64,000 nucleotides of DNA from Iocasia fonsfrigidae (GCF_017751145.1 NZ_CP046640.1:3514137-3578136); one strand, 5' to 3'. Counted from the stretch's first letter, positions 1 to 64,000 are shown. The notes: a model not told the origin generated them from the letters alone. Translations and numbers: made by a program.

Positions 1-329
1 TGTTTTGCCCGGAAAAGGAAATCATTAATCTTACTTTGATCAAGGGCAACTTCAAACAGCGTACCCCCAGGGTAAACATCAATATTATATTCCAGAGCTA
101 TTTTAATTTTATCACACAACACCTTATCCGGATATAGTAATGATGTCCCAAAAGTAAACTTTAGTATGTCTATATAGTCACCAGCTATCTTAAGAATATC
201 CCTCAATTCTCCAGGACCAACCCCTTTATCAAGAACCATAGTAAGGCCTTTATTTCTGGGCTTATTTACCCTACCTTTAAGAGGGTCACTAATATCAATA
301 CCCCAACCATTGTAACAGCCTTTCTCCAC
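1..329 (-). CDS. Phosphosulfolactate synthase-like protein (ComA/YitD family), partial
   Basis: An open frame runs off the left edge of the window. The visible N-terminal ~109 residues read VEKGCYNGWGIDISDPLKG, then KPRNKGLTMVLDKG, GDYIDILKFTFGTS and DVYPGGTLFEVA. These are hallmarks of the (2R)-phospho-3-sulfolactate synthase family, which adds sulfite to phosphoenolpyruvate in a TIM barrel. The start is GTG at 329, preceded on the minus strand by GGAGTGGGAG. In archaea the enzyme makes coenzyme M. In Firmicutes its homologues (YitD-like) have a less certain role, so the physiological function here is open. No partner gene is visible. Dispersed repeat copy 1 lies in its upstream region. The family call is firm; the reaction is inferred from family. 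Confidence 0.82.
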   Translation of the reverse strand, partial: MEKGCYNGWGIDISDPLKGRVNKPRNKGLTMVLDKGVGPGELRDILKIAGDYIDILKFTFGTSLLYPDKVLCDKIKIALEYNIDVYPGGTLFEVALDQSKINDFLFRAK

Positions 330-401
330 ATCTCCCACTCCTCTTCTTGAGATAATATAGAACAATAATATTTTATGCAGGAGATAAATATATCGTGAAG
401 A

Positions 402-606
402 GTAAAGTGACTTCGCCACCCAGACTTAATCAATAATTAATTTTTCCAGACAGATATATTTGTTGTACGACTCTAAAAATTATCTGTAGGCAGGAAGCCG
501 GAGGGTAATTTCTCGACAGTAAGCGGAGGTAGGACACCGCAGCGCACGACAAGGAAAACAAATATATCTGTCGGTCTTCAAAGTTATCCACAATTTCAAA
601 ATCATA
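402..606. repeat. Dispersed structured repeat, copy 1
   Basis: A G+C-richer ~92 bp core (465-556) is bracketed by a perfect 16 bp inverted repeat, GACAGATATATTTGTT at 449-464 and its complement at 557-572. An inner imperfect stem pairs AAATTATC (475-482 region) with GGTAATTT. The left flank has AAAGTGACT (404-412). The right flank has TTATCCACAATTTCAAAAT (584-602). The same flanks and a related core occur at 7513-7714, but there the core is in the opposite orientation. It lies between the aldolase terminator and the start of the upstream gene. Nothing coding is visible in it. Confidence 0.8.
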
Positions 607-625
607 ATTTCCCTGAACAAAAAAA

Positions 626-649
626 GACTACCCTTTCAAACAGGTAGCC
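626..649 (-). terminator. Rho-independent terminator after the aldolase gene
   Basis: The hairpin CTACC (628-632)/GGTAG (643-647) is extended by flanking pairs. On the minus strand it is followed by a run of T (AAAAAAA on the plus strand at 619-625). It ends the transcript of the minus-strand gene at 677-1321. Confidence 0.75.
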
Positions 650-676
650 TTTTTAGCATTAACATATTATCTAAAT

Positions 677-1321
677 TTAGTTCCTACTCTCCCAATCAGC
701 CAGAAACCTTTCAATACCCTCATCTGTCTTGGGATGCTTAACCATTTTCTTTAGGACATCATATGGTACTGTGGCAATATCAGAACCTGCCTTAGCAGCT
801 GCCAGTACATGTTCAGGATGACGGATACTGGCAGAGATAATTTTAGTTTCAATATTAAAGATTTTAAAGATGTCAGCTATATCTTTTACCAGCTGCATAC
901 CATCCATACCAATATCATCAAGTCTACCAACAAAGGGACTAACAAAGGTAGCCCCTGCCCTGGCTGCTAGCAAAGCCTGGTTGGCAGAGAAAACAAGGGT
1001 AACATTTGTCTTTATTCCTTCAGCTGATAATGTTTTTACAGCACTTAAACCCTCTGGTGTCATAGGTATCTTAATTACTACATTATCACCTATTTTGGCA
1101 AGCTCTCTAGCCTCTTTCACCATACCTTCTGCTTCTAAGCTGATAACCTCAGCACTTATGGGCCCTGGAACCATCTCAGTAATCTGTTTAATAACATCCT
1201 CAAATTCAACATCGCCTTCTTTAGCGATTAAACTGGGATTGGTGGTAACTCCAGATAAAATACCCCATTCCTTAATTTCCCTTATTTCGTCTAGATTTGC
1301 TGTGTCAATAAAAAACTCCAT
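677..1321 (-). CDS. fsa: Transaldolase-like fructose-6-phosphate aldolase (TalC/FSA family)
   Basis: The 214-residue protein has the compact single-domain transaldolase size (full transaldolases are ~320 residues). Motifs include [13 protein letters not shown] at the N-terminus, [25 protein letters not shown] with the Schiff-base lysine, and SPFVGRLDD and [12 protein letters not shown]. It acts in the cytosol on sugar phosphates. Members are either fructose-6-phosphate aldolases or transaldolases moving a dihydroxyacetone unit, and sequence inspection alone does not separate the two. The start ATG has a clear TAGGAGG upstream. It stands alone, with its own terminator. It could feed the pentose-phosphate branch used by the polyol locus at the other end of the window. 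Confidence 0.9.
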
Positions 1322-1496
1322 CTGTTTTCCTCCTAGTATTTTATTTTAAGGAAAGTTTATTACATCTTCCCTTAATTTATAAATTTACCTTTTCAGGTAT
1401 TTTATAAACATCTACTATATAAATATTTTAATCCAAAAACACTGAATTTTTGAGTTTGATATACCATTTTATGGTTCAATTGTCAGTAATAGTACA

Positions 1497-1546
1497 TTGA
1501 AACTCACTGCTTTAATTTATTATAATAGTTTATGTAACATATGTTA
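1497..1546 (+). promoter_or_regulatory. Sigma-A-type promoter with palindromic operator-like site for the GH18 gene
   Basis: TTGAAA (1497-1502), an 18 bp spacer and TATAAT (1521-1526) form a good promoter. The perfect palindrome TAACATATGTTA (1535-1546) sits at the expected transcription start. The same 12 bp recurs at 10933-10944 before the LysM gene. A repressor site is inferred from this placement. Confidence 0.6.
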
Positions 1547-1579
1547 TTTGAATATAATCTAAGAAAGGGAGCTATCTTT

Positions 1580-2785
1580 ATGCATTTTTTCCATAAATAT
1601 AAAAAACTATTAGCCATTTTACTGATATTCTTTATTTCTCTACCCTTTCCACTCGTTTTATCATCCAATATAGTTTACGCTGATAATGGGGATAGTGGGC
1701 ACCCCTCATGGCTTAAAGGAATTTTACTTATTCTCATCTCCTTTATTATAAATAATTTTGTAGAAAAAAACAACACTATTGATGAAAATAATGGAGGGAT
1801 AATTGATGACAAACCATTATTAGATGACCTGGAGGGGGCAGGAAAAAACCTATCACGTGAAGTACTCGGATATTATGTTAACTGGTTAAGCCCTAATGCC
1901 AGTTCCTTTGACGCCCTAAAGACAAACCACAACCAACTTGATTATATAGCCCCTTTCTGGTATACAATAAACCCTGATGGAGGAATTGAAGAACGATATG
2001 GCGGACATCAGTATGAAGTAGATTCATTTGCCAGGACACAGGGAACAGAAATATTACCACTGATTAATAATAATCAGCAAAATAATATGATCCTTGTAGA
2101 TCCTGCCACCAGAACCAAAGCTGTTGACAATATTGTAAACCTTGTAGAAAAATATAATTATGACGGAGTAAATATAGACTTTGAATTTATACCCCCGTGG
2201 ACAAGAAACGGTTATACCCGCTTTATTCAGGAATTATCTAAAAAATTAAGAGAAAGAGAAAAAAAAATAACAATAGCTGTGTTCCCTAAAATAGATGTTT
2301 CTCTTGAACTACAGGGTGCATATGATTATGCTGCACTTGAACCATATATTGACAGAATGGTTATTATGACATATGACAAACACTGGTCTACTGGTCCAGC
2401 AGGTCCTATAGCACCAATAGACTGGGTAGAAGAAAATATAAAATACACTCTGGAATATATCCCGGCAGAAAAACTCCTACTTGGTATAGCCAATTATGGT
2501 TATGACTGGAGCTCCAGTCTAGGTAAAGACATAAGTGCTAAAGAGGCTAAGATTATTGCCCGGGAAAATGGGGCTGAGATTAATTGGGATGATAAATCTC
2601 AAAGCCCATATTTCTATTACCAGGATAGTAATAATATCAAACATGAAGTTTGGTTTGAATCCAGTGCTGCTACTGCTTTTAAGCTGCAACTCGTAAACAA
2701 ATATAATCTACAAGGCATTGCTATCTGGCGTCTGGGTAATGGTACTGATGAATTCTGGAATAAAATTCAAAAACATCTAAGATAG
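1580..2785 (+). CDS. Secreted glycoside hydrolase family 18 protein (YaaH/YdhD-like)
   Basis: The preferred start at 1580 has AAGAAAGGGAG about 9 nt upstream; an ATG at 1541 lacks such a site. The ~401-residue product begins with a basic stretch and a hydrophobic signal segment ending near VYADNG. A second hydrophobic stretch (GILLILISFIINNF) follows and may anchor it. The catalytic domain carries DGVNIDFEF (acid/base Glu near residue 202), the GH18 DxxDxDxE variant, plus MTYDKHW and IAIWRLGNGTDEFW. Such proteins cleave GlcNAc-containing glycans of cell wall or spore cortex. No LysM domain is attached, unlike classical YaaH, but the LysM protein at 11004 shares the same palindrome upstream. 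Wall or spore remodelling is inferred. Confidence 0.88.
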   Translation: MHFFHKYKKLLAILLIFFISLPFPLVLSSNIVYADNGDSGHPSWLKGILLILISFIINNFVEKNNTIDENNGGIIDDKPLLDDLEGAGKNLSREVLGYYVNWLSPNASSFDALKTNHNQLDYIAPFWYTINPDGGIEERYGGHQYEVDSFARTQGTEILPLINNNQQNNMILVDPATRTKAVDNIVNLVEKYNYDGVNIDFEFIPPWTRNGYTRFIQELSKKLREREKKITIAVFPKIDVSLELQGAYDYAALEPYIDRMVIMTYDKHWSTGPAGPIAPIDWVEENIKYTLEYIPAEKLLLGIANYGYDWSSSLGKDISAKEAKIIARENGAEINWDDKSQSPYFYYQDSNNIKHEVWFESSAATAFKLQLVNKYNLQGIAIWRLGNGTDEFWNKIQKHLR

Positions 2786-3412
2786 ACAAACCATACCACG
2801 TTTCAAAGCAACAATTACCGCCTGTGTACGATCATTAACAGACATCTTTTTTAGTATATTACTAACATGATTCTTAACTGTTTTTTCACTAATAAAGAGG
2901 TTTGCTGCTATTTCTCGATTACTCATGCCCTGAGCAAGAAGTCCCAGTACTTCCTGCTCACGGGCACTTAATTTCTGAACATCCCTTTTAATAACAACTG
3001 TTTCTGCTATCTGTTTTTCCACTGAGATAGGAAATACCTTTTCACCTTTAATTACTTTTACTATAGAATCCTTTAATTCCTCAGGTTTAATATCTTTCTG
3101 TATAAATCCCTCTGCCCCAGCCTTAATTACTTCATAGATATACTCTTCTCCATCATGAATTGTTAGAATAAGTATCTTAACCTGGGGACTAATCTCCTTA
3201 ATCTTTTTTAAGGTTGTGATTCCATTCATTCTCGGCATATTTAAATCTAATAAAACCAAATCAGGCTCTTCTTCCCTTACCTTACGTATTGTCTCCAGAC
3301 CATCACCAGCCTCTCCAATCACCTGAATATCATCATATAATTCCAATAACCTACAGATACCTTCCCTGACTAAATCATGGTCATCAGCAATAAGAACCTT
3401 AATCTTCTCCAT
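2777..3412 (-). CDS. degU: DegU-like NarL-family response regulator
   Basis: The product is 211 residues from the ATG at 3412. The GTG at 3424 directly abuts the AAGGAG site and is therefore unlikely. The receiver domain has ADDHD near residue 9, phospho-acceptor Asp56 in LLDLNMPRMNG and a conserved Lys in IQKD. The C-terminal LuxR-type helix-turn-helix reads LSAREQEVLGLLAQGMSNRE and SEKTVKNHVSNILKK. It lies 8 bp downstream of the DegS-like kinase gene as a two-gene operon. Its 3' end overlaps the convergent GH18 gene by 9 bp, so the two transcripts have complementary ends. In Bacillus DegSU controls secreted enzymes and motility; the regulon here is unknown. Confidence 0.9.
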   Translation of the reverse strand: MEKIKVLIADDHDLVREGICRLLELYDDIQVIGEAGDGLETIRKVREEEPDLVLLDLNMPRMNGITTLKKIKEISPQVKILILTIHDGEEYIYEVIKAGAEGFIQKDIKPEELKDSIVKVIKGEKVFPISVEKQIAETVVIKRDVQKLSAREQEVLGLLAQGMSNREIAANLFISEKTVKNHVSNILKKMSVNDRTQAVIVALKRGMVCLS

Positions 3413-3420
3413 CTGATATA

Positions 3421-4542
3421 TCACTCCTTTTTAATAGGTAAATTTATTTTTATAGTCGTTCCCTGATTCTTTTCTGACTCTAAACTTAAACTCCCTCCCA
3501 GTAGTTTACACCTCTCTTCCATACTCATTAAGCCATATTTCTCTTCCTCTATTTCGTCAGACTCAAATCCAACCCCATCATCACTTACCAGTAGATTTAT
3601 CTCATTACTGGCATAATCTAATCTTACCCTACCTGACGAAGCATTAGAATGTTTATGTATATTGTTAAGACCTTCCTGTATCAAACGAAAGATTGTTACT
3701 TCATAGGACTTGGGCAGCCTTTTTTCTGTCCCCGAAACATTAAAGTTTATTATTATTCCCGTCTGATCAATATATCTATCAATATACCTGTTTAAGGTTG
3801 GTATCAAACCCAGGTCATCAAGAGACATCGGCCTGAGATTATAAATTATCCTTCTTACCTCCTGCATACTCAACCTGATTGATTTTTTTAAATCCTTTAA
3901 TTCCTTTTTCGCTTTGCTTAAATCCTTATCCATTAGTTTCTGGGTTAATTCCACTCTGAATACTAAATTGGCAATAGACTGGGCAGGACCATCATGTATC
4001 TCTCGTGATACCCTACCCCTTTCATCTTCCTGAGCCTGGATAACCTTTATAGCCAGGTTATGTTTTTGTTTAAGTTCATCAAAGTGCTCACTAAGATTAG
4101 TAAGCTCCCCTTTTAGGAACTCCCGCACAAGGCTTACTCGTGAAACAAGACTTTCTGCCCTGTTAACGGTTTTTTTTAGATTAATCAACCTATTTTCCAG
4201 TTCCTGTCTCCTGATTTTTAACTGCTCTTCTTTTTCTTTAAGAACAGCTATCTCCACCGAAGTTTCTTCAGCCTTCTCATAAGCGGCTTTTATATCTCTC
4301 TCTGTGTAGTGGTGAAAGTCCCGGCTCACTTCCATTAATTTAAGCCTGGCTTTTCTATTAATTCTCTCTAGTCTATCTACCTTATCAATAACCTCTTTAA
4401 GATCTCCTTTTATTATTAATAAATCATTTTCTATATTTTCATATTCCTTCCTTGATGATTCCGCTATCTCAAATATATCCTTTTTACTCTCATCTAAAAC
4501 ATTTACTGTTTTATCGAGGACAGCTTCCAAAGTCATCTCCAT
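3421..4542 (-). CDS. degS: DegS-like cytoplasmic sensor histidine kinase
   Basis: From the ATG at 4542 (GAGGTG seven bases upstream) the product is ~373 residues. Residues 1-165 are charged, coiled-coil DegS-type sensor sequence with no membrane segment. The HisKA_3 box follows with REIHDGPAQ (phospho-His183), and the C-terminal HATPase has N-box and DDGVGF and GTTIKINLP motifs. It phosphorylates the adjacent DegU-like regulator. Soluble DegS proteins sense cytoplasmic conditions; the signal is unknown here. The final TGA sits within the ribosome-binding region of degU, suggesting translational coupling. Confidence 0.9.
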   Translation of the reverse strand: MEMTLEAVLDKTVNVLDESKKDIFEIAESSRKEYENIENDLLIIKGDLKEVIDKVDRLERINRKARLKLMEVSRDFHHYTERDIKAAYEKAEETSVEIAVLKEKEEQLKIRRQELENRLINLKKTVNRAESLVSRVSLVREFLKGELTNLSEHFDELKQKHNLAIKVIQAQEDERGRVSREIHDGPAQSIANLVFRVELTQKLMDKDLSKAKKELKDLKKSIRLSMQEVRRIIYNLRPMSLDDLGLIPTLNRYIDRYIDQTGIIINFNVSGTEKRLPKSYEVTIFRLIQEGLNNIHKHSNASSGRVRLDYASNEINLLVSDDGVGFESDEIEEEKYGLMSMEERCKLLGGSLSLESEKNQGTTIKINLPIKKE

Positions 4543-4631
4543 TTTATACACCTCAAATAATTTATTCTAACTGAATAAATATAAAAACAATCTATTAAAA
4601 TACTATTAGCTTATATTCTACAAAAAAATAA

Positions 4632-4659
4632 TAAAACCTGCCTCAACTGACAGGTTTTA
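4632..4659 (-). terminator. Rho-independent terminator after the amidotransferase gene
   Basis: TAAAACCTG (4632-4640) pairs with CAGGTTTTA (4651-4659). On the minus strand it is followed by a T-rich tract (plus-strand AAAAAAATAA). Confidence 0.8.
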
Positions 4660-4679
4660 TTACGAATAAGTCTATTATC

Positions 4680-5423
4680 CTATCTTCCAAATTTAATATT
4701 TTCATCACTTTTTCTATAAAAACAGCAGGCCTGAATAAACCCATCAAACAAGACAGCTGCCGCCTTGCTCTGCTGCCAGATCGCCTCAGGATGCCATTGT
4801 ACACCTAAAACAAAACCATCTCCTTTAGTCTCAATAGCCTCAACAACTCCATCCTCAGCCCTGGCAGCTATGACAAAATTATCAGCAATATCCTTGACAG
4901 CCTGATGGTGAAGGCTATTAACAGTAATCTCATCCAGGGAAATCAATTGATAAAGCGCTGTCTCCTTATTAATTTTTATCCTGTGGGTAGGATACCAACG
5001 CGGTGCTGACTGCTCATGTTTGATAACCCTATCTCTTTGAGTTATTAAATCCTGGTAAAGAGTACCCCCAAAAGCTACATTTATCAACTGGCAGCCTTTA
5101 CAGATCCCCAAAATTGGAAGCCTATTTTTATAAGCCTTACGACAAAGTTGCAGTTCAAAATTATCCCTTTCAGGGTCGTTTCTTCTTAAAGCAGGAACAG
5201 GGGATTCACCATATAATAAGGGGTCAAGGTCTAATCCCCCTGTTAATAAAAGCCCATCAATCCTGTTAATATATTTTTTTATAAGACTATCACTATTTTC
5301 AATCCCCAAAATTACCGGCAAACCACCAGCAGCAACAACAGCAGCCAGGTAGTTTTTATTAAGTCTATATTCTTGAAAATTATTCTGCCTGGAAGGTATT
5401 ATACCTATCAAAGGACTACTCAT
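4680..5423 (-). CDS. Class I glutamine amidotransferase / gamma-glutamyl-GABA hydrolase-like (peptidase C26)
   Basis: The 247-residue single-domain protein has the catalytic nucleophile Cys108 in LPILGICKGCQLINVAFGG, an oxyanion-loop region TGGLDLDPLLYGE and the His-Glu pair in GVQWHPEA. This matches PuuD/YvdE-type hydrolases that release glutamate from gamma-glutamyl compounds. The usual residue after the nucleophile is R-G-M/x; here it is K-G-C, a mild variation. It is monocistronic with its own terminator, about 59 bp upstream of the end of the next gene. Polyamine catabolism (PuuD) is one option, but no other Puu genes are adjacent and the agmatine operon is 14 kb away, so the substrate is open. 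Confidence 0.85.
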   Translation of the reverse strand: MSSPLIGIIPSRQNNFQEYRLNKNYLAAVVAAGGLPVILGIENSDSLIKKYINRIDGLLLTGGLDLDPLLYGESPVPALRRNDPERDNFELQLCRKAYKNRLPILGICKGCQLINVAFGGTLYQDLITQRDRVIKHEQSAPRWYPTHRIKINKETALYQLISLDEITVNSLHHQAVKDIADNFVIAARAEDGVVEAIETKGDGFVLGVQWHPEAIWQQSKAAAVLFDGFIQACCFYRKSDENIKFGR

Positions 5424-5481
5424 GATTAACCCTTCTTTACTTCTATAAAAGCAATTATATTCGACTATTTCCGGGGAAATA

Positions 5482-6690
5482 TCATTTAATTTTGTCCATT
5501 ACCTCAACAGGTAATAAATCTTTTTGCCAGAAATCCTGCCAGGCAGGTAGAATAACCTCTCTCCAGTATTCCCTATCCTCTGGACTAATCTCTAATAATT
5601 TGACATATTCTCTTTTTTCAGCACTATCTCTCTGATAGGCGGCCTTCAGAGGGAGTATTTCTGTAATCATCTCTGTCCCGCTTGTAACCATATGCAAGGC
5701 TGTCAACATTACTGCTTTACTATGATCATGTCCCTGGTAGTCTTTCTGCCTCAGAATGGTTAAGGAATATTCCTTTATTAAGTTATCTAACATTACTCTA
5801 TGACCATTAGTATTTTCAGACAAAAAACAAGCGAGATATGGATTAACAGGTCCTATAAGAACAGGTTTTTTACTAAAGAAATTCTTTAGAAAATCATCAT
5901 CGATATTTTTGCTTGAAGAAACAAAAACCCCCTTCTCCCTCATGGAATGCATTATTTTATATACCTCTATAAGGATTTTATATGTATCCTCATCCACATC
6001 CCCACCTTCTAAAGATATCTCCTTTAAGCCTTTTAATGTCAATAGTTGGCGTAACAGCGTTTCATCAGCAGTGTTTAAAGCAAGTCTTGCCGTATCTAGA
6101 GCACTAATTGATTTTATAAACCTACTACTAGCTTGAAAAACATTATCGTCCTCATTTGTCACCCAATACTGTTCCTGAATAAGAAATGGTAAAGCCCAGA
6201 GGTGATTATCCCTGTTAATTTCTTCCCAGTTTACTGTAAAAAAACCGTCCTGCTGCTCAGTAATATAGGGGTCAACAGGTAACTGTAGCTCTTGATCTAA
6301 CAGGCTATCCCCACTTATATTCCAATAGATATCAGGAGGCTCTCCTTTTTTTATGGACTCAAGTAGTTCCTGATGGCCATCTAAAAAATTCAGTTCCCTA
6401 ATCTTCAGCTGAATATTAGGATACTTCTCCTGAATTCCCCTGGCTATCTCCTGAAAATATGACTTTTCTCCTTGCGCCATCTCAGTGGTACGATAAACAG
6501 GATAATACCAGATTCGTACAGTATACTTTTTTTCTGGATCAATTTCTACTCTGGGGTTAACAGCAAATTCACGTTTAAAAAGAAGATCATAAATATACCC
6601 TACTGTATAAAATTTATTTAGAATATTCAAACCCAGGCCAGCTAATAAAAAGATCATGATTATTATTAGTAAACCATATTTATTTCGCAT
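5482..6690 (-). CDS. Membrane-anchored extracellular solute-binding-like protein
   Basis: The 402-residue protein starts with MRNKYG and one hydrophobic helix (LLIIIMIFLLAGLGLNIL). It has no lipobox cysteine, so it is probably a membrane-anchored outward-facing protein. The body resembles family 1 binding proteins of ABC importers: YTVRIWYYPVY at the start of the fold, then GIQEKYPNIQLKIREL, GEPPDIYWNISGD and HLWALPFLIQEQYWV. No permease or ATPase lies beside it. It is 6 bp downstream of an L,D-transpeptidase gene, whose stop overlaps its ribosome site, so the pair is cotranscribed. A sensing or envelope role is inferred from the lack of transporter genes. Confidence 0.65.
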   Translation of the reverse strand: MRNKYGLLIIIMIFLLAGLGLNILNKFYTVGYIYDLLFKREFAVNPRVEIDPEKKYTVRIWYYPVYRTTEMAQGEKSYFQEIARGIQEKYPNIQLKIRELNFLDGHQELLESIKKGEPPDIYWNISGDSLLDQELQLPVDPYITEQQDGFFTVNWEEINRDNHLWALPFLIQEQYWVTNEDDNVFQASSRFIKSISALDTARLALNTADETLLRQLLTLKGLKEISLEGGDVDEDTYKILIEVYKIMHSMREKGVFVSSSKNIDDDFLKNFFSKKPVLIGPVNPYLACFLSENTNGHRVMLDNLIKEYSLTILRQKDYQGHDHSKAVMLTALHMVTSGTEMITEILPLKAAYQRDSAEKREYVKLLEISPEDREYWREVILPAWQDFWQKDLLPVEVMDKIK

Positions 6691-6696
6691 AGTTAA

Positions 6697-7413
6697 TCAC
6701 TCCCTGGCAGGCAAATCAAGAATATACAAAACGTTCCAGTCTGCTATTCCATCCCTTTTTAGCTCGAATTGTGCCTCTAATTCCAGAACAGCCTCCTTTG
6801 TAGTAGCTCCATAACGTGCATCCCTGTAACCAGAATTAAAACCTCGTTCATTTAAATTATCCTGCAACTGCATAACAGATAAACCTGTTTGACCAGGCCT
6901 TAACACTCTGTTTACTGTTACAGGAAGTCTTTCACCTATAATTTCAACCCTTGTTTTAACCAGCACCAGTTCATAAAGTTCTTCAACATGATGATTATAC
7001 ATCCTGATACAACCGTGACTGGCAGCTCTACCAATAGACCCTGGTTTATTAGTTCCATGTATCCCATATATACCCCATGGTACATTTAGACCTAACCATC
7101 TGGTACCAAAGCCACCCCCCCAACCCTTACTCTTGCCGATAATTGCCCATTCCCCGATTGGGGATTTGGTAGTTGGTTTACCGATAGAAACTGGATATCT
7201 TTTAAACACTTTTCCATCTTTATAAAGGGTTAGTGTCCTATTATATGTATTGATAACAATATTTAATTTTTCTTCAGGAGAGGACTGGAGTCCTAAAACC
7301 CTATCTCTTTTATATTCAGATAGAAAACCTACTTTAATCTGCAACAACAATACCAAAAACAATAATAAAAAAAATAAGCACCGCCTACAGTTTTTAATAT
7401 CCAAAATATACAT
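6697..7413 (-). CDS. L,D-transpeptidase (YkuD) with peptidoglycan-binding domain
   Basis: The 238-residue protein has an N-terminal hydrophobic signal/anchor (residues ~11-30). The YkuD domain follows, with HGTNKPGSIG and SHGCIRM carrying the catalytic Cys135. A C-terminal peptidoglycan-binding-1 domain reads LRPGQTGLSVMQLQDNLNERG and DGIADWNVLYIL. YkuD enzymes make 3-3 cross-links or attach groups to meso-diaminopimelate in the wall. In spore formers such proteins often act on cortex or forespore envelope. It is first in a two-gene unit with the anchored binding-like protein. Dispersed repeat copy 2 lies in its upstream region. Confidence 0.9.
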   Translation of the reverse strand: MYILDIKNCRRCLFFLLLFLVLLLQIKVGFLSEYKRDRVLGLQSSPEEKLNIVINTYNRTLTLYKDGKVFKRYPVSIGKPTTKSPIGEWAIIGKSKGWGGGFGTRWLGLNVPWGIYGIHGTNKPGSIGRAASHGCIRMYNHHVEELYELVLVKTRVEIIGERLPVTVNRVLRPGQTGLSVMQLQDNLNERGFNSGYRDARYGATTKEAVLELEAQFELKRDGIADWNVLYILDLPARE

Positions 7414-7512
7414 CTAATCAACCCCAGAAGATATAGTTGAGATAACTGCCTCATATAAATATTATTTAATAGTTAATTAAAATATTCAAAAGTTATGTTA
7501 AATTTACTATAG

Positions 7513-7714
7513 AAAACAAAGTGACTACGTCATCTTAAATTAATCGAGAATAATTTTAATTCTTCCGCTTGTCGTTCACTCCGGCATCCGTGCCTCCGTT
7601 CTCTGTCACAACTTTTTGTTCCGGCGTCCTGCCTCCACAAAAAGTTAGAGTCGCTACATAATTAAAATTATTCATATATAACTTAATTTATCCACAATTT
7701 CAAAATAGCATAGT
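7513..7714. repeat. Dispersed structured repeat, copy 2
   Basis: The core at 7562-7659 is bracketed by a perfect 14 bp inverted repeat, GAATAATTTTAATT at 7548-7561 and its complement at 7660-7673. Inside is a perfect 10 bp stem, AACTTTTTGT/ACAAAAAGTT, around a loop containing CCGGCGTCCTGCCT. The flanks AAAGTGACT (7518-7526) and TTATCCACAATTTCAAAAT (7688-7706) match copy 1 exactly and in the same orientation. The core matches the reverse complement of copy 1's core (shared TTGTCGT, CCTCCG, CCGGC, TCCTGCCT, AGAGTCG). The gene-free stretch 7414-7777 otherwise holds only the following terminator. Confidence 0.8.
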
Positions 7715-7728
7715 TTCGCACTAAAAAA

Positions 7729-7753
7729 ATAACCCGGAAAAATACCGGGTTAT
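7729..7753 (-). terminator. Rho-independent terminator after DUF2905 gene
   Basis: ATAACCCGG/CCGGGTTAT forms a 9 bp stem. On the minus strand it is followed by a run of T (plus-strand AAAAAAAT at 7723-7730). Confidence 0.8.
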
Positions 7754-7777
7754 TTTCATTTATGGTTGAGATTATAA

Positions 7778-8005
7778 TTATTTTGTAAAGTACTTGATTA
7801 ATCTAAAAATAAGGTTTAGTACTAAACTAATCAAGAGCATTGTAGTTATTGGAAAATAAAAAGAAAATCCATCTCTTTTTATCCTGATATCCCCCGGCAG
7901 GCGACCAAACCAGCTGAAGAGATTACCAAAATATAAAATCACTCCACCAATAAGCACTAATAATATACCTAAAATTATTAAAAGACGAGCTAATTCATTT
8001 GCCAT
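7778..8005 (-). CDS. DUF2905 family small membrane protein
   Basis: The 75-residue protein has two hydrophobic helices (LLIILGILLVLIGGVILYFG and YFPITTMLLISLVLNLIF) flanking the family signature SWFGRLPGDIRIKRDGFSFY. The ATG at 8005 is preferred to the GTG just before it because AAGGAGGG is 7 nt upstream of the ATG. DUF2905 proteins are widespread small inner-membrane proteins of unknown function. It is 30 bp downstream of the TatD gene and probably cotranscribed with it. Confidence 0.88.
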   Translation of the reverse strand: MANELARLLIILGILLVLIGGVILYFGNLFSWFGRLPGDIRIKRDGFSFYFPITTMLLISLVLNLIFRLIKYFTK

Positions 8006-8035
8006 CACTAATCCCTCCTTGACTACAGACGCTCT

Positions 8036-8803
8036 TTAGAACCTATAGGCTTTTTTAGCATTATCACTTGTAATTCTGGCCAGCTCTGCTGCTGGTATAT
8101 CTTTTATCTCTGCAATCTTCTCCAGGACCAGTTTTACATAAGCCGGTTCATTACGTTTACCACGGCAGGGATGGGGGGTAAGATAAGGGGAATCTGTTTC
8201 TATCACAATCTTATCTACAGGCAGGCTCTTAACAACATCTCGTAAATCTCCTGCATTTTTAAAAGTAATAACCCCCCCAAAAGCAATATAAAGATTTAAA
8301 TCCAGTATCTGCCAGGCAAAATCAAGACTGCTGTTAAAACAATGCATGATACCACCTAGTTGTTCAACACCTTCATCCTTTAATATAGCAAGACAATCCC
8401 TATCTGCTTCTCTATTGTGGATAACCACCGGTAAAGAGAGTTCATGAGCCAACTTTAGCTGTTTTCTAAACACCTCCTGCTGGGTTTCCCGCGGTGAATT
8501 ATCATAATGATAATCCAGGCCTATCTCTCCAATAGCAAGAACTTTCTTATGTGTAGCCAGTTTTTTTAATTGCTCAACACTTTGCTTATCTACCCCTGCT
8601 GCCTCATGTGGGTGAATACCTACGGCGGCATAAATAGAGCTGTCCCTGTCAGCCAGTTCTACAGAGCGCTGGCTCGACTCCAGGTCAGCTCCAATATTAA
8701 TAATATGTGATACACCCTCATCATGGGCTCTTTTAATAACTTCATCCCGGTCATGGTCATAATTCGAGAAATCTAAATGTGCATGAGTATCTATAAAATA
8801 CAA
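8036..8803 (-). CDS. tatD: TatD family metal-dependent hydrolase
   Basis: The protein is ~255 residues with TatD metal-ligand motifs: FIDTHAHLD at the N-terminus, AIGEIGLDYHYD, PVVIHNREAD, GIMHCFNSS and VIETDSPYLTP. The enzyme is a TIM-barrel amidohydrolase, reported as a DNase and quality-control nuclease. A TTG at 8803 is the likely start because AGGAG lies 8 nt upstream. The ATG and GTG further upstream sit almost on the ribosome site. It precedes DUF2905 in the same direction. Confidence 0.9.
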   Translation of the reverse strand: MYFIDTHAHLDFSNYDHDRDEVIKRAHDEGVSHIINIGADLESSQRSVELADRDSSIYAAVGIHPHEAAGVDKQSVEQLKKLATHKKVLAIGEIGLDYHYDNSPRETQQEVFRKQLKLAHELSLPVVIHNREADRDCLAILKDEGVEQLGGIMHCFNSSLDFAWQILDLNLYIAFGGVITFKNAGDLRDVVKSLPVDKIVIETDSPYLTPHPCRGKRNEPAYVKLVLEKIAEIKDIPAAELARITSDNAKKAYRF

Positions 8804-8954
8804 TATCATCACTCCTATTATCTTTTTTCACTTATTTTTATTCTCTAAATACCACAGTTTATCCTGTGTAATTCAAAAAAAATTATAATTTAAAACTCTT
8901 TTAACATTATTTTACTATACAATGCATATAATGGCCTAAAGGAGGGGTAAAAAA

Positions 8955-9275
8955 ATGAACAATATGGACGATATCATGGGACAGATTGCTGTAATAAAGC
9001 AGAGGATGAATCAACTACAAGAGGAATTAAAGAAAACCAAGGTAAATGGCAGTGATGACGATAAAATAATCACAGTAATTGTCAGTGGTTCTGGTCAAGT
9101 TATAGATTATGAATTTGACTTGAAAAAAATAGAAATCTTTGATCAAGAAAAATTAATTAAATCCTTAATTGAAGCCACCAACAGAGGACTAACTGCAGCC
9201 AGAGAACTGGAAGCAAAGAAGAAGAAAGAAATTGTCGGCACAGTAGATATACCCAATATACCTGGTCTATTTTAA
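8955..9275 (+). CDS. YbaB/EbfC family nucleoid-associated protein
   Basis: The 106-residue protein begins with a helix (DDIMGQIAVIKQRMNQLQEE). The family pattern then reads ITVIVSGSGQVIDYEFD, followed by a helical region with LIEATNRGLTAARELEAKKK and a C-terminal GLF. YbaB proteins are dimeric tweezer-shaped DNA binders, usually encoded between dnaX and recR. Here neither neighbour is present, and the sequence is more divergent than standard YbaB, so it may be a paralogue. AAAGGAGGGG precedes the start, and a strong terminator follows. Confidence 0.75.
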   Translation: MNNMDDIMGQIAVIKQRMNQLQEELKKTKVNGSDDDKIITVIVSGSGQVIDYEFDLKKIEIFDQEKLIKSLIEATNRGLTAARELEAKKKKEIVGTVDIPNIPGLF

Positions 9276-9281
9276 CATCGC

Positions 9282-9320
9282 TTTAAAAGCCTCCTTCATC
9301 AGGTGGCTTTTAAATTTTTT
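9282..9320 (+). terminator. Rho-independent terminator after YbaB-like gene
   Basis: TTTAAAAGCC (9282-9291) pairs with GGCTTTTAAA (9305-9314) and is followed by TTTTTT. Confidence 0.9.
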
Positions 9321-9379
9321 AGGTATAAAAAAATAGATTACGGTAATAATGGGGTTGTTCGGACAAAGGAGGAAAAATC

Positions 9380-9730
9380 ATGGATAAACTCAGCACTTTT
9401 GAAGATATCTTTAATAAACTATTTTTTGAATATAAAGGAATAAGGGTGGGAGTAAGGGTAAAACAGGATGGTATCGAAATAGCTAATTTTATAACACATA
9501 TTGATAATATCGTCATTAAACCCTTAAATAAAAAATACAGTAAGGGGAATAAAAGAATTGGTCTAATTGTTATTCAGGAAAAGAAAGGAGAGAACTGTTT
9601 TAATATTCCTTTTATTCTTGACTTTAACACTATGTACGCCCTCTTTTGCAAAAATGGTGTAAACATTAAATCAATGAATATGGAATTTGTTATTAAAAGA
9701 AAAACAGCACAAAGTGAAAAATCAGCTTAA
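9380..9730 (+). CDS. Hypothetical protein
   Basis: This 116-residue frame has an excellent ribosome site (AAAGGAGGAAAAATC before ATG). I do not recognise the family. It has no signal peptide or membrane segment. The predicted mix of beta strand and helix (GIRVGVRVKQDGIEIANFITHI, then KRIGLIVIQEKKGENCFNIPF) suggests a small globular domain. It lies alone between the YbaB-like gene (with its terminator) and the convergent HD-GYP gene, 13 bp away. No function is proposed. Confidence 0.6.
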   Translation: MDKLSTFEDIFNKLFFEYKGIRVGVRVKQDGIEIANFITHIDNIVIKPLNKKYSKGNKRIGLIVIQEKKGENCFNIPFILDFNTMYALFCKNGVNIKSMNMEFVIKRKTAQSEKSA

Positions 9731-9743
9731 CCTTAAAAAATAT

Positions 9744-10787
9744 TCATACACTATCCATCATTACATCAGCTATCTCTAGATCTGTTTCCTTACTAAGATC
9801 AATATAATGTTTATCTATCTTAACAATCGGTTTCGACCAGTGGTTAGGATTTATATACACTATTTCAGCTGAACGCCCATCTGACAATTTAATGGTTTCT
9901 CCCATATAGTACTGGGAAATATTACTCATAAATATTTTTGTTAACAGGTAATCAAACCCCTGAAAATCCCTCTCAAATATCTTAAATACAGCAAATGGTG
10001 GCTGGTGTTGTCGATAAACACGATCAGACGTAATGGCATCAAATGTATCGACAATTGCCAGTATCTTTGCCATAAAGGGTATCTTCTCCCTGGAAAGACC
10101 CAGTGGATAGCCTGAACCGTCATTGCGTTCATGGTGTAATAAAACAGCCTTAGCTATTTTATTACTCAACAAACTACAGTCCTGAACCAGTTCATAGCCA
10201 TAGATAACATGTTTTTTTATTTCCTCAAACTCTTCATTACTTAACTGGCCTTTTTTATTAAGAATCTTATCAGGTACCTTGGATTTCCCAATATCGTGTA
10301 ATAACCCAGCATAAAGTAAACCCTTGATTTCCTTTTGGCCCAAATCAATCCAGCGGCCAAAAATCATGGCCAGTAATCCTACATTTACCGAGTGAGTATA
10401 AGTATATTCGTCAACACTTCTCACCTGGGATAGCATATTAATGATATCTCTATTGGTATCTATCTGGGAACTTATATTAACTATCTCCCTGAGCTGTTCA
10501 AATTCCAATTTATTACCATGTTTAATAGAATCAAACGTCTCCTTTAGTTCATTTATATTTTCTTGATATTTAACAGCAAAACTATTAATGTTTTCCTCAA
10601 CCTGTTCCTCGGACTCATCTATGACAGCAACCTGCTTAATTCCCATAACCTGTAATTTAGCTATTATATTTTCATCAAGTATCATACCAGGAGAAACCAG
10701 TACTGCACCAAAATCATTTTCAATAAATTTTGCTACCCTCATCCCCGCTTTTAATTCATATACCCCTAATTTTACTATAGTCCCCAT
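9744..10787 (-). CDS. HD-GYP domain phosphodiesterase
   Basis: The 347-residue protein has an N-terminal DUF3391-like segment (KLGVYELKAGMRVAKFIEND). A full HD-GYP domain follows: HSVNVGLLAMIFG, LLHDIGKSKVPDKILNKKG, VLLHHERNDGSGYPLGL and ILAIVDTFDAITSDRVYR. These carry the metal-ligand His/Asp residues and the GYP motif. The domain hydrolyses cyclic di-GMP. No receiver domain or membrane segment is present, so it is a soluble stand-alone enzyme. Monocistronic, with AGAGGGG before the ATG. It could tune motility through the chemosensory operon, but no direct link is visible. Confidence 0.9.
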   Translation of the reverse strand: MGTIVKLGVYELKAGMRVAKFIENDFGAVLVSPGMILDENIIAKLQVMGIKQVAVIDESEEQVEENINSFAVKYQENINELKETFDSIKHGNKLEFEQLREIVNISSQIDTNRDIINMLSQVRSVDEYTYTHSVNVGLLAMIFGRWIDLGQKEIKGLLYAGLLHDIGKSKVPDKILNKKGQLSNEEFEEIKKHVIYGYELVQDCSLLSNKIAKAVLLHHERNDGSGYPLGLSREKIPFMAKILAIVDTFDAITSDRVYRQHQPPFAVFKIFERDFQGFDYLLTKIFMSNISQYYMGETIKLSDGRSAEIVYINPNHWSKPIVKIDKHYIDLSKETDLEIADVMMDSV

Positions 10788-10919
10788 AAACTAGCCCCTC
10801 TCAGAATTCTAATTGAATAATTATATGTATACTATTCGCAAAAAATAGTAAAAATCCTGCCTGTTTTTAGAATTTTCCTGCTAATATCATTTTTCAAATA
10901 AAAAAGGATAAATTTGCTT

Positions 10920-10948
10920 TTGTTAGTTGACATAACATATGTTATACT
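10920..10948 (+). promoter_or_regulatory. Promoter overlapping a palindromic operator-like site for the LysM gene
   Basis: A candidate promoter TTGTTA (10920-10925), 17 bp, TATACT (10943-10948) overlaps the 14 bp palindrome ATAACATATGTTAT (10932-10945). The 12 bp centre is identical to the site at 1535-1546. A TTGACA at 10927 has no well-spaced -10 box. Confidence 0.5.
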
Positions 10949-11003
10949 TTCAAATGTAGGTCAGTTGTCTTATAATTATATAAAATCGAAAGGAGAAAAC
11001 AAA

Positions 11004-12191
11004 ATGAAGAGAATAATTATAATATCATCTATGGTCTTAGTTTTAACTATTTCTCTATTTACTATGGCTATTGCAGCCCAAAATTATACTGTTAAAACAG
11101 GGGATACCCTCTGGACTATCTCACAGAAATTTGGCACTACTATAGAAACTATAATCAATAATAACAATCTTAAAAACACAAACATTTATATCGGCCAGAC
11201 CCTGAAAATAGGATCTACTGAAAACAATTCTAATGATATTTATTATACTGTAAAACAGGGTGATCTGCTTTATAAAATTGCTCAAAGGTATAATATTTCT
11301 GTTAATGAACTTATCAGGGCTAATAATATTAGCTCACCATATTATATCTATATTGGACAGAGTCTAATAATACCTGGCAAACAGGAAAAACCAGCTGAAA
11401 ACAATACAGACTATAATTACTCATATTATACGATCAAACAGGGAGACATCCTCTGGAATATTGCCCAAAAATATAGTACCACCGTTCAAAGATTGGTTGA
11501 ATTAAATAATATCAAAGATGCCTACGACCTTTATATCGGGCGTAGATTAATAGTGCCTGTAGTAAATACTACACCTGAACAGGAAGATAGTGACAATCAA
11601 AATAATAATAGATCACCTTATACCTTTTATAGAATAAAAAGTGGTGATCAAATTCAAAAGATAGCCAGTTATTTTGGCCTTACTACTTCAAACCTGATCA
11701 ATTATAATAATATTGATGACATTAATAACATTACTGCCGGTGATCTATTAATCATCCCCTTGAGAAAATCAAGCAAATTGAACTACCTTAACCAGAACAG
11801 CAAAAATCTTAACAACCACTACCGTGTCAAAAATAATGAAACCCTTACAGAGATCGCTAACTTTTTTAGAATCCCTGAAGAAGGTATCAGGTCAATAAAT
11901 AATATGAAAGAAAATGAACAGGTTTACACTGGCCAGAGATTACAAATGCCTATTAGTTCTGCACTATTTGTCAATCATAAAATCTATCAGGTAAAAGCAG
12001 GCGGAGAATATCTCCATGAAATTGCCTTCAATCACGGTGTCTCAATTAGATCCATCTTACGTGCTAACTACCTTACAGATGAAAATACTATCTTTGACGG
12101 CGGCGACATTATTATCGTTCCTCAAGATGAAGACAGCAAATCTGTCTGGGTAGAATATGAGGACGGCAAACCTGTAAATTCCTGGTTCTAG
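11004..12191 (+). CDS. Secreted protein with six LysM domains
   Basis: The start at 11004 has GAAAGGAG upstream. An in-frame ATG at 11004 also gives a proper signal peptide (MKRIIIISSMVLVLTISLF to IAA). The mature protein is essentially six LysM repeats of ~45-60 residues, each with a Y-x-V/I-K-x-G-D type entry (YTVKTGDTLW, YTVKQGDLLY, YTIKQGDILW, YRIKSGDQIQ, YRVKNNETLT, YQVKAGGEYL) and an I/Y-x-G-x-x-L exit. The last two repeats are degenerate. LysM binds peptidoglycan or chitin. No catalytic domain is present, so it is a wall- or spore-coat-binding structural protein. It is monocistronic and shares an operator-like palindrome with the GH18 gene. Confidence 0.9.
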   Translation: MKRIIIISSMVLVLTISLFTMAIAAQNYTVKTGDTLWTISQKFGTTIETIINNNNLKNTNIYIGQTLKIGSTENNSNDIYYTVKQGDLLYKIAQRYNISVNELIRANNISSPYYIYIGQSLIIPGKQEKPAENNTDYNYSYYTIKQGDILWNIAQKYSTTVQRLVELNNIKDAYDLYIGRRLIVPVVNTTPEQEDSDNQNNNRSPYTFYRIKSGDQIQKIASYFGLTTSNLINYNNIDDINNITAGDLLIIPLRKSSKLNYLNQNSKNLNNHYRVKNNETLTEIANFFRIPEEGIRSINNMKENEQVYTGQRLQMPISSALFVNHKIYQVKAGGEYLHEIAFNHGVSIRSILRANYLTDENTIFDGGDIIIVPQDEDSKSVWVEYEDGKPVNSWF

Positions 12192-12207
12192 AAATAAAAA
12201 AACTATC

Positions 12208-12241
12208 AACCCGGCATTGTTAAACAATGCTGGGTTTTTTT
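12208..12241 (+). terminator. Rho-independent terminator after LysM gene
   Basis: AACCCGGCATTG (12208-12219) pairs with CAATGCTGGGTT (12225-12236) with one G-U pair, followed by T7. Confidence 0.9.
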
Positions 12242-12328
12242 GATTAAAGCAAATATAAAACTAACATTTATCTTTTTCTATTTCATATATATGTAATGTT
12301 AAACTCTGTAAGTTAAGGGAGCAATAAT

Positions 12329-13897
12329 ATGAAAAAACAGTCTTTTTTACAGGGCGCTCTGATTTTAATGATAGCTGGTCTAATAAACCGGGTAATCGGC
12401 TTTGTTCTTCGACTTATTCTTGTACGACAGATAGGTGACGAAGGTCTGGGGCTTTTCCAGATGGTTTATCCCCTTTTCATGACCCTATTACTACTTACTA
12501 CCGCCGGTTTTCCGGTAGCTATCTCCAAACTAATACCCGAAAGAATGACTCATAATGATAAACAAGGGGGTTATAATCTACTAAAAGTCAGTCTAGTCTT
12601 TGTCTGTCTGATGAGTATCTTGTTCTCACTCATATTATACTTTTCTTCAGGGTATATAGCCCAACATATCTATCGTGACAGCAGAACAGGGATTATTTTA
12701 TTAAGCCTGATACCAGCCCTCTTAATAAGCCCTTTAGCAGCCTGTTTCCGGAATTTTTTCCACGGTATACATAGTATGCTACCAACTGCCTTTTCGCAAA
12801 TTACTGAACAGTTTACACGCCTAATCATAACACTTGGTTTAGTAAGTACAGCCGCTTCCCTTGGATTGAAATACCAGGCTGCCAGTATGGCTGTAGGAAT
12901 TTCGGCTGGTGAATTTGCCGGCCTTCTTATCCTACTAATTATATTTATTTACCACCTATTTTTAAGTGATTACCAGAAACTTAGCCACAGTGATAAAATA
13001 AAGAAAATACAAAAAAAATTTAAACATAATTTTTTCTTTGATCTTAAAACTATAGCTGCCCTGGCAATACCTATTACAATCGGTCGTTTAGTTAACTCAC
13101 TTATGATGAGTGGTGAAGCCGTTTTAATACCTCGCCAACTTCAACTGGCCGGTTTCTCTATACAGGAAGCAACCTCACTATACGGTCAATTAAGTGGTAT
13201 GGTCGAACAGCTAATATTTTTGCCAACTGTAATTACCATTGCCCTGACAGCAAGTTTAATTCCAAATATATCTGCTGCCAGAGCCTGTAAAAATTACCAT
13301 AAAATAAAAGGAAACTATCAGGATGTTATCCGGATTACCACTTACCTGGGATTTCCGGTAACTGTTATTTTTCTATGCAAAGGCAGTGAAATATGCCAAC
13401 TACTTTTTGGTTATCCAGCTGCTGGTGTAATCTTGTCTCATATGGCCTTTAGTGCAACCTTTATTTATTTTTTACAGGTATCACATGGAATGCTAAATGG
13501 TCTTGGAAAACCACAATTGTCCCTCTTAAATCTTACCCTCGGCTCAATACTAAAAATCAGCGGCATTTTACTCCTAACCAGACAGACAGCTCTGGGTATC
13601 CATGGTGCCGCCTTTAGCATTGGGCTTGGATATATGCTTTCAGCATTACTTAATTTTATTGTGATCGGGCATAATATTGGGTATAGTCTAAATATAAAGC
13701 AGTGTTTCCTTAAACCCCTTCTGGCCAGTCTGCTAATTTACTTTATCGAACCATACATATCATCTCACAGTAAGAAAATAATATCTGTTTCATGGGTGGA
13801 TCTGCTTGTCATAGTAATATTAATCCTTATCTATACTATTTTTATGGTCTTAATTAAGGCCATAACACCTGAAGATACCAAACGTTTTAAGAAATAA
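12329..13897 (+). CDS. spoVB: SpoVB-like polysaccharide/lipid flippase (MOP superfamily)
   Basis: The 522-residue, multi-spanning membrane protein (12-14 hydrophobic helices) has MOP/PST-family features. The N-terminus reads GALILMIAGLINRVIGFVLR, then IGDEGLGLFQMVYPLF, FPVAISKLI and PLAACFRNFFHG. SpoVB and its relatives export lipid-linked precursors during spore cortex synthesis; YtgP/MurJ-type relatives do so in vegetative cells, and the two cannot be separated by eye. AAGGGAG precedes the ATG. It is followed 79 bp later by iscS, which has its own promoter. Together with GH18 and LysM genes it supports a spore-forming ancestry. Confidence 0.82.
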   Translation: MKKQSFLQGALILMIAGLINRVIGFVLRLILVRQIGDEGLGLFQMVYPLFMTLLLLTTAGFPVAISKLIPERMTHNDKQGGYNLLKVSLVFVCLMSILFSLILYFSSGYIAQHIYRDSRTGIILLSLIPALLISPLAACFRNFFHGIHSMLPTAFSQITEQFTRLIITLGLVSTAASLGLKYQAASMAVGISAGEFAGLLILLIIFIYHLFLSDYQKLSHSDKIKKIQKKFKHNFFFDLKTIAALAIPITIGRLVNSLMMSGEAVLIPRQLQLAGFSIQEATSLYGQLSGMVEQLIFLPTVITIALTASLIPNISAARACKNYHKIKGNYQDVIRITTYLGFPVTVIFLCKGSEICQLLFGYPAAGVILSHMAFSATFIYFLQVSHGMLNGLGKPQLSLLNLTLGSILKISGILLLTRQTALGIHGAAFSIGLGYMLSALLNFIVIGHNIGYSLNIKQCFLKPLLASLLIYFIEPYISSHSKKIISVSWVDLLVIVILILIYTIFMVLIKAITPEDTKRFKK

Positions 13898-13935
13898 GAA
13901 AAATTCTACATTAATTTTATCTATCGACCCTTTTG

Positions 13936-13944
13936 TGGTATAAT
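13936..13944 (+). promoter_or_regulatory. Extended -10 promoter for iscS-thiI-murB
   Basis: TGGTATAAT (TGn extension plus a perfect TATAAT) lies 33 bp before the GTG start of iscS. No convincing -35 is seen, as expected for an extended -10 promoter. Confidence 0.6.
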
Positions 13945-13976
13945 ACAGATAAAATACCTGTGAAAGGAAGATTACT

Positions 13977-15122
13977 GTGCAAGAAGTTTACCTCGATAAT
14001 AGTGCTACTACTAAACCCTTAACAGAGGTAATAGACTATGTTTCAAAGGTGTTGACTAATAATTATGGAAATCCATCATCTTTACACAACAAAGGACTTG
14101 CTGCTGAAAAAATTATCAAAGAAGCCAGAAACTTAATCGCCGCCTACTTAAAAACAAACCCGGAAGAAATATACTTTACCTCTGGTGGTACCGAGGCTAA
14201 TAATCTGGCAATCCGTGGTGTTTGCTATAATTATTCTAATCGGGGGAAACATATAATCACAACAGAAGTTGAACATCCCTCTGTTAAAGAAACCTTTCTG
14301 GCACTGGAGGAAGAGGGATATGAAGTCACCTTTCTAAAAGCTGACCAACAAGGATATATCTCTATTGACAAACTGGTACAGACTATTAGGGAGGATACAA
14401 TCCTGGTCAGTATTATCCACGTTAATAATGAATTAGGAACAATTCACTCCATATCCAAAATAGCTGAACTTATTAAAAAGTCTAATTCAAAAACCTTTTT
14501 CCATGTGGATACTGTCCAGTCTTTCGGTAAAGTCCTTTTGCTTCCTGCTGACTGGGGAATAGACCTGTTAACAATTAGCGCCCATAAAATCCATGGCCCC
14601 AAAGGAATAGGGGCTCTCTATGTAAAAAAGGGTATTGACCTAAAGGCACAGATCATAGGCGGAGGTCAGGAAAACGGCCTGCGTTCCGGTACTGAAAATG
14701 TTCCTGGTATTGCTGGTTTTATACCGGCATTAAAAAAACTACCTGAATATACAGTTGAGAAGCCTTATGATTTGTCAGTAAACAAACTAAAAAATTATTT
14801 TATAGAGAAAATCACCCAAAAGTGCCCGACAGCCCATATTAATTCACCCCAGGAAGGAGCACCACATATTGTCAGTATTTCTTTTCCAGGGGCACGCGGT
14901 GAAGTCCTTGTTCATGGCCTGGAAAGTGAAGGTGTTTTTGTGTCAACAGGTTCTGCCTGTCATTCTAAAAGCCATGAAAAAAGCCATGTGTTACGGGCAA
15001 TCAAACTACCCCCGGAGAAAATAGACGGAACTATAAGGATCAGTTTTTCCAGATATAATACCAGACAAGAAATAAACTATGCTATTAGTAAAATAAGTGA
15101 ACAGTTGAAATTATACTTCTAG
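13977..15122 (+). CDS. iscS: Cysteine desulfurase (IscS/NifS family)
   Basis: The 381-residue PLP enzyme has a GTG start, with GAAAGGAAG upstream. Motifs include VYLDNSATTKPL, GNPSSLHNKG, TSGGTEANNLAIRG, EHPSVKE, SAHKIHGPKGIGALY with the PLP lysine, and STGSACHSKSHEKSHVL with the persulfide cysteine. It takes sulfur from cysteine for thio-modification and cofactor synthesis. It is 10 bp upstream of thiI, the pairing known in Firmicutes (YrvO/NifZ type) where the desulfurase supplies ThiI for 4-thiouridine in tRNA. The active-site loop is of the group II (long-loop, IscS-like) style. Confidence 0.92.
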   Translation: MQEVYLDNSATTKPLTEVIDYVSKVLTNNYGNPSSLHNKGLAAEKIIKEARNLIAAYLKTNPEEIYFTSGGTEANNLAIRGVCYNYSNRGKHIITTEVEHPSVKETFLALEEEGYEVTFLKADQQGYISIDKLVQTIREDTILVSIIHVNNELGTIHSISKIAELIKKSNSKTFFHVDTVQSFGKVLLLPADWGIDLLTISAHKIHGPKGIGALYVKKGIDLKAQIIGGGQENGLRSGTENVPGIAGFIPALKKLPEYTVEKPYDLSVNKLKNYFIEKITQKCPTAHINSPQEGAPHIVSISFPGARGEVLVHGLESEGVFVSTGSACHSKSHEKSHVLRAIKLPPEKIDGTIRISFSRYNTRQEINYAISKISEQLKLYF

Positions 15123-15132
15123 GAGGGAAAAA

Positions 15133-16307
15133 ATGTACCAGGCAATCTTACTCAGATTTGGAGAAATAAGCCTCAAAGGTAATAATCGTTCTTTCTTTGT
15201 ACATAAACTTATTAAAAATATAAAAACAGTCCTCAAAAATACAGCAGATTTCCGGATAGAAAGAACATACGGCAGGATCTATATCTACCCCGAAAATAAT
15301 ATGGAGAAAATAATTGAGAGACTCAAATGGTTCCAGGTATAGTCTCTTTAAGTCCCACTGCTATAACATCCCTTAACTATGAAGATGTAAAAAAAACAAC
15401 CCTGGAGGTTTTTAAAGATTCAGTAGATAACTATCCAACAACATTTAAAGTGGAAACACATAGAGCCAATAAAAAATATCAGCTGACAAGCCCTGAAATA
15501 AGCAGGGATATAGGTGCCTATCTCCTCCAAAATATTAATCATCAGGACAATAAATTAACAGTAGATGTTCACAACCCTGCACATACTTTAAATATTGAAG
15601 TCAGAAAAGAAAGGATTTTCATCTATACCAGGGTTATTCAGGGAATTGGAGGCCTTCCCATCGGAACCAGTGGTAAGGGGCTACTATTACTATCAGGGGG
15701 GATTGACAGCCCTGTTGCCGGCTGGTCAGCTTTAAAAAGGGGAATGACTATTGATGCGATATACTTCCACAGCCCTCCTTATACAGGTGAGCGGGCCAAG
15801 GAAAAGGTTATTGAACTGGCCCAAATTCTTAGTAAACACAGCGGCCGAATAAAGTTATATCTCTCACATTTTACAGATATTCAGATGGCTATTCAGAAAA
15901 ACTGTCCCCCTAAGTACAATATCACAATAATGCGGAGGATAATGTTCCAGATAGCAGACAGGATAGCTAGAGAAAATAATTATCTGGCCTTAGTTACCGG
16001 TGAAAGCATAGGCCAGGTAGCCAGTCAAACTCTGGAAAGCATGCAAGTAATTAATGCAGTAACTAATTTGCCGGTTATAAGACCATTAATAGCTATGGAT
16101 AAAACGGAAATAATAGATATTGCCAGAAAAATAGGGACTTATAAGACATCAATTCTACCATATGAAGACTGCTGTACACTCTTTGTTCCCAAACACCCGG
16201 TTACCAAACCCAGACTCTCTGATACTATCAATGCAGAAACAAAATTGGACATTGAAGAACTGCTTACTCAGGCCATGGAGAAAATTGAAACAGTCATCCT
16301 GGAATAA
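15133..16307 (+). pseudogene. thiI: thiI, tRNA sulfurtransferase, broken by a -1 frameshift (or a sequence error)
   Basis: Two frames add up to one ThiI of ~395 residues. 15133-15342 encodes the N-terminal ferredoxin-like domain (ILLRFGEISLKGNNRSFF). 15327-16307 encodes the rest: THUMP region, PP-loop LLLLSGGIDSPVAGW, and YEDCCTLFVPKHP with the catalytic cysteine. The first frame ends in RLKWFQV-stop exactly where family members read about LKxVxGIVSLSP. Adding one A to the CAAATGG run near 15325-15327 restores KMVPGIVSLSP. The rest of the gene is well conserved, with no other damage, so a recent mutation or a homopolymer sequencing error is more likely than old decay. The neighbours iscS (10 bp) and murB (11 bp) keep an operon. 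Confidence 0.85.
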
Positions 16308-16318
16308 CAGGGAGGACA

Positions 16319-17227
16319 ATGATGATTAATAACCTTAATAAAGAATTTAAAAAAATTAATGCCCTGGAGGTAAAATATAATATTAGCCTGAAAAAATATA
16401 CCTCTTTCAAAATTGGCGGACCAGTAAATTTATTCCTGGTTCCTATAACTATCAGAGCTTTACAGCAGACATTACCTATTTTAAACAATCATAATATAGA
16501 ATTCTTTATCCTCGGCAGGGGGAGCAATCTAATAGTCAGTGACCAGGGTTACCATGGAGCAGTTATCTATACAGGTAGATTAAATAATATCAGTATTGAA
16601 AACACTACGATTACTGCCGAAACAGGTATAGCCCTCTCTTCCCTTGCCAGCAAAGCCCAGGAGACCGGTCTTAGCGGCCTGGAATTTGCCAGTGGTATAC
16701 CAGGTTCCCTTGGTGGAGCCCTTTATATGAATGCAGGTGCCTATGGTGGAGAAATGAGTAATGTAGTTTCCTCAGCATCTGTCCTTGACTATAAAGGAAA
16801 TCCAGAAACCATATTAAAGAAGGATCTACAGCTATCTTACCGCCACAGTATACTGCAGGAAAAAAAGCTGATCCTAACTGCTGTTACTCTCAAATTAAGA
16901 CCAGGGAATAAAGCCGAGATAAGACAAGTAATGAAGGAATTAAATCAGAAACGGAAAGACAAACAACCCCTTGAATGGCCCAGTGCAGGTAGTATATTTA
17001 AAAGACCTGAGGGTTACTATAGCGGCCCACTAGTAGAAAAAGCCGGCATGAAAGGTGCCCGTATAGGTGATGCCCAGGTTTCCGAAAAACACGCCGGTTT
17101 TATCATAAATCTAGGTAATGCCACCGCAAGTGATGTCAAGAAATTGATCACAAAGGTACAAGATAAAGTATATCAAACAAGTGGGGTAAAACTGGAAGTA
17201 GAACCCCACTTTATCGGAGATTTTTAA
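16319..17227 (+). CDS. murB: UDP-N-acetylenolpyruvoylglucosamine reductase
   Basis: The 302-residue FAD enzyme of the second step of peptidoglycan precursor synthesis is a type IIb MurB (short form, ~300 residues). Motifs: YTSFKIGGPVNLFL, FILGRGSNLIVSDQGYHG, GLEFASGIPGSLGGALYMNAGAYGGEM, YRHSIL with FAD contacts, and WPSAGSIFKRPEGYYSGPLVEKAGMKG with the catalytic Ser. GGGAGG precedes tandem ATG codons; either may serve as start. It follows thiI by 11 bp and ends in a strong terminator, so it closes the iscS-thiI-murB unit. Confidence 0.95.
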   Translation: MMINNLNKEFKKINALEVKYNISLKKYTSFKIGGPVNLFLVPITIRALQQTLPILNNHNIEFFILGRGSNLIVSDQGYHGAVIYTGRLNNISIENTTITAETGIALSSLASKAQETGLSGLEFASGIPGSLGGALYMNAGAYGGEMSNVVSSASVLDYKGNPETILKKDLQLSYRHSILQEKKLILTAVTLKLRPGNKAEIRQVMKELNQKRKDKQPLEWPSAGSIFKRPEGYYSGPLVEKAGMKGARIGDAQVSEKHAGFIINLGNATASDVKKLITKVQDKVYQTSGVKLEVEPHFIGDF

Positions 17228-17256
17228 ACCCCCGTCTATAAAACGGGGGTTTTTTA
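17226..17256 (+). terminator. Rho-independent terminator after murB
   Basis: AAACCCCCGT (17226-17235) pairs with ACGGGGGTTT (17243-17252) and is followed by T4. It lies between convergent murB and the GIY-YIG gene, overlapping both gene ends. Confidence 0.92.
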
Positions 17257-17493
17257 TCCCTTAAGCAGAACCTTCTTCTCTTTTCTGCTCAACTGTTTTA
17301 TCTCATATTCCCTTTTCATAGCCCTGCTTCTGGAAGAAAAGCTCTCACTATACTGCAAGATAACAGGCCCCCGTCCTCTAGTATACCTGGCCCCTTTACC
17401 CTGGTTATGCTTCTTAATCCTTGCTTCAATATTATTGGTATAACCTGTATAATATGTACCATCAGAACATTCTACAATATAAACATAATACAT
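17254..17493 (-). CDS. GIY-YIG domain protein (UPF0213/YhbQ-like)
   Basis: The 79-residue single-domain protein has YYVYIVECSDGTYYTGYTNN (the GIY-YIG motif), IEARIKKHNQGKGARYTRGRGP and MKREYEIKQLSRKEK. The size fits stand-alone YhbQ/YazA-type nucleases whose substrate is not settled. The start lies 3 bp after the ferritin-like gene with no good ribosome site nearby, so translation probably depends on coupling to that gene. Confidence 0.88.
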   Translation of the reverse strand: MYYVYIVECSDGTYYTGYTNNIEARIKKHNQGKGARYTRGRGPVILQYSESFSSRSRAMKREYEIKQLSRKEKKVLLKG

Positions 17494-17495
17494 TA

Positions 17496-17972
17496 TTATT
17501 TTATCTTATTCCTGTATTCCAGTAGAGTAAGAAGGTGTTTCTTTTCTTCCTTAATAAGCTCTTTAATCACCCCTGCACTTTCACCCGAATTATAAATTAA
17601 AAGCTCCTGATAAAAAAGAATCGAATCCTTCTCAGCCCTGATAGCAAATGATAGTGCTGTCTCAATAGATTTTATTTCCACACTATCCCCTTCTGGGAAA
17701 ACAGAAAACTCTACCAGTGACCTTAGGTAAGCACTAACCTCCGGCTCATAAACATATACAGCCTCCTCTTTAATCTCAGACTGAAGTTTATTTAGTAATT
17801 CCCCAAACCTTTCATAGTGGTCTTTTTCATCATCAGCCAGTTTATTAAATAAAGCTGCTAAATTTTTATCACCAGTATTGGAAGCCTGTTCTAGATAAAA
17901 ATCCCTTCCCCTTTTCTCTATATCTCGCGCCATCTCCAGAACCTCTACCGCATTAACACTATTATTAAGCAT
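17496..17972 (-). CDS. Ferritin-like/rubrerythrin-type diiron protein
   Basis: The 158-residue all-helical protein has the diiron ligand pattern of the ferritin-like superfamily. E-x-x-x-R-G-R-D-F-Y is in the first helix (MARDIEKRGRDFY), DEKDHYERF in the second, AIRAEKDSILFYQELL in the third and IKEEKKHLLTLLEYR in the fourth. The rubredoxin tail of true rubrerythrins is missing. These proteins store iron or reduce peroxide in anaerobes. AAAGGAGGG precedes the ATG. It is cotranscribed with the GIY-YIG gene downstream. Confidence 0.82.
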   Translation of the reverse strand: MLNNSVNAVEVLEMARDIEKRGRDFYLEQASNTGDKNLAALFNKLADDEKDHYERFGELLNKLQSEIKEEAVYVYEPEVSAYLRSLVEFSVFPEGDSVEIKSIETALSFAIRAEKDSILFYQELLIYNSGESAGVIKELIKEEKKHLLTLLEYRNKIK

Positions 17973-18034
17973 AATAAGCCCTCCTTTAATATTTCCTATC
18001 TATAATTATATACTTGTTAGTAAATAATGCAAAC

Positions 18035-18478
18035 CTATTTTTCCTTTTCAATCTCGATATCAATATAGTCATCATCTCCCTCATTAAACCCATTTGAATA
18101 GCTAATATTATTTTTTCTCAGGTAATTTACAAACCTTTTTTTAATAAATCCAGTATAATACCCACGGGTAAAAGGAATTATCAAGGAAAAACCAGTAAGG
18201 TCAGTTAACAGTCCTGGTGTAAGGAGCATAGTCCCACCTATTAGTATCAAAAGACCAGCCAGGAGATCATCTGCCGGCATCTTACCCTGCTGAAGGCTTT
18301 CTTTTATTTTTCTTACTACTATAAAACCCTGACTACGGGCCAGACTCACACCCAGTACCCCAGTCAACCCTACAAGAAGTATTGTAGGAATCAGCCCTAT
18401 ATATTCCCCTATCTTAATTAATAAAGCAAGTTCTAGTAGAGGAATAATAGTAAAAGCCAGTAATAATTTTATGAACAT
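18035..18478 (-). CDS. FxsA family membrane protein
   Basis: The 147-residue protein has four hydrophobic segments and FxsA features: LLLAFTIIPLLELALLIKIGEYIG, TILLVGLTGVLGVSLARSQGF, MPADDLLAGLLILIGGTMLLTPGLLTD and TDLTGF. FxsA was named for suppression of phage F exclusion; its basic role is unclear. The C-terminal tail is acidic and soluble (EGDDDYIDIEIEKEK). It is monocistronic or loosely linked with the ferritin-like gene 62 bp downstream. Confidence 0.88.
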   Translation of the reverse strand: MFIKLLLAFTIIPLLELALLIKIGEYIGLIPTILLVGLTGVLGVSLARSQGFIVVRKIKESLQQGKMPADDLLAGLLILIGGTMLLTPGLLTDLTGFSLIIPFTRGYYTGFIKKRFVNYLRKNNISYSNGFNEGDDDYIDIEIEKEK

Positions 18479-18752
18479 AATACAGCATCCCTTCTACGAA
18501 TTTTAGTACTATTATATCATATAAATTGATTAAGACATAAATTTATATGCATAAAAAAAACCTCCCTTTTATCGAGAAGGCCGTATCAAAATATCAATTT
18601 TCTTTATAAACTGGGTGTCTTAACATTAAGTACTACACACATATATATAAACTTAGATAGGGATGATTATAATACGCTTATACCAATAATTGGAAAGTAT
18701 CATGAGATGAAAGGACAGGACATAGATAAACATAAATTCAACTATAACTTTT
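18479..18752. other. Non-coding stretch with a possible weak terminator and an unassigned open frame
   Basis: A weak G-U-rich hairpin followed by T8 on the minus strand lies at about 18550-18580 and may end the small membrane gene transcript. A plus-strand frame from ~18580 to 18840 without a start codon reads INLDRDDYNTLIPIIG and GQDIDKHKFNYNFF. I cannot assign it, and it runs antisense into the next gene. It could be a decayed gene end. Confidence 0.3.
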
Positions 18753-19034
18753 TTAAATTAAAGCATAGGCATAAATTACAGCAGATGCTATCTCAACTAC
18801 TGTTTTTATATCATGAGAAAAACTTACATATGTAAAAGGATTGAAAATTACAGCAATGACAGTAAACAATAATAATAAAAGTTTATTGTTTTTTTTATAG
18901 AATACAAAGATATTCAAAACTGCAGTTATTAAAACTGTCCATTCCAGGATACTGTACTCATAAAGGCTATTGGTAAGAACTAAAATGAATAATACAATGG
19001 TAATTATGTTAGTTATTAATAAAATCTTTTTCAT
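18753..19034 (-). CDS. Small hydrophobic membrane protein
   Basis: The 93-residue protein has three or four hydrophobic helices (KILLITNIITIVLFILVL, ILEWTVLITAVLNIFVFY, LLLLLFTVIAVIFNPFTYV, IASAVIYAYALI). The FNPF motif before a short loop is seen in small DUF6804-like membrane proteins, but that match is from memory and weak. The ribosome site is poor (GATAGAG). It is isolated, with nothing cotranscribed. Function unknown. Confidence 0.55.
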   Translation of the reverse strand: MKKILLITNIITIVLFILVLTNSLYEYSILEWTVLITAVLNIFVFYKKNNKLLLLLFTVIAVIFNPFTYVSFSHDIKTVVEIASAVIYAYALI

Positions 19035-19356
19035 CTCTATCTAATTCACCCATTTCTTTTTAATAAATTATAACATATATTTTAGCCGAATTCTATAAAT
19101 AAAAAGTAGGAATTTATCTATTAAGCTTAACTTTTAAACAAAATAATTACCTAACAGACCTCCTCCAATTCAACTTTTAATAAATCTTGAATTTTTTGCT
19201 ATAATTACATTATAAATGCAAATATCTTGCTATCAGCTCCTATTATATTTATTCCAATCCATACATTTATATATTTTAGTAATTGTGACTGATTTGCGAG
19301 ATAGACTTGAAAAAGAATTAGCGACATAACTTAATTTTGGTTGATTATAATAAAAG
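19035..19356. other. AT-rich gene-free stretch
   Basis: I see no convincing gene. A 37-codon frame (19216-19329, ending in TDLRDRLEKELAT) has no ribosome site and is not supported. The stretch separates the small membrane gene from the agmatine operon. Confidence 0.4.
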
Positions 19357-19392
19357 CCCACCAGGTGTCAGGGATAATCTGACCCTGATGGG
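19357..19392 (-). terminator. Terminator of the agmatine deiminase operon
   Basis: CCCACCAGGTGTCA pairs imperfectly with TGACCCTGATGGG. On the minus strand it is followed by TTTTATTATAA. It lies 10 bp after the carbamate kinase stop. Confidence 0.7.
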
Positions 19393-19401
19393 TCAAGAAT
19401 A

Positions 19402-20358
19402 TTAACTATGAACTACAGTTCCATTTTTACCTTGCATGATAAGAGAAGCCTTTTCTAAAGAAGCAATAACTGCTCGTCTTCCTTTTCCACCCTTTACAAA
19501 TTTAATCGCTGCCTTCACTTTAGGTAACATACTACCAGATGCAAAATGACCTTCCTTACAATATTTCTCAGCTTCTTTTACAGTTATACTATCTAAATCT
19601 TTTTGGTTTGGTCTTCCCCAATTAATTGAAACTTTATCTACAGCTGTTAAAATAAAAAGATAGTCAGCATCAATAGCATCCGCAAGTTTGGCAGAAGCAA
19701 AATCCTTATCTATAACTGCTGGTACTCCTTTATATTCTCCACTGTTATTTTTTACTACTGGTATCCCGCCACCACCACAAGCAATAACTATAAATTCATT
19801 ATCAAGCATATTGATAATACACTCTTTTTCTACAATATTTTTTGGCAATGGTGAAGGCACCATTCTTCTATATCCTCGTCCAGCATCTTCTTTCATAATT
19901 AACCCTTCATTTTCTGCTATAAGTTGCTCTGCTTCCCTTTTTGTATAGAAGCTACCTATTGGCTTTTTAGGATCTTGAAATGCTTCATCTTCCTCATCTA
20001 CCTCAATTTGTGTTACTACAGTAGCTACATGCCAAGGCATTTTTTTATCATAAAGCTCTTTCTTTATAGCTTTTTGGAGGTGATAACCTATATAACCCTG
20101 ACTCATAGCTATACTTTCAGGAAGCTCCATAGGAACAATTTTATCATTGGATTTTGAACCTTCTTCGAAAGCTAAATTAATCATACCTACTTGTGGTCCA
20201 TTTCCATGACAAATAAGAATTTCATTACCTTGACTAATTAAATCTACAAGTGATTTTGCAGCCATTTCAACTTTTCTTTGTTGCTCTTTGGGAGTATTTC
20301 CTAAGGCATTACCTCCTAAAGCTATAACAATTCTATTTAAATCACTTTTATTTTCCAT
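19402..20358 (-). CDS. arcC: Carbamate kinase
   Basis: The product is 318 residues from the ATG at 20358, which has TTGGAGG 9 nt upstream; an upstream in-frame ATG lacks this. Motifs: RIVIALGGNALGNTP, ILICHGNGPQVG, AMSQGYIGYHLQ, GGGGIPVV, AVIDKDFASAKLADAI and HFASGSMLPKVKAA. It transfers phosphate from carbamoyl phosphate to ADP, giving ATP, CO2 and ammonia. It is last in the five-gene unit that also holds agmatine deiminase and putrescine carbamoyltransferase, so it is the energy-harvesting step of agmatine fermentation rather than of arginine deiminase. Confidence 0.95.
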   Translation of the reverse strand: MENKSDLNRIVIALGGNALGNTPKEQQRKVEMAAKSLVDLISQGNEILICHGNGPQVGMINLAFEEGSKSNDKIVPMELPESIAMSQGYIGYHLQKAIKKELYDKKMPWHVATVVTQIEVDEEDEAFQDPKKPIGSFYTKREAEQLIAENEGLIMKEDAGRGYRRMVPSPLPKNIVEKECIINMLDNEFIVIACGGGGIPVVKNNSGEYKGVPAVIDKDFASAKLADAIDADYLFILTAVDKVSINWGRPNQKDLDSITVKEAEKYCKEGHFASGSMLPKVKAAIKFVKGGKGRRAVIASLEKASLIMQGKNGTVVHS

Positions 20359-20421
20359 ATCTATTTTCCTCCAAAGGGTCATTTACTAAATAAATCTAAA
20401 GATATTATACTAATAAAATAA

Positions 20422-21786
20422 TTATTTTTTACTATTGTTATAAAGGATTATTCCAAATAGTGTTGTAATTCCAGTACCAATAATTAATGTAAGATGATAC
20501 AAAGGATCCCAGCCTTCTCCTGTTATAAATAATAGCACAATACCCAAAGCAATAAATAAAAAGCCAATTATACTTGATATATAAAGACCAAACTTACCCA
20601 TAGGAACTTTATATGGTCTTGGTGTATCTATATCTATATTTCTTAATTTTACTACAGTTGGAAATAACCATAAATAAGGTAAAAAGAAAACTAAAAAACT
20701 AAAAGATAAGATTGTCCAAAATGCATCATTAGCACTTCCACTTAAAACAAAATTCATAACAATTAGTATTGTTGATATGACACCCATCAATATATATGAA
20801 TAATCAGGGGTATTATATTTTGAATGTCTATGTCCAAGAAGTTTGGTTTTCTTAGTAAATTCTGCTTCATCAAGAACTTCAACTCCTCCTAATGTCCAGG
20901 AAATCATGTTTGATACAAGCGTAAACAAAGCTATAGAAATAATAATTCTAAAAGCAATTATTTGTCCTGCTCCAAATATACTACACAATTCTTTTAAAGC
21001 ATAAAAGAAACCATCGAGTGGATCAATTTGGTCAGCAGGTATAGCTACTAAAAGACCATACGTACCAATAATATAAAGTACAGCTATTAATACACCAGCT
21101 AAAATAGTCATTTTAGGAATATTTTTTTCCGGCTTATCTATTTTAGATGCGATAGAGCTAATAAGTTCAAAACCTAACAAATTATAAACAATGGCCGAAC
21201 TATACGCAATTGTATTAAAATTAAAGGACAATGAAAAAGCAGATAATGAAAAGTCATTGGCAGAACCATGTTTCACAGCATAAATAGTTCCTAATAAACC
21301 AAAAACTATTAATACCGCAACTTTACATATAGCTGCAATATTTGTAACAGTTATACTTAAATCAACTCCTCTAATTCCTACACCAACTATCATCCAGCAC
21401 ATAGCAATAGCTAAAATTCCTAATATCCATATATTTATATTAGGAGCAAATGCCATTGAAAACCACGTACTAAAGGCAATAAAAACTGCTGGCATCCAAA
21501 AAGCTACGTTTACCCAATAGTACCAGGCGACAAGACTAGCATGGAATTCACCAAACGCTCTTTTCACCCAGGAATATATGCCACCATCATCTGGATAAGT
21601 AGCACCTAATTCTGCATTTATTAGTCCATAAGGTATAAAAAAGAACAAGGCAGTTAGAAGCCAGACTGTTATAGATGATACTCCCATAGCAGCCGGAGCA
21701 ACAAATGTATCTAATACCACTATTCCACAGACTGTAAAAGAAACCATTTTGAATAAACTCACTTTGTTTTTCTCTATCTTTTCCAT
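20422..21786 (-). CDS. APC family amino acid/polyamine antiporter (probable agmatine/putrescine exchanger)
   Basis: The 454-residue protein has about 12 membrane helices. The APC signatures are MVSFTVCGIVVLDTFVAPAAMG in helix 1, YPDDGGIYSWVKRAFGE near helix 3 and a GFELISSIASKIDKPEKNIPK loop. In lactic acid bacteria an APC antiporter (AguD) swaps agmatine for putrescine. Position between agmatine deiminase and carbamate kinase supports that role, although homology alone would also allow other amino-acid antiporters. AAAAGGGG precedes the ATG. Gaps of 60-70 bp separate it from both neighbours, with no terminator between. Confidence 0.85.
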   Translation of the reverse strand: MEKIEKNKVSLFKMVSFTVCGIVVLDTFVAPAAMGVSSITVWLLTALFFFIPYGLINAELGATYPDDGGIYSWVKRAFGEFHASLVAWYYWVNVAFWMPAVFIAFSTWFSMAFAPNINIWILGILAIAMCWMIVGVGIRGVDLSITVTNIAAICKVAVLIVFGLLGTIYAVKHGSANDFSLSAFSLSFNFNTIAYSSAIVYNLLGFELISSIASKIDKPEKNIPKMTILAGVLIAVLYIIGTYGLLVAIPADQIDPLDGFFYALKELCSIFGAGQIIAFRIIISIALFTLVSNMISWTLGGVEVLDEAEFTKKTKLLGHRHSKYNTPDYSYILMGVISTILIVMNFVLSGSANDAFWTILSFSFLVFFLPYLWLFPTVVKLRNIDIDTPRPYKVPMGKFGLYISSIIGFLFIALGIVLLFITGEGWDPLYHLTLIIGTGITTLFGIILYNNSKK

Positions 21787-21854
21787 ATCTCTACCCCTTT
21801 TCTTTATAAATTAAATTTAATAACTAATCAACTCTAAAAAAAGTTAATTAGACA

Positions 21855-22958
21855 TTAGTTCCCTAATGGTTGTTGTTGGGTAATGCAATGAATATTTCCC
21901 CCACCGAGAATAATTTCTCTAGCATATATGCCGACAACTTCTCTATCTGGAAAAACCTTATTCAGTGTTTTAATTGCCTTGTCATCATAGATGTCATCTC
22001 CGAATAAAGGTAAAATAACTGCTCCATTTGCAATATAAAAATTAGCATAAGATGCCGCTTGTCTATCTCCTTCCTCTCTAGGAAGTGTACCATCAACAGT
22101 ATCTACACCTTCACTTTCCTCTTTAGTAATTAATACTTCATCTGGAATGTACAACTTATGAATTTTAAGCTTTCTTCCTTTAGCATCTGTTTCCTTCGAT
22201 AAATAGTCATATGCAGCCTTTGATAATTGATATTGGGGATCATTTTGATTATCAGTCCAGGCCAAAACCACTTCACCTGGGGCACAATAATGTATAATAT
22301 TATCAACATGCTCATTAGTTTCATCAAGATAAATACCATTTGGCAACCATAAGACTTTTTCCACTCCTAAATACTCTTTTAACATATTCTCAATTTCTTT
22401 TTTTGTTTTCTCAGGATTTCTACTCTCGTGAAGTAAACATGCTTCAGTTACAATAACAGTTCCTTCTCCATCTGTATGAATAGATCCACCCTCCAAAACA
22501 AAATCTTTTAATGAATAATAATCGATATTTTCGATTTCACAAACTTTTCTGGCTACTTGATCATCTTTATCCCAGGGGAAATATAATCCATCTACTAATC
22601 CACCCCAGGCGTTAAAACGCCAGTCAACACCTCTAACTTCTCCTTTATCATTTACAACAAAAGTAGGACCCACGTCTCTCATCCAGGAATCGTTATTTGA
22701 CATTTCCACTACACGAATTTTACTACTCAATGCTTCTCTAGCCGCTTGATATTGACATTGAGATACACACATTGTTACTTCTTCATATTTTGCTATAGTT
22801 TCTGCCACTTCAATAAATGATTTTTGAGCCGGTTTTGCCCCTAAACGCCAATTATCAGTTCTTTCCGGCCAGATCATCCAGCATCCCTTATGAAACTCAA
22901 ATTCTCCGGGCATTCTAAAGCCGTCCTGTTTTGGAGTAGTAATTAAACTTTTTGACAT
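21855..22958 (-). CDS. aguA: Agmatine deiminase
   Basis: The 367-residue protein belongs to the Porphyromonas-type peptidyl-arginine deiminase fold. Diagnostic parts: [61 protein letters not shown] and the C-terminal [13 protein letters not shown] with the catalytic cysteine. It converts agmatine to N-carbamoylputrescine and ammonia. It follows the carbamoyltransferase gene by ~40 bp. AAGGAGAG lies upstream of the ATG. The full pathway to putrescine plus carbamoyl phosphate is encoded in this unit. Confidence 0.95.
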
Positions 22959-22998
22959 CTCATATCTCTCCTTAGAATTAAATTTTATTGTATCTAAA

Positions 22999-24045
22999 TT
23001 AAAGCTTTTTTAAAAAATCTTTAATTCTAGTTTCGTGCTTCTTAAGTGTTTCCTGGCTTGGCTCCTTAGTATATTTATGAGTAAAGTAAACCAAAATCGC
23101 CATTTGAGCAGTTAAACGGTTTTCTGCTTGATCAAATGCGACACTTCTAGAGCCCTCCAATACTTCTCGAGTAACTTCCTCTTTATCATTTGCTGGCAAA
23201 CAATGCATTAAAATTGCACCTGGAGCAGCCTTTTCCATTAATTCTTTTGTAATAACATAGTCTGGCATAAAAGCAGCTAAACGTTCTTCTTTTTCATCCA
23301 ATTGTGTTGTCCAATAAAAACTATCTCCATAAATTGCATTACACTCAGACACCTTTGAAACATCATCTGTTATTTCATATGTGGCTCCTGTTTCAGCACA
23401 GTTTTTATCTGCAACTTTCAACCATTCTTCTTGCATCTGGTATTTTTTAGGTCCGATCTGCTTAAAGTCCATTCCATATTTAGTACATGTTAGTAAAAGA
23501 GAACGGCAAACATCAGTTGCATCTCCCATAAAAGCGACCGTTAGATCAGATAATTTTTTCCCCGCTGGCATATGTTCTTTCATCGTAAAAATATCAGCTA
23601 GCATCTGTGTTGGATGATATACACAATCTAAGCCATTAATTACTGGAACAGTAGACATTTTTGTTAATGCTTTAGTTGTAGCACCGCTGTTTGTACGTGC
23701 CATAATAATATCGCACATTCTTGATAATACCCGGGCAGTATCATCGATTGATTCTTTTGTACCTAAATGAATATCACGCGGTGATAAAAATAAGGCATGT
23801 CCTCCTAACAGTGTTGCTGCGGTTTCAAATGATACCCTGGTACGGGTTGAACCTGCTTCAAAAATCATCGCTAAAGATTTATCTTTAAATAAGTGTGGCA
23901 CAGCATTGTCACGTCTCGCTTCTTTTAGTAAAGACATTAATTCTAACATATCATCCATTTCTGCTCTGGTAAAATCATTCATAGTAACCATATGTCTTAA
24001 ACTTTCTTTATTCAGGTTTGTTGCAGTTGATGATGGTTTTTTCAT
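22999..24045 (-). CDS. Putrescine carbamoyltransferase-like protein with an unusual specificity loop
   Basis: From the ATG at 24045 (TAGGAG upstream) the protein has ~348 residues. Carbamoyl-phosphate motifs are intact: GSTRTR (STRTR ~66-70), HPTQ (~144-147) and MHCLPAN. Overall it resembles enterococcal putrescine carbamoyltransferase, including [12 protein letters not shown] and a C-terminal helical extension. The 230-250 loop, which in that enzyme reads about DVWYGLYE, reads [10 protein letters not shown] here. It probably carries out phosphorolysis of carbamoylputrescine, given the neighbouring agmatine deiminase and carbamate kinase, but the loop leaves the substrate open. Confidence 0.85.
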
Positions 24046-24075
24046 TTCTATCAATCTCCTATCTTTATTTTTGAT

Positions 24076-25560
24076 TTAATCAAGATATATTTCTTCTAAT
24101 GCCCTAGCTTTATTTTTATTTTTAGTTATAAATGATACTATAACTATAAAAAACAAATTAACCAGTGCTGGTACTAAAGTATAAAACTCCCATGGTTCTG
24201 GAATTATCGAAAGTTGAAAGATAGACCCTAATAAATTTACTAAAAATCCAGCTATCATTCCAGAAATAATGCCATAAGTAGTTGCCCACTTGGCCTTTAA
24301 AGCTATCACAAAGGGAAAGAAAAGTACTCCAAATTGTAATGTAAAAGCAAATATTGTCAAATCATAAATATTTGTGCTTGCTAATCCACAGATCGCAGAT
24401 AGCACCCCTACTATAATTACAAAGGATTTTGTGGCCATTAACATCTGCTTATCTTTTTCCACTTTATTATTATCTAATTTTTCCATTATCAGGGGTTTGT
24501 AAATATCATTAGAAAAAAGAACTGCCGTTGCAAAAAGAGATGTACTAGCACTTGATAAAATTGCAGCTAAAAGCGATGCAACAAAGATACCAATTCCTAT
24601 AGGATTTAAAAGCTCTTTAGCTAAAATTGGAATAATCAACTCACTATCTTTTGCGAAAATACTCCCCTGTATCACTCCATCAGAAACCAGACTTATACAA
24701 ACTAAGGCAATTATTATAGGAATAAACCCAATAGTCCAATATAATCCACCTGCAATGATCATACCTTTCTTAGCTGTCTTCTCATCTTTTGCCATAAAAG
24801 ATCTTTGGGCAATATCAGGACTTGGTATATTACCTAACCCCATTCCTACCCACATAGCAAGATAACTTATCCAGGGCATTACTCCTTTTTTAGCAGGAAC
24901 AATATTCCAGAATCCCTTTGGGGTATGTTTTATTACATTACCTACACCCCCAGCTATATCAATTCCAACAACTAAAATTATGACAAGTCCTATAAAAATA
25001 ATAATCATTTGGATAAAATCCGTCCAAATTACGGCCACAATTCCACCCATATACGTAAATATAACTACAACGACTGTTGCCATTAAATAAGATAATGTGA
25101 AATTAATATCAAAAAGCACATTAAGAATTTTACCAATAGCTAAGAACTGTACAGCAGTCCATATAATATAAGTTGGGATCATTACCGCTGATGCAAAATA
25201 ACCAGTAACAGCACCAAAACGGTAGCTGTAAAGTTCTCCTATAGATCGAATTCTTAATTTCCTTAAAATTTTCACAAAGAAAAGACCAATAATAATCAAC
25301 GCCAGTCCAGCAGCAAACGGGTCTTCTATTACCCCAAACATTCCTTCATTATACGCTGCTCCTGTAGCACCGATGATAGTTCCTCCACCCCAAAAAGTCG
25401 CAAAAAGAGTTCCTACTATCAGTGCAAGCGGTGCACCTCTTCCAGCTACTAGATAATCATCTGAATTTGATACTTTATTACTAGCAATTTTCCCTATAAT
25501 AATTATGCCGACAAAAAACAAACCAATAATAATCAGTGGGATAAGGTCATTAAAATTCAA
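24076..25560 (-). CDS. Sodium:solute symporter (SSS family)
   Basis: The 494-residue protein has about 13 membrane helices and SSS motifs: DYLVAGRGAPLALIVGTLFATFWGGGTIIG, YRFGAVTGYFASAVM, YTYMGGIVAVIWTDFIQM-like sequence and QRSFMAKDEKTAKKGM. The start is TTG with AAAGGAG six bases upstream. It is first in the agmatine operon, so it probably imports agmatine or a related amine with Na+, complementing the APC exchanger. The family also carries proline, pantothenate and sugars, so the substrate is inferred from context only. Confidence 0.85.
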   Translation of the reverse strand: MNFNDLIPLIIIGLFFVGIIIIGKIASNKVSNSDDYLVAGRGAPLALIVGTLFATFWGGGTIIGATGAAYNEGMFGVIEDPFAAGLALIIIGLFFVKILRKLRIRSIGELYSYRFGAVTGYFASAVMIPTYIIWTAVQFLAIGKILNVLFDINFTLSYLMATVVVVIFTYMGGIVAVIWTDFIQMIIIFIGLVIILVVGIDIAGGVGNVIKHTPKGFWNIVPAKKGVMPWISYLAMWVGMGLGNIPSPDIAQRSFMAKDEKTAKKGMIIAGGLYWTIGFIPIIIALVCISLVSDGVIQGSIFAKDSELIIPILAKELLNPIGIGIFVASLLAAILSSASTSLFATAVLFSNDIYKPLIMEKLDNNKVEKDKQMLMATKSFVIIVGVLSAICGLASTNIYDLTIFAFTLQFGVLFFPFVIALKAKWATTYGIISGMIAGFLVNLLGSIFQLSIIPEPWEFYTLVPALVNLFFIVIVSFITKNKNKARALEEIYLD

Positions 25561-25695
25561 AATATGCTCCTTTCTTTTATTTTTTTCAACTATTTAAACC
25601 CTTTTTTAAATATGACCATAATCCAAATTAACAAAGCAGCTTTGTCATCATTTAATTTACAAGTTTAAATAAATTAATAAACGTTTATTACCGTT

Positions 25696-25724
25696 ATTAT
25701 ACTATTCAATATACATATTGTCAA
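25696..25724 (-). promoter_or_regulatory. Strong sigma-A promoter of the agmatine operon
   Basis: Read on the minus strand: TTGACA (25719-25724), a 17 bp spacer, TATAAT (25696-25701). Both hexamers match consensus perfectly. It lies ~135 bp before the symporter start. Confidence 0.85.
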
Positions 25725-25731
25725 TACTTTT

Positions 25732-25780
25732 CTGTCCGATTTTATATAATTTATGTCCGAAAAAGACATATATATGTCCA
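25732..25780. promoter_or_regulatory. Cluster of TGTCC boxes, probable Lrp-type regulator sites
   Basis: Upstream of the operon promoter lie CTGTCCGA (25732-25739), the inverted repeat TATGTC-N7-GACATA (25752-25770) and TATGTCCA (25773-25780). Several spaced half-sites suit an Lrp-family oligomer. Position just upstream of the -35 suggests activation, with autoregulation of the divergent gene. Confidence 0.5.
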
Positions 25781-25816
25781 CAACAGATGATAATATGCCT
25801 TATTTTTATTTTACTC

Positions 25817-25845
25817 TTGTCTATTTATCTTTAAAATGTTAAAAT
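25817..25845 (+). promoter_or_regulatory. Promoter of the Lrp-type regulator gene
   Basis: TTGTCT (25817-25822), 17 bp, TAAAAT (25840-25845), followed 50 bp later by the start codon. Confidence 0.5.
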
Positions 25846-25894
25846 ATATTCAAACAAAAGTAGTAAAAATATGCAATTGGTTAGGAGGATTAAC

Positions 25895-26377
25895 ATGTCT
25901 AAAAAAATGAAATCCTTTGACAAAATAGATTTTAAAATCATAAAAGAATTATCTAAAGATGCTAGAATTTCTGCCTCTGAAATAGCCCGAACAATTGATA
26001 TCAACGAAAGAACAGTAAGAAGAAGAATTAATAATTTAGTAGAATCAAAAGCTATCCGCATCACAACAATAGTTGACCCAAGTATGTTTGGTTATCATTC
26101 CATCGCAGATATTAATCTTAAAGTAGATGAAGAAATTTATGATGAATTTATAAAATCTTGTAAGAAGAACCCCAATGTATGTTATATTGCATCTGGATGG
26201 GGAAAAGCAAATTTAGCTATCGAAACAAGATTTTTAGATAATGAAGAAATGTATAATTTCATCAACTACAAGCTTCCTGAAACTAAAGGAGTTGAAGTAA
26301 TTAACTTTTTTATTGTTCCCAAAATAATCTATAATATTGACGAATGGACACCTGTAGAAAGTGATTTCAAAGATTAA
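25895..26377 (+). CDS. Lrp/AsnC family transcriptional regulator
   Basis: The 160-residue protein starts at the ATG at 25895 with TTAGGAGG upstream. The N-terminal AsnC-type helix-turn-helix reads DFKIIKELSKDARISASEIA and INERTVRRRINNLVESKAI. The C-terminal alpha/beta RAM-like domain (residues ~65-150) reads SIADINLKVDEEIYDEF and NVCYIASGWGKANLAIETRF. It is divergent from the agmatine operon across a 330 bp region containing both promoters and repeated TGTCC boxes. It is therefore the likely operon regulator, with agmatine or an amino acid as effector (inference). Confidence 0.88.
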   Translation: MSKKMKSFDKIDFKIIKELSKDARISASEIARTIDINERTVRRRINNLVESKAIRITTIVDPSMFGYHSIADINLKVDEEIYDEFIKSCKKNPNVCYIASGWGKANLAIETRFLDNEEMYNFINYKLPETKGVEVINFFIVPKIIYNIDEWTPVESDFKD

Positions 26378-26419
26378 AGGTTTTAAGTTGTTGTGTGAAT
26401 GAGTAATAATTTCAATATA

Positions 26420-26842
26420 AGGAGACTACCATATAGTGAACCAGAGAGGTAGAGAATGGGTATAATAGATATTTATCCTGAACTTAATATCAGGATACCT
26501 GATATTAAGTATGAGTGGATAATTGAATTGAAGTATTTTAACAAAAGTGATAGGGATAAAATGTCAGATGATCAGGAAGAAGGATTACGCCAACGAACTA
26601 TTCCGATGCTTCTTTTTAAGCCAATTATTGTTGGTGGTTGTTTGGCGTTATACCAGAAGATGTATAGTGCTTTGGGATATAAAATATCTTATCTAAGCTC
26701 TAGCAGTTTATTAAAGCTATTACGCATTAAAATGTTATTTGTGAATTTTTTAAAAAGAAAAGGAGTATATCAATTTCAACATACTCCTTGTTTTTATAGC
26801 TTATTATTATTTTTGGATATCAATTATATTACCTATATTTGA
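26420..26842 (+). pseudogene. Remnant of a PD-(D/E)XK nuclease-family gene
   Basis: The frame around 26456 reads GIIDIYPELN and YEWIIELKYFNKSDRDK, matching the C-terminal nuclease half (ESERE...GRIDI...YEWIIELKY) of the AAA-ATPase/DUF1703 proteins common in clostridia. Upstream in the same frame PYSEPER is followed by a TAG. Downstream of QEEGLRQ the frame loses similarity, while other frames give VWRYTRR-like ends. The N-terminal ATPase is missing. It is therefore a decayed fragment, possibly of a mobile-element-linked gene. Confidence 0.6.
26760..26795. terminator. Bidirectional rho-independent terminator
   Basis: AAGGAGTAT (26760-26768) pairs with ATACTCCTT (26781-26789). Plus strand is followed by GTTTTT, minus strand by TTCTTTTT. 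It probably ends the chemosensory operon on the minus strand. Confidence 0.8.
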
Positions 26843-26913
26843 CAAACTATTATGCTTTTAATATTCGCTTGCAGAAATAGGGTCAGGCCCACTATTAAAC
26901 TTAAGTTGAAGTA

Positions 26914-28869
26914 TCAAAACACTTCAAAGTCCTCCTCATTTATATTCATTTTAGGATTATCTTCTTTTGTAAAATTATCTCCTTTTATATTTGTATCAAT
27001 CACACTACTATCCCCTTCATTATCCAGTTTAAATTTGTCTACAGTCTTTAACATTGCCTCTGCTTCATCATTAAGAGAGTCACTCGAACTAGCAATTTCT
27101 TCAACTAAGGCTGCATTTTCCTGGGTTACCTGGTCTAATTCCTCAACCGCTGTCTGTATCTGATCAGCAGAGGTAGCTTGTTCCTGCATCGCAGCAGCAA
27201 TTTCTTTAACAGCTTTATTGGATTTCTCCGTATTTTCTACAATCTCCTGTAAGGACTGACCTGTCTTTTCAACCATCTGATTACCATCCTCTATCTGCCC
27301 AATTATATTTGTAATCAAATCTTCGATCTCTTCTGCAGAATCAGCAGTCTTTCCAGCCAGGTTTCTAACCTCAGCTGCTACTACAGCAAAACCCTTGCCA
27401 TGTTCACCTGCCCGGGCAGCTTCTACTGCAGCATTTAAGGCCAACAGATTTGTCTGAAAGGCTATATCATTTATAGTTGTAATAATATCTGCAATCTCTT
27501 TACTGCTAGCAGTAATTCTGGCCATTGATTCCGTAGTATCCCTGACAACTTCTGAACCCTTATTTACTACCTTAATCGTATTTTCACTTAAATCACTGGC
27601 ACTCTCAGAGCCAGCCGCCACCTCTTCTATAGCAGCTGTAATTTCTTGAATTGTAGCAGATACCTCCTGTAGTGAAGAGGCCTGCTCCTGAGTTCTCTGT
27701 GATAAATCCTGATTACCCTCAGCAATCTCATTGGAGGCATTACCAACAGTCAGTGATGACTCCTGAACTGCTGCCAGACTTCTGTTTAAGGAAGTTATTG
27801 TTTCATTAAGATTATCAGCCATCTTACCAAGCTCATCATTGGTTTTTACTCTAACTTTTTTAGTAAAATCACCCTCTGCCACCCTAGCTAAGGCTACTTC
27901 TACAGCATTTACAGTCCCGCTGATAGAGGCAGAGACAAAATACACAATTAATCCAATAACAAGAAATAAAACCAAATAGGCAATAGCTGATCTAATAGTA
28001 ATTGTTTTAGCAGCTACCGTCAGTTCATAAACAGGTACTACCAGGGCAAGTGACCAATCTGTACCAGCCACAGGAGAATAATAATTATACCTTTCAACCC
28101 CTTCAAAATTATATCTCCCCACACCAGATTGCTTATTTGTCATTTTTTGTGCAATATTTGCCATTTCAATTGTAACACTTTCATCCTCAGTATTATACAT
28201 ATTTATATTTAGAGCTTTACTAGGATGGGCTATAACCAGGCCATCATTCTGTATTAAATAACCATAACCAGTTTCTCCTATTTTACAGTTAGCAACCATA
28301 TCCTGTAGTGGTTTTAATAAAACCTCAGCCGCCAGATAAGCTATTATTTGCTCCTTATCATCTCTGACCGGGGCAACTATCACAAACATCTCTTTATTAG
28401 TCGCCTGGGATACAACTGCACCACCAATAACAAAATTATTTTTAGCCTTTACTTTTTCAAAATACTTTCGTGAACTGACATCATAAATTTCTCGATCCTG
28501 GGTTGTCCAGGCTTTTCCCTCAGGGTTTATCAATATTAGATTTATAAAAGTACCAAGCCCTTTTACCCTATTATTAAGTTTTGCCATCAAACCCCAGATA
28601 TCATTTTTTTTGTCCCAACCCTCTTCTAACTCCAGACTTTGTTCCAATAAGGTCAAGATATCTTCTTGCCCGGCCAGCCATTTACTTATTTCACGGCTAT
28701 TACCCTTTACCTGCTCTAGACCATTTGTCTCGACAACACCTGTCACACTGGTAACAACCTGTTTATGTGTATAATACAAAAGAAAGCCCAGACTCAATAC
28801 TAATGGTATTAAAATAAATGCTAATAACTTATTTCTTACAGAAGACCTTTTCCTGAAGAATTCTATCAT
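26914..28869 (-). CDS. Methyl-accepting chemotaxis protein (double-Cache sensor)
   Basis: The 651-residue receptor has TM1 ([19 protein letters not shown]), a ~240-residue extracytoplasmic dCache domain with [21 protein letters not shown] and [22 protein letters not shown]2 ([20 protein letters not shown]), HAMP and the MCP hairpin [34 protein letters not shown]. Methylation helices rich in E-E/Q pairs flank it. After a ~35-residue acidic linker the protein ends in EEDFEVF, an aromatic-x-x-aromatic tether like those that bind CheR/CheB. It ends the chemosensory operon. dCache domains usually bind amino acids or organic acids. Confidence 0.95.
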
Positions 28870-28871
28870 TA

Positions 28872-29933
28872 TTATTTCACCTCACTAATTAATTTAATTA
28901 TTCTCTGACTAATTTTCATTAAAGGGAGTACTTCATCTACAGCATTTAGCTTGACAGCTGCTTTAGGCATACCATAAATAATTGCGGTCTCTTCATTTTG
29001 TGCAATAGTATAACCACCTGCTTCTTTTATATTGACCATACCCTGGGCACCATCTTTACCCATACCTGTTAATAAAACCCCGATAGCATTCTTCCCTGCT
29101 ACTGCAGCCATAGACTTAAATGTAATATCAATAGATGGGCGCTGGTAATTAACCTTAGGACTCTTGTTTAACTCTACATAATACTGACCCCTCTTTCTTA
29201 TTACTTCCAGGTGATAATTACCAGGAACAAGCAAAGCCTGTCCAGATATAATCTTATCACCAGCCTCAGCCTCTTTAACCCTAATAGACGATATTCTATC
29301 TAACTCTCTAGCAAATGAGGCAGTAAAACCTTCTGGCATATGCTGAATAACTATCATGCCTGGTAAATCAGGGGGAAAAGAAGGTAATAATACCTTCAAG
29401 GTCTGTACCCCTCCTGTTGAAACACCAATGCCAGTAATAACTTCTTGACTATATTTTTTATAATCCCCAAAGCCTTTTTCTTTTTGACAACTATGATTAT
29501 TATGGGACATTATCTTAATAAGATTATTCATTTTTAAGTATCTAACTGCCTTTATTTTGTTTAATACTTCGTTTTTAAATTCTATTATCTTTTCCTGGTC
29601 TATTAAATTAGGCTTAGTTATAAAGTCAACTGCCCCAATTTTTAACGCCTCTAGAGTTACTTTACTCCCTTGAGTCGTCAAAGTACTAATCATAATTACA
29701 GGCATAGGGTGAGCTATCATCAGCCTTTTCAAAAACTCTAAACCATTCATTACTGGCATTTCAACATCCAATGTTAAAATATCAGGCTTCTTTTCCTTTA
29801 TTTCTCTAACTGCCTGATTTGGATTAGCTGCAGTACCAACTACCTGTATGTTTTTATCTTTTGACAGTATCTTTGTCAAAAAAACCCTCACAAATGGCGA
29901 ATCATCTACAATTAAAACCCTGATTTGCTGCAT
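28872..29933 (-). CDS. cheB: Chemotaxis protein-glutamate methylesterase CheB
   Basis: The 353-residue protein has a receiver domain (VDDSPF; phospho-Asp56 in [12 protein letters not shown] in FITKPN), a ~45-residue linker and the methylesterase domain. Its catalytic triad motifs are [13 protein letters not shown] (Ser), [15 protein letters not shown] (His) and [13 protein letters not shown] (Asp). It removes receptor methyl groups and deamidates glutamine, activated by CheA. It is 2 bp from the receptor gene. AGGATGG lies upstream of the ATG. Confidence 0.96.
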
Positions 29934-30048
29934 AAACCATCCTCTAATCTTTCTTTATTTAATAAACTAAATACCCTTATTCTTTGTATAGATGCGAGCA
30001 CCAGTACAGAAAAATATCTTTCTCCTACACCCTGACTTTTTATTATGA

Positions 30049-30855
30049 TTATATATTTTTTTGAAAAGTAGTCTTCCATACCTGTAGCCATTTATTACTA
30101 TTTAGTCTTGTACTATCAGCATGTCCCAGAAAAAGATAACCATCATCTTGTAGGTAATTATAAAAGTTATTCAAAATTCTTTTCCTGGTTTTTTGGTCAA
30201 AATAGATGAATACATTTCTACAGAAAATAAAATCGAATTTATAATTAATAGCATAATCTTCTAGATTTAAATTTAGGTTTTCAAAGGTAAGCATCTTTCT
30301 TAGGTGGTTTTTCACTTTAAAAAATCCCCTATTCTGCTCTTGGCCTAACATAAAATATCTCGTTAATAATTCATATGGTATATCAGCTACTTTTTGATAA
30401 GAATAAACACCTTTACGGGCAAATTCCAATACCTCTGTATTAATATCAGTAGCAATAATCTTAATATCATATCCTTTACCTTGAAAAAATTGTTCCAGGA
30501 CAATAGCCAGGCTGTAGGCCTCTTCACCCGTAGAACATCCTGCACTCCAGGCCCTGATTTTTTTCTTTTCTGCAGTAAGGAATAATGGCAAAACCTCTTC
30601 CTGTAGGTATTTAAAATGATATTTTTCCCTAAAAAAACGAGTAACATTAGTAGTTAGCAGATTATATAGTTTAACTAGTTCTGATCTATTTCCTATTATC
30701 AAATTGTAGTAAGTATCAAAATCATTTAACCCCAGCTCCCTTAATCTACCTGTTAAACGTGTATATAATAAGTATTTCTTTTTTAATGGCAGTGAAAGAC
30801 CTATTTCCTTATTTAGAATATTACTAAATTTATAGAATAATTGATCACTAATCAT
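30049..30855 (-). CDS. cheR: Chemotaxis protein methyltransferase CheR
   Basis: The 268-residue protein has the N-terminal helical CheR domain (LPLKKKYLLYTRLTGRLRELG, LTTNVTRFFREKYHF) and an S-adenosylmethionine fold: RAWSAGCSTGEEAYSLAI, IIATDINTEVLEFARKGVY, FDFIFCRNVFIYFD and GYLFLGHADS. It methylates receptor glutamates. The start ATG overlaps the cheW stop by 8 bp with AAGAGG directly before it, so translation is probably coupled. A 115 bp gap separates it from cheB. Confidence 0.95.
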   Translation of the reverse strand: MISDQLFYKFSNILNKEIGLSLPLKKKYLLYTRLTGRLRELGLNDFDTYYNLIIGNRSELVKLYNLLTTNVTRFFREKYHFKYLQEEVLPLFLTAEKKKIRAWSAGCSTGEEAYSLAIVLEQFFQGKGYDIKIIATDINTEVLEFARKGVYSYQKVADIPYELLTRYFMLGQEQNRGFFKVKNHLRKMLTFENLNLNLEDYAINYKFDFIFCRNVFIYFDQKTRKRILNNFYNYLQDDGYLFLGHADSTRLNSNKWLQVWKTTFQKNI

Positions 30856-31429
30856 CCTCTTTTACCACTTCATCTTTAGCAAAACCTTCTCCTTCTCTTA
30901 GATTATCAAGATCATCAATCTTTTTTAATGCCTTATATTCACTAAAAGAAAAGAGTCGCGCAAGCTTAATTAAAATAATTAATCTGTCATTTACTTTAGC
31001 CATACCAGAGATAAAATCAGTATCAATCTCTGAACTGAAATCCAAACTTCCTTGTATATCCTCTTCAGAGAAACTAAGGATATCTGACACCTCATCAACA
31101 ATCACACCAACAATTTTATTTAATACTTCAATTATAATAATTACAGTAAACATATTATATTCTTTATCCTTAAAGCCAAATTTTTTCCTTAAATCAATTA
31201 CAGGGACTACTTCTCCCCGGAAATTAATTACACCTTTTACAGACTCAGGTGTGTTAGGGATGATTGTTGGTTTTTTATATCTTATTATTTCCTGTACAGA
31301 CAATACATCTACCCCATATTCTTCACCTGCAATAATAAAAGTAAGAAATTGATTTTCAGCAGATATATTAGTCAATTGTTGATTGAGTATATCCATTGTA
31401 TTATCTTGATAGCCTTTCTTAGCACCCAT
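30848..31429 (-). CDS. cheW: CheW coupling protein
   Basis: The product is ~193 residues from the ATG at 31429 (GAAGGGAGG upstream); the GTG at 31450 sits before the ribosome site. The CheW SH3-like fold shows FLTFIIAGEEYGVDVLSVQEIIRY, PNTPESVKGVINFRGEVVPVIDLRKKF and a C-terminal FISGMAKVNDRLIILIKLARLFS. It carries an ~30-residue acidic C-terminal tail (DDLDNLREGEGFAKDE), longer than minimal CheW. It links receptors to CheA. Confidence 0.94.
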   Translation of the reverse strand: MGAKKGYQDNTMDILNQQLTNISAENQFLTFIIAGEEYGVDVLSVQEIIRYKKPTIIPNTPESVKGVINFRGEVVPVIDLRKKFGFKDKEYNMFTVIIIIEVLNKIVGVIVDEVSDILSFSEEDIQGSLDFSSEIDTDFISGMAKVNDRLIILIKLARLFSFSEYKALKKIDDLDNLREGEGFAKDEVVKEDD

Positions 31430-31490
31430 AATTTCCCTCCCTTCTATCACTTTTATAATCCACTTTAAAGAAATATATTATATTATTAAA

Positions 31491-33467
31491 TTATTTGAAT
31501 GCTACTTTCATTAATGATGAGACATCAATTATCATAGCTACCTTACCATTACCAAGTATTGTTGCCCCGGCAAGACCAGGGACATTAACATAATTATCTT
31601 CCAGACTCTTCACCACTGCCTGTTGTTGGCCAAGTATTTTATCAACAAGTAGACCTACCTTTCTTCTATCATCTTTAAGGATTACTAAAATCCCTTTAGT
31701 AGGGTCTAACACCTTATTTTCTATATTAAAGAGTTTAGATAATCTAAAGAGATTTAAATATTCACCTCTAATACAAACACTCTCACCACTGCCGGTTACA
31801 CTCTTAATTTCTTCTGCTGACGGCTGATAAAATTCTATAATGGAATTAATAGGTATAATAAAGCTCTCATTCCCAACTACAATAGACATACCATCTATAA
31901 TAGCTAATGTAAGGGGAAGCTTAATTTTATAAATTGTCCCCTTATCTTTAGCTGTATTAATCGTTATGTTTCCCCTTAAAGCCTCAATATTACTCCTAAC
32001 TACATCCATACCCACACCCCGGCCAGAGGTTTCCGTAATTTTCTCAGAAGTAGATAAACCAGCTTCAAAAATCAAGTTATAAATATCATCTTCAGTAGAG
32101 CTAAAATCATTACGAATGAGCCCCTTCTTAAGGGCAGACTTTCTTATCTTCTTTTTATCTAGGCCCCTCCCATCATCATCTATTTCAATAATAATATTTC
32201 CTTCTTGGTGGTAAGCATCCAGGGTTATGGTGCCAACAGCTGGTTTATCCAGAGCAAGCCTTTCTTCAGGCAGCTCAATACCATGATCAACCGCATTACG
32301 AAGCATATGTTTTAAAGGGTCAGCTATCTTCTCAATAATAGTTTTATCAAGTTCTGTTTCCCTACCTTTAATGATAAGTTTAATCTTTTTATTTTGTTCC
32401 TGAGCAAGATCCCGGACAAGTCTCCTAAACCTAAGAAAGGTATTACCAATCGGGACCATCCGGGATTTCATAACCTCTTCCTGTAAATAGTGAATCTTTT
32501 TATCTACTTCCTCTAAAGCAGCACTAAGCTGTTGATCTTCATTAAGGTCTCTCTGCGAAATCCTCTCCTTAACCCGTGCTTGAGAAATTACCAGTTCAGC
32601 CACAGAATTCATCAGTAATTCTAATTTATTAGTAGAAACCTTTATTGTACTTTTTTCTTGAATAGTTTTACTATCCCCTTGTTTAGTCACTTTAGCCTTT
32701 TTACTTAAAGTATCACTAGTTCTTTGACCAGCTGATATCTTAGCAATATTTCCTTGATAATCCTTTGTTAGATCCTCAATCTTTACCATGCTGTCTATCT
32801 CTACAAAAACAAATACATCCCTCAATTCTGCAAGTGAAAGATTAGTGCTAATTGTTTCTTCGATAGTAAGATAGCATTGTTCTGGGTCAATTTCAAAAAA
32901 GTCTGGTATCCTATTAAGCACTGTATCTACCTCTAAAACTTTACCCAATCCTTTAATCTCCCTTAATAATAAAAGGGGGTCAGTTCCAGTCTGGAATAAT
33001 TCATTATTAAATTCCACTATAATTCTATAGACATTTTCTTGCTGATTATGCTTGGTGTTAATTAAATCATCACTTACAGTAATATTATTATTTATCAGCT
33101 TCTCCATTTGTTGTTTGGTTGAATTTATTCGCTCTAAATCCATTTGATGACCTTCATTTATTAATGAAGCTAACATATCTTTAATGACATCATGGGAAAG
33201 AAACAAAATATCAATTATTTCATTATTAACTGCTAGTAAGTCATCCCGGACCTGCTCTAATAAATCCTCTGCCTGATGGGCAAAATCAGTAATATTATTA
33301 CAGGCAACCAATCCAGAACTACCTTTAATTGTGTGCATTAAACGAAATGTCTCATTGATTAGTTCTTTATCTCCTGGACTTTCCTCTAATTTGAGGAGAT
33401 TCTGTTCTAAATTTTCCAGGAGTTCTTCAGTCTCTTCAATAAATGTTATCATTAATTCATCATCCAC
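31491..33467 (-). CDS. cheA: Chemotaxis histidine kinase CheA
   Basis: The 658-residue protein has a GTG start with GGGGAGG 7 nt upstream. P1 carries phospho-His45 in FRLMHTIKGSSGLVA. Residues ~145-250 form a P2-like region. The dimerisation domain (P3) starts near STNKLELLMNSVAELVISQARV. The P4 ATPase has MLRNAVDHGIELPEER, DDGRGLDKKKI and TSGRGVGMDVV. The P5 CheW-like domain contains LPLTLAIIDGMSIVV and KILGQQQAVVKSLE. It feeds phosphate to CheY and CheB. The order cheA-cheW-cheR-cheB is typical for a compact chemosensory array. Confidence 0.96.
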   Translation of the reverse strand: MDDELMITFIEETEELLENLEQNLLKLEESPGDKELINETFRLMHTIKGSSGLVACNNITDFAHQAEDLLEQVRDDLLAVNNEIIDILFLSHDVIKDMLASLINEGHQMDLERINSTKQQMEKLINNNITVSDDLINTKHNQQENVYRIIVEFNNELFQTGTDPLLLLREIKGLGKVLEVDTVLNRIPDFFEIDPEQCYLTIEETISTNLSLAELRDVFVFVEIDSMVKIEDLTKDYQGNIAKISAGQRTSDTLSKKAKVTKQGDSKTIQEKSTIKVSTNKLELLMNSVAELVISQARVKERISQRDLNEDQQLSAALEEVDKKIHYLQEEVMKSRMVPIGNTFLRFRRLVRDLAQEQNKKIKLIIKGRETELDKTIIEKIADPLKHMLRNAVDHGIELPEERLALDKPAVGTITLDAYHQEGNIIIEIDDDGRGLDKKKIRKSALKKGLIRNDFSSTEDDIYNLIFEAGLSTSEKITETSGRGVGMDVVRSNIEALRGNITINTAKDKGTIYKIKLPLTLAIIDGMSIVVGNESFIIPINSIIEFYQPSAEEIKSVTGSGESVCIRGEYLNLFRLSKLFNIENKVLDPTKGILVILKDDRRKVGLLVDKILGQQQAVVKSLEDNYVNVPGLAGATILGNGKVAMIIDVSSLMKVAFK

Positions 33468-33488
33468 AAAAAAACCTCCCCTAAAATA

Positions 33489-33869
33489 TCATCTAATAAA
33501 TTTATGGGCCAGTTGTTCTAACTGCTCAGGTTTAAAGGGTTTAACTAACCAACCAGCTGCACCAGCTTTCTTGCCTGCTAGCTTTAGTTCCTGTTGAGAT
33601 TCAGTTGTTAATACTATGACTGGGATAAATTTTGCTTTTTTATCTTTCTTAATTTCTTTAATAAAAGTAAGACCATCCATTACCGGCATATTTACATCAG
33701 TAATTATCATAGCCGGTCTTTTACCATCAGAGACCATGGTTTTTAATAGATTGATAGCTTCCTGACCATTAACAGCCTGTTCAAGTTGATAGCCTGCTTT
33801 TTTTAGGGTATAAGTAACAGAAGCCCGTACTGTTTTGGAATCATCAACAATTAGAATAAATTTAGACAT
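33489..33869 (-). CDS. cheY: CheY-like response regulator
   Basis: The 126-residue single-domain receiver starts at tandem ATG codons (33869/33866) with GATAGGGGTG upstream. It has ILIVDDSKTVR, phospho-Asp near residue 59 in MIITDVNMPVMDG, TTES and WLVKPFKP. In flagellated cells CheY binds the motor switch. No flagellar genes are in the window, so an output other than the flagellum is possible. The start overlaps the STAS gene stop by a few bases, indicating coupling. Confidence 0.93.
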   Translation of the reverse strand: MSKFILIVDDSKTVRASVTYTLKKAGYQLEQAVNGQEAINLLKTMVSDGKRPAMIITDVNMPVMDGLTFIKEIKKDKKAKFIPVIVLTTESQQELKLAGKKAGAAGWLVKPFKPEQLEQLAHKFIR

Positions 33870-34149
33870 CATTAACACCCCTATCAGAAACAAATATTTC
33901 TTTTATACCCATCAATTGCAAATCTTTTATTATATTTTCTGAAAGGTCTTGTATGATTAAATCAGGAAATGATTTATATAAAGATAATAATAATTGAATA
34001 CCAGCACTATCCAGCAATTTTAACTTAGCCGCCTTCAAGTTTTTTAGGGTTTCATTAGCTATTTTTTTTATTATTTTATTCCTAAAATCGTCTACAGTAA
34101 ACATTGTTAGTTCTTCAGGTAATTCAATAGAAACACCCTCTTTACTCAT
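33862..34149 (-). CDS. STAS domain protein (anti-sigma-factor-antagonist-like)
   Basis: The 95-residue protein has a STAS-type fold: VSIELPEELTMFTVDDFRNKI, then LKAAKLKLLDSAGIQLLLSLYKSF with D-S-A-G-I at the position of the SpoIIAA phosphorylation site, then LQLMGIKEIFV. It lies between the MCP-like gene (22 bp) and cheY. STAS proteins within chemosensory operons are known (for example in alternative-function Che systems) but have no general role. GATTGGAGGG precedes the ATG. Confidence 0.78.
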   Translation of the reverse strand: MSKEGVSIELPEELTMFTVDDFRNKIIKKIANETLKNLKAAKLKLLDSAGIQLLLSLYKSFPDLIIQDLSENIIKDLQLMGIKEIFVSDRGVNDV

Positions 34150-34171
34150 AAAATCCCTCCAATCTTATTGA

Positions 34172-36010
34172 TTAAAATAAAGTCAATTCTCCTCCATGAT
34201 CTCCTACATCAATCACCATGTCTTGATATTCATCAGCAGCTGTTTTCCGTTCCAGGTAACTTGTAAATTCCTGAAATAGTAGTAATAAACGATTATCATC
34301 TAAACTCTTATCATCCTTCAAATTATATGATTCCCTCACTTTATTAATATCTACTTCCAAGGCCTTTAAATTCTCTAAAAATACCTTTGATAGTCTATTA
34401 ATATTATCAAAGGTATTAACCTCTTTAATTAGGTCCTCATTTATTTCTTTAAGATGCTTTAATTGCTTACTGAGATTAAATATTTTCTCATCAATTGTCT
34501 CTTTAATCATTTTAAGATTCTCTTCTGCAATAAGTAATCTACTATTAAAAACCTCTACCTCTTCACTGGTATATGAAACGAGTTGAGTAAAATTACTAAA
34601 ATCAAACTTAAGCTGATTTTGTATAGAAATATATGTAGCGATATCATCTTTACTTTTACTAATTAATTCTCTGATAACATCATTTATTTTTTCAACAAAA
34701 CTATGCTCTTCTTTCATTGATGACAGTTCAATCTTAGCCAGGAGCCTAATGTTACTTAGACGGTTAGTAAATTTTCTAATATTATAAAACTCTTGATTAA
34801 CTCCTTCTATACCCGTTTTAAATATTTCCTCAGAACTCGCTAATTGTTGATATTTATCTTTTGATTTATTAACTGCAGCTTGTATTTCTGCTAGGAGCAT
34901 AAAAATTTTATTATAAATATAATTAAAATTGTCTTGCGAAACCACTTTATGATCATTACATAGCTTATTTCTTATCTCTAATAAATTTTTATCTATATTA
35001 ATAAGGTCTTTATTCGTCTTCATTAATAATAACTCAATAGCCTCTTGAGAATCCTTTAGTTGTCTCTGAACAGCTGATAATAAACTATCAACAAGCCTAA
35101 TTACCTCCCCAATAAAATTTAATCTTTCAGAAATGATTCCATTATCTACCAGGACATCAGGGTGAATCGTAATTTCCTTACTGGTTTTTACTAAAATTTT
35201 ATTGATGTTTTCTAGATTTTGTCTAATGATATCCTGTTTTTGAACCTCTATCATTAGTTCATTTACTGGTAATATTGCCCTATTTATCGACTCAATTAAT
35301 TCTTCAAACAAAACTCTTATTTCATTTAAGAAGACAAAAAATTTATTAAAGTATTCTTTCAATTTACTATAACTACCCTTAATATCTCCTTCAATACTGA
35401 TTATTTCTAGAATACCCTCTTGAAAAAAATCCCGCCATTTTATTAGTCTACTGATTTGTTTTTCTATATTATGATAATTTCTCAACATCTTTAAGGATAT
35501 TATTTGAATCTCTTTCGCAATCACCTTAAATCCATTAGCATCTTGACCCTGTTTATTATATGTATAGATACTACTGTTAATTGCCAAGATTTTAAGACTA
35601 TTTAATATCTTCTTCAAATCTGAAGTCAAATTAATGATTTTTTTGAATTCTGTTTCCTTATCCCCTCCTTGATCAGTTATAATATTATTTAACACAGCAA
35701 ATAACTCATCCTTATCATTCAGCAAATTATCTATACTATCTATTTTATTCCTTAAATCGTTTAAAACCTGAAATATCATTTGCTGATTATTGACTCTCTC
35801 ATTATTATTAAAACACTTAATAAGCTCCCTTGTCTCATCAATTGCATCATTTATATTATCTTCAATCTCTGGTAATAGCCGGGCTATCAAACTGTAATAT
35901 CTATCAGTATAGTCAATCATCTTTATAACTAATTGGGTGTTTTTAGCAATATCAGAGTTAAATTTAGTGGCTATTTGTTGATAACACTTTATGAGCCTTA
36001 TATGAGACAT
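34172..36010 (-). CDS. Cytoplasmic coiled-coil protein with a divergent MCP-type hairpin
   Basis: The 612-residue protein has no membrane segment and is almost wholly helical, rich in I, L, K, E, N and heptad patterns. Around residues 135-185 it reads LKKILNSLKILAINSSIYTYN, then GFKVIAKEIQIISLKML. This follows the MCP hairpin pattern (LLALNAAIEAARAGE...GFAVVAxEVRxLA) position by position with changed tip residues. The rest shows repeated helical segments and ends with VIDVGDHGGELTLF. As first gene of the che operon it probably acts as a soluble receptor or array scaffold. AGGGGGTGATAG lies before the ATG. Confidence 0.7.
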   Translation of the reverse strand: MSHIRLIKCYQQIATKFNSDIAKNTQLVIKMIDYTDRYYSLIARLLPEIEDNINDAIDETRELIKCFNNNERVNNQQMIFQVLNDLRNKIDSIDNLLNDKDELFAVLNNIITDQGGDKETEFKKIINLTSDLKKILNSLKILAINSSIYTYNKQGQDANGFKVIAKEIQIISLKMLRNYHNIEKQISRLIKWRDFFQEGILEIISIEGDIKGSYSKLKEYFNKFFVFLNEIRVLFEELIESINRAILPVNELMIEVQKQDIIRQNLENINKILVKTSKEITIHPDVLVDNGIISERLNFIGEVIRLVDSLLSAVQRQLKDSQEAIELLLMKTNKDLINIDKNLLEIRNKLCNDHKVVSQDNFNYIYNKIFMLLAEIQAAVNKSKDKYQQLASSEEIFKTGIEGVNQEFYNIRKFTNRLSNIRLLAKIELSSMKEEHSFVEKINDVIRELISKSKDDIATYISIQNQLKFDFSNFTQLVSYTSEEVEVFNSRLLIAEENLKMIKETIDEKIFNLSKQLKHLKEINEDLIKEVNTFDNINRLSKVFLENLKALEVDINKVRESYNLKDDKSLDDNRLLLLFQEFTSYLERKTAADEYQDMVIDVGDHGGELTLF

Positions 36011-36061
36011 ACTATCACCCCCTAGTTAAACTAAACTTTTTGTTTTATAAATCTCTAGATA

Positions 36062-36212
36062 TTAAAAAAACCAATACCTTATCTAGCCTCCTAAGGTATT
36101 GGCTCACAGCTTTTAATATAATTATCTGGCTGATCTTCCAACAATATATAGCAATTTAATATAAAATATATTACTAATTATTAACATTCGCCATATAAGA
36201 CTATTTTCCTGC
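36062..36212 (-). ncRNA. Structured leader RNA with terminator, copy A (before the chemosensory operon)
   Basis: On the minus strand it reads GCAGGAAA (36205-36212), an AU-rich stretch, GTTGGAAGATCAGCCAGAT, then AAAAGCTGTGAGCC, a perfect 11 bp hairpin CCAATACCTTA/TAAGGTATTGG (36071-36102) and a T-run. The MCP-like gene starts ~50 bp later. Copy B at 36877-37032 shares all blocks. It looks like a cis-acting attenuator or riboswitch. The ligand is unknown and I recognise no known class. Confidence 0.7.
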
Positions 36213-36261
36213 ATAATTATCAAATTATCACTATAAAAATATAATTTTTTGGTAATTATCA

Positions 36262-36834
36262 CTATAAAATTTCTTCGCTAAAGATATTGATAAGCAGAAT
36301 CTCATTAATATTACTATAATCACAATAAATATTATCAACTTTTATTCCAATATATTCATTTAATATTTTATTAAATTCCACTTTATAACTATCAAAAAGG
36401 TATCTGGCCAGATTACTTAAAATATTTTTCCCCTCACTACTTTTAGACAATTGCTCTAATATTGGACTTACATATGGTTTAAGCCTAATAATTACAACAT
36501 CTTTATATATATCAGTTGTAATCCTTTTAGGTCCTGTCCCAATCACATACTTATACAATTTAGCTATACTAGCATTTAATCCTGTAATTAAATTGTTTTT
36601 TTTAATCACATCAATGTATTTTTCAGGAAACAAAGCAGTCTTAACTAATTCTTCATGAGATATATCTAAAGCCTGGGCCAATTCCTTTAAACTCCTGATA
36701 GTTGGACTCTTCAGGTTATTTTCAATACTACTTATAAATGATTGGGATAACCCTGATATCTCTGATAATTCCTGCTGACTAATTGATTTCCTTTCTCTAA
36801 ATTGTCTTATCATATATCCTAGTTGTTTACTCAA
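36262..36834 (-). CDS. HTH (XRE) regulator fused to a DUF2294/MpsC-like domain
   Basis: The ~190-residue product starts at a TTG (36834) with AAGGAG 8 nt upstream; a GTG at 36843 abuts that site. The N-terminal Cro/C1 helix-turn-helix reads QFRERKSISQQELSEISGLS and SFISSIENNLKSPTIRSL. The C-terminal half (residues ~85-187) matches DUF2294: LYKYVIGTGPKRITTDIYKDVVIIRLKPYV, ILSNLARYLFDSYK, and GIKVDNIYCDYSNINEILLI. Two stand-alone DUF2294 proteins are encoded at 45497 and 46090. Leader copy B precedes it and leader copy A follows it, so it may control or be co-controlled with the chemosensory operon. Confidence 0.78.
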   Translation of the reverse strand: MSKQLGYMIRQFRERKSISQQELSEISGLSQSFISSIENNLKSPTIRSLKELAQALDISHEELVKTALFPEKYIDVIKKNNLITGLNASIAKLYKYVIGTGPKRITTDIYKDVVIIRLKPYVSPILEQLSKSSEGKNILSNLARYLFDSYKVEFNKILNEYIGIKVDNIYCDYSNINEILLINIFSEEIL

Positions 36835-36876
36835 TAAATTCACTCCTTAGTTAAAAATTAAGTTAAGTAAAGTAAA

Positions 36877-37032
36877 AAAAAACCAATACCTTATATATTT
36901 CTTATAAGGTATTGGCTCACAGCTTTTGATATACATCTGGCTGCTCTTCCAACAAAATAACATTAGGTATTTAAAACTAGATTTTAATTAAATTATATAA
37001 TATATTTTTATTAAATTCATTTTATTTCCTGC
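36877..37032 (-). ncRNA. Structured leader RNA with terminator, copy B (before the HTH-DUF2294 gene)
   Basis: On the minus strand: GCAGGAAA (37025-37032), AU-rich spacer, GTTGGAAGAGCAGCCAGAT, AAAAGCTGTGAGCC, a 13 bp perfect hairpin CCAATACCTTATA/TATAAGGTATTGG (36882-36914) and T9. The regulator's start lies ~40 bp further. Compared with copy A, the conserved blocks are nearly identical while the spacer and hairpin loop differ. That pattern suggests selection rather than a recent duplication of the whole segment. Confidence 0.7.
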
Positions 37033-37195
37033 CTATGTATAAAAATTTTATAATAAAATATTATTTTCACATAATTAAAAACCCTTCATCTATAGCCTAT
37101 TAAATTAACTAATTAATCCTAATTTTAATTATAGTACACTGTATATTGTGGTCTCAATAATATAATCTACTACATTTTGTATTTTTGCCTTTATA

Positions 37196-37204
37196 TGATA
37201 TAAT
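37196..37204 (+). promoter_or_regulatory. Extended -10 promoter for nrdJ
   Basis: TGATATAAT (TGn plus TATAAT) lies 38 bp before the nrdJ start, with TTTGTA about 15 bp upstream of it as a weak -35. Confidence 0.55.
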
Positions 37205-37242
37205 GTACCATGTTACAGTACATAAATGAGGTGAGTATAAAA

Positions 37243-40200
37243 ATGACTGCAGAATGTAAATTAAATGAAAATGCCAGAAAAGTACTTGAGAGTAGATACC
37301 TTAAAAAAAATACAGAGGGAGAAATAATAGAAAGCCCTGATGAAATGTTTAGGCGGGTGGCCAAAAATATAGCAGAAGCCAACCTTAAATATGATGAAGA
37401 CCCGGCAGATGATGAAGAGAATTTCTATAAAATAATGAAAAACCTTGATTTTTTGCCTAATTCACCAACATTAATGAATGCTGGTAATGAGCTACAACAA
37501 TTAAGTGCCTGTTTTGTCCTACCTGTCGAAGACAGTATGGACGGTATTTTTGATTCTGTTAAAAATACTGCGTTAATTCAAAAAAGTGGTGGTGGTACAG
37601 GTTTCAACTTCTCCCGTCTAAGACCCAAAAACGACCTTGTTAAAACAACTGGGGGCATTGCTAGTGGACCAATATCTTTTATGAAAATCTTTGATGCAGC
37701 AACTAATACAATCAAACAGGGCGGTAAACGCCGTGGGGCAAATATGGGGATCCTACGGGTAGATCACCCAGATATCATGGATTTTATTACTGCTAAGGAA
37801 GCTGAAGAAAACTTAAATAACTTTAATATCTCAATTGCTGTTACTGATGAATTTATGGAAGCAGTTAAAAAAAACCAGGAATACAAACTAATTAACCCCA
37901 GAAATAATGAGATTACGGGTACTTTACCGGCCTGTAAAGTCTTTGATAAAATTGTCGAAATGGCACATAAAAACGGGGAACCCGGTATAATCTTTATCGA
38001 CGAAATTAATAGACATAACCCCACACCAGGAATAGGTGAAATAGAAAGTACTAATCCTTGTATTACCGGTGATACTTTAATTGCTACTGAGCATGGATTA
38101 ATGCGTTTTGATACATTATTTAAAAAATATAAAGATATAAAAATCAATATTACAACTGATAAAAGAGTTCCCCTTAGTTTAAAAAAAACAGCAAATAGCG
38201 ATAAAACAAATTACCGTCATACTAATATTAATCAAACAGCTACTAATATTTATACTGCCACTAAGATATATAATAATGGTATAAAAGATATTTATAAACT
38301 AATCACTAAAAGTGGTTATGAAATTAAAACTACAGCTGATCACAAATTTCTTACAAATAAGGGGTGGATAGAACTTAGACATTTAAAAAAAGGACATAAA
38401 ATCTTAATACAATCTAATGAAGGAATCTTTCCTAAATCTTATGAATTACCCTTTAAAACTAATAAATTTTATAAAGGAAAAAATGGTAGAAAATATAAGT
38501 ATAATTTCCCTCAAAAATGGTCACTTGAATTAGGACAAATATTAGGCTTTCTTGTAGGAGATGGCTGGCTGAGAAAAGGGGATAAAAATCGCAGGGTTGG
38601 TTTTACCTTCAGCAAAAAAGATTACCAGTTATTAGAATACTTTAAACCTATTATTAATCAAATATATGGTCAAGATATTAAACCTATTAAAAGAAAAAAT
38701 AATACCTATCACCTTTCCTACCACAGTAAATACTTTGTTGAATTTTTTAACAAGCTGGGCGTTAAAGCTGTTAAATCTAATGATAAAGAAGTACCGTCAG
38801 CTATATTTATAGCACCCCGCAAAGCAGTAATAGGCTTTTTACAGGGTATTTTTACAGCAGATGGTACAGTCTCAAATGACGAAATTAAAGGAAATTATTA
38901 TGTAAGATTAACTTCTAAATCATTAAAACTATTAAAACAAGTACAGTTACTTTTAATAAACCTAGGAATTAAATCAAAAATCTATAATAGAAAACGCAAA
39001 GCAGTTAATAACAAATTTATTTATACTAATATTAAAGGGGAAAAAACATGTTATAAAATTGATGGCATCTTATATGAACTACAAATATCTTCTAGCTCTT
39101 TATATGTTTTTGCAGAAAAAATAGGTTTCCTACTTGAACGAAAAGAAAAAATATTAACAAATATCATTTCTAATAAAAATTTAAACCAGGATAAAATGCT
39201 AGATGAAATTAAAGAAATCAAATTTCAGGGCAAGGAAACTGTATATGACCTTACAGAACCTATAACTCATTCATTTATTGCTAATGGATTTGTTGTTCAT
39301 AATTGTGGTGAACAACCTCTTTTACCATATGAAGCATGTAATTTAGGGTCTATAAATCTATCACATATGACTAAAACTAATGAAGTTGACCAAATAATAA
39401 TTGATTATGATAAATTAGCATATACAGTTAAAATTGCTACCTGTTTCCTTGATAATGTCATAGATATGAACAACTATCCCCTGACAAAAATCAAGAAAAT
39501 GGTTGAAAGCAACCGCAAAATTGGCCTGGGGGTAATGGGATGGAGTGATTTGCTGATTAAACTGGGCATCTCATATGCTAGTGAGGAAGCAGTGAACCTG
39601 GCTAGAAAAGTAATGGCCTTTATCAGAAAGACATCTTATGAGCAGTCCAGAGATATTGCTAAACGCAGAGGGTCATTCCCCAATATAGCCGATAGTATTC
39701 ATCAAAAACCGATGCGTAATGCCACTACAACCACTATAGCACCCACTGGAAGTATCAGCATTATAGCTGGCTGCAGTAGTGGTATTGAACCTTTATTTGC
39801 TATAAGCTATGAACGACATGTGCTGGATGATACCATGATAGAAGTTCATCCTATCTTTGAAAAACTGGCTCAAAAGCACAAGTTCTATAGTAAAGAATTA
39901 ATGAAAACAATTGCTAAAAATTCCTCAATACAGGATATAGAAGTCATACCGGATGCTATAAAAAAACTATTTGTAACTGCCCATGATATTGAACCAGTGT
40001 GGCATATTAAAATGCAGGCAGCCTTTCAGAAAGAGGTTGACAATGCAGTCAGCAAAACAGTCAACTTCCATCATCATGCCAGTATTGAAGATGTCCGTAC
40101 TGTTTATACAATGGCCTATGAGCTAAATTGCAAAGGTGTAACCATCTATCGAGATGGCAGCAGGTCAGAACAGGTCTTGTCAACAGGCTTTAAAAACAAA

Positions 40201-40716
40201 GATAGTATTTCCCCTTCTAAAAAAGGTAAACGTCCGCGTCCAAAAATAACCTACGGTACTACAGAAAAAACCATTATCGGCTGTGGGAAACTATATATAA
40301 TTATCAACTCAGATAAACAGGGAGTATGTGAATTGTTTACCACTACTGGAAAGGGCGGCGGCTGTCATGCACAATCTGAAGCAATTAGCCGTCTGGTATC
40401 ACTTGCCCTACGCAGTGGGGTACCACTCCACGAAATAATTGAGCAGTTGAGGGGTATCAGGTGTGAGGCAGCCATGGTTAAAAAGGATGTTAATAACCTA
40501 TCCTGTCCTGATGCAATCGGTCGTGCCCTGGAGAATTTTGTCAACAATACTAAAAATGGCAAAGATATTTATCAAAAACTCAAACCGCAGTTTACTGAAA
40601 AAAATAGTACTGACAGCGAAACAGAAGATACTAACTGTCCTGAATGTGGTGCCCGTATAGAACATGAAGGTGGTTGTGCTGTCTGTAGAAACTGTGGCTG
40701 GTCAAAATGTGGTTGA
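37243..40716 (+). CDS. nrdJ: Adenosylcobalamin-dependent ribonucleotide reductase (class II) containing an intein
   Basis: The precursor of ~1157 residues starts at the ATG at 37243 (GAGGTG upstream). Without the intein it is ~742 residues, normal for NrdJ. Motifs: FLPNSPTLMNAGNELQQLSACFVLPVEDSM, QKSGGGTGFNFSRLRP, KQGGKRRGANMG, ESTNP/CGEQPLLPYEACNLGSIN around the active site, and GLGVMGWSDLL. The C-terminus has a Cys-rich zinc-ribbon-like end (CPECGARIEHEGGCAVCRNCGW). It reduces ribonucleotides to deoxyribonucleotides using B12 and needs no oxygen. No other ribonucleotide reductase gene is in the window, and no cobalamin riboswitch was seen upstream. Confidence 0.95.
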   Translation: MTAECKLNENARKVLESRYLKKNTEGEIIESPDEMFRRVAKNIAEANLKYDEDPADDEENFYKIMKNLDFLPNSPTLMNAGNELQQLSACFVLPVEDSMDGIFDSVKNTALIQKSGGGTGFNFSRLRPKNDLVKTTGGIASGPISFMKIFDAATNTIKQGGKRRGANMGILRVDHPDIMDFITAKEAEENLNNFNISIAVTDEFMEAVKKNQEYKLINPRNNEITGTLPACKVFDKIVEMAHKNGEPGIIFIDEINRHNPTPGIGEIESTNPCITGDTLIATEHGLMRFDTLFKKYKDIKINITTDKRVPLSLKKTANSDKTNYRHTNINQTATNIYTATKIYNNGIKDIYKLITKSGYEIKTTADHKFLTNKGWIELRHLKKGHKILIQSNEGIFPKSYELPFKTNKFYKGKNGRKYKYNFPQKWSLELGQILGFLVGDGWLRKGDKNRRVGFTFSKKDYQLLEYFKPIINQIYGQDIKPIKRKNNTYHLSYHSKYFVEFFNKLGVKAVKSNDKEVPSAIFIAPRKAVIGFLQGIFTADGTVSNDEIKGNYYVRLTSKSLKLLKQVQLLLINLGIKSKIYNRKRKAVNNKFIYTNIKGEKTCYKIDGILYELQISSSSLYVFAEKIGFLLERKEKILTNIISNKNLNQDKMLDEIKEIKFQGKETVYDLTEPITHSFIANGFVVHNCGEQPLLPYEACNLGSINLSHMTKTNEVDQIIIDYDKLAYTVKIATCFLDNVIDMNNYPLTKIKKMVESNRKIGLGVMGWSDLLIKLGISYASEEAVNLARKVMAFIRKTSYEQSRDIAKRRGSFPNIADSIHQKPMRNATTTTIAPTGSISIIAGCSSGIEPLFAISYERHVLDDTMIEVHPIFEKLAQKHKFYSKELMKTIAKNSSIQDIEVIPDAIKKLFVTAHDIEPVWHIKMQAAFQKEVDNAVSKTVNFHHHASIEDVRTVYTMAYELNCKGVTIYRDGSRSEQVLSTGFKNKDSISPSKKGKRPRPKITYGTTEKTIIGCGKLYIIINSDKQGVCELFTTTGKGGGCHAQSEAISRLVSLALRSGVPLHEIIEQLRGIRCEAAMVKKDVNNLSCPDAIGRALENFVNNTKNGKDIYQKLKPQFTEKNSTDSETEDTNCPECGARIEHEGGCAVCRNCGWSKCG
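38059..39303 (+). mobile_element. LAGLIDADG intein inserted at the NrdJ active-site cysteine
   Basis: A 415-residue in-frame insert begins with Cys1 (CITGDTLIATEHGLM, block A) and has TTADHKFLTNKGWIELRHLKKG (block B with the T-x-x-H). Two homing-endonuclease helices follow, ILGFLVGDGWL and VIGFLQGIFTADGTV, and it ends in VYDLTEPITHSFIANGFVVHN (blocks F and G) before extein Cys+1. The insertion splits NP from CGEQ, directly before the predicted thiyl-radical cysteine. The insert is lysine-rich and slightly more AT-rich than the exteins. Both splicing and endonuclease motifs look intact. Confidence 0.94.
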
Positions 40717-40744
40717 AGGCAATTTAAAACAAAATTCTTTTTCT

Positions 40745-40763
40745 AAAGAGGTATAACCTCTTT
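40745..40763 (+). terminator. Short hairpin terminator after nrdJ
   Basis: AAAGAGG (40745-40751) pairs with CCTCTTT (40757-40763), followed by only one further T before GGG. It is a modest terminator. The rest of 40717-40954 is AT-rich and non-coding. Confidence 0.5.
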
Positions 40764-40812
40764 TGGGAATAATATACAGAAAGCTGGAAACAGATTATAT
40801 AATAAATCAGAA

Positions 40813-40851
40813 AATGTACCAACTGTTTTTACCAATAGCAGTTGGTACATT
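40813..40851. terminator. Long hairpin between nrdJ and mgtC
   Basis: AATGTACCAACTG (40813-40825) pairs perfectly with CAGTTGGTACATT (40839-40851). Neither side has a full T-run. It may serve as a second, bidirectional transcription end for nrdJ and the convergent mgtC unit. Confidence 0.5.
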
Positions 40852-40954
40852 ATTTCTAAAGACAATTCGATATTTCCAAGCTATAATTAGAGGAATGCTG
40901 ATCTTACAAATATATCTTAGCATAATAATATATTACTAACACATTAATAAACTA

Positions 40955-41392
40955 TTAAAGATTCTCTATCTCTGTTTCTTTTTCGTCTTTATTTGTAAAT
41001 TTCCCAACAGATATAAATAAACTAAAAATAATTATTAGGGCAGCTGCCACAGCTATATCATAAATCCCATACCCTATTGCCATCCCTAAACCAGAAACTC
41101 CCCAGAGACCAGCTGCTGTTGTCAAACCTTCAATTTTATCTTCTTGTTTAATAATTGTCCCTGCCCCAAGAAAGCCAATCCCACTTACTATCTGAGCCGC
41201 TATACGTCCGGGATCTGCGCCTGTATCTTTTCCTACCTCCATAGATAATAACATAATCAAACATGAAGTAACCGCTACAATTATATTCGTTCTTATTCCA
41301 GCCGCCTTATTCCTCTTCTCTCTGTCCAGTCCTATTAAGGCAGCCAAAAATGCCGATAAGAACAATTTAAATACATTTTCCCAGACTATCAT
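40955..41392 (-). CDS. mgtC: MgtC/SapB family membrane protein
   Basis: The 145-residue protein starts at the ATG at 41392, with AAAGAGGAG 8 nt upstream overlapping the ABC ATPase stop. It has four or five hydrophobic helices and the MgtC signature LAALIGLDREKRNKAAGIRTNIIVA, then GADPGRIAAQIVSGIGFLGAGTIIK and GLTTAAGLWGVSGLGMAIG. The C-terminal soluble domain of long MgtC proteins is missing. MgtC affects Mg2+ adaptation and ATP synthase in some bacteria. Here it is the last gene of an FbpABC-like operon, which suggests a link to metal or anion homeostasis. Confidence 0.92.
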   Translation of the reverse strand: MIVWENVFKLFLSAFLAALIGLDREKRNKAAGIRTNIIVAVTSCLIMLLSMEVGKDTGADPGRIAAQIVSGIGFLGAGTIIKQEDKIEGLTTAAGLWGVSGLGMAIGYGIYDIAVAAALIIIFSLFISVGKFTNKDEKETEIENL

Positions 41393-41397
41393 TCTAC

Positions 41398-42483
41398 TCA
41401 CTCCTCTTTGATTAAATGAATATCTTCCTTAGCAAAATAAATATCTACCTCTTCTCCTACATTAAATATATACTTATGCCGGGGATTAGTCAAATGAACT
41501 GTAATCAGATTACCTTTATAATCTAATATATATTCAAAATAGGAACCAAGATATGTTTTTCTTATGACTTTAGCCTGTAAAAAACCTTTACCTTTTTTCT
41601 CTAGGCTGATTGACTCTGGACGTAAGACAATAACTACTGATTCACCTACAGCTAAATCTTCTGTTTCCTCCATATTTATCACTTTGTCATCAATTACTAG
41701 CTGAATACTATTGTTCTGTCCCTCTTCTACCTGAGTAGGTAGAAAATTTACCTTGCCAATAAAATCAGCTACAAACTTGCTTCGTGGGTAATAATAGATC
41801 TCTTCTGGGGTCCCAACCTGCTCAATCTTTCCTCTATTCATAACTACTATTTTATCAGAAATACTCATTGCCTCTATTTGATCATGCGTAACATAAAGAG
41901 AGGTAATAGACAAGCGTTTCTGTAACTTCCGTATCTCATCCCGCATTGACTCCCTTAATTTAGCATCAAGATTAGACAGTGGTTCATCAAATAATAATAC
42001 TTTAGGTTCTACAATAAGGGCTCTGGCCAGAGCAACCCGCTGCTGTTGTCCCCCTGATAACTCTCCTGGATTTCTAGAACCAAATCCTTCTAAACCCACT
42101 AGTTGCATAATTTCTTCTGCCTTTTGGGATATGGCTATTTTACTCATCTTTTTAAAACGCAGACCATAGGTAATGTTATCCACCACAGTCATATGTGGAA
42201 AAAGCCCATAACTCTGAAAAACCATGGCCGTATTTCTTTTATTGGCCGGTATATTAACTACATCCTTACCATCCAAATATATCTCTCCACTTGTCGCTGT
42301 TTCAAACCCAGCTACCATCCTTAAAGTCGTTGTTTTACCACACCCTGAAGGCCCAAGCAGTGTAACAAGTTCCCCCTCTTTTATTTTTAATTGAAAATTA
42401 TCCACCGCAGTCACCTTTTCAGTTGACTGTTTTGATTGAAATACCTTTCTAATATTTTTTAATTCAACAGCAATATTCTGCAT
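41398..42483 (-). CDS. fbpC: ABC transporter ATPase, FbpC/PotA-like
   Basis: The 361-residue ATPase has Walker A GPSGCGKTT, Q-loop VFQSYGLFPHM, signature LSGGQQQR, Walker B VLLFDEPLSNLDAK and the H-loop VTHDQ. The C-terminal ~110 residues form a TOBE-type domain (SVVIVLRPESISL, LGSYFEYILDYKGNLI). It powers the importer formed with the long permease upstream. The MOI-type (iron, 2-aminoethylphosphonate, thiamine, polyamine) subfamily fits; the Fe3+ label is by analogy. The spacing to mgtC shows coupling. Confidence 0.88.
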   Translation of the reverse strand: MQNIAVELKNIRKVFQSKQSTEKVTAVDNFQLKIKEGELVTLLGPSGCGKTTTLRMVAGFETATSGEIYLDGKDVVNIPANKRNTAMVFQSYGLFPHMTVVDNITYGLRFKKMSKIAISQKAEEIMQLVGLEGFGSRNPGELSGGQQQRVALARALIVEPKVLLFDEPLSNLDAKLRESMRDEIRKLQKRLSITSLYVTHDQIEAMSISDKIVVMNRGKIEQVGTPEEIYYYPRSKFVADFIGKVNFLPTQVEEGQNNSIQLVIDDKVINMEETEDLAVGESVVIVLRPESISLEKKGKGFLQAKVIRKTYLGSYFEYILDYKGNLITVHLTNPRHKYIFNVGEEVDIYFAKEDIHLIKEE

Positions 42484-42516
42484 TATGTACCTCCTAACTA
42501 AACTTTTTTTGAAATA

Positions 42517-44160
42517 TCAAGTAATCATACCAGCTGACTCCTGGTCATCACCAACAAACTTACTCATCAAATAAAAAACTGTCATAACGATTACAATAAG
42601 TACCAATGATAAAACACTGGCCGCCCCTAGCCGCATAATCTCAGTCTCGGCTAATATCAAAGTACTTAAATGTGTCCACCTGGCAGAAACCAGGAAGATG
42701 ATAGCACTAACAGCAGTCATAGCCCTGACAAAACTATAGGATAACCCTGAAAAAAAAGCTGGTTTAATCAATGGCAGAGTTATTTTAGAAAATGTATAAC
42801 TACTACTTGCCCCTAAATCAGTCGATGCCTCTTCAATAGAAGGGTCGATCTGTCGTAAAGAAGCCACCCCTGACTCAATACCTACCGGCATATTTCTAAA
42901 GATAAAACAAAGAATAATGATTAACCCGGTTCCAGTTAATAAAAATGGCTGCTGATTAAAAGCCAGTATATAGCCAATACCAACTACTGTTCCCGGGACA
43001 GCAAAACTTAAAAGAGATGATAACTGTAAGATATTCTTACCCCAAAAGCTTTTTCTCACTACTAAATAAGCAATAATCATACCTAAAAGACCAGTAAAGG
43101 GTGTAGCTACTCCAGCTAAAAAGATAGTATCTTTAATACTCTCCAAACCAACATCCCAGGCATATTTAAAATGCTCCAGGGTCAAGGAATAGTCAATTCC
43201 CCATAGTTTAAAGAAAGCCCCCATTATTACTGTTAAGTATAATAATAATATAGCAAAGGTTATAAGCAACAAAAATATTATAAACAATTTACGTGTTAAA
43301 GAAGAAACCATATCTTGTTTAGAACCGGTAGGTTTCCCAGTAACAGTAACAAATGATTTCCTGGATACCCAGTACTTCTCTACCATAAAAGCTATTAAGG
43401 CTGGTATAAGTAACATAATTGCCAGGGCTGACCCCCGCGGCAGATTGTACATACCAGTAAATTGCAGATAGGCCTGTACTGAGAGGACATCATAATCCCC
43501 GGCTAACACCATAGGATTAGCAAAATCAGCAATTGAAGTAACAAAAACCAATAACCAGGCACTGGCAATTCCCGGTATGGATAGTGGAAAGGTTACTGAG
43601 CGAAATACATAACCCTTACTACCACCAAGGTTTAAAGCCGCATTCTCCAACTCCGGGCTAATTCTGGCCATAACTCCGGTTAACACCCTATAGGCGATGG
43701 GGAACATCCCCAGAGTCTGGACTATGACCAGTCCATGTAAACCATAAATACTAAAGCCTGTTATCCCTAGCAATTTTTTGGTAATCAGACCGTTTCTCCC
43801 CAATAATAGGATGATAGAGATCGTTAACATAAATGGTGGAGAAATAATTGGCAGCATTACTATCTGACGAAAAAAACCTTTACCTGGTAAGTCTACCTTA
43901 TACAGAATATAAGCAGCAATATACCCGATTATCGTTCCAAAGGTAGCTACCAGGGCACCTAATTTTATACTATTTAGAAAAGTACTCCTCAACCATACCT
44001 TTGATAAAATATATTTATATTCCGCCAAAGAAAAATTACCATCAGGCCTTAAACTTATAATAATTACACGTACAATGGGATAGACAACAAATATCCCAAT
44101 TAAAGCAGCAACAATCATTATTGTAATATTTACTAAAGGATCCTTCCTGGTTTCCATCAT
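42517..44160 (-). CDS. fbpB: ABC transporter permease, FbpB-like (fused double permease)
   Basis: The 547-residue protein has about 12 helices made of two permease halves. Each half has an EAA loop (LENAALNLGGSKGYVFRSVTFPLSIPGIA and IEEASTDLGASSSYTFSKITLPLIKPAF). This internal duplication is typical of FbpB/CysU-type iron and thiamine permeases. Tandem ATG codons follow AAAGGGGTGAT. It is located between the binding protein and ATPase genes. Confidence 0.9.
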   Translation of the reverse strand: MMETRKDPLVNITIMIVAALIGIFVVYPIVRVIIISLRPDGNFSLAEYKYILSKVWLRSTFLNSIKLGALVATFGTIIGYIAAYILYKVDLPGKGFFRQIVMLPIISPPFMLTISIILLLGRNGLITKKLLGITGFSIYGLHGLVIVQTLGMFPIAYRVLTGVMARISPELENAALNLGGSKGYVFRSVTFPLSIPGIASAWLLVFVTSIADFANPMVLAGDYDVLSVQAYLQFTGMYNLPRGSALAIMLLIPALIAFMVEKYWVSRKSFVTVTGKPTGSKQDMVSSLTRKLFIIFLLLITFAILLLYLTVIMGAFFKLWGIDYSLTLEHFKYAWDVGLESIKDTIFLAGVATPFTGLLGMIIAYLVVRKSFWGKNILQLSSLLSFAVPGTVVGIGYILAFNQQPFLLTGTGLIIILCFIFRNMPVGIESGVASLRQIDPSIEEASTDLGASSSYTFSKITLPLIKPAFFSGLSYSFVRAMTAVSAIIFLVSARWTHLSTLILAETEIMRLGAASVLSLVLIVIVMTVFYLMSKFVGDDQESAGMIT

Positions 44161-44177
44161 ATCACCCCTTTGTAAGG

Positions 44178-44211
44178 TATAACAGATAAAGAATAACCCC
44201 TATCTGTTATA
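44178..44211 (-). other. Intercistronic hairpin between binding protein and permease genes
   Basis: TATAACAGATA pairs with TATCTGTTATA around a 12-base loop and there is no T-run. Such hairpins stabilise the upstream binding-protein message, giving more binding protein than permease. Confidence 0.5.
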
Positions 44212-44226
44212 CACATGTATTTAAAA

Positions 44227-45219
44227 CTAGTGCTGACTATATACTTCCTCATTCCATTTTTCAACAAGCCGCTCTTTGTTATTTCCTGCCCAGACATCAT
44301 CCTGGTCAATGGTATTTACTTCACTAATTGGTACTGCCCCATCCATTAATTTAACATCACGGAAGGGTACTACATAGAAACTAGCATATATCTCAGCAGC
44401 CTTTTTACTTAATAACCAATTATAGAGTTCTTTAGCAAGTTCAGTCTCTTTACCGTTCTTAATCAAGGAGATTGATGCCACTTCATAACCCCCCCCTTCT
44501 TCCGGAAAAGTAATTACTAATGGGTAACCCTGTGCCTTTAGTTTTACCTGGTCATGTGCATAGCCAATACCTATTGGTACCTCTCCAATAGCAGCATTCT
44601 TACCTGGCTTAGAACCAGAACGGGTATACTGTACTATGTTTTTATCAAGTTTTTTCATATATTCAAAGCCCTCTTCTTCACCCATTAGCTGCACCATAGT
44701 TGCCAGAACATTGTATGAAGTACCAGAAGTCCCTGGATTAGCAACCTGAATATAACCTTCATATTCTGGTTTAATTAAATCTGCCCAGGATGTAGGTGCT
44801 GCTAACCCTAATTCCTCTAAACGCTGGGTATTACTTACAAAACACAATGGCCCGGCATAGATACCCATCCAATAGTTATCTTCATCTTTAAAATTATCAG
44901 GTACATATTGGGCATTTTCTGCCACATAAGGAATGGTTAAACCACTATCTTTGGCCTGAATATGCCCTAAACCTACTCCTCCTACCCAAATACTGGCCTG
45001 AGGGTTGTTCTTTTCAGCCATCATCCTGGAGACCGCTTCTCCAGTTGACAGGCGTACCCATTCTATCTTTACCCCGGTCTCAGCAGTATACTCATTAAAT
45101 ACCACACGCGCCAATTGTTCATCCAGACTGGTATAAACACTGATACTATCAGCCAGAACAGTTAAATTAAACAGACCTATCATTAGACAAAGCAACATTA
45201 CAACAGAAAACTTTTTCAT
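44227..45219 (-). CDS. fbpA: ABC transporter substrate-binding protein, FbpA-like
   Basis: The ~330-residue protein starts with a signal peptide (MKKFSVVMLLCLMIGLFNLTVLADS) and no lipobox. The body has the type II binding fold of iron/2-AEP binding proteins: ISVYTSLDEQLARVVFNEYTAETGVKIEWVRL, WVGGVGLGHIQAKDSGL, WMGIYAGPLCFVSN, GTSGTSYNVLATMVQLMG and VPIGIGYAHDQVKLKAQGYPL. Ligand residues cannot be assigned. It is the first gene of the operon, divergent from the DUF2294 cassette. It is clearly a paralogue of the orphan binding protein at 46467. Confidence 0.88.
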   Translation of the reverse strand: MKKFSVVMLLCLMIGLFNLTVLADSISVYTSLDEQLARVVFNEYTAETGVKIEWVRLSTGEAVSRMMAEKNNPQASIWVGGVGLGHIQAKDSGLTIPYVAENAQYVPDNFKDEDNYWMGIYAGPLCFVSNTQRLEELGLAAPTSWADLIKPEYEGYIQVANPGTSGTSYNVLATMVQLMGEEEGFEYMKKLDKNIVQYTRSGSKPGKNAAIGEVPIGIGYAHDQVKLKAQGYPLVITFPEEGGGYEVASISLIKNGKETELAKELYNWLLSKKAAEIYASFYVVPFRDVKLMDGAVPISEVNTIDQDDVWAGNNKERLVEKWNEEVYSQH

Positions 45220-45332
45220 CACAATAACTCCTCCTTATCATTTTTGAAATTCTTAAAATTAAGTTACCACAATTTACTTTCTCACACAATATTCAAAAGT
45301 TTAAATTGTTTTCCCCCTTTTTTTTAGACCTT

Positions 45333-45412
45333 AAAAAAACTAGCTTTTTGTCTAAAAAATAAGATTTAAGCTTAGAAAATTGTTAGACATTTATACTTTT
45401 GGCTAGTTTTTT
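45333..45412. promoter_or_regulatory. Bidirectional attenuator-like hairpin in the divergent region
   Basis: Outer stem AAAAAACTAGC (45334-45344) with GCTAGTTTTTT (45402-45412) encloses an inner stem GTCTAA (45350-45355)/TTAGAC (45383-45388). Both strands end in a T-run, so the same hairpin could terminate leaders of both divergent operons, fbpABC-mgtC and the DUF2294 cassette. Confidence 0.5.
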
Positions 45413-45496
45413 GGAGATACCTATTTTTAAATAAAGGAACTCTAAAATTAATGTGGAAGTTAATTATTAAGAATAATAAGTTTACAGGTGGTAAAA

Positions 45497-45871
45497 ATGA
45501 ATAAAAGTAAAGGACAAATTGAAGCTGAAATATCAGAACTAATTATGAAATTTGAAAAGGAATATATTGGTCGTGGACCTCAAAATATTAAAACTTATAT
45601 TATACATGATAATATCCTTGTTAAAGAAAAAGGCGTCCTAACAATGGCCGAACAACAACTGGCCAAAGAAGAAGACGGTATAAAACTAATTAAACAGCTG
45701 CGAGTTAAACTCATTGAAAATTCCCGTGAGATATTAGCTACCTTGATAAAAGATATTACCACCATAGATGTCTTAGCTGTTCATTCAGATATCAGTACCG
45801 AAAACGGGGAACGGATTATAGTTTTCTCTCTGTCAGATGACCTGGAGAAAAAATTGAAAATTAAAACTTGA
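45497..45871 (+). CDS. DUF2294 (MpsC-like) protein 1
   Basis: The 124-residue protein starts at the ATG at 45497 (AGGTGG six bases upstream; a GTG at 45488 overlaps that site). It follows the DUF2294 pattern: EISELIMKFEKEYIGRGPQNIKTYIIHDNILV, VLTMAEQQLAKEEDGIKLIKQLR and IDVLAVHSDISTENGERIIVFSL. Proteins of this family were named MpsC in a cation-translocating system of Staphylococcus, but for most members the role is unknown. It has no membrane segment. It is followed by a structured region and a second DUF2294 gene. Confidence 0.82.
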   Translation: MNKSKGQIEAEISELIMKFEKEYIGRGPQNIKTYIIHDNILVKEKGVLTMAEQQLAKEEDGIKLIKQLRVKLIENSREILATLIKDITTIDVLAVHSDISTENGERIIVFSLSDDLEKKLKIKT

Positions 45872-45932
45872 TTTTTGCCCAAAATGATGTTAAAATAGTT
45901 ATACAATTTAGAATTTAAATGGTTAACTAGTT

Positions 45933-46032
45933 AGATAGCAAACTGCCTCTTAAGGTAGCGGGTTATCTGAAGAGCAAACCATCATCTTTTAATATCCTGA
46001 TAAGGGATATTTATTTGGTGATGGTTTTTTTA
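45933..46032 (+). ncRNA. Structured RNA element with terminator between the two DUF2294 genes
   Basis: Hairpin 1: AGATA (45933-45937)/TATCT (45964-45968) enclosing CTGCC/GGTAG with a GCAAA and CGGGT internal loop. Hairpin 2: AAACCATCA (45976-45984)/TGATGGTTT (46019-46027) enclosing AATATCC/GGATATT and followed by T6. The first hairpin placed before a terminator, ~60 bp ahead of the next gene, suggests a riboswitch-like leader. It may instead be an elaborate terminator of the first DUF2294 gene. Confidence 0.5.
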
Positions 46033-46089
46033 ATGATGTAGGAAATAATTATAGAAATACCTTATCTATTAATAAAGGAGATGAGATTT

Positions 46090-46467
46090 ATGGAGCAGGC
46101 TAAAGAAGCAAAACATAATAAATCTAAAATGTCAACTGCTGAGGAAAAAATCTGCAATATCTTTAAAAACTTTGAAAAAAACTACTGGGGAAAAAAATCC
46201 CATCAAATAGAAACCTATTTAATTAGAGATATCATCGTTCTCCGCAGCCAGGGTAATCTAAGCCCTGCAGAAGAACAACTTGCCAGAACAGAAGAAGGAA
46301 AGGTATTAATTAAACAGTTAAAGGTAAAAGAACTAAGCAGTATTAAAAACATTTTGAAGTTTCACCTGGAAAATAAACTAAATTTACAGGTTTTGTCTCT
46401 GGTAATTGATAACAACCCTGAACTAGACGAAACAATTATTGTCTGCCGTCTTAATAAGGAGTTATAA
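46090..46467 (+). CDS. DUF2294 (MpsC-like) protein 2
   Basis: The 125-residue product starts at the ATG at 46090 (AAAGGAG nine bases upstream; the ATG at 46081 abuts the site). It resembles protein 1: FKNFEKNYWGKKSHQIETYLIRDIIVL, NLSPAEEQLARTEEGKVLIKQLKV and ETIIVCRLN. The G-R-G-P of protein 1 is replaced by G-K-K-S. It overlaps the binding-protein gene by one base (TAATG), so the two are translated together, which ties this domain directly to the binding protein. Confidence 0.8.
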   Translation: MEQAKEAKHNKSKMSTAEEKICNIFKNFEKNYWGKKSHQIETYLIRDIIVLRSQGNLSPAEEQLARTEEGKVLIKQLKVKELSSIKNILKFHLENKLNLQVLSLVIDNNPELDETIIVCRLNKEL

Positions 46468-47492
46468 TGTTTAAAAAAATTATTTGTATCTCACTTATTA
46501 TCACAGGCCTCTTTACTGCAAGAGGAATAACTGCCGACAATAAACTAGTTATCTATACAGCACTGCAAGAAAGAGAAGCCCAGGTTTATGCTCAGGCATT
46601 TGAAAACTATACCGGTATAAAAGTTAAAACAATTAGAAAATCGACCGGGGTACTATTAAACCTACTTAGACGGGGAAAAAATTACCGGCCAGGTGTAGAT
46701 GTGCTACTAGGCGGGCCAGCTGAATTTTATTATTTAGCAAATAAGGAAGGTCTTTTTGAACAATACAATTCATCATTAACTAAGAAGATACCGCAAGAAT
46801 ATAGAGACCTGGAAAACCATTGGTGGGGAATCTATCTCGGCTCAATTGGTTTTGCCGTTAATCCAGTTGCACTGCAAAAATTAAATTTAAAACCACCTAT
46901 GACCTGGCTTGACCTGGCTTCACCGAAATATAAAGGTCTAATTACTATCCCTAACCCAGTTTCATCAGGCACTGGTTATACAATATTATCTACGATAATT
47001 CAATTGTACGGCCTGGATGAAGGGATTCAACTACTTAAGAAAATAAATAGCAATGTTCAAAATTATACCAATAGTGGTGCTATGGCCAGTAAATTAACGG
47101 GAATTAATGCTTCTACTATCGGTATCTCTTTTAGCCATGATATCCAGAAATTCAAACAACAAGGTTATCCTATCAACCTTATTCTTCCCACCGATGGAAC
47201 TGGTTACGAAATTGGCGGCATAGCTATTGTTAAAGATACTAAACACCTTAAACAGGCTAAACAATTTGTCGATTTTATGCTTAGTACAAGGGGTCAAAAA
47301 CTTTACTCAGCTATGAGTGAATATCGCTTGCCTACTAATATTGAGGCCCCTATTCCTGATGGTGCCATTTCCTTTGATAATATTAATGTCATTAACTATA
47401 ACCTAGAGTGGTCCAGTCTGCAGCAAGAAAATATAGCTAACCTCTGGTTAAATGAAGTCTATCTTAGGGGGAAAACAAATGAAAGCAATTAA
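46467..47492 (+). CDS. Orphan FbpA-like extracellular binding protein
   Basis: The 341-residue secreted protein has a signal peptide (KKIICISLIITGLFTARGITA) and a fold like the FbpA-type protein of the divergent operon: LVIYTALQEREAQVYAQAFENYTGIKVKTIR, VDVLLGGPAEFYYLANKEGLF, WWGIYLGSIGFAVN, NPVSSGTGYTILSTIIQLYG and STIGISFSHDIQKFKQQGYP. No permease or ATPase belongs to its own operon. It is coupled to DUF2294 protein 2 upstream and overlaps the HAMP/DUF4388 membrane protein gene downstream by 14 bp. A sensing role, presenting ligand to that membrane protein, is inferred. Confidence 0.85.
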   Translation: MFKKIICISLIITGLFTARGITADNKLVIYTALQEREAQVYAQAFENYTGIKVKTIRKSTGVLLNLLRRGKNYRPGVDVLLGGPAEFYYLANKEGLFEQYNSSLTKKIPQEYRDLENHWWGIYLGSIGFAVNPVALQKLNLKPPMTWLDLASPKYKGLITIPNPVSSGTGYTILSTIIQLYGLDEGIQLLKKINSNVQNYTNSGAMASKLTGINASTIGISFSHDIQKFKQQGYPINLILPTDGTGYEIGGIAIVKDTKHLKQAKQFVDFMLSTRGQKLYSAMSEYRLPTNIEAPIPDGAISFDNINVINYNLEWSSLQQENIANLWLNEVYLRGKTNESN

Positions 47493-48825
47493 ACTCCCTT
47501 TTTATTTAAAACTAAGCATTATTATTTCTGTTTTAATAATAACTATTGTCACTGGTATATCCTATACCCTATTAACAGAGATTAAGACAGAATACCGCAA
47601 TCAAATAAAAACTACCAGTAGTTTACTGGCCACCCTTATTGTTAAATACAGTGTAGAACCAGTAGTCATGGAAAATTACACTACTTTATATAATATTATA
47701 GATAGTGTTAAGGAAGACCCTGGTAGTGATATTATGCAGATTTCAATCCTCGGTCCTGATGGTTATATTAAAGCCTCTACCAATCGCTTAATCGAAGGCA
47801 GTAAATTAACATCAAATCAAATAGAAAATAACAGCAGTACTTTTGTTTTTAAAAAAAATTACCTTGATGTATTAGCCCCTATTACTGCTTATGATAATCT
47901 CTGGGGATATCTCAATTTTAGATATTCCCTCTCAGGATTAGAGAAATTATTTTTATCAACCCAATATCAAATACTATTACTAGCTTTAATATTTATTGCT
48001 ATCGGATTAATTACCGCTTTATTTGTTGCTAAAGCAATTGTTAAACCAATTAATATCCTGGTTAAGAGTTCCCAGGAAATAGCTCAGGGTGATTTCCATA
48101 ACCCTATTTCAATTAAAACCAGGGATGAATTTAGTTTTTTAGGAGAGACACTGGAAGAAATGAGAATTAGCTTAAAATGCTTTGTCAGTGGTGTTGCTAA
48201 AAAAGCAATTAGTTATGAAGGAAATCTTAAAATATTTGCCCTACCAACATTATTAAGACTGTTAAATAATACCAACCATACCGGGGGGTTAGTTTTAAAA
48301 AAGGAAAATGACATTGGAATTATCTATTTTAGCAAAGGTGAAATTACTGACGCTTATCTAAAAACCAGCAGAGGTAAAAAAGCCGTCTTTGATTTTTTCA
48401 CCTGGTCTGAAGGTGACTTTAAATTTAGCCCCAGTATAAAAAGCAGAGAAAAAACTATCAATGAAGCTTTTAATGACTTAATTCTGGAGGCTGTTAGACA
48501 GGTTCAGGATCATAATATATTTAAACAAGCACTCCCAGCTAAAGACATGACCATAATTCCAGCTATAGCAAATGTGTATAAATTAGCAGATGAAATCAAC
48601 CTTAACTCAGATGAAGAAAAAATACTTAATTGTATCCAACACAAGAGTTCTATTAATGACTTAAGAAAATCCCTGACCTGGCCTAATGGAAAAATATATG
48701 AAATCATTTACCGTCTAATTTCCTTAGGTTTAGTCTCTATTGAATCGGAAGAAAACTTAAATAATTATTTAATAGAAAAAGACATGGAAAAAATTATTAC
48801 CTTTCCTGGTAAAAAGATTATGTGA
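47479..48825 (+). CDS. Membrane signalling protein: sensor domain, HAMP, DUF4388 (PATAN)
   Basis: The 448-residue protein starts at the ATG at 47479 (TAGGGGG upstream). TM1 is at ~11-31, a ~130-residue extracytoplasmic single-Cache-like domain follows (ILGPDGYIKASTNRLIEGSKL), then TM2 (ILLLALIFIAIGLITALFVA) and HAMP (KPINILVKSSQEIAQGDFHNPI). The DUF4388/PATAN region reads GNLKIFALPTLLRLLNNTNHTGGLVLKKE, YFSKGEITDAYLK and FTWSEGDFKFSP. The C-terminal ~70 residues resemble a winged helix (EEKILNCIQHKSSINDLRKSL). It has no kinase, cyclase or MCP output. PATAN domains are thought to be protein-interaction modules. Confidence 0.78.
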   Translation: MKAIKLPFYLKLSIIISVLIITIVTGISYTLLTEIKTEYRNQIKTTSSLLATLIVKYSVEPVVMENYTTLYNIIDSVKEDPGSDIMQISILGPDGYIKASTNRLIEGSKLTSNQIENNSSTFVFKKNYLDVLAPITAYDNLWGYLNFRYSLSGLEKLFLSTQYQILLLALIFIAIGLITALFVAKAIVKPINILVKSSQEIAQGDFHNPISIKTRDEFSFLGETLEEMRISLKCFVSGVAKKAISYEGNLKIFALPTLLRLLNNTNHTGGLVLKKENDIGIIYFSKGEITDAYLKTSRGKKAVFDFFTWSEGDFKFSPSIKSREKTINEAFNDLILEAVRQVQDHNIFKQALPAKDMTIIPAIANVYKLADEINLNSDEEKILNCIQHKSSINDLRKSLTWPNGKIYEIIYRLISLGLVSIESEENLNNYLIEKDMEKIITFPGKKIM

Positions 48826-48843
48826 AAAATAGAGGTGATTTTA

Positions 48844-49626
48844 ATGATGATATCCAATTTAAATAACTCCTGGGTAAGGTGTTTTAAAATGGGGCTTCCT
48901 AAACAACTAGAACATCCCCAGTACTATGCCGATAGTTTTATATTGGATAAAGAATCAAAAAAGCACCTCTCACTAATACAAAACTTTACTAAATATGTTA
49001 ATAAAATAACTGATGAATATTACCTTGAAAACAGTCTTTTTATATTAGCAAATCAACAGGGGATTAATTTAAAAACTGTCTATCCCATAGGTCTAAAAGA
49101 GAAAGTCAGCAAAATGAGAATAAAAGAAGGCTGTTATTTTACCGAAAAAAGCTGTGGAACCAATGCTATCTCAATGGCAATGGAGTATAAAGAAACCGTT
49201 GTTTTTAATGGAGATGAAAACTATTGTTATTTTTTACATAAATGGCAAAGTATTGCTACGCCAATTAACTATCCTAAAGATAAACAATGCTTTCTTGGTA
49301 TCTTAACCCTGGATAAAAATCACAGAGAAAAATATCGTATTCTTCTAGAACTGCTGCAAACAAAGTTAAGCAAGAAACTGAATGAAAACACAATTCCATC
49401 CCATTACAATCAGGGTAAGTCCTTAACAAACATCAGAGAATCAGTGCTTACCCTGTCAGCCAATGGCTTAACAATCAAGGAGATTAGCCAGAAATTAAAT
49501 CTTTCCGAAGCAGCCATTAAATATCACCGCACCAAAGCCTGTCAACAACTATGTGCGGCTAATATTACTCAGGCAATAGCTAAATCTATCAAGTTTGGTT
49601 ATATAAGTCTAAATACAATTAAATAG
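48844..49626 (+). CDS. GAF-type sensor with LuxR-family helix-turn-helix
   Basis: The ~260-residue protein starts at ATG 48844 with AGAGGTG upstream. Residues ~60-170 follow the N-terminal GAF domain of AcoR/DhaR-type regulators: GCYFTEKSCGTNAISMAMEYKETVVFNGDENY and WQSIATPINYPKDKQCFLGILTLD. The C-terminal domain is a LuxR-type HTH (LTLSANGLTIKEISQKLNLSEAAIKYHRTKACQQL). The central AAA+ domain of AcoR is absent, so it is a sigma-70-type regulator rather than a sigma-54 activator. It is 18 bp after the PATAN gene and is the likely output of the cassette. Confidence 0.8.
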   Translation: MMISNLNNSWVRCFKMGLPKQLEHPQYYADSFILDKESKKHLSLIQNFTKYVNKITDEYYLENSLFILANQQGINLKTVYPIGLKEKVSKMRIKEGCYFTEKSCGTNAISMAMEYKETVVFNGDENYCYFLHKWQSIATPINYPKDKQCFLGILTLDKNHREKYRILLELLQTKLSKKLNENTIPSHYNQGKSLTNIRESVLTLSANGLTIKEISQKLNLSEAAIKYHRTKACQQLCAANITQAIAKSIKFGYISLNTIK

Positions 49627-50348
49627 AAATACCTCTTGTATCCTGGTTCCAATATTTTCAGAATTACTGCTCTTATAAATAATACCATCTTCATTAAATA
49701 ATTTTACAGTAAGATCCTCTATTAAAGTCTCACTTACATTTTCCCATAATAGGCCAGATCTACTCCCATGACATAATAAGCAATAATTTCATCCCTACCA
49801 TTATATACAGGGGCTTGCTGCTGGATATAATTATTATTATACTGAAAAACATCAGCAGCTGTTGCAACTTTATACTCTTTTTCCGTAAGTTTAACCCCTA
49901 TATATTTATCAAAATCCTTATCTTTAACATAACCCGAATCTGCCAGAACTGTTCCCCAGGTGGATGTTATGTAAGTATAATCAGCACTTGAAGCATTTAC
50001 ATGTGCCTGTAATTCCTGACTCACGGGTTCAACCCTATAGGCTGTATTACTTGATAATTCCTCAGCCAAATTCTCCTCATCTGTATATGCAAAAAACATT
50101 GCATGGGTCTTAACTTTATCATTTAAAGTGAAATTCTCTACTTCAGTTTTTAAATTATTCAAAGTCATATTAAGACTATTTTTTTGGGCTTCTTTTGTAA
50201 TTCTAATTTTATCACTAATTTCACCCTGAACCATATGTATAGTATAATTATAGGTTGTATAAGAAACAATTGATAAAATAATCATTATAAATAAAGTAAT
50301 AATTATGCTTATACACCATCTCAACCCTATTTTATTCAACACATTCAT
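49609..50348 (-). pseudogene. Truncated, frameshifted receptor (dCache sensor fragment)
   Basis: The reading frame 49734-50348 encodes TM1 (RWCISIIITLFIMIILSIVSY) and part of a Cache domain, ending in VDLAYYGKM-stop. One base back, the next frame continues NVSETLIEDL, TVKLFNEDGIIYKSSNS and ENIGTRIQEV before a stop at 49609. This matches how dCache receptors continue after VDL. Restoring one A in AAAA near 49740 would join the two. No second TM, HAMP or MCP hairpin follows, so even the repaired product is truncated. The end overlaps the GAF-LuxR gene by 18 bp in antisense. Confidence 0.6.
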
Positions 50349-50435
50349 CTTCTCCTTAAAAAAATTTTAATTAGTAAGATTGTAATATGAAATTTATGTA
50401 CTCTTATTGGTCAGGTATATTTTAATATATACTTT

Positions 50436-50477
50436 TTAGCTGATACAAATATTTAGTTAAATATTTGTATCAGCTAA
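50436..50477. repeat. 42 bp perfect palindrome
   Basis: TTAGCTGATACAAATATTTA (50436-50455) and its exact complement (50458-50477) flank 2 bases. It lies 37 bp after dhaL on the minus strand. No T-run follows on either strand, so it is not a canonical terminator; transcript-end protection or an operator is possible. Each arm holds ATTTGTAT, part of the box seen before the RpiB-like gene. Confidence 0.6.
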
Positions 50478-50514
50478 TAATACTTATATAAGGAGCTTTA
50501 ATTATGCAAGACAC

Positions 50515-51153
50515 TTATATAATAGTCTTAATTGAATCAGCCATTGTTTGCAGTATTAGATTACAGGAAGTAGCACCAGCATCAAGCACACCCCGGGATC
50601 TTTCACCCAATCTAGCTGCACGCCCTACTTTTGCAACCATATCTTTTGTTGAATCCTTACCCTTTTCAGCGGCTTCCTGCATCAAATTCAGAGATTCTTT
50701 AAAGTTCTTTCTCTCATTACAGGCCTTATCGTAAGCCTCAACAGCAGGTATTAATGTATCCATCAAAGTCTTATCCCCAACTTTGGCATTACCAATATTC
50801 TTTAATCCATCACAGGCCTCGTTCAGCATCTTTGAAAATATATCTTGTTTAATTTCTTCTTCACCAGTAGTCACTTTTGACATTCTCAAAAAGAAAGTAC
50901 CATATAATGGACCCATCGACCCACCAATCTCTGTCATAAGTGTCATACCTAAAGTCTTTAATCCCTCTGTTAAATCCATATTTTTCTCTCTTAGTTTGTG
51001 CTCTGTCTTTGTAAAACCTTTATTCATATTAATACCATGGTCTCCATCACCAATTGCACCATCAATTTCACTCAGGTATTCTTTATTGTCCTGGATTGTT
51101 GCAATTAAGTTATAAACGATCTTGATACCATCCCTGTTAGAAAATGTACTCAT
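50515..51153 (-). CDS. dhaL: Dihydroxyacetone kinase-type subunit DhaL (possibly erythrulose kinase)
   Basis: The 212-residue helical ADP/ATP-binding subunit starts at the ATG at 51153 (TAGGGGGTGAAG upstream). Mg/ATP motifs: EIDGAIGDGDHGINMNKG, GGSMGPLYGTFF, GDKTLMDTLIPA and GRAARLGERSRGVLDAGATS. It works with DhaK, the gene 4 bp upstream. No DhaM phosphotransferase gene is seen in the window, so the pair may use ATP directly, as in single-chain kinases and the LerK/DerK-type tetrulose kinases. It is last in the polyol operon. Confidence 0.93.
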   Translation of the reverse strand: MSTFSNRDGIKIVYNLIATIQDNKEYLSEIDGAIGDGDHGINMNKGFTKTEHKLREKNMDLTEGLKTLGMTLMTEIGGSMGPLYGTFFLRMSKVTTGEEEIKQDIFSKMLNEACDGLKNIGNAKVGDKTLMDTLIPAVEAYDKACNERKNFKESLNLMQEAAEKGKDSTKDMVAKVGRAARLGERSRGVLDAGATSCNLILQTMADSIKTII

Positions 51154-51157
51154 ATCT

Positions 51158-52162
51158 TCACCCCCTAAACTGTTTGAAACCCATACTGTCTGCTTCTTCA
51201 TCAATTAATTCTTTTAATTCATCATCAAGTTTCATAACCGTCAATGTAGCACCCATCATCTCAAGTGAAGTAAAGTAATCACCTACATATGGTTTATATA
51301 TACTAATACTTTTTTCAGCTAATAATTCTTCCATTTTATTGTACAGTATATATAATTCCATTACCGGTGTTGCACCAAGCCCTGATACCAGGACAACAAC
51401 TTCATCACCTTTTTCAAATGGCAGGTCGGGTAAAACTGTATCAACCATAATTTCTGCAACTTCATTAGCTGTTTTAAGATTGGTAACCTCAATACCAGGT
51501 TCACCGTGATGACCTATACCAACTTCCATCTTACCATCTTCTATAGTAAAGTTAGGTTTACCAACCTCCGGGATTACACAGGATGTCAAACCCACACCAA
51601 TACTTCTGGTATTATCTATAGCTTTCTGAGAAACCCTGATTACATCATCAAGATCAGCACCCTTTGCAGCCATAGCACCACCTATTTTCCACATCAGTAC
51701 CTCACCGGCAACTCCCCGTCTATCTTCAAGTTTATCTTTTGGTGCTGAAGGTACATCATCATTAGCAACAACAGTCTTGACCTCAATGCCATCAGCCTCA
51801 GCCATCTCTATAGCCATCTTTACATTCATATTGTCTCCAGCATAATTACCGTAAAGACAGGCAACACCTCTGCCAGAATCAGCTTCTTTAAAAGCATTAA
51901 AGAAAGCCATAGCTGTAGGAGAGGAAAAGATTTCACCTACCGCAACTGCATCTACCATATTCTTTCCTAAATAGCCAACAAAAGCTGGTTTATGACCAGA
52001 ACCCCCACCAGTAACTACCCCAACTTTATTTTCCACAGGTGCCTCTTTGTATTTGATAACCCTTGAATCATCTGTAGCTACTACCAGATCCTTATGGGCC
52101 CTGACAAAGCCCTTCAACATATCTTCTACTACTTCATCAGCTTTATTAATAAATCTCTGCAT
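51158..52162 (-). CDS. dhaK: Dihydroxyacetone kinase-type subunit DhaK (possibly erythrulose kinase)
   Basis: The 334-residue substrate-binding subunit shows VVTGGGSGHKPAFVGYLGKNMVDAV near the N-terminus, NYAGDNMNVKMA, the substrate-hemiaminal His in VGIGHHGEPGIE, and LVSGLGATPVMELY. It forms a covalent His adduct with a C3 or C4 ketose and phosphorylates it with DhaL. The neighbouring polyol dehydrogenase, an RpiB-like isomerase and a sugar ABC importer argue for a tetrulose substrate rather than dihydroxyacetone (inference). TAGGAGG precedes the ATG. Confidence 0.93.
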   Translation of the reverse strand: MQRFINKADEVVEDMLKGFVRAHKDLVVATDDSRVIKYKEAPVENKVGVVTGGGSGHKPAFVGYLGKNMVDAVAVGEIFSSPTAMAFFNAFKEADSGRGVACLYGNYAGDNMNVKMAIEMAEADGIEVKTVVANDDVPSAPKDKLEDRRGVAGEVLMWKIGGAMAAKGADLDDVIRVSQKAIDNTRSIGVGLTSCVIPEVGKPNFTIEDGKMEVGIGHHGEPGIEVTNLKTANEVAEIMVDTVLPDLPFEKGDEVVVLVSGLGATPVMELYILYNKMEELLAEKSISIYKPYVGDYFTSLEMMGATLTVMKLDDELKELIDEEADSMGFKQFRG

Positions 52163-52207
52163 CTATTGAACCTCCTATCATTTTTCTACAATATAATTAA
52201 TTTATAA

Positions 52208-53281
52208 CTAGGGAACTAAAACAACTTTTATAGAATCCTCCCCACTTTCTGCAAGTTGAAATGCCTTTTCCCATTCATCTAAAGATAATTTATGTGTTAC
52301 TACACCCTCTGTCGGTAATGAGCCATCACCAATCCATTCTATTACTGGTTGATAACAATGTGGACTCAAGTGAGCACCTAATAAATCCAGTTCTTTTCTA
52401 TCACTAATAATGCTCCAGTCTGCTGTAACTAAGTCCTTAAATACACTAAATTCAACAAATGTACCCAGTTTACGTATAGCTTCAAGTCCCTGTTGAACAC
52501 TTGCAGGGTGACCAGTAGCTTCAATATAAACATCACATCCATAACCCTCTGTTAGTTCCAGTGTTTTTTCTACTACATTCTCTTTGGCTGGATTCATAAC
52601 TATATCAGCACCAAACTCTTTTGCTAATTTTAATCTATCTTCTTTTAGATCCAGTACAATTAAAGTCTTAGGATTTCTTAATTTTATAGCACCTACCATA
52701 CCTAGACCCAGGGTCCCTGCACCGGATAATACAACTACATCCTCATTACCAATATCTGCCCTATCAACAGCATGTTTTGAACAGGCATATGGTTCTACCA
52801 GAACAGCTTTTTCTATTGGTATATCCTCTGGTACCTTATAATTCAAAGACTCCTTCGGGAATTTCATGTATTCAGCCATTCCCCCATTTACATTATTCTG
52901 GAAACCGTAAACATCATGTTTTTGACACATCCAGTGTCTACCTGTATCACAGAATTTACAATCCCAGCAGGGAACAATCTGTTCAGATATAACCCTATCT
53001 CCAATTTTGAAATTCCCCTTAACATTTTCTCCCATCTCTACAATTTCACCTATAAATTCATGGCCGGGGATCATTGGTGCTTTAATATATGGTGGATTAC
53101 CTTCACCACCCCAGAAACTTGGAGCCCCATGATATGCTTTAATATCACCCGCACAAACTCCACAGGCCTCTACCTTAATTACTATTTCCCCCTCACCTGC
53201 CCGGGGTACATCTACCTTTTCAAGACGGTAATCTCCAGGTGCATATGCAACTAATGCCTTCATTTTTTCTGGTAAACTCAT
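52208..53281 (-). CDS. Zinc-dependent alcohol/polyol dehydrogenase (MDR family)
   Basis: The 357-residue protein is an MDR enzyme: VEACGVCAGDIKAYHG (catalytic Zn Cys), MIPGHEFIGEIVEMGE, four structural-Zn cysteines in VPCWDCKFCDTGRHWMC, VEPYACSKHAVDRA and the NAD-binding VVLSGAGTLGLGMVG. It probably oxidises a polyol (tetritol-like) to the ketose used by DhaKL. The sequence alone does not fix substrate, and threonine or sorbitol dehydrogenase-like activity remains possible. GAAGGAGGAG precedes the ATG. It sits between the ATPase gene and dhaK in one minus-strand unit. Confidence 0.88.
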   Translation of the reverse strand: MSLPEKMKALVAYAPGDYRLEKVDVPRAGEGEIVIKVEACGVCAGDIKAYHGAPSFWGGEGNPPYIKAPMIPGHEFIGEIVEMGENVKGNFKIGDRVISEQIVPCWDCKFCDTGRHWMCQKHDVYGFQNNVNGGMAEYMKFPKESLNYKVPEDIPIEKAVLVEPYACSKHAVDRADIGNEDVVVLSGAGTLGLGMVGAIKLRNPKTLIVLDLKEDRLKLAKEFGADIVMNPAKENVVEKTLELTEGYGCDVYIEATGHPASVQQGLEAIRKLGTFVEFSVFKDLVTADWSIISDRKELDLLGAHLSPHCYQPVIEWIGDGSLPTEGVVTHKLSLDEWEKAFQLAESGEDSIKVVLVP

Positions 53282-53335
53282 TTAAAACTCCTCCTTCTTA
53301 TAATTTTCGTATTTATAATATTTATTATGAAATCC

Positions 53336-54421
53336 CTATTTAGAGATTTTTTTACCTGTTCCATCAAAAATATGGGTTCTTTCAGCATTAAATACAATAT
53401 TAATATCCTGACCGGCTGCTAAATCTTTTCTATTCTCTGTAATCAATGTAAGATACTGGTCTTCACCTACATGAATACTAATTCTTTGTTCATCACCAAG
53501 ATTTTCAAAGATATCTATCTGGACATTTGAGCCTTCCTCTTTTATTTTAATATCATTTGGTCTAATGCCTAATTTAACCTCCATACCCTCATCAAGAAAT
53601 TGATAATGTTTCTTCGGTACTGAAATCTTTATATCACTTTCCGGGAATAAGAACTTCAACTGACCATTATGCTGAATAATTTTTACATTGATTATATTCA
53701 TAGGGGGTTCCCCAATAAAACCGGCTACAAACTCATTGACTGGATTATTATATACTTCAATAGGTGTATCAAATTGTTGTAATTCACCATCTTTCATTAT
53801 CGCTATTCTATCTGCCAGTGACATTGCTTCTAACTGGTCATGGGTTACCAGTACCGTTGTACAATTAATCTCTTTATGAAGCCTCTTTATTTCTGTTCTC
53901 AAAATCTGCCTCATTTTCCCATCCAGGTGGGACATAGGTTCATCCAGTAATAAAATCTCTGGCTTTCTTATCAATGCTCTGGCAATATTTACCCTCTGCT
54001 TTTGTCCCCCACTAAGGGCAGATGGCATAGTATCTAATAAATCTTCAATTTTTAGCAAAGGGGCAACCCTCATTATTTCTTTTTTTATTACGTTTTCTGC
54101 TGTCTTTTTTGCCCTTAAATTGAAAGCTATATTATCATATACAGTTAAAGGTGGATAAAGGGCATAATCCTCAAAAGCCAAACCAATGTGCCTATCTTTT
54201 GGATGAACATCATTTACTCTCCGGCCCCCAATATAAATATCACCTTTTGTTATTTCCTCTAAGCCTGCTACCATTCTCAATGTTGTCGTCTTTCCACATC
54301 CTGATGGTCCCAGAATTCCGACAAACTCTCTTTCAAAACATTCCAGAGAATAATCCTGTACCGCATAAACTGAGCTATTATCATATCGTTTAAAAACATT
54401 TTTCAGGACTAGAGTACCCAT
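53336..54421 (-). CDS. Sugar ABC transporter ATPase (MalK/UgpC family) 1
   Basis: The 361-residue protein has Walker A GPSGCGKTT, Q-loop FEDYALYPPLTVYDN, signature LSGGQKQR, Walker B ILLLDEPMSHLDGK and VTHDQLEAMSLADR, plus a C-terminal TOBE region (LGIRPNDIKIKEEG). The start overlaps the stop of the upstream ATPase (TAATG). Two ATPase genes in tandem recall the heteromeric GlpS/GlpT glycerol importer of rhizobia. This one has the canonical signature. Confidence 0.92.
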   Translation of the reverse strand: MGTLVLKNVFKRYDNSSVYAVQDYSLECFEREFVGILGPSGCGKTTTLRMVAGLEEITKGDIYIGGRRVNDVHPKDRHIGLAFEDYALYPPLTVYDNIAFNLRAKKTAENVIKKEIMRVAPLLKIEDLLDTMPSALSGGQKQRVNIARALIRKPEILLLDEPMSHLDGKMRQILRTEIKRLHKEINCTTVLVTHDQLEAMSLADRIAIMKDGELQQFDTPIEVYNNPVNEFVAGFIGEPPMNIINVKIIQHNGQLKFLFPESDIKISVPKKHYQFLDEGMEVKLGIRPNDIKIKEEGSNVQIDIFENLGDEQRISIHVGEDQYLTLITENRKDLAAGQDINIVFNAERTHIFDGTGKKISK

Positions 54422-55554
54422 TATTTGCTCACCCCAATCAAACTTTCAATATTATGCCGTGTTATAAATTCCTTACTTTTATGTTCAAAATACATTGCAT
54501 TCTTCATATCAAATTTGATAAATATTTTTGAATCAAGTTCTACCTGTAAATCATTAGGAGCAATCAACCTTATTAATTCTTCTTCAACTTTTACAATCAA
54601 AATAGATTTATTACCAATTGGTTCAAGACTATATACTGATCCTTCTACAAAGGAATCATCACCTTTTTCTAAACTAAATTCTATATTATTCCCACGAATC
54701 CCCACATCAACATAGTCCAGGTCTTTTTCCAGTAATACCTTAAGTACGTCCTCTTCTACCGGCTGCAGTTCACCGCCCAATAGAACTTTATAAGTGTCAT
54801 CACATTTAACAATTTCACTTTTAAAAATATTTATCTCAGGTTCACCAACAAGTTTAGCTACAAATTCATTAGCTGGTGAATAATACACTTCATCACCAGT
54901 CGCAATTTGAATAAGCTGGCCTTCATTAATTATTCCAATTCTATCTCCTAAACTTAATGCTTCAAGATAATCATGGGTTACATAAATAGTTGTAGCATCA
55001 AATTCCTGCTGCATACCTTTTAATTCTGTCCTCATTAAATTTTTAAGTTTAGCATCCAGGTGTGCAAGGGGCTCATCCATTAGAAAAACCCTGGGTTTCC
55101 TGACTAAAGCCCTTCCCAGTGCTACCCTCTGTCTCTGCCCATTGCTACACTGTCTGGGAAGTCTATCGAGAAGGTGGTCAATCCCCATCATTGATGATAC
55201 TCTGTGAACCTCTTTTTTAATATACTCTTCCTTTTCTTTATATAACGGACTCCTCATAGGAGAAGCAATATTGTCATAGACAGTCATATGAGGATATAAA
55301 GCATAATTTTCAAAGACCATTGATACATTTCTATCAGCCGGTTCCACCAAATTCATATTCTTTCCATCAAACTCCACATCTCCCATCTGATGGAGCTCAA
55401 TACCAGCAATAACTTTTAACATAGTTGTTTTACCAGCACCTGCTGGTCCAAATAAAACAAAGAACTCTTTATCCTTTATTTCCAAATTTATTTGATTTAG
55501 GGCATTTACATTTTTATAATTCTTTGTAACATTTTTTAATCTAATATTAGCCAT
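54421..55554 (-). CDS. Sugar ABC transporter ATPase 2 with degenerate signature
   Basis: The 377-residue ATPase has Walker A GPAGAGKTT, Q-loop FENYALYPHMTVYDN, Walker B VFLMDEPLAHLDAK and VTHDYLEALSLGDR. The signature LSGGQ is CSNGQRQR and the H-loop-adjacent Gln is Tyr. A C-terminal regulatory TOBE-like region follows (GIRGNNIEFSLEKG). One consensus and one degenerate subunit suggest an asymmetric ATPase pair. TTAGGAGG lies before the ATG. Confidence 0.9.
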   Translation of the reverse strand: MANIRLKNVTKNYKNVNALNQINLEIKDKEFFVLFGPAGAGKTTMLKVIAGIELHQMGDVEFDGKNMNLVEPADRNVSMVFENYALYPHMTVYDNIASPMRSPLYKEKEEYIKKEVHRVSSMMGIDHLLDRLPRQCSNGQRQRVALGRALVRKPRVFLMDEPLAHLDAKLKNLMRTELKGMQQEFDATTIYVTHDYLEALSLGDRIGIINEGQLIQIATGDEVYYSPANEFVAKLVGEPEINIFKSEIVKCDDTYKVLLGGELQPVEEDVLKVLLEKDLDYVDVGIRGNNIEFSLEKGDDSFVEGSVYSLEPIGNKSILIVKVEEELIRLIAPNDLQVELDSKIFIKFDMKNAMYFEHKSKEFITRHNIESLIGVSK

Positions 55555-55564
55555 ATTAACCCTC

Positions 55565-56392
55565 CTAACCTTTTACTGCACCAAAGCTAAGTCCACGTAC
55601 AAGGTGTTTCTGTATTATAAGGGCTAAAATAACTTCAGGTAAAGCAGCAATAGTTGCCGCGACAGCCATTTGCCCATAATGTACAGTATCAGATGCTATA
55701 TAATTTAAAGAATTTACTGTTACAGTTTGAATATTAAATCCAGTCAATAATAAGGAAAATGTGAAGTTATTCCAGGCAAAAATAAATGCTAATAAGCCTG
55801 AAGCCACCAATCCTGGTTTAACTAAAGGTAAAACTATCTTTATAAAAACCTGATACCACCTATAACCATCCAGCTGGGCAGCCTGTTCTATTTCTACTGA
55901 CACATCCTCAAAATAACCCCTCAATACCCATATTAATAATGGTAATGTAATTAGCTGATATACCCAGATAAGCCCTGTATAGGTATCATAAAGTCCAATC
56001 TTTTGATAAATCATAAATAAAGGTAATATTACCAAAATTTCTGGTGCAAAACGAAAAGATAAAATAGTAAATGCAAGGTCTTCTTTTCCCTTAAAGTCAT
56101 ACCGGGCAAGGGCATAAGCAGCCGGAATACCAACAATAACTGATACAAGCACTGCACCACCACTGACAATTATATTATTAATAAATGCACTAAAATAATC
56201 TGCACTTAATAAAACCTCTTTATAATTTTCTAAAGTCGGGGTAAAGAAAAATGTTGTATCATACATTTGAGTATCACTTTTAAAGGTAATAAGAATCATC
56301 CAGAATAATGGAAATAGAGCAAAAATTGTATAAGATATTAATAATATATTACGTATTATCTTTCCCGCTACAACTAAGCGTTTATTTTTCAT
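55565..56392 (-). CDS. Sugar ABC transporter permease (MalG-like)
   Basis: The 275-residue protein has six helices. MalG-type features: N-terminal NILLISYTIFALFPLFWMILITFK, a VIVGIPAAYALARYDF segment, and the EAA loop EQAAQLDGYRWYQVFIKIVLPLVKPGL. GAAAGGAG precedes the ATG. It is translated 15 bp after the second permease and upstream of the ATPases. Confidence 0.92.
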   Translation of the reverse strand: MKNKRLVVAGKIIRNILLISYTIFALFPLFWMILITFKSDTQMYDTTFFFTPTLENYKEVLLSADYFSAFINNIIVSGGAVLVSVIVGIPAAYALARYDFKGKEDLAFTILSFRFAPEILVILPLFMIYQKIGLYDTYTGLIWVYQLITLPLLIWVLRGYFEDVSVEIEQAAQLDGYRWYQVFIKIVLPLVKPGLVASGLLAFIFAWNNFTFSLLLTGFNIQTVTVNSLNYIASDTVHYGQMAVAATIAALPEVILALIIQKHLVRGLSFGAVKG

Positions 56393-56407
56393 TATAAATT
56401 ACTCCTT

Positions 56408-57337
56408 TCAATTTCCTGATGCGGTTTTTTGGGAAAGTAACCAATTACTAACTAATTTTTTACTTATGATGAAAACTACTACCCATAGTACTATAATAAA
56501 AGGTAAAGATTCTCCTAAATTCAGAAAAGCAAATCCTTTATTATAAGCAACTAAGGAGAGATTCATTAAAGTATTTCCAGGTCCACCCTTTGTTAAAGCA
56601 AAAATTATATCGAACATCTTCAGAGAATCCATTAATCTAAAAATAAGAGCGATATAAAGGAATGGTTTCAGCATAGGCAGGGTAAGTGTTTTAAAAGTAA
56701 ACCAGGCAGACCCACCATCTATTTTTGCAGATTCATAGGGAGACTTTGGAAGCGAATTTAAACCAGCCAGTGCCAATAATATTACAAATGGAGCATATAC
56801 CCAGGTGTCTATCATAACTGCCGTTAATAAAGCAGTCTGTGGTGAAGATGCCCAGGGGAAATTATAGATCTGGAATAAGTTTAAAAATTTCTCAACAATC
56901 CCTACAGATGGGTTAAGCATTAACTGCCAGATAAGTGTTGCGATAACAGGTGCAACCATAAGCGGAAAAATAAACAAAAGTCTTAACACCCTATTTATAA
57001 AAGTATCTTTATTTAATAATAATGCTATTCCTAAACCCAGTAACATCTGTGTAACAGTAGTAGCAAGTGCATATTCACCTGTTACTAAAACAGCATGCCA
57101 GAAATCAAAATTAGATATCATTTTTATCCAGTTTTTTAGTCCGACAAAATCAAAAGTTGGGTTCCTGAAAGAAAAGTCTGTTAAAGAATAGTAAATTGCA
57201 GATATGAATGGATATAATATTCCAACAGTTATCAAAAAAGCAGGAGCCATAATTAAGTATGGCCTTAGTCTTTTCAACAAAGGCTTTTTATTTTCACCTA
57301 TTTCTACATTCGTAGCAGATAAATTAGTATTACTCAT
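56408..57337 (-). CDS. Sugar ABC transporter permease (MalF-like)
   Basis: The 309-residue membrane protein has six helices plus an N-terminal cytoplasmic tail. Features: RLRPYLIMAPAFLITVGILYPFISAIYYSLTDFSF, LGLGIALLLNK, and the EAA loop ESAKIDGGSAWFTFKTLTLPMLKPFL with FALTKGGPGNTL. Pairs with the MalG-like permease. AAAGGAGG precedes the ATG. Confidence 0.92.
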   Translation of the reverse strand: MSNTNLSATNVEIGENKKPLLKRLRPYLIMAPAFLITVGILYPFISAIYYSLTDFSFRNPTFDFVGLKNWIKMISNFDFWHAVLVTGEYALATTVTQMLLGLGIALLLNKDTFINRVLRLLFIFPLMVAPVIATLIWQLMLNPSVGIVEKFLNLFQIYNFPWASSPQTALLTAVMIDTWVYAPFVILLALAGLNSLPKSPYESAKIDGGSAWFTFKTLTLPMLKPFLYIALIFRLMDSLKMFDIIFALTKGGPGNTLMNLSLVAYNKGFAFLNLGESLPFIIVLWVVVFIISKKLVSNWLLSQKTASGN

Positions 57338-57381
57338 ATTTATATTCCTCCTTTATATATAAGATAGTATTTTTCATATAT

Positions 57382-57410
57382 AAGGGACCCTGCAGAAGCA
57401 GGTATCCCTT
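57382..57410 (-). other. Intercistronic hairpin between binding protein and permease genes
   Basis: AAGGGA-CCTGC and its partner GCAGG-TCCCTT form a ~11 bp stem with a four-base loop and no T-run. It probably stabilises the upstream binding-protein mRNA or lets only part of transcription continue. Confidence 0.55.
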
Positions 57411-57436
57411 GATTTCCTAATTGATTCATATATATG

Positions 57437-58804
57437 TTATTCTAACTCCACATCTGATAGTGCTTTATCCATTTTTACTTTTAGTTCATCCATAGCTTCT
57501 TGAGTACTATCATAATTACCTGCTACAAGATCTTGTAAAGTAGAAGCCCATTCAGTTGTCAATTCAAAGAATTTTGGTTGTGGTGTAAACTGAATACCTG
57601 TCCCGTCAACTGTAGCTTCAAATGCTTCACTATATCCATCAGCTTTACTTACCACTGATTGAAATTCAGAATTATTAAATACAGACTCTCTAGCTGGATT
57701 AACACATTTTGCATTTAAGGCAGCCCACAACTGATAATCAGCATTAGTAAAGTATTGCATAAATAACCAGGCAGCTTCCTGTTTTCTGGAATACTTATTC
57801 ATAGCTAAGGACCATACCCATAGATTAGATTTTCTATCCGCATCTAATCTATCTTCAGGCATTGGAGCAGGAACCCATGCTAAATTACCCGCTTCTTTTG
57901 ATGCACCTTCAGGATTTTGGAAATACTCTACTACATCAGCATCAAATAGCATAGCAGCTTTACCAGCACCAAGGTCAGCACTAGCCTGATACCATGTATA
58001 GGTTGACCAGTTTGATGCTCCTCCTCCATGAATTAAATCTAACCACATTTCAGTCATTTCTACTGCTTCTGGTGAATTTACTCTAGAAACAAGTCTATCA
58101 TCTTCAATGACAATATCTTTTGCACCATAATTTGCATAAGTAGTCATATAACCGGGATGTATTGTAGCCCAGTTTCTTGTTCCACGTAACGCCAGAGCAT
58201 AACTACCCTTACCATCAAATTCATCTAATGCTTTAGTAACCTCCAATAATTCTTCCATCGTTTTTGGTGGTTCTAAACCCTTTTCTTCAAATATTCTCTT
58301 ATTATATGCTAATGTATATTGTTCAAATGCCATAGGAACTGCCCACTGTAGTCCTGTCCCTGTCTTATGACCAGGAACCAGATCCCACCTTAAAGCACCC
58401 AAAATACCTTCAAAAAAGTCATCTATATTATAATCAGGTGCTGTAAGGCTGGTGTCATCTATAAATTTATCTAATTCCTGCAAGTAACCAGCAGGGGCAT
58501 AGTCCCATATCTGATATGCACCAGTCATAAAGACATCGGGATCTCCTGCACGACTATTTAGATAAATACTCAATTTATCAAAATAGTTTTCTTCTGGAAT
58601 AACAGTATGATTCACTTTAATACCGGTCAAATCTTCAAACTCAGATATTTTCTTGATAACAGCTTCTGAATAAGTATGTTGATTAAATAGAACAGTAATA
58701 GTTGTACCTTCAGCCATATCCCAGCTGAAATTACTTGCATAAGTAACACTTGTAAACAAAACTAATAGCAAAACTAATGAACAAATAACAAAAAACTTTT
58801 TCAT
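57437..58804 (-). CDS. Sugar/polyol ABC transporter substrate-binding protein
   Basis: The 455-residue protein has a signal peptide (MKKFFVICSLVLLLVLFTSVTYA), but no lipobox cysteine follows it. Family 1 binding folds show ITVLFNQHTYSEAVIKKISEFEDLTGIKV, DVFMTGAYQIWDYAPAGYLQ, VPMAFEQYTLAYNKRIFEEKGLEPPKTMEEL and NKYSRKQEAAWLFMQYFT. It is the first gene of the minus-strand transport unit. Ligand unknown; the DhaKL, dehydrogenase and RpiB-like genes suggest a short polyol. TAGGAGGAG precedes the ATG. Confidence 0.92.
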   Translation of the reverse strand: MKKFFVICSLVLLLVLFTSVTYASNFSWDMAEGTTITVLFNQHTYSEAVIKKISEFEDLTGIKVNHTVIPEENYFDKLSIYLNSRAGDPDVFMTGAYQIWDYAPAGYLQELDKFIDDTSLTAPDYNIDDFFEGILGALRWDLVPGHKTGTGLQWAVPMAFEQYTLAYNKRIFEEKGLEPPKTMEELLEVTKALDEFDGKGSYALALRGTRNWATIHPGYMTTYANYGAKDIVIEDDRLVSRVNSPEAVEMTEMWLDLIHGGGASNWSTYTWYQASADLGAGKAAMLFDADVVEYFQNPEGASKEAGNLAWVPAPMPEDRLDADRKSNLWVWSLAMNKYSRKQEAAWLFMQYFTNADYQLWAALNAKCVNPARESVFNNSEFQSVVSKADGYSEAFEATVDGTGIQFTPQPKFFELTTEWASTLQDLVAGNYDSTQEAMDELKVKMDKALSDVELE

Positions 58805-59229
58805 TTTATTTTCTCCTCCTAAAAATTATTTCAAAATAAAAAATCGTAGAATAATTGTTGTGGCCTTTGTAATATAAATTGAAATAAATACTAGATATCT
58901 TTTGGCAATTAAATAGAAATTTGCAATAATTATATATTTTCACAACAATCAACTTATAATTTCTACTATGTATCACCTCCTAAATTTGTATGTTTGTATT
59001 TTAGTAAAGAACAAATTAGCTTCATATCTGGCAACAAAGAACTTTTATATATTATTGAAATCAATCCAATAATACTGTAAAAAGAATTAAAACAATATAT
59101 TGATAAAATATGGATATCAACTATATTTTAATTCATTGTTCCTTCTTTTCTATAGCAAATGAAAAAATGTGTGTAAATATTTGACAAAAAACCTTTCCCC
59201 ATCCCTATTTAACACGTACCTTAAAGTTT
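58805..59229. promoter_or_regulatory. Upstream region of the polyol transport operon
   Basis: Gene-free, AT-rich. It holds two overlapping TTTGTAT copies (around 58986-58998), similar to the ATTTGTATTTA boxes before the RpiB-like gene. A perfect orphan ribosome-binding sequence, AGGAGGTGAT, lies on the minus strand (58972-58982) with no start codon in range. No clear terminator follows the RpiB-like gene, so read-through is possible. Confidence 0.4.
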
Positions 59230-59715
59230 CTACTCCTTTTTCATCCTGAAATTTTCATTTTCATATTCTTTTATCTTTTTTACCTTTGGTAAAGAACGTC
59301 CACCATTAAATTCAAGACTAAGCCACTCCTTTAATATTTTTTTGGCCAGGATTGGACCAGTAATTCTAGCACCCAATGTAATAATATTTGTATTATTACT
59401 TAGTCTTGCTCTTTCTGCAGCATAAATATCATAACAGGCTGCCGCATAAATTCCAGGAAATTTATTGGCTGTTATCGCCATACCAATACCAGTACCACAA
59501 ATTAGTATCCCTTCTTTTTTATAATTACTTTCAATTACTTTATCAGTTACCCTTCTAGCAATTTCTGGATAATAAGTTTGATCACTTTCTGAAAACACAC
59601 CCACATCTTCATATTCAATACCTAAGTCTTCAAGAAAATTTGTTATTTCTCTTTTTAAAAAAATAGCAGCATTATCCGCCCCAATGACATACTTTTTGTT
59701 TTTTACTACAGTCAA
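59230..59715 (-). CDS. RpiB/LacAB-family sugar-phosphate isomerase
   Basis: The ~161-residue protein probably starts at TTG 59715 with AGAGGTG six bases upstream; a GTG at 59724 abuts that site. Motifs: KYVIGADNAAIFLKREI (RpiB has D-H-x-G here; this has D-N-A-A), YPEIARRV, ILICGTGIGMAITANKFPGIYAA with the catalytic Cys and the TNIITLGARITG loop. It interconverts aldose and ketose phosphates. In the neighbourhood of DhaKL it resembles the tetrulose-phosphate isomerases (DerI/LerI type). D-ribose-5-phosphate use cannot be excluded. Confidence 0.85.
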   Translation of the reverse strand: MTVVKNKKYVIGADNAAIFLKREITNFLEDLGIEYEDVGVFSESDQTYYPEIARRVTDKVIESNYKKEGILICGTGIGMAITANKFPGIYAAACYDIYAAERARLSNNTNIITLGARITGPILAKKILKEWLSLEFNGGRSLPKVKKIKEYENENFRMKKE

Positions 59716-59775
59716 TTTTCTCACCTCTAGTTTAGTAGTAACATAAGTTCCTTATTAGAAATTTAATTCTTGTTT

Positions 59776-59844
59776 ATTTGTATTTATTATTATAAATTAT
59801 TATTTGCCCATTGTCAAGCAAAGATTTATTATCATTTGTATTTA
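59776..59844. promoter_or_regulatory. Direct repeats, possible DeoR-type regulator sites
   Basis: ATTTGTATTTA occurs exactly at 59776-59786 and 59834-59844, 58 bp apart, in the 447 bp gap before the RpiB-like gene. DeoR-family repressors bind spaced direct or inverted repeats. No strong promoter stood out in the rest of 59725-60171 apart from AT-rich sequence. Confidence 0.4.
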
Positions 59845-60073
59845 ATTTATTTTCTATTTTTATAGTTATTTTGTTCTATTTTTGCTGTTGATAATTTTAA
59901 GGAAGATAAAAAATACAATAAAGATACTATTTTGCTGATATAATAAGGTTTATTCCGCTTTTTTTAATTGTTTCCTTATCTTTTATATGTTATTACATTT
60001 TGGACTCCGTGAAACTGTTAACTATTTTAAATAAAAATTATCTTTATTTTTTAGCAAAATATGCTATTAAAAA

Positions 60074-60104
60074 AAGCAGGCTGCTTTACAGTAACAACCT
60101 ACTT
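60074..60104 (-). terminator. Rho-independent terminator after the DeoR gene
   Basis: AAGTAGGTTG and CAGCCTGCTT (minus strand) pair over 10 bp with two G-U pairs, then T7. It separates the regulator transcript from the RpiB-like gene. Confidence 0.75.
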
Positions 60105-60171
60105 AAATACATATCATTATTTAGTTTTACTATTATAAAAATCCCTGATTTAATAAAAAAAATACATTAAA

Positions 60172-60942
60172 TTATTCTGCTACGACCACTTGTACCTCTA
60201 ATTTTTCTATAGAACGAATAATATTTGAAGGTGTTTTATTATCAGTTATAATTAAATCTATTTCTTCTATAGTTGCAAATTGTGCAGTAGAAACATTGCC
60301 TATTTTAGTATGGTCAAGCAGGGCTACAACTTTTTTAGCCTTCTGCATCATCTTTTTTTTAAGTTGAATCTCATAATAATTAAAATCAGTCAAACCATCT
60401 TCAATCGTAAATCCATGTGCAGATGTAAACATAATATCAGCATTAACTTTATCAAGAATAGATTCTCCAAGTAGTCCTTCTAAGGCACCTGATTTTGGCC
60501 TGACAATTCCACCAACAACAATAATATTAGCATTAGATATTTCCTTAACTTCGAGTGCTGTATATAAACCATTAGTAATAATAGTAAGTCGTTCTTTATT
60601 TTTTAGATGCGGTATCATAAAAAGAATAGTAGAGCTAGCGTCAAGTATGATTGATTTACCTTCTTCGATTAGTTTTGAGGACTCTTTGCCAAGGAGCTTT
60701 TTTTCAAAAACATTTTTTTGGCTTCTATGATGAAAATTCTTATATGACTGCGAATCAGACGAATCCGGCAAAACAGCCCCGCCATGAATCCGTTTTAAAA
60801 AACCCTCTTTTTCTAAATCATTTAAATCATTACGGATAGTTGCCCCGGAAACATTTAATCTTTCTTCTAAATTTTGGGTAGTAACCTGTTTTTCTTTTTT
60901 TAATATTTCAAGTATTTTATTACGCCTGGTAAGTGATAAAAT
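60172..60942 (-). CDS. DeoR-family transcriptional regulator with a probable AUU start
   Basis: The open frame begins after a TAG near 60956 and codes ~256 residues, the normal DeoR length. It opens TRRNKILEILKKEKQVTTQN, LNVSGATIRNDLNDLEKEG and LKRIHGGAV (helix-turn-helix), followed by a sugar-phosphate-binding domain with IILDASSTILFM, ITNGLYTALE, VVGGIVRPKSGALEG, ADIMFTSAHGFT and VVALLDHTKIG. No ATG, GTG or TTG lies between the TAG and the HTH. The ideal AAGGAGG is 8 nt before ATT (60940-60942), giving M-L-S-L-T-R-R. It is the likely repressor of the polyol genes and of pfk. Confidence 0.82.
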   Translation of the reverse strand: MLSLTRRNKILEILKKEKQVTTQNLEERLNVSGATIRNDLNDLEKEGFLKRIHGGAVLPDSSDSQSYKNFHHRSQKNVFEKKLLGKESSKLIEEGKSIILDASSTILFMIPHLKNKERLTIITNGLYTALEVKEISNANIIVVGGIVRPKSGALEGLLGESILDKVNADIMFTSAHGFTIEDGLTDFNYYEIQLKKKMMQKAKKVVALLDHTKIGNVSTAQFATIEEIDLIITDNKTPSNIIRSIEKLEVQVVVAE

Positions 60943-61168
60943 ATTTATCCCCTCCTTCTATTTGGAATTTGTTAATGATTGTTTTTATATATTTTTATAA
61001 TTACTGCATTTGATGTTTTATTATTATAACACATTTTCATTTTAATATCAATTTACTTAATTCAAGCCCATTAAAAAATATATCATCTTAAATTAATTAT
61101 AAATGAACCAACTGCCCACTGTCTATTACTCTTGAATACTTAGCATTCATAGAAAAAATTAAGTTTAT

Positions 61169-61197
61169 TTGACATTATAATAAAAATAATATATTAT
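61169..61197 (+). promoter_or_regulatory. Promoter of the phosphofructokinase gene
   Basis: TTGACA (61169-61174), a 17 bp spacer and TATTAT (61192-61197). It lies in the divergent region shared with the DeoR gene (60943-61266), otherwise AT-rich and non-coding. Confidence 0.65.
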
Positions 61198-61266
61198 AAT
61201 AATAAACAAAAAATAATGAAAACATATAATACATTTTAATAAAAAACATCAGGAGGGATCAGTATT

Positions 61267-62490
61267 TTGAAAACCAATTGTCTAGTTGCCCAATCGGGAG
61301 GACCAACTGCAGTAATTAACGCCAGTGTTTACGGAGTTATTGAAAAAGCAAGCAAAAACAAAACAATAAATAAAGTTTTAGGTAGTAATTATGGTCTAGA
61401 AGGAATATTAAATAAAAATTTTTTTGATTTTTCTAAAGAAAATCCGGCGGAAATTAAACGGCTAAAATATACGCCTGCTGCTGCACTGGGCTCATGCCGT
61501 TATAAGCTAAAAAGTCATCTAAAAAACCCAGAAACATATGAAAAGATATTTAGTGTTTTTAAAGAATTTAATATTCAGTATTTCTTTTATATTGGTGGTA
61601 ATGATTCAATGGACACCGTCAAAAAACTTAGTGACTATGCTTTAGAAACCGGCTTTGAAATACAGATAATTGGAGTACCTAAAACAATAGATAATGATTT
61701 AGTCGGTACTGATCATTCACCTGGTTATGGTACTGCAGCGAAATATATTGCCACCAGTGTTATGGAAGTTGCCCGTGATGGTTCTGTGTATAATAATGAA
61801 AATATCCATATTATAGAAGTTATGGGTAGACATGCTGGGTGGTTAGCTGCTGCCAGTGCTTTAGCAAACAAAGATGTTATCAATGCCCCTGATCTAATAT
61901 ATTTACCTGAAGTAACATTTAACCTTAATAGCTTTATAGAAGACCTGACAAAGGTTTATAAAAAAAAGAAAAAAGTAAATATTGTTGTATCTGAAGGTAT
62001 TAAAGATGTTAACGGTAACTTCGTTTATGCAAATAAATCGGCAGGCCATGATGTCTTTAAACATAAACAAATGGGTGGGGTCGGAGACTTTCTTGCATCT
62101 TATCTAAAAAAAGAAATTTGTGACCGGGTTAAGGTTATTGAATTAAATGTTTTACAACGAGCCTCAATGCACTGTGTTTCAAAGGTTGATCTTGATGAAG
62201 CCTATTTTTGCGGTCGGGATGCTGTTAAATTTGCCTTAGCTGGTGAAACTGGGAAAATGGTGGCTATAGAAAGAATAAATAACCATCCATATCAAAGTAA
62301 AATCAAACTAGTCCCAGTAAATCATGTTGCTAATCATGAAAAAAAGGTCCCCATTTGCTGGATTAACAAAAGAGGTAATTATATTAAACAAAAAGCTATA
62401 GACTATATCTTACCATTAATACAGGGCAAAGTAGATATCCCAAGGGAAAATGGTCTCCCCAGATTTGCTAAACTAAAGTATATCTTATAA
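61267..62490 (+). CDS. pfp: Phosphofructokinase, probably PPi-dependent
   Basis: The 407-residue PFK family protein has a TTG start with CAGGAGGGATCAG upstream. Motifs: VAQSGGPTAVINASVYGVI, YIGGNDSMDTVKKLSDY, GVPKTIDNDLVGTDHSPGYGTAAKYIA and EVMGRHAGWLAAASALA. ATP enzymes carry GGDGS and PxTIDND; the bulky residue in GG-N-D-S and the lysine in PKTIDND mark pyrophosphate users. It phosphorylates fructose-6-phosphate, or sedoheptulose-7-phosphate in some lineages, which would link it to the pentose-phosphate reactions of the polyol locus. Divergent from the DeoR gene. Confidence 0.9.
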   Translation: MKTNCLVAQSGGPTAVINASVYGVIEKASKNKTINKVLGSNYGLEGILNKNFFDFSKENPAEIKRLKYTPAAALGSCRYKLKSHLKNPETYEKIFSVFKEFNIQYFFYIGGNDSMDTVKKLSDYALETGFEIQIIGVPKTIDNDLVGTDHSPGYGTAAKYIATSVMEVARDGSVYNNENIHIIEVMGRHAGWLAAASALANKDVINAPDLIYLPEVTFNLNSFIEDLTKVYKKKKKVNIVVSEGIKDVNGNFVYANKSAGHDVFKHKQMGGVGDFLASYLKKEICDRVKVIELNVLQRASMHCVSKVDLDEAYFCGRDAVKFALAGETGKMVAIERINNHPYQSKIKLVPVNHVANHEKKVPICWINKRGNYIKQKAIDYILPLIQGKVDIPRENGLPRFAKLKYIL

Positions 62491-62555
62491 AAAACATGCA
62501 ATTTGTAAGATATAAGTCAAGATATAACAACAAACAGAAAATTAAGTGATTTTTA

Positions 62556-62602
62556 GCAAACTTAAAACAAGATCTTTATTAAAGACCTTGTTTTAAGTTT
62601 GC
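62556..62602. terminator. Long bidirectional hairpin between pfk and ptsI
   Basis: GCAAACTTAAAACAAG (62556-62571) pairs perfectly with CTTGTTTTAAGTTTGC (62587-62602), enclosing TCTTT/AAAGA. It lies directly after the ptsI stop and downstream of pfk. T-rich arms act as the terminator in place of a trailing T-run. Confidence 0.75.
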
Positions 62603-62603
62603 T

Positions 62604-64000
62604 TTAACTATTCTTAAGATAATCTTCAATCTCTTTCTCAGTTTTAAACTCTAATACCCTGGCTGCTTTTTCTTCCGCATTATGCTGCTTTAACCGTCTG
62701 ACATCTCTTTTTATCTCCAGGATAGAACCTGGATTCATACTCAATACCCTGATCCCCATACCTAAAAAAACAGGTGTAAGCAAAGGATCTGCAGCTGCTT
62801 CTCCACAAATCTCTACCCCAATACCATTTCTTTTAGCCGCTCTGGCTACCTGGTCAATCAACTTTAGGACAGCAGGGTGATATGGTGAATATAAATTGGC
62901 AATTTTACTATTATTCCTATCTACAGCCAGAGTATATTGTACAAGGTCATTTGTCCCAATACTAAAGAAATCAACTTCTGCCGCAAAAAGCTCAGCCAGA
63001 ACAGCTGTTGCCGGAACCTCAATCATAATTCCAGTCTCAACATTTGGATTATAGGCAATCCCTGCTAATTCCAGTTCACTTTTTACACCTGCAAAAAGAT
63101 CCTTTGTCTTTCTAAGCTGTTCCAGTGACGATATCATCGGAAAAATAATTTTTAGATTTCCACAGGTGGATGCCCTGAGTAAAGCCCTTAGTTGGCTCCT
63201 GAAGATATCCTGCCTATCAAGCAAAATTCGAATACCACGCCAACCCAGAAATGGGTTAATCTCATCAGGAGAATCAAAATAAGGCAGATCTTTATCTCCC
63301 CCAATATCAAGGGCTCTTACCACAACAGGTTTAGGTGCCATTGCTGTTAATACCTTCCTATAGACATTATACTGCCTTTCTTCGTTCTTTAAATCATCAT
63401 TATTCATATATAAAAACTCTGTACGAAAGAGACCAATACCATCACCATTAACTTCCAGGGCCTTCTCTAATTCCTGTTCAGAAGCTATATTAGCAGCAAG
63501 CTGAACCTTGAACCCATCAATAGTAACAGCAGCCTTATCTTTAAGAACCAGCAGGTCATCCTGCCTTTTCTTATAATTAGCCAGTCTTTCTCGGTATTTA
63601 TTTAGTAATTCAACGGAAGGATTAAGGTAAATCTTACCCACTATACCATCCAGGATAATCGTATCCCCCTGGGATACTTCTTCAAGTATCCCCTCTATAT
63701 TAACTACTGCAGGTATTGTCAGACTCTTAGCCATTATCGCTGTATGAGAGGTCTCCCCACCATGGCTTAAGATAAAACCACCTAATTTGTCTTTATCCAG
63801 TAAAGCGGTTTCTGAAGGGGTAAGGTCATCAGCAAGTATAATAGAAGCAGCTGGCAGGTCATGTAGAGAAGTGTTTTCTCCATTTAAAGCAGACAGCAGG
63901 TGATTCCCAACATCCTGAATATCTTTAATCCTTTCCCTAAAAAAATTATTTTCCAGGCGATTAAACTTTTCAATAACTACATCAATAGCCTGATTAACAG
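62604..64000 (-). CDS. ptsI: PTS enzyme I, partial (5' end outside the window)
   Basis: The frame stays open from the stop at 62604 to the right edge, giving ~465 residues of a ~570-residue enzyme. Upstream of an internal ATG the frame continues with ILADDLTPSETALLDKDKLGG and the phospho-His motif SHGGETSHTAIMAKS. The C-terminal PEP-binding barrel has GDGIGLFRTEFLYMN, PVVVRALDIGGDKDLPYF, NPFLGWRGIRILLDR, DFFSIGTNDLVQYTLAVDRNN and GVEICGEAAADP. It transfers phosphate from PEP to HPr. The start codon and ptsH are beyond the window. It ends 2 bp before the long hairpin terminator. Confidence 0.95.
   Translation of the reverse strand, partial: VNQAIDVVIEKFNRLENNFFRERIKDIQDVGNHLLSALNGENTSLHDLPAASIILADDLTPSETALLDKDKLGGFILSHGGETSHTAIMAKSLTIPAVVNIEGILEEVSQGDTIILDGIVGKIYLNPSVELLNKYRERLANYKKRQDDLLVLKDKAAVTIDGFKVQLAANIASEQELEKALEVNGDGIGLFRTEFLYMNNDDLKNEERQYNVYRKVLTAMAPKPVVVRALDIGGDKDLPYFDSPDEINPFLGWRGIRILLDRQDIFRSQLRALLRASTCGNLKIIFPMISSLEQLRKTKDLFAGVKSELELAGIAYNPNVETGIMIEVPATAVLAELFAAEVDFFSIGTNDLVQYTLAVDRNNSKIANLYSPYHPAVLKLIDQVARAAKRNGIGVEICGEAAADPLLTPVFLGMGIRVLSMNPGSILEIKRDVRRLKQHNAEEKAARVLEFKTEKEIEDYLKNS

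Follow-up and report, generated by a model that had tools for sequence, protein, structure and literature searches.

A predicted transcription attenuator linked to mpsC precedes a presumed kinase-less sugar-phosphate sensor cassette in Iocasia fonsfrigidae

The analyzed window, i.e., the whole 64,000-nucleotide stretch of the Iocasia fonsfrigidae genome (NZ_CP046640.1:3514137-3578136), contains a cassette of five co-directional genes encoding two MpsC (DUF2294) proteins, a secreted binding protein (SBP2), a membrane protein with HAMP and DUF4388 domains (HAMP-DUF4388) and a LuxR-type regulator. The cassette diverges from a complete ABC importer accompanied by a gene for an MgtC-family protein (40955-45222; Table 1). 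Gene and Pfam assignment confirmed this layout as given in a preliminary description of the locus, and the overlaps of mpsC2 with the SBP2 gene (1 nt) and of the latter with the HAMP-DUF4388 gene (14 nt) proved correct. The gap between mpsC1 and mpsC2 spans 218 bp if mpsC2 begins at 46090, as is likely, or 209 bp if it begins at an upstream ATG at 46081; the attenuator RNA in this gap as well as the phylum-wide association of mpsC with such RNAs had been overlooked in that description.

Table 1 Features of the cassette, its leader RNA, the divergent importer and the third mpsC locus of the window
Feature	Position	Strand	Remarks
Attenuator-like RNA immediately 3' of the XRE-mpsC gene	36062..36142	-	GUUGGAAGAUCAGC...GAGCCAAUACCUUA, then terminator
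XRE(HTH_3)-MpsC fusion, third MpsC of the window, outside the cassette	36262..36843	-	
MgtC-family protein	40955..41401	-	
AfuC-like ATPase	41398..42483	-	
AfuB-like fused permease	42517..44160	-	
SBP1, AfuA-like binding protein of the divergent importer	44227..45222	-	
Candidate operator/promoter element TTTAAACTTTTG, oriented toward the importer	45294..45305	-	
TTTATACTTTTG, matching candidate element facing mpsC1	45390..45401	+	
mpsC1 (DUF2294/MpsC)	45497..45871	+	PF10057, 117.2 bits (cut-off 23)
Antiterminator hairpin (predicted)	45921..45980	+	Rod-like P1-P2-P3, small internal loops
Intrinsic terminator (predicted)	45976..46031	+	AAACCATCATC...GGTGATGGTTTTTTT; conserved in L021 and L022
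mpsC2 (divergent second MpsC/DUF2294)	46090..46467	+	PF10057, 77.5 bits (cut-off 23); first gene 3' of the attenuator
SBP2	46467..47492	+	SBP_bac_6, 1.6e-30; AfuA/P5PA-clade secreted binding protein
HAMP-DUF4388 membrane protein	47479..48825	+	HAMP 3e-11, DUF4388 4e-19
LuxR-HTH regulator (GAF-like N-terminal part)	48844..49626	+	GerE 5e-10

The HAMP-DUF4388 protein comprises two hydrophobic segments, an extracellular domain, HAMP, DUF4388/PATAN and a C-terminal stretch with weak winged-helix matches. Pfam assigned it no kinase, MCP, GGDEF or EAL domain and no enzymatic output, in agreement with the earlier view of a membrane protein lacking kinase and MCP functions; a formerly assigned Cache domain found no Pfam support, and the AF2 model of the protein was poor (pLDDT 45) and left unused. 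The N-terminal part of the LuxR regulator resembles the N-terminus of DhaR, and its HTH is the best-kept portion across orthologues. DhaK and DhaL, encoded at 50515-52162, were considered as targets of such a DhaR-like GAF regulator and rejected, because they do not adjoin the cassette in the related loci L021 and L022. SBP2, with no permease gene of its own alongside, is presumed to be the sensor of the cassette.

On recurrence of the gene order beyond this genome the preliminary description had staked its proposal of a signalling system. The full arrangement, with the five cassette genes opposite those for SBP1, permease and ATPase, is indeed kept in three genera of two families, though in only 3 of 59 genomes of the class: that of I. 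fonsfrigidae, G032 (locus L021) and G017 (locus L022; JADQBT010000006.1, Halanaerobiales MAG Soudan_29). The same three genomes are the only ones among the 59 with an orthologue of the DUF4388 part. Gene coupling is retained in L021 and L022, where neighbouring genes overlap by 4/11 nt and 17/8 nt, the SBP2 gene overlapping the HAMP-DUF4388 gene in all three loci. Identity to the orthologues amounts to 86-87 % for mpsC1, 81-84 % for SBP1 and permease, 68-69 % for the ATPase, and 43-61 % for mpsC2, SBP2, HAMP-DUF4388 and LuxR (43-59 % for the last three). A search of genome contigs for more cassettes returned one locus, that of G017, and a search of plasmids none. Judged from this sequence conservation, the order and divergence of the cassette are not a product of chance.

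Between the divergent genes, TTTAWACTTTTG occurs twice, each copy facing its own gene. These are the two copies of the window, where 0.17 would be expected, a statistic which is optimistic since the pattern was defined from these very copies. The whole genome holds five, the other three residing inside ORFs, and in both relatives each gene is faced, in the same orientation, by a copy that differs at one position at most. The pair is a candidate for a site of the LuxR protein or for a promoter element.

According to folding and alignment, the leader RNA between mpsC1 and mpsC2 contains a strong intrinsic terminator and a mutually exclusive antiterminator, the 3' arm of the latter (AGCAAACC) overlapping the 5' arm of the former (shared bases 45976-45980). 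The MFE fold of the nascent prefix is the same rod in all three loci, with z-scores of the leader folds between -3.1 and -5.2. Across the 18 antiterminator pairs in the alignment of the three loci, 92.6 % of the cells are paired as compared to 26-51 % in slid controls, and 7 of the 18 pairs are changed on both sides versus 0-1 when slid. The three sequences make a small set, yet their changes compensate one another. The alternative hairpins and their conservation are well supported at the sequence level, and the RNA is very probably a transcription attenuator for which signal-dependent termination is predicted. Strong matches to this leader were confined to the three loci among the 59 class genomes; weak matches of the model (R1) in other genomes looked like terminators and were discarded. 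Rfam 15 yielded no match at gathering score for the cassette leader.

A second RNA form (flavour A, the main form) follows other mpsC genes and reads GUUGRCAG...GAARGGUAU...AUACCAGUC...GGUCAACA plus terminator. Its pattern matched seven times in the 59 class genomes, once per genome and always directly after a standalone mpsC, while the reversed-control pattern gave no match in the same genomes. Across the sampled mpsC ends, the first strong terminator was inspected for sequestration of its arm by a competing upstream hairpin, with other genes of the same loci serving as controls. Such an arrangement was found at 43 of 78 mpsC ends versus 11 of 128 control gene ends (OR 13, p=3e-13) and, compared by genus, at 29/56 versus 7/48 (p=7e-5); about half of the mpsC ends have no detected attenuator. 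For flavour A, 10 of 13 pairs are changed on both sides and 95.7 % of cells are paired (slid controls 8-44 %; n=22), the percentage paired being favoured more than the compensatory counts since the structures were taken from the sequences' own folds. Compensatory changes were also scored on an 11-sequence subset. The mpsC-linked hairpins are rod-shaped, their internal loops being small, rich in purines and mostly of 2x2 size, and the RNA often begins 0-25 nt 3' of the mpsC stop. No Rfam match was obtained at the flavour-A loci. The flavour-A covariance model (R3) did not report the cassette leader (45919-46031) up to E 1, and membership of the cassette RNA in the family therefore rests on architecture and position; the RNA after the XRE-mpsC gene of the window is a weak R3 match (15.4 bits, E 0.5). 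In Acetoanaerobium noterae (NZ_CP154629.1), a model match of 36.5 bits lies directly after an mpsC match (order mpsC-RNA-MFS-like), and hairpins were also seen on an Anoxybacillus amylolyticus plasmid, where a bicarbonate permease gene follows DUF2294 135 bp on. In Staphylococcus pettenkoferi, DabA is followed one gene later by DUF2294. The association of mpsC with such RNAs across Bacillota is well supported by these sequence comparisons.

The first genes after mpsC include those for SbtA, PEP carboxylase (PEPcase_2), PEPCK, PurE (AIRC), PurK, biotin carboxylase, OAD_beta (oxaloacetate decarboxylase beta), CODH epsilon (then POR), a formate transporter (FNT) and FdhD, several members of the target groups being assigned by sequence likeness to a scanned member. 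Other targets have no obvious fit, i.e., alcohol dehydrogenases, amino-acid/citrate-type transporters, DUF4914 and unknown proteins. The predicted targets often consume, transport or produce CO2, bicarbonate or formate, as judged without a background rate; the cassette's own downstream genes are not CO2 genes. A link of the signal to CO2/bicarbonate is thus put forward tentatively, at somewhat less than even odds.

Of 398 Bacillota genomes sampled, 83 encode MpsC (E 1e-20); a search for MpsC1 in viral contigs returned none. The AF2 model of MpsC1 is confident (pLDDT 90), and fold searches revealed no clear relative (best Foldseek E 8e-3; VIA Z values up to 7.7 for an FtsK subdomain and TRAPP/Bet3-type chains were not above background). 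MpsC1 is slightly acidic (pI 5.6-6.2; range for MpsC1/MpsC2, 5.2-9.3). The literature consulted gives no function for MpsC. That of the MpsABC bicarbonate system shares with the present proteins the family (PF10057) and the bicarbonate context; it differs in having had no role assigned earlier and in being dispensable, the S. aureus mpsC deletion showing no growth phenotype (PMC6689103). XRE-MpsC fusions, in the window and at L057, are likewise followed by attenuator-like RNA, which speaks for MpsC being a regulatory domain. MpsC may be the effector of the attenuator RNA, with the odds evenly balanced.

RNA copies lacking an intact mpsC bear directly on this assignment. A search of the phylum with model R3, for which copies adjoining mpsC had served as training set, returned 32 matches, two of them weak and two left out of inspection. 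By coordinates, 21 lie within ~300 nt after mpsC, many of them training sequences, and one of these adjacent genes has an in-frame TAG. Four adjoin an mpsC remnant, recognized by profile (L179, L192, L201) or by a tail readable as GEKVIVLTIEEDLEEKIK (L190, where the RNA precedes an AIRC-domain protein and PEP carboxylase), and three lie away from mpsC (L204, L205, L206); a class-level match (L211) belongs to a genome without MpsC match (G051). An intact neighbouring mpsC is therefore not required, which weakens a model of a protein acting in cis and keeps alive the reading of the leader as a riboswitch for a metabolite or ion connected with CO2, bicarbonate or carboxylation, MpsC being a co-transcribed companion rather than the RNA binder. 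The strongly conserved sequence of P1 and of the internal loops, the CO2-linked target genes and the copies kept by decayed mpsC (L179, L190, L192, L201) or without mpsC (L204, L205, L211) would suit a riboswitch. Yet the RNA is positioned strictly directly after mpsC in most loci, its diverged variants follow diverged mpsC, the rod shape has neither multihelix junction nor pseudoknot, and no Rfam class matched, rendering a riboswitch rather unlikely. A known riboswitch was rejected for want of a relevant Rfam match.

Among solved structures, AfuA (hexose-6-phosphate), P5PA and 8x1a are the nearest relatives of both binding proteins (chains 4r72, 6wce and 8x1a, with E-values of about 1e-46 to 1e-59); the best match outside this group reached 2e-19 for SBP2 and 1e-15 for SBP1. 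FbpA/HitA chains rank far below AfuA in E-value, and the FbpA-like identity assumed earlier is not supported; iron uptake is rejected because the SBPs sit in the AfuA/P5PA clade. AfuA contacts the sugar by His205, Asp206 and Glu229 and the phosphate by Ser37 and Thr150 (PMC4546632). These five residues are kept (Ser37 as Thr) in 5 of the 6 SBP orthologues (three loci, SBP1 and SBP2): the His-Asp pair and the Glu are matched in SBP1 at all three loci and in SBP2 at two, SBP2 of G017 having Gln-Asp in place of His205-Asp206. The positions of Ser37 and Thr150 are occupied by Thr and Thr in both SBPs, and P5PA also has Thr37 (PMC8427247). The AfuA-type ligand residues are well supported by these alignments. 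Among related importers of the class, one of 62 % identity (L091) has a HAD phosphatase and a GntR regulator as neighbours. Of the more distant ones, that at L092 is accompanied by a kinase, a phosphonate-type binding protein and a sigma-54 response regulator, and that at L093 by an alkaline phosphatase, a phosphonate-type binding protein and a response regulator. Conservation of the AfuA residues together with phosphatase and phosphonate-type neighbours in relatives makes a phosphorylated solute the likely ligand. An MgtC-like ORF is also located 3' of AfuC in L021, and none adjoins AfuC in L022.

SBP1 and SBP2 are, as supposed in the preliminary description, paralogues (30-33 % identity), and SBP2 could by this kinship be a second substrate receptor for the divergent AfuBC permease, leaving the HAMP-DUF4388/LuxR pair to act elsewhere. 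This appears unlikely, since SBP2 is encoded with the regulators rather than with the permease, shares the overlap with the HAMP-DUF4388 gene in every locus, and is only 53-59 % conserved, whereas permease and SBP1 are at ~80 %. The signalling system formerly considered possible stands as a conserved, tightly coupled, sensor-like cassette that faces a paralogous importer and lacks an output kinase, and its iron-related part falls with the SBP clade. The cassette itself is real, its ligand class had been misread and its control RNA missed; the attenuator outranks the five-gene cassette in importance.

We propose that mpsC1 would be transcribed from the divergent promoter, with RNA polymerase then meeting a leader that folds either as rod-like antiterminator or as intrinsic terminator. 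Formation of MpsC2, SBP2, the HAMP-DUF4388 protein and the GAF-LuxR regulator would require stabilization of the antiterminator, most likely by MpsC1 acting PyrR-like on its own transcript in response to a signal tied to CO2/bicarbonate/C1 status. SBP2 would capture a phosphorylated solute outside in an HptASR-like manner, the HAMP-DUF4388 protein may relay the signal across the membrane through contact between proteins rather than by phosphotransfer, and the GAF-LuxR regulator would act on the shared divergent promoter region and hence on the AfuABC-like importer. For this explanation as a whole we estimate a probability of about 0.55; the HptASR-like signal flow, drawn by analogy, is given an even chance. 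Counting against the explanation are the slight acidity of MpsC1 and its want of a fold relative, the silent mpsC deletion of S. aureus, the mpsC ends with no detected attenuator, the RNA copies lacking an intact mpsC, the failure of R3 to recover the cassette leader, the Gln in SBP2 of G017 and the cassette's targets not being CO2 genes. We infer the signal and the ligand, the contact between MpsC and RNA, the control of the promoter and the wiring from SBP2 via HAMP-DUF4388 and GAF-LuxR to the importer as parts of this scheme. One may speculate further, with distinctly more reserve, that MpsC together with its leader RNA constitutes a new transcription antitermination system by which Bacillota would respond to CO2/bicarbonate, that MpsC represents a new family of RNA-binding or RNA-assisted regulators, and that two such modules occur in the window, one of them controlling an HptASR-like sugar-phosphate sensor without kinase.

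In a rival account, a ribosome ending mpsC would cover the P1 5' arm, such that translation of mpsC and not a ligand would decide the fold. Such coupling would fit the many loci with P1 0-3 nt after the mpsC stop, but the distance from the mpsC stop to P1 is 49 nt in the cassette, ~43-47 nt in L130/L150/L151 and far greater in L065, L066 and L068, i.e., beyond the ribosome footprint, and RNA copies exist without an mpsC reading frame, making this account very improbable. Ordinary gene-end terminators, with the competing hairpin as a by-product of A+T-rich sequence, are scarcely credible: many genes end with terminators (47 of 128 controls), but the enrichment of competing hairpins at mpsC ends, the compensatory changes and the same internal loops across many families oppose them.

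The attenuator stabilized by MpsC1 would provide MpsC, a protein family without assigned role, with a testable job, and its RNA represents a structured family that Rfam lacks. The attenuator may offer an initial entry to control at the RNA level that is linked to CO2/bicarbonate supply, for which no riboswitch is described in the literature consulted. The reading of the importer moves from iron to sugar-phosphate type, and the cassette describes a presumed binding-protein sensor without kinase output.

In pyr operons, the regulator gene pyrR stands first in the transcript, followed by an attenuator before the target genes in which antiterminator and terminator compete. The mpsC loci resemble this order, with mpsC first, the attenuator between mpsC and targets, and competing hairpins; they differ in that MpsC is unrelated to PyrR and is proposed to stabilize the antiterminator, and in that the RNA is likewise unrelated and has no Rfam entry. 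RAT antiterminators of the BglG/LicT type are rod hairpins with internal loops overlapping the 5' arm of the terminator, as is the cassette rod, which is about twice as long, has another sequence and is accompanied by no CAT/PRD protein in the cassette. With regard to the sensor, HptA-type chains match SBP2 at E 1.9e-14 (6lkg, which we take to be HptA), SBP2 being closer to AfuA than to HptA. In HptASR of S. aureus, a secreted SBP senses phosphorylated sugar and signals to a HAMP membrane protein, the operon being divergent from the controlled transporter (PMC8774646). The cassette likewise encodes an SBP and a HAMP membrane protein together and divergent from a transporter, and since the AfuA ligand residues are kept, HptASR appears to be its best and closest mechanistic analogue, with kinase and response regulator replaced by the DUF4388 protein and the GAF-LuxR regulator. 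Due to the lack of HisKA, HATPase and receiver domains the cassette is not an HptASR member, and it is moreover preceded by mpsC genes and the attenuator RNA. The divergent importer shares sequence clade, ligand residues and ABC architecture with the hexose-phosphate importer AfuABC (PMC4546632), from which it differs in regulation and neighbourhood, its sugar-phosphate ligand being predicted here.

Downstream of the attenuator RNA (antiterminator hairpin competing with an intrinsic terminator) that follows the XRE-MpsC fusion gene, there is a gene for a 612-aa protein that matches no Pfam family, and beyond it one for a CheA-type kinase. Two protein groups are encoded behind mpsC-RNA at other loci (L134, L143–L149 and L169; L110, L112 and L114); the scanned members (L143; L110, L112) belong to no Pfam family, and both groups are candidates for new CO2-related functions.

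Features in the window outside the cassette
Feature	Position	Strand	Remark
XRE-MpsC fusion gene, then attenuator RNA of mpsC-leader kind	36062-36843	(-)	
Ribonucleotide-reductase-like gene with apparent intein	37210-40716	(+)	sequence read by eye only
204-aa membrane-anchored sensor-like protein	49734-50348	(-)	just downstream of cassette
DhaL, DhaK, alcohol dehydrogenase	50515-53281	(-)	adjoin GAF-LuxR gene

The RNA is retained beside decayed mpsC remnants (L179, L190, L192, L201), and its 5' part persists without the terminator in the SbtA leader of L059 (G026). At L204 and L205 it precedes a gene for a NuoE-like [2Fe-2S] protein, mpsC being located elsewhere in these genomes. One mpsC, the second of a tandem pair (G431:C120:11456-11779), contains an in-frame TAG.

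The ribonucleotide-reductase-like gene seems to harbour an intein, as read from CITGDTLIATEHG ... FIANGFVVHN, then CGEQPLL.

The 204-aa sensor-like protein, devoid of any output domain, is possibly a truncated chemoreceptor. The GAF part of the cassette's GAF-LuxR regulator is DhaR-like; in the two relatives keeping the whole cassette arrangement, the cassette is not flanked by these DhaL, DhaK and alcohol dehydrogenase genes.
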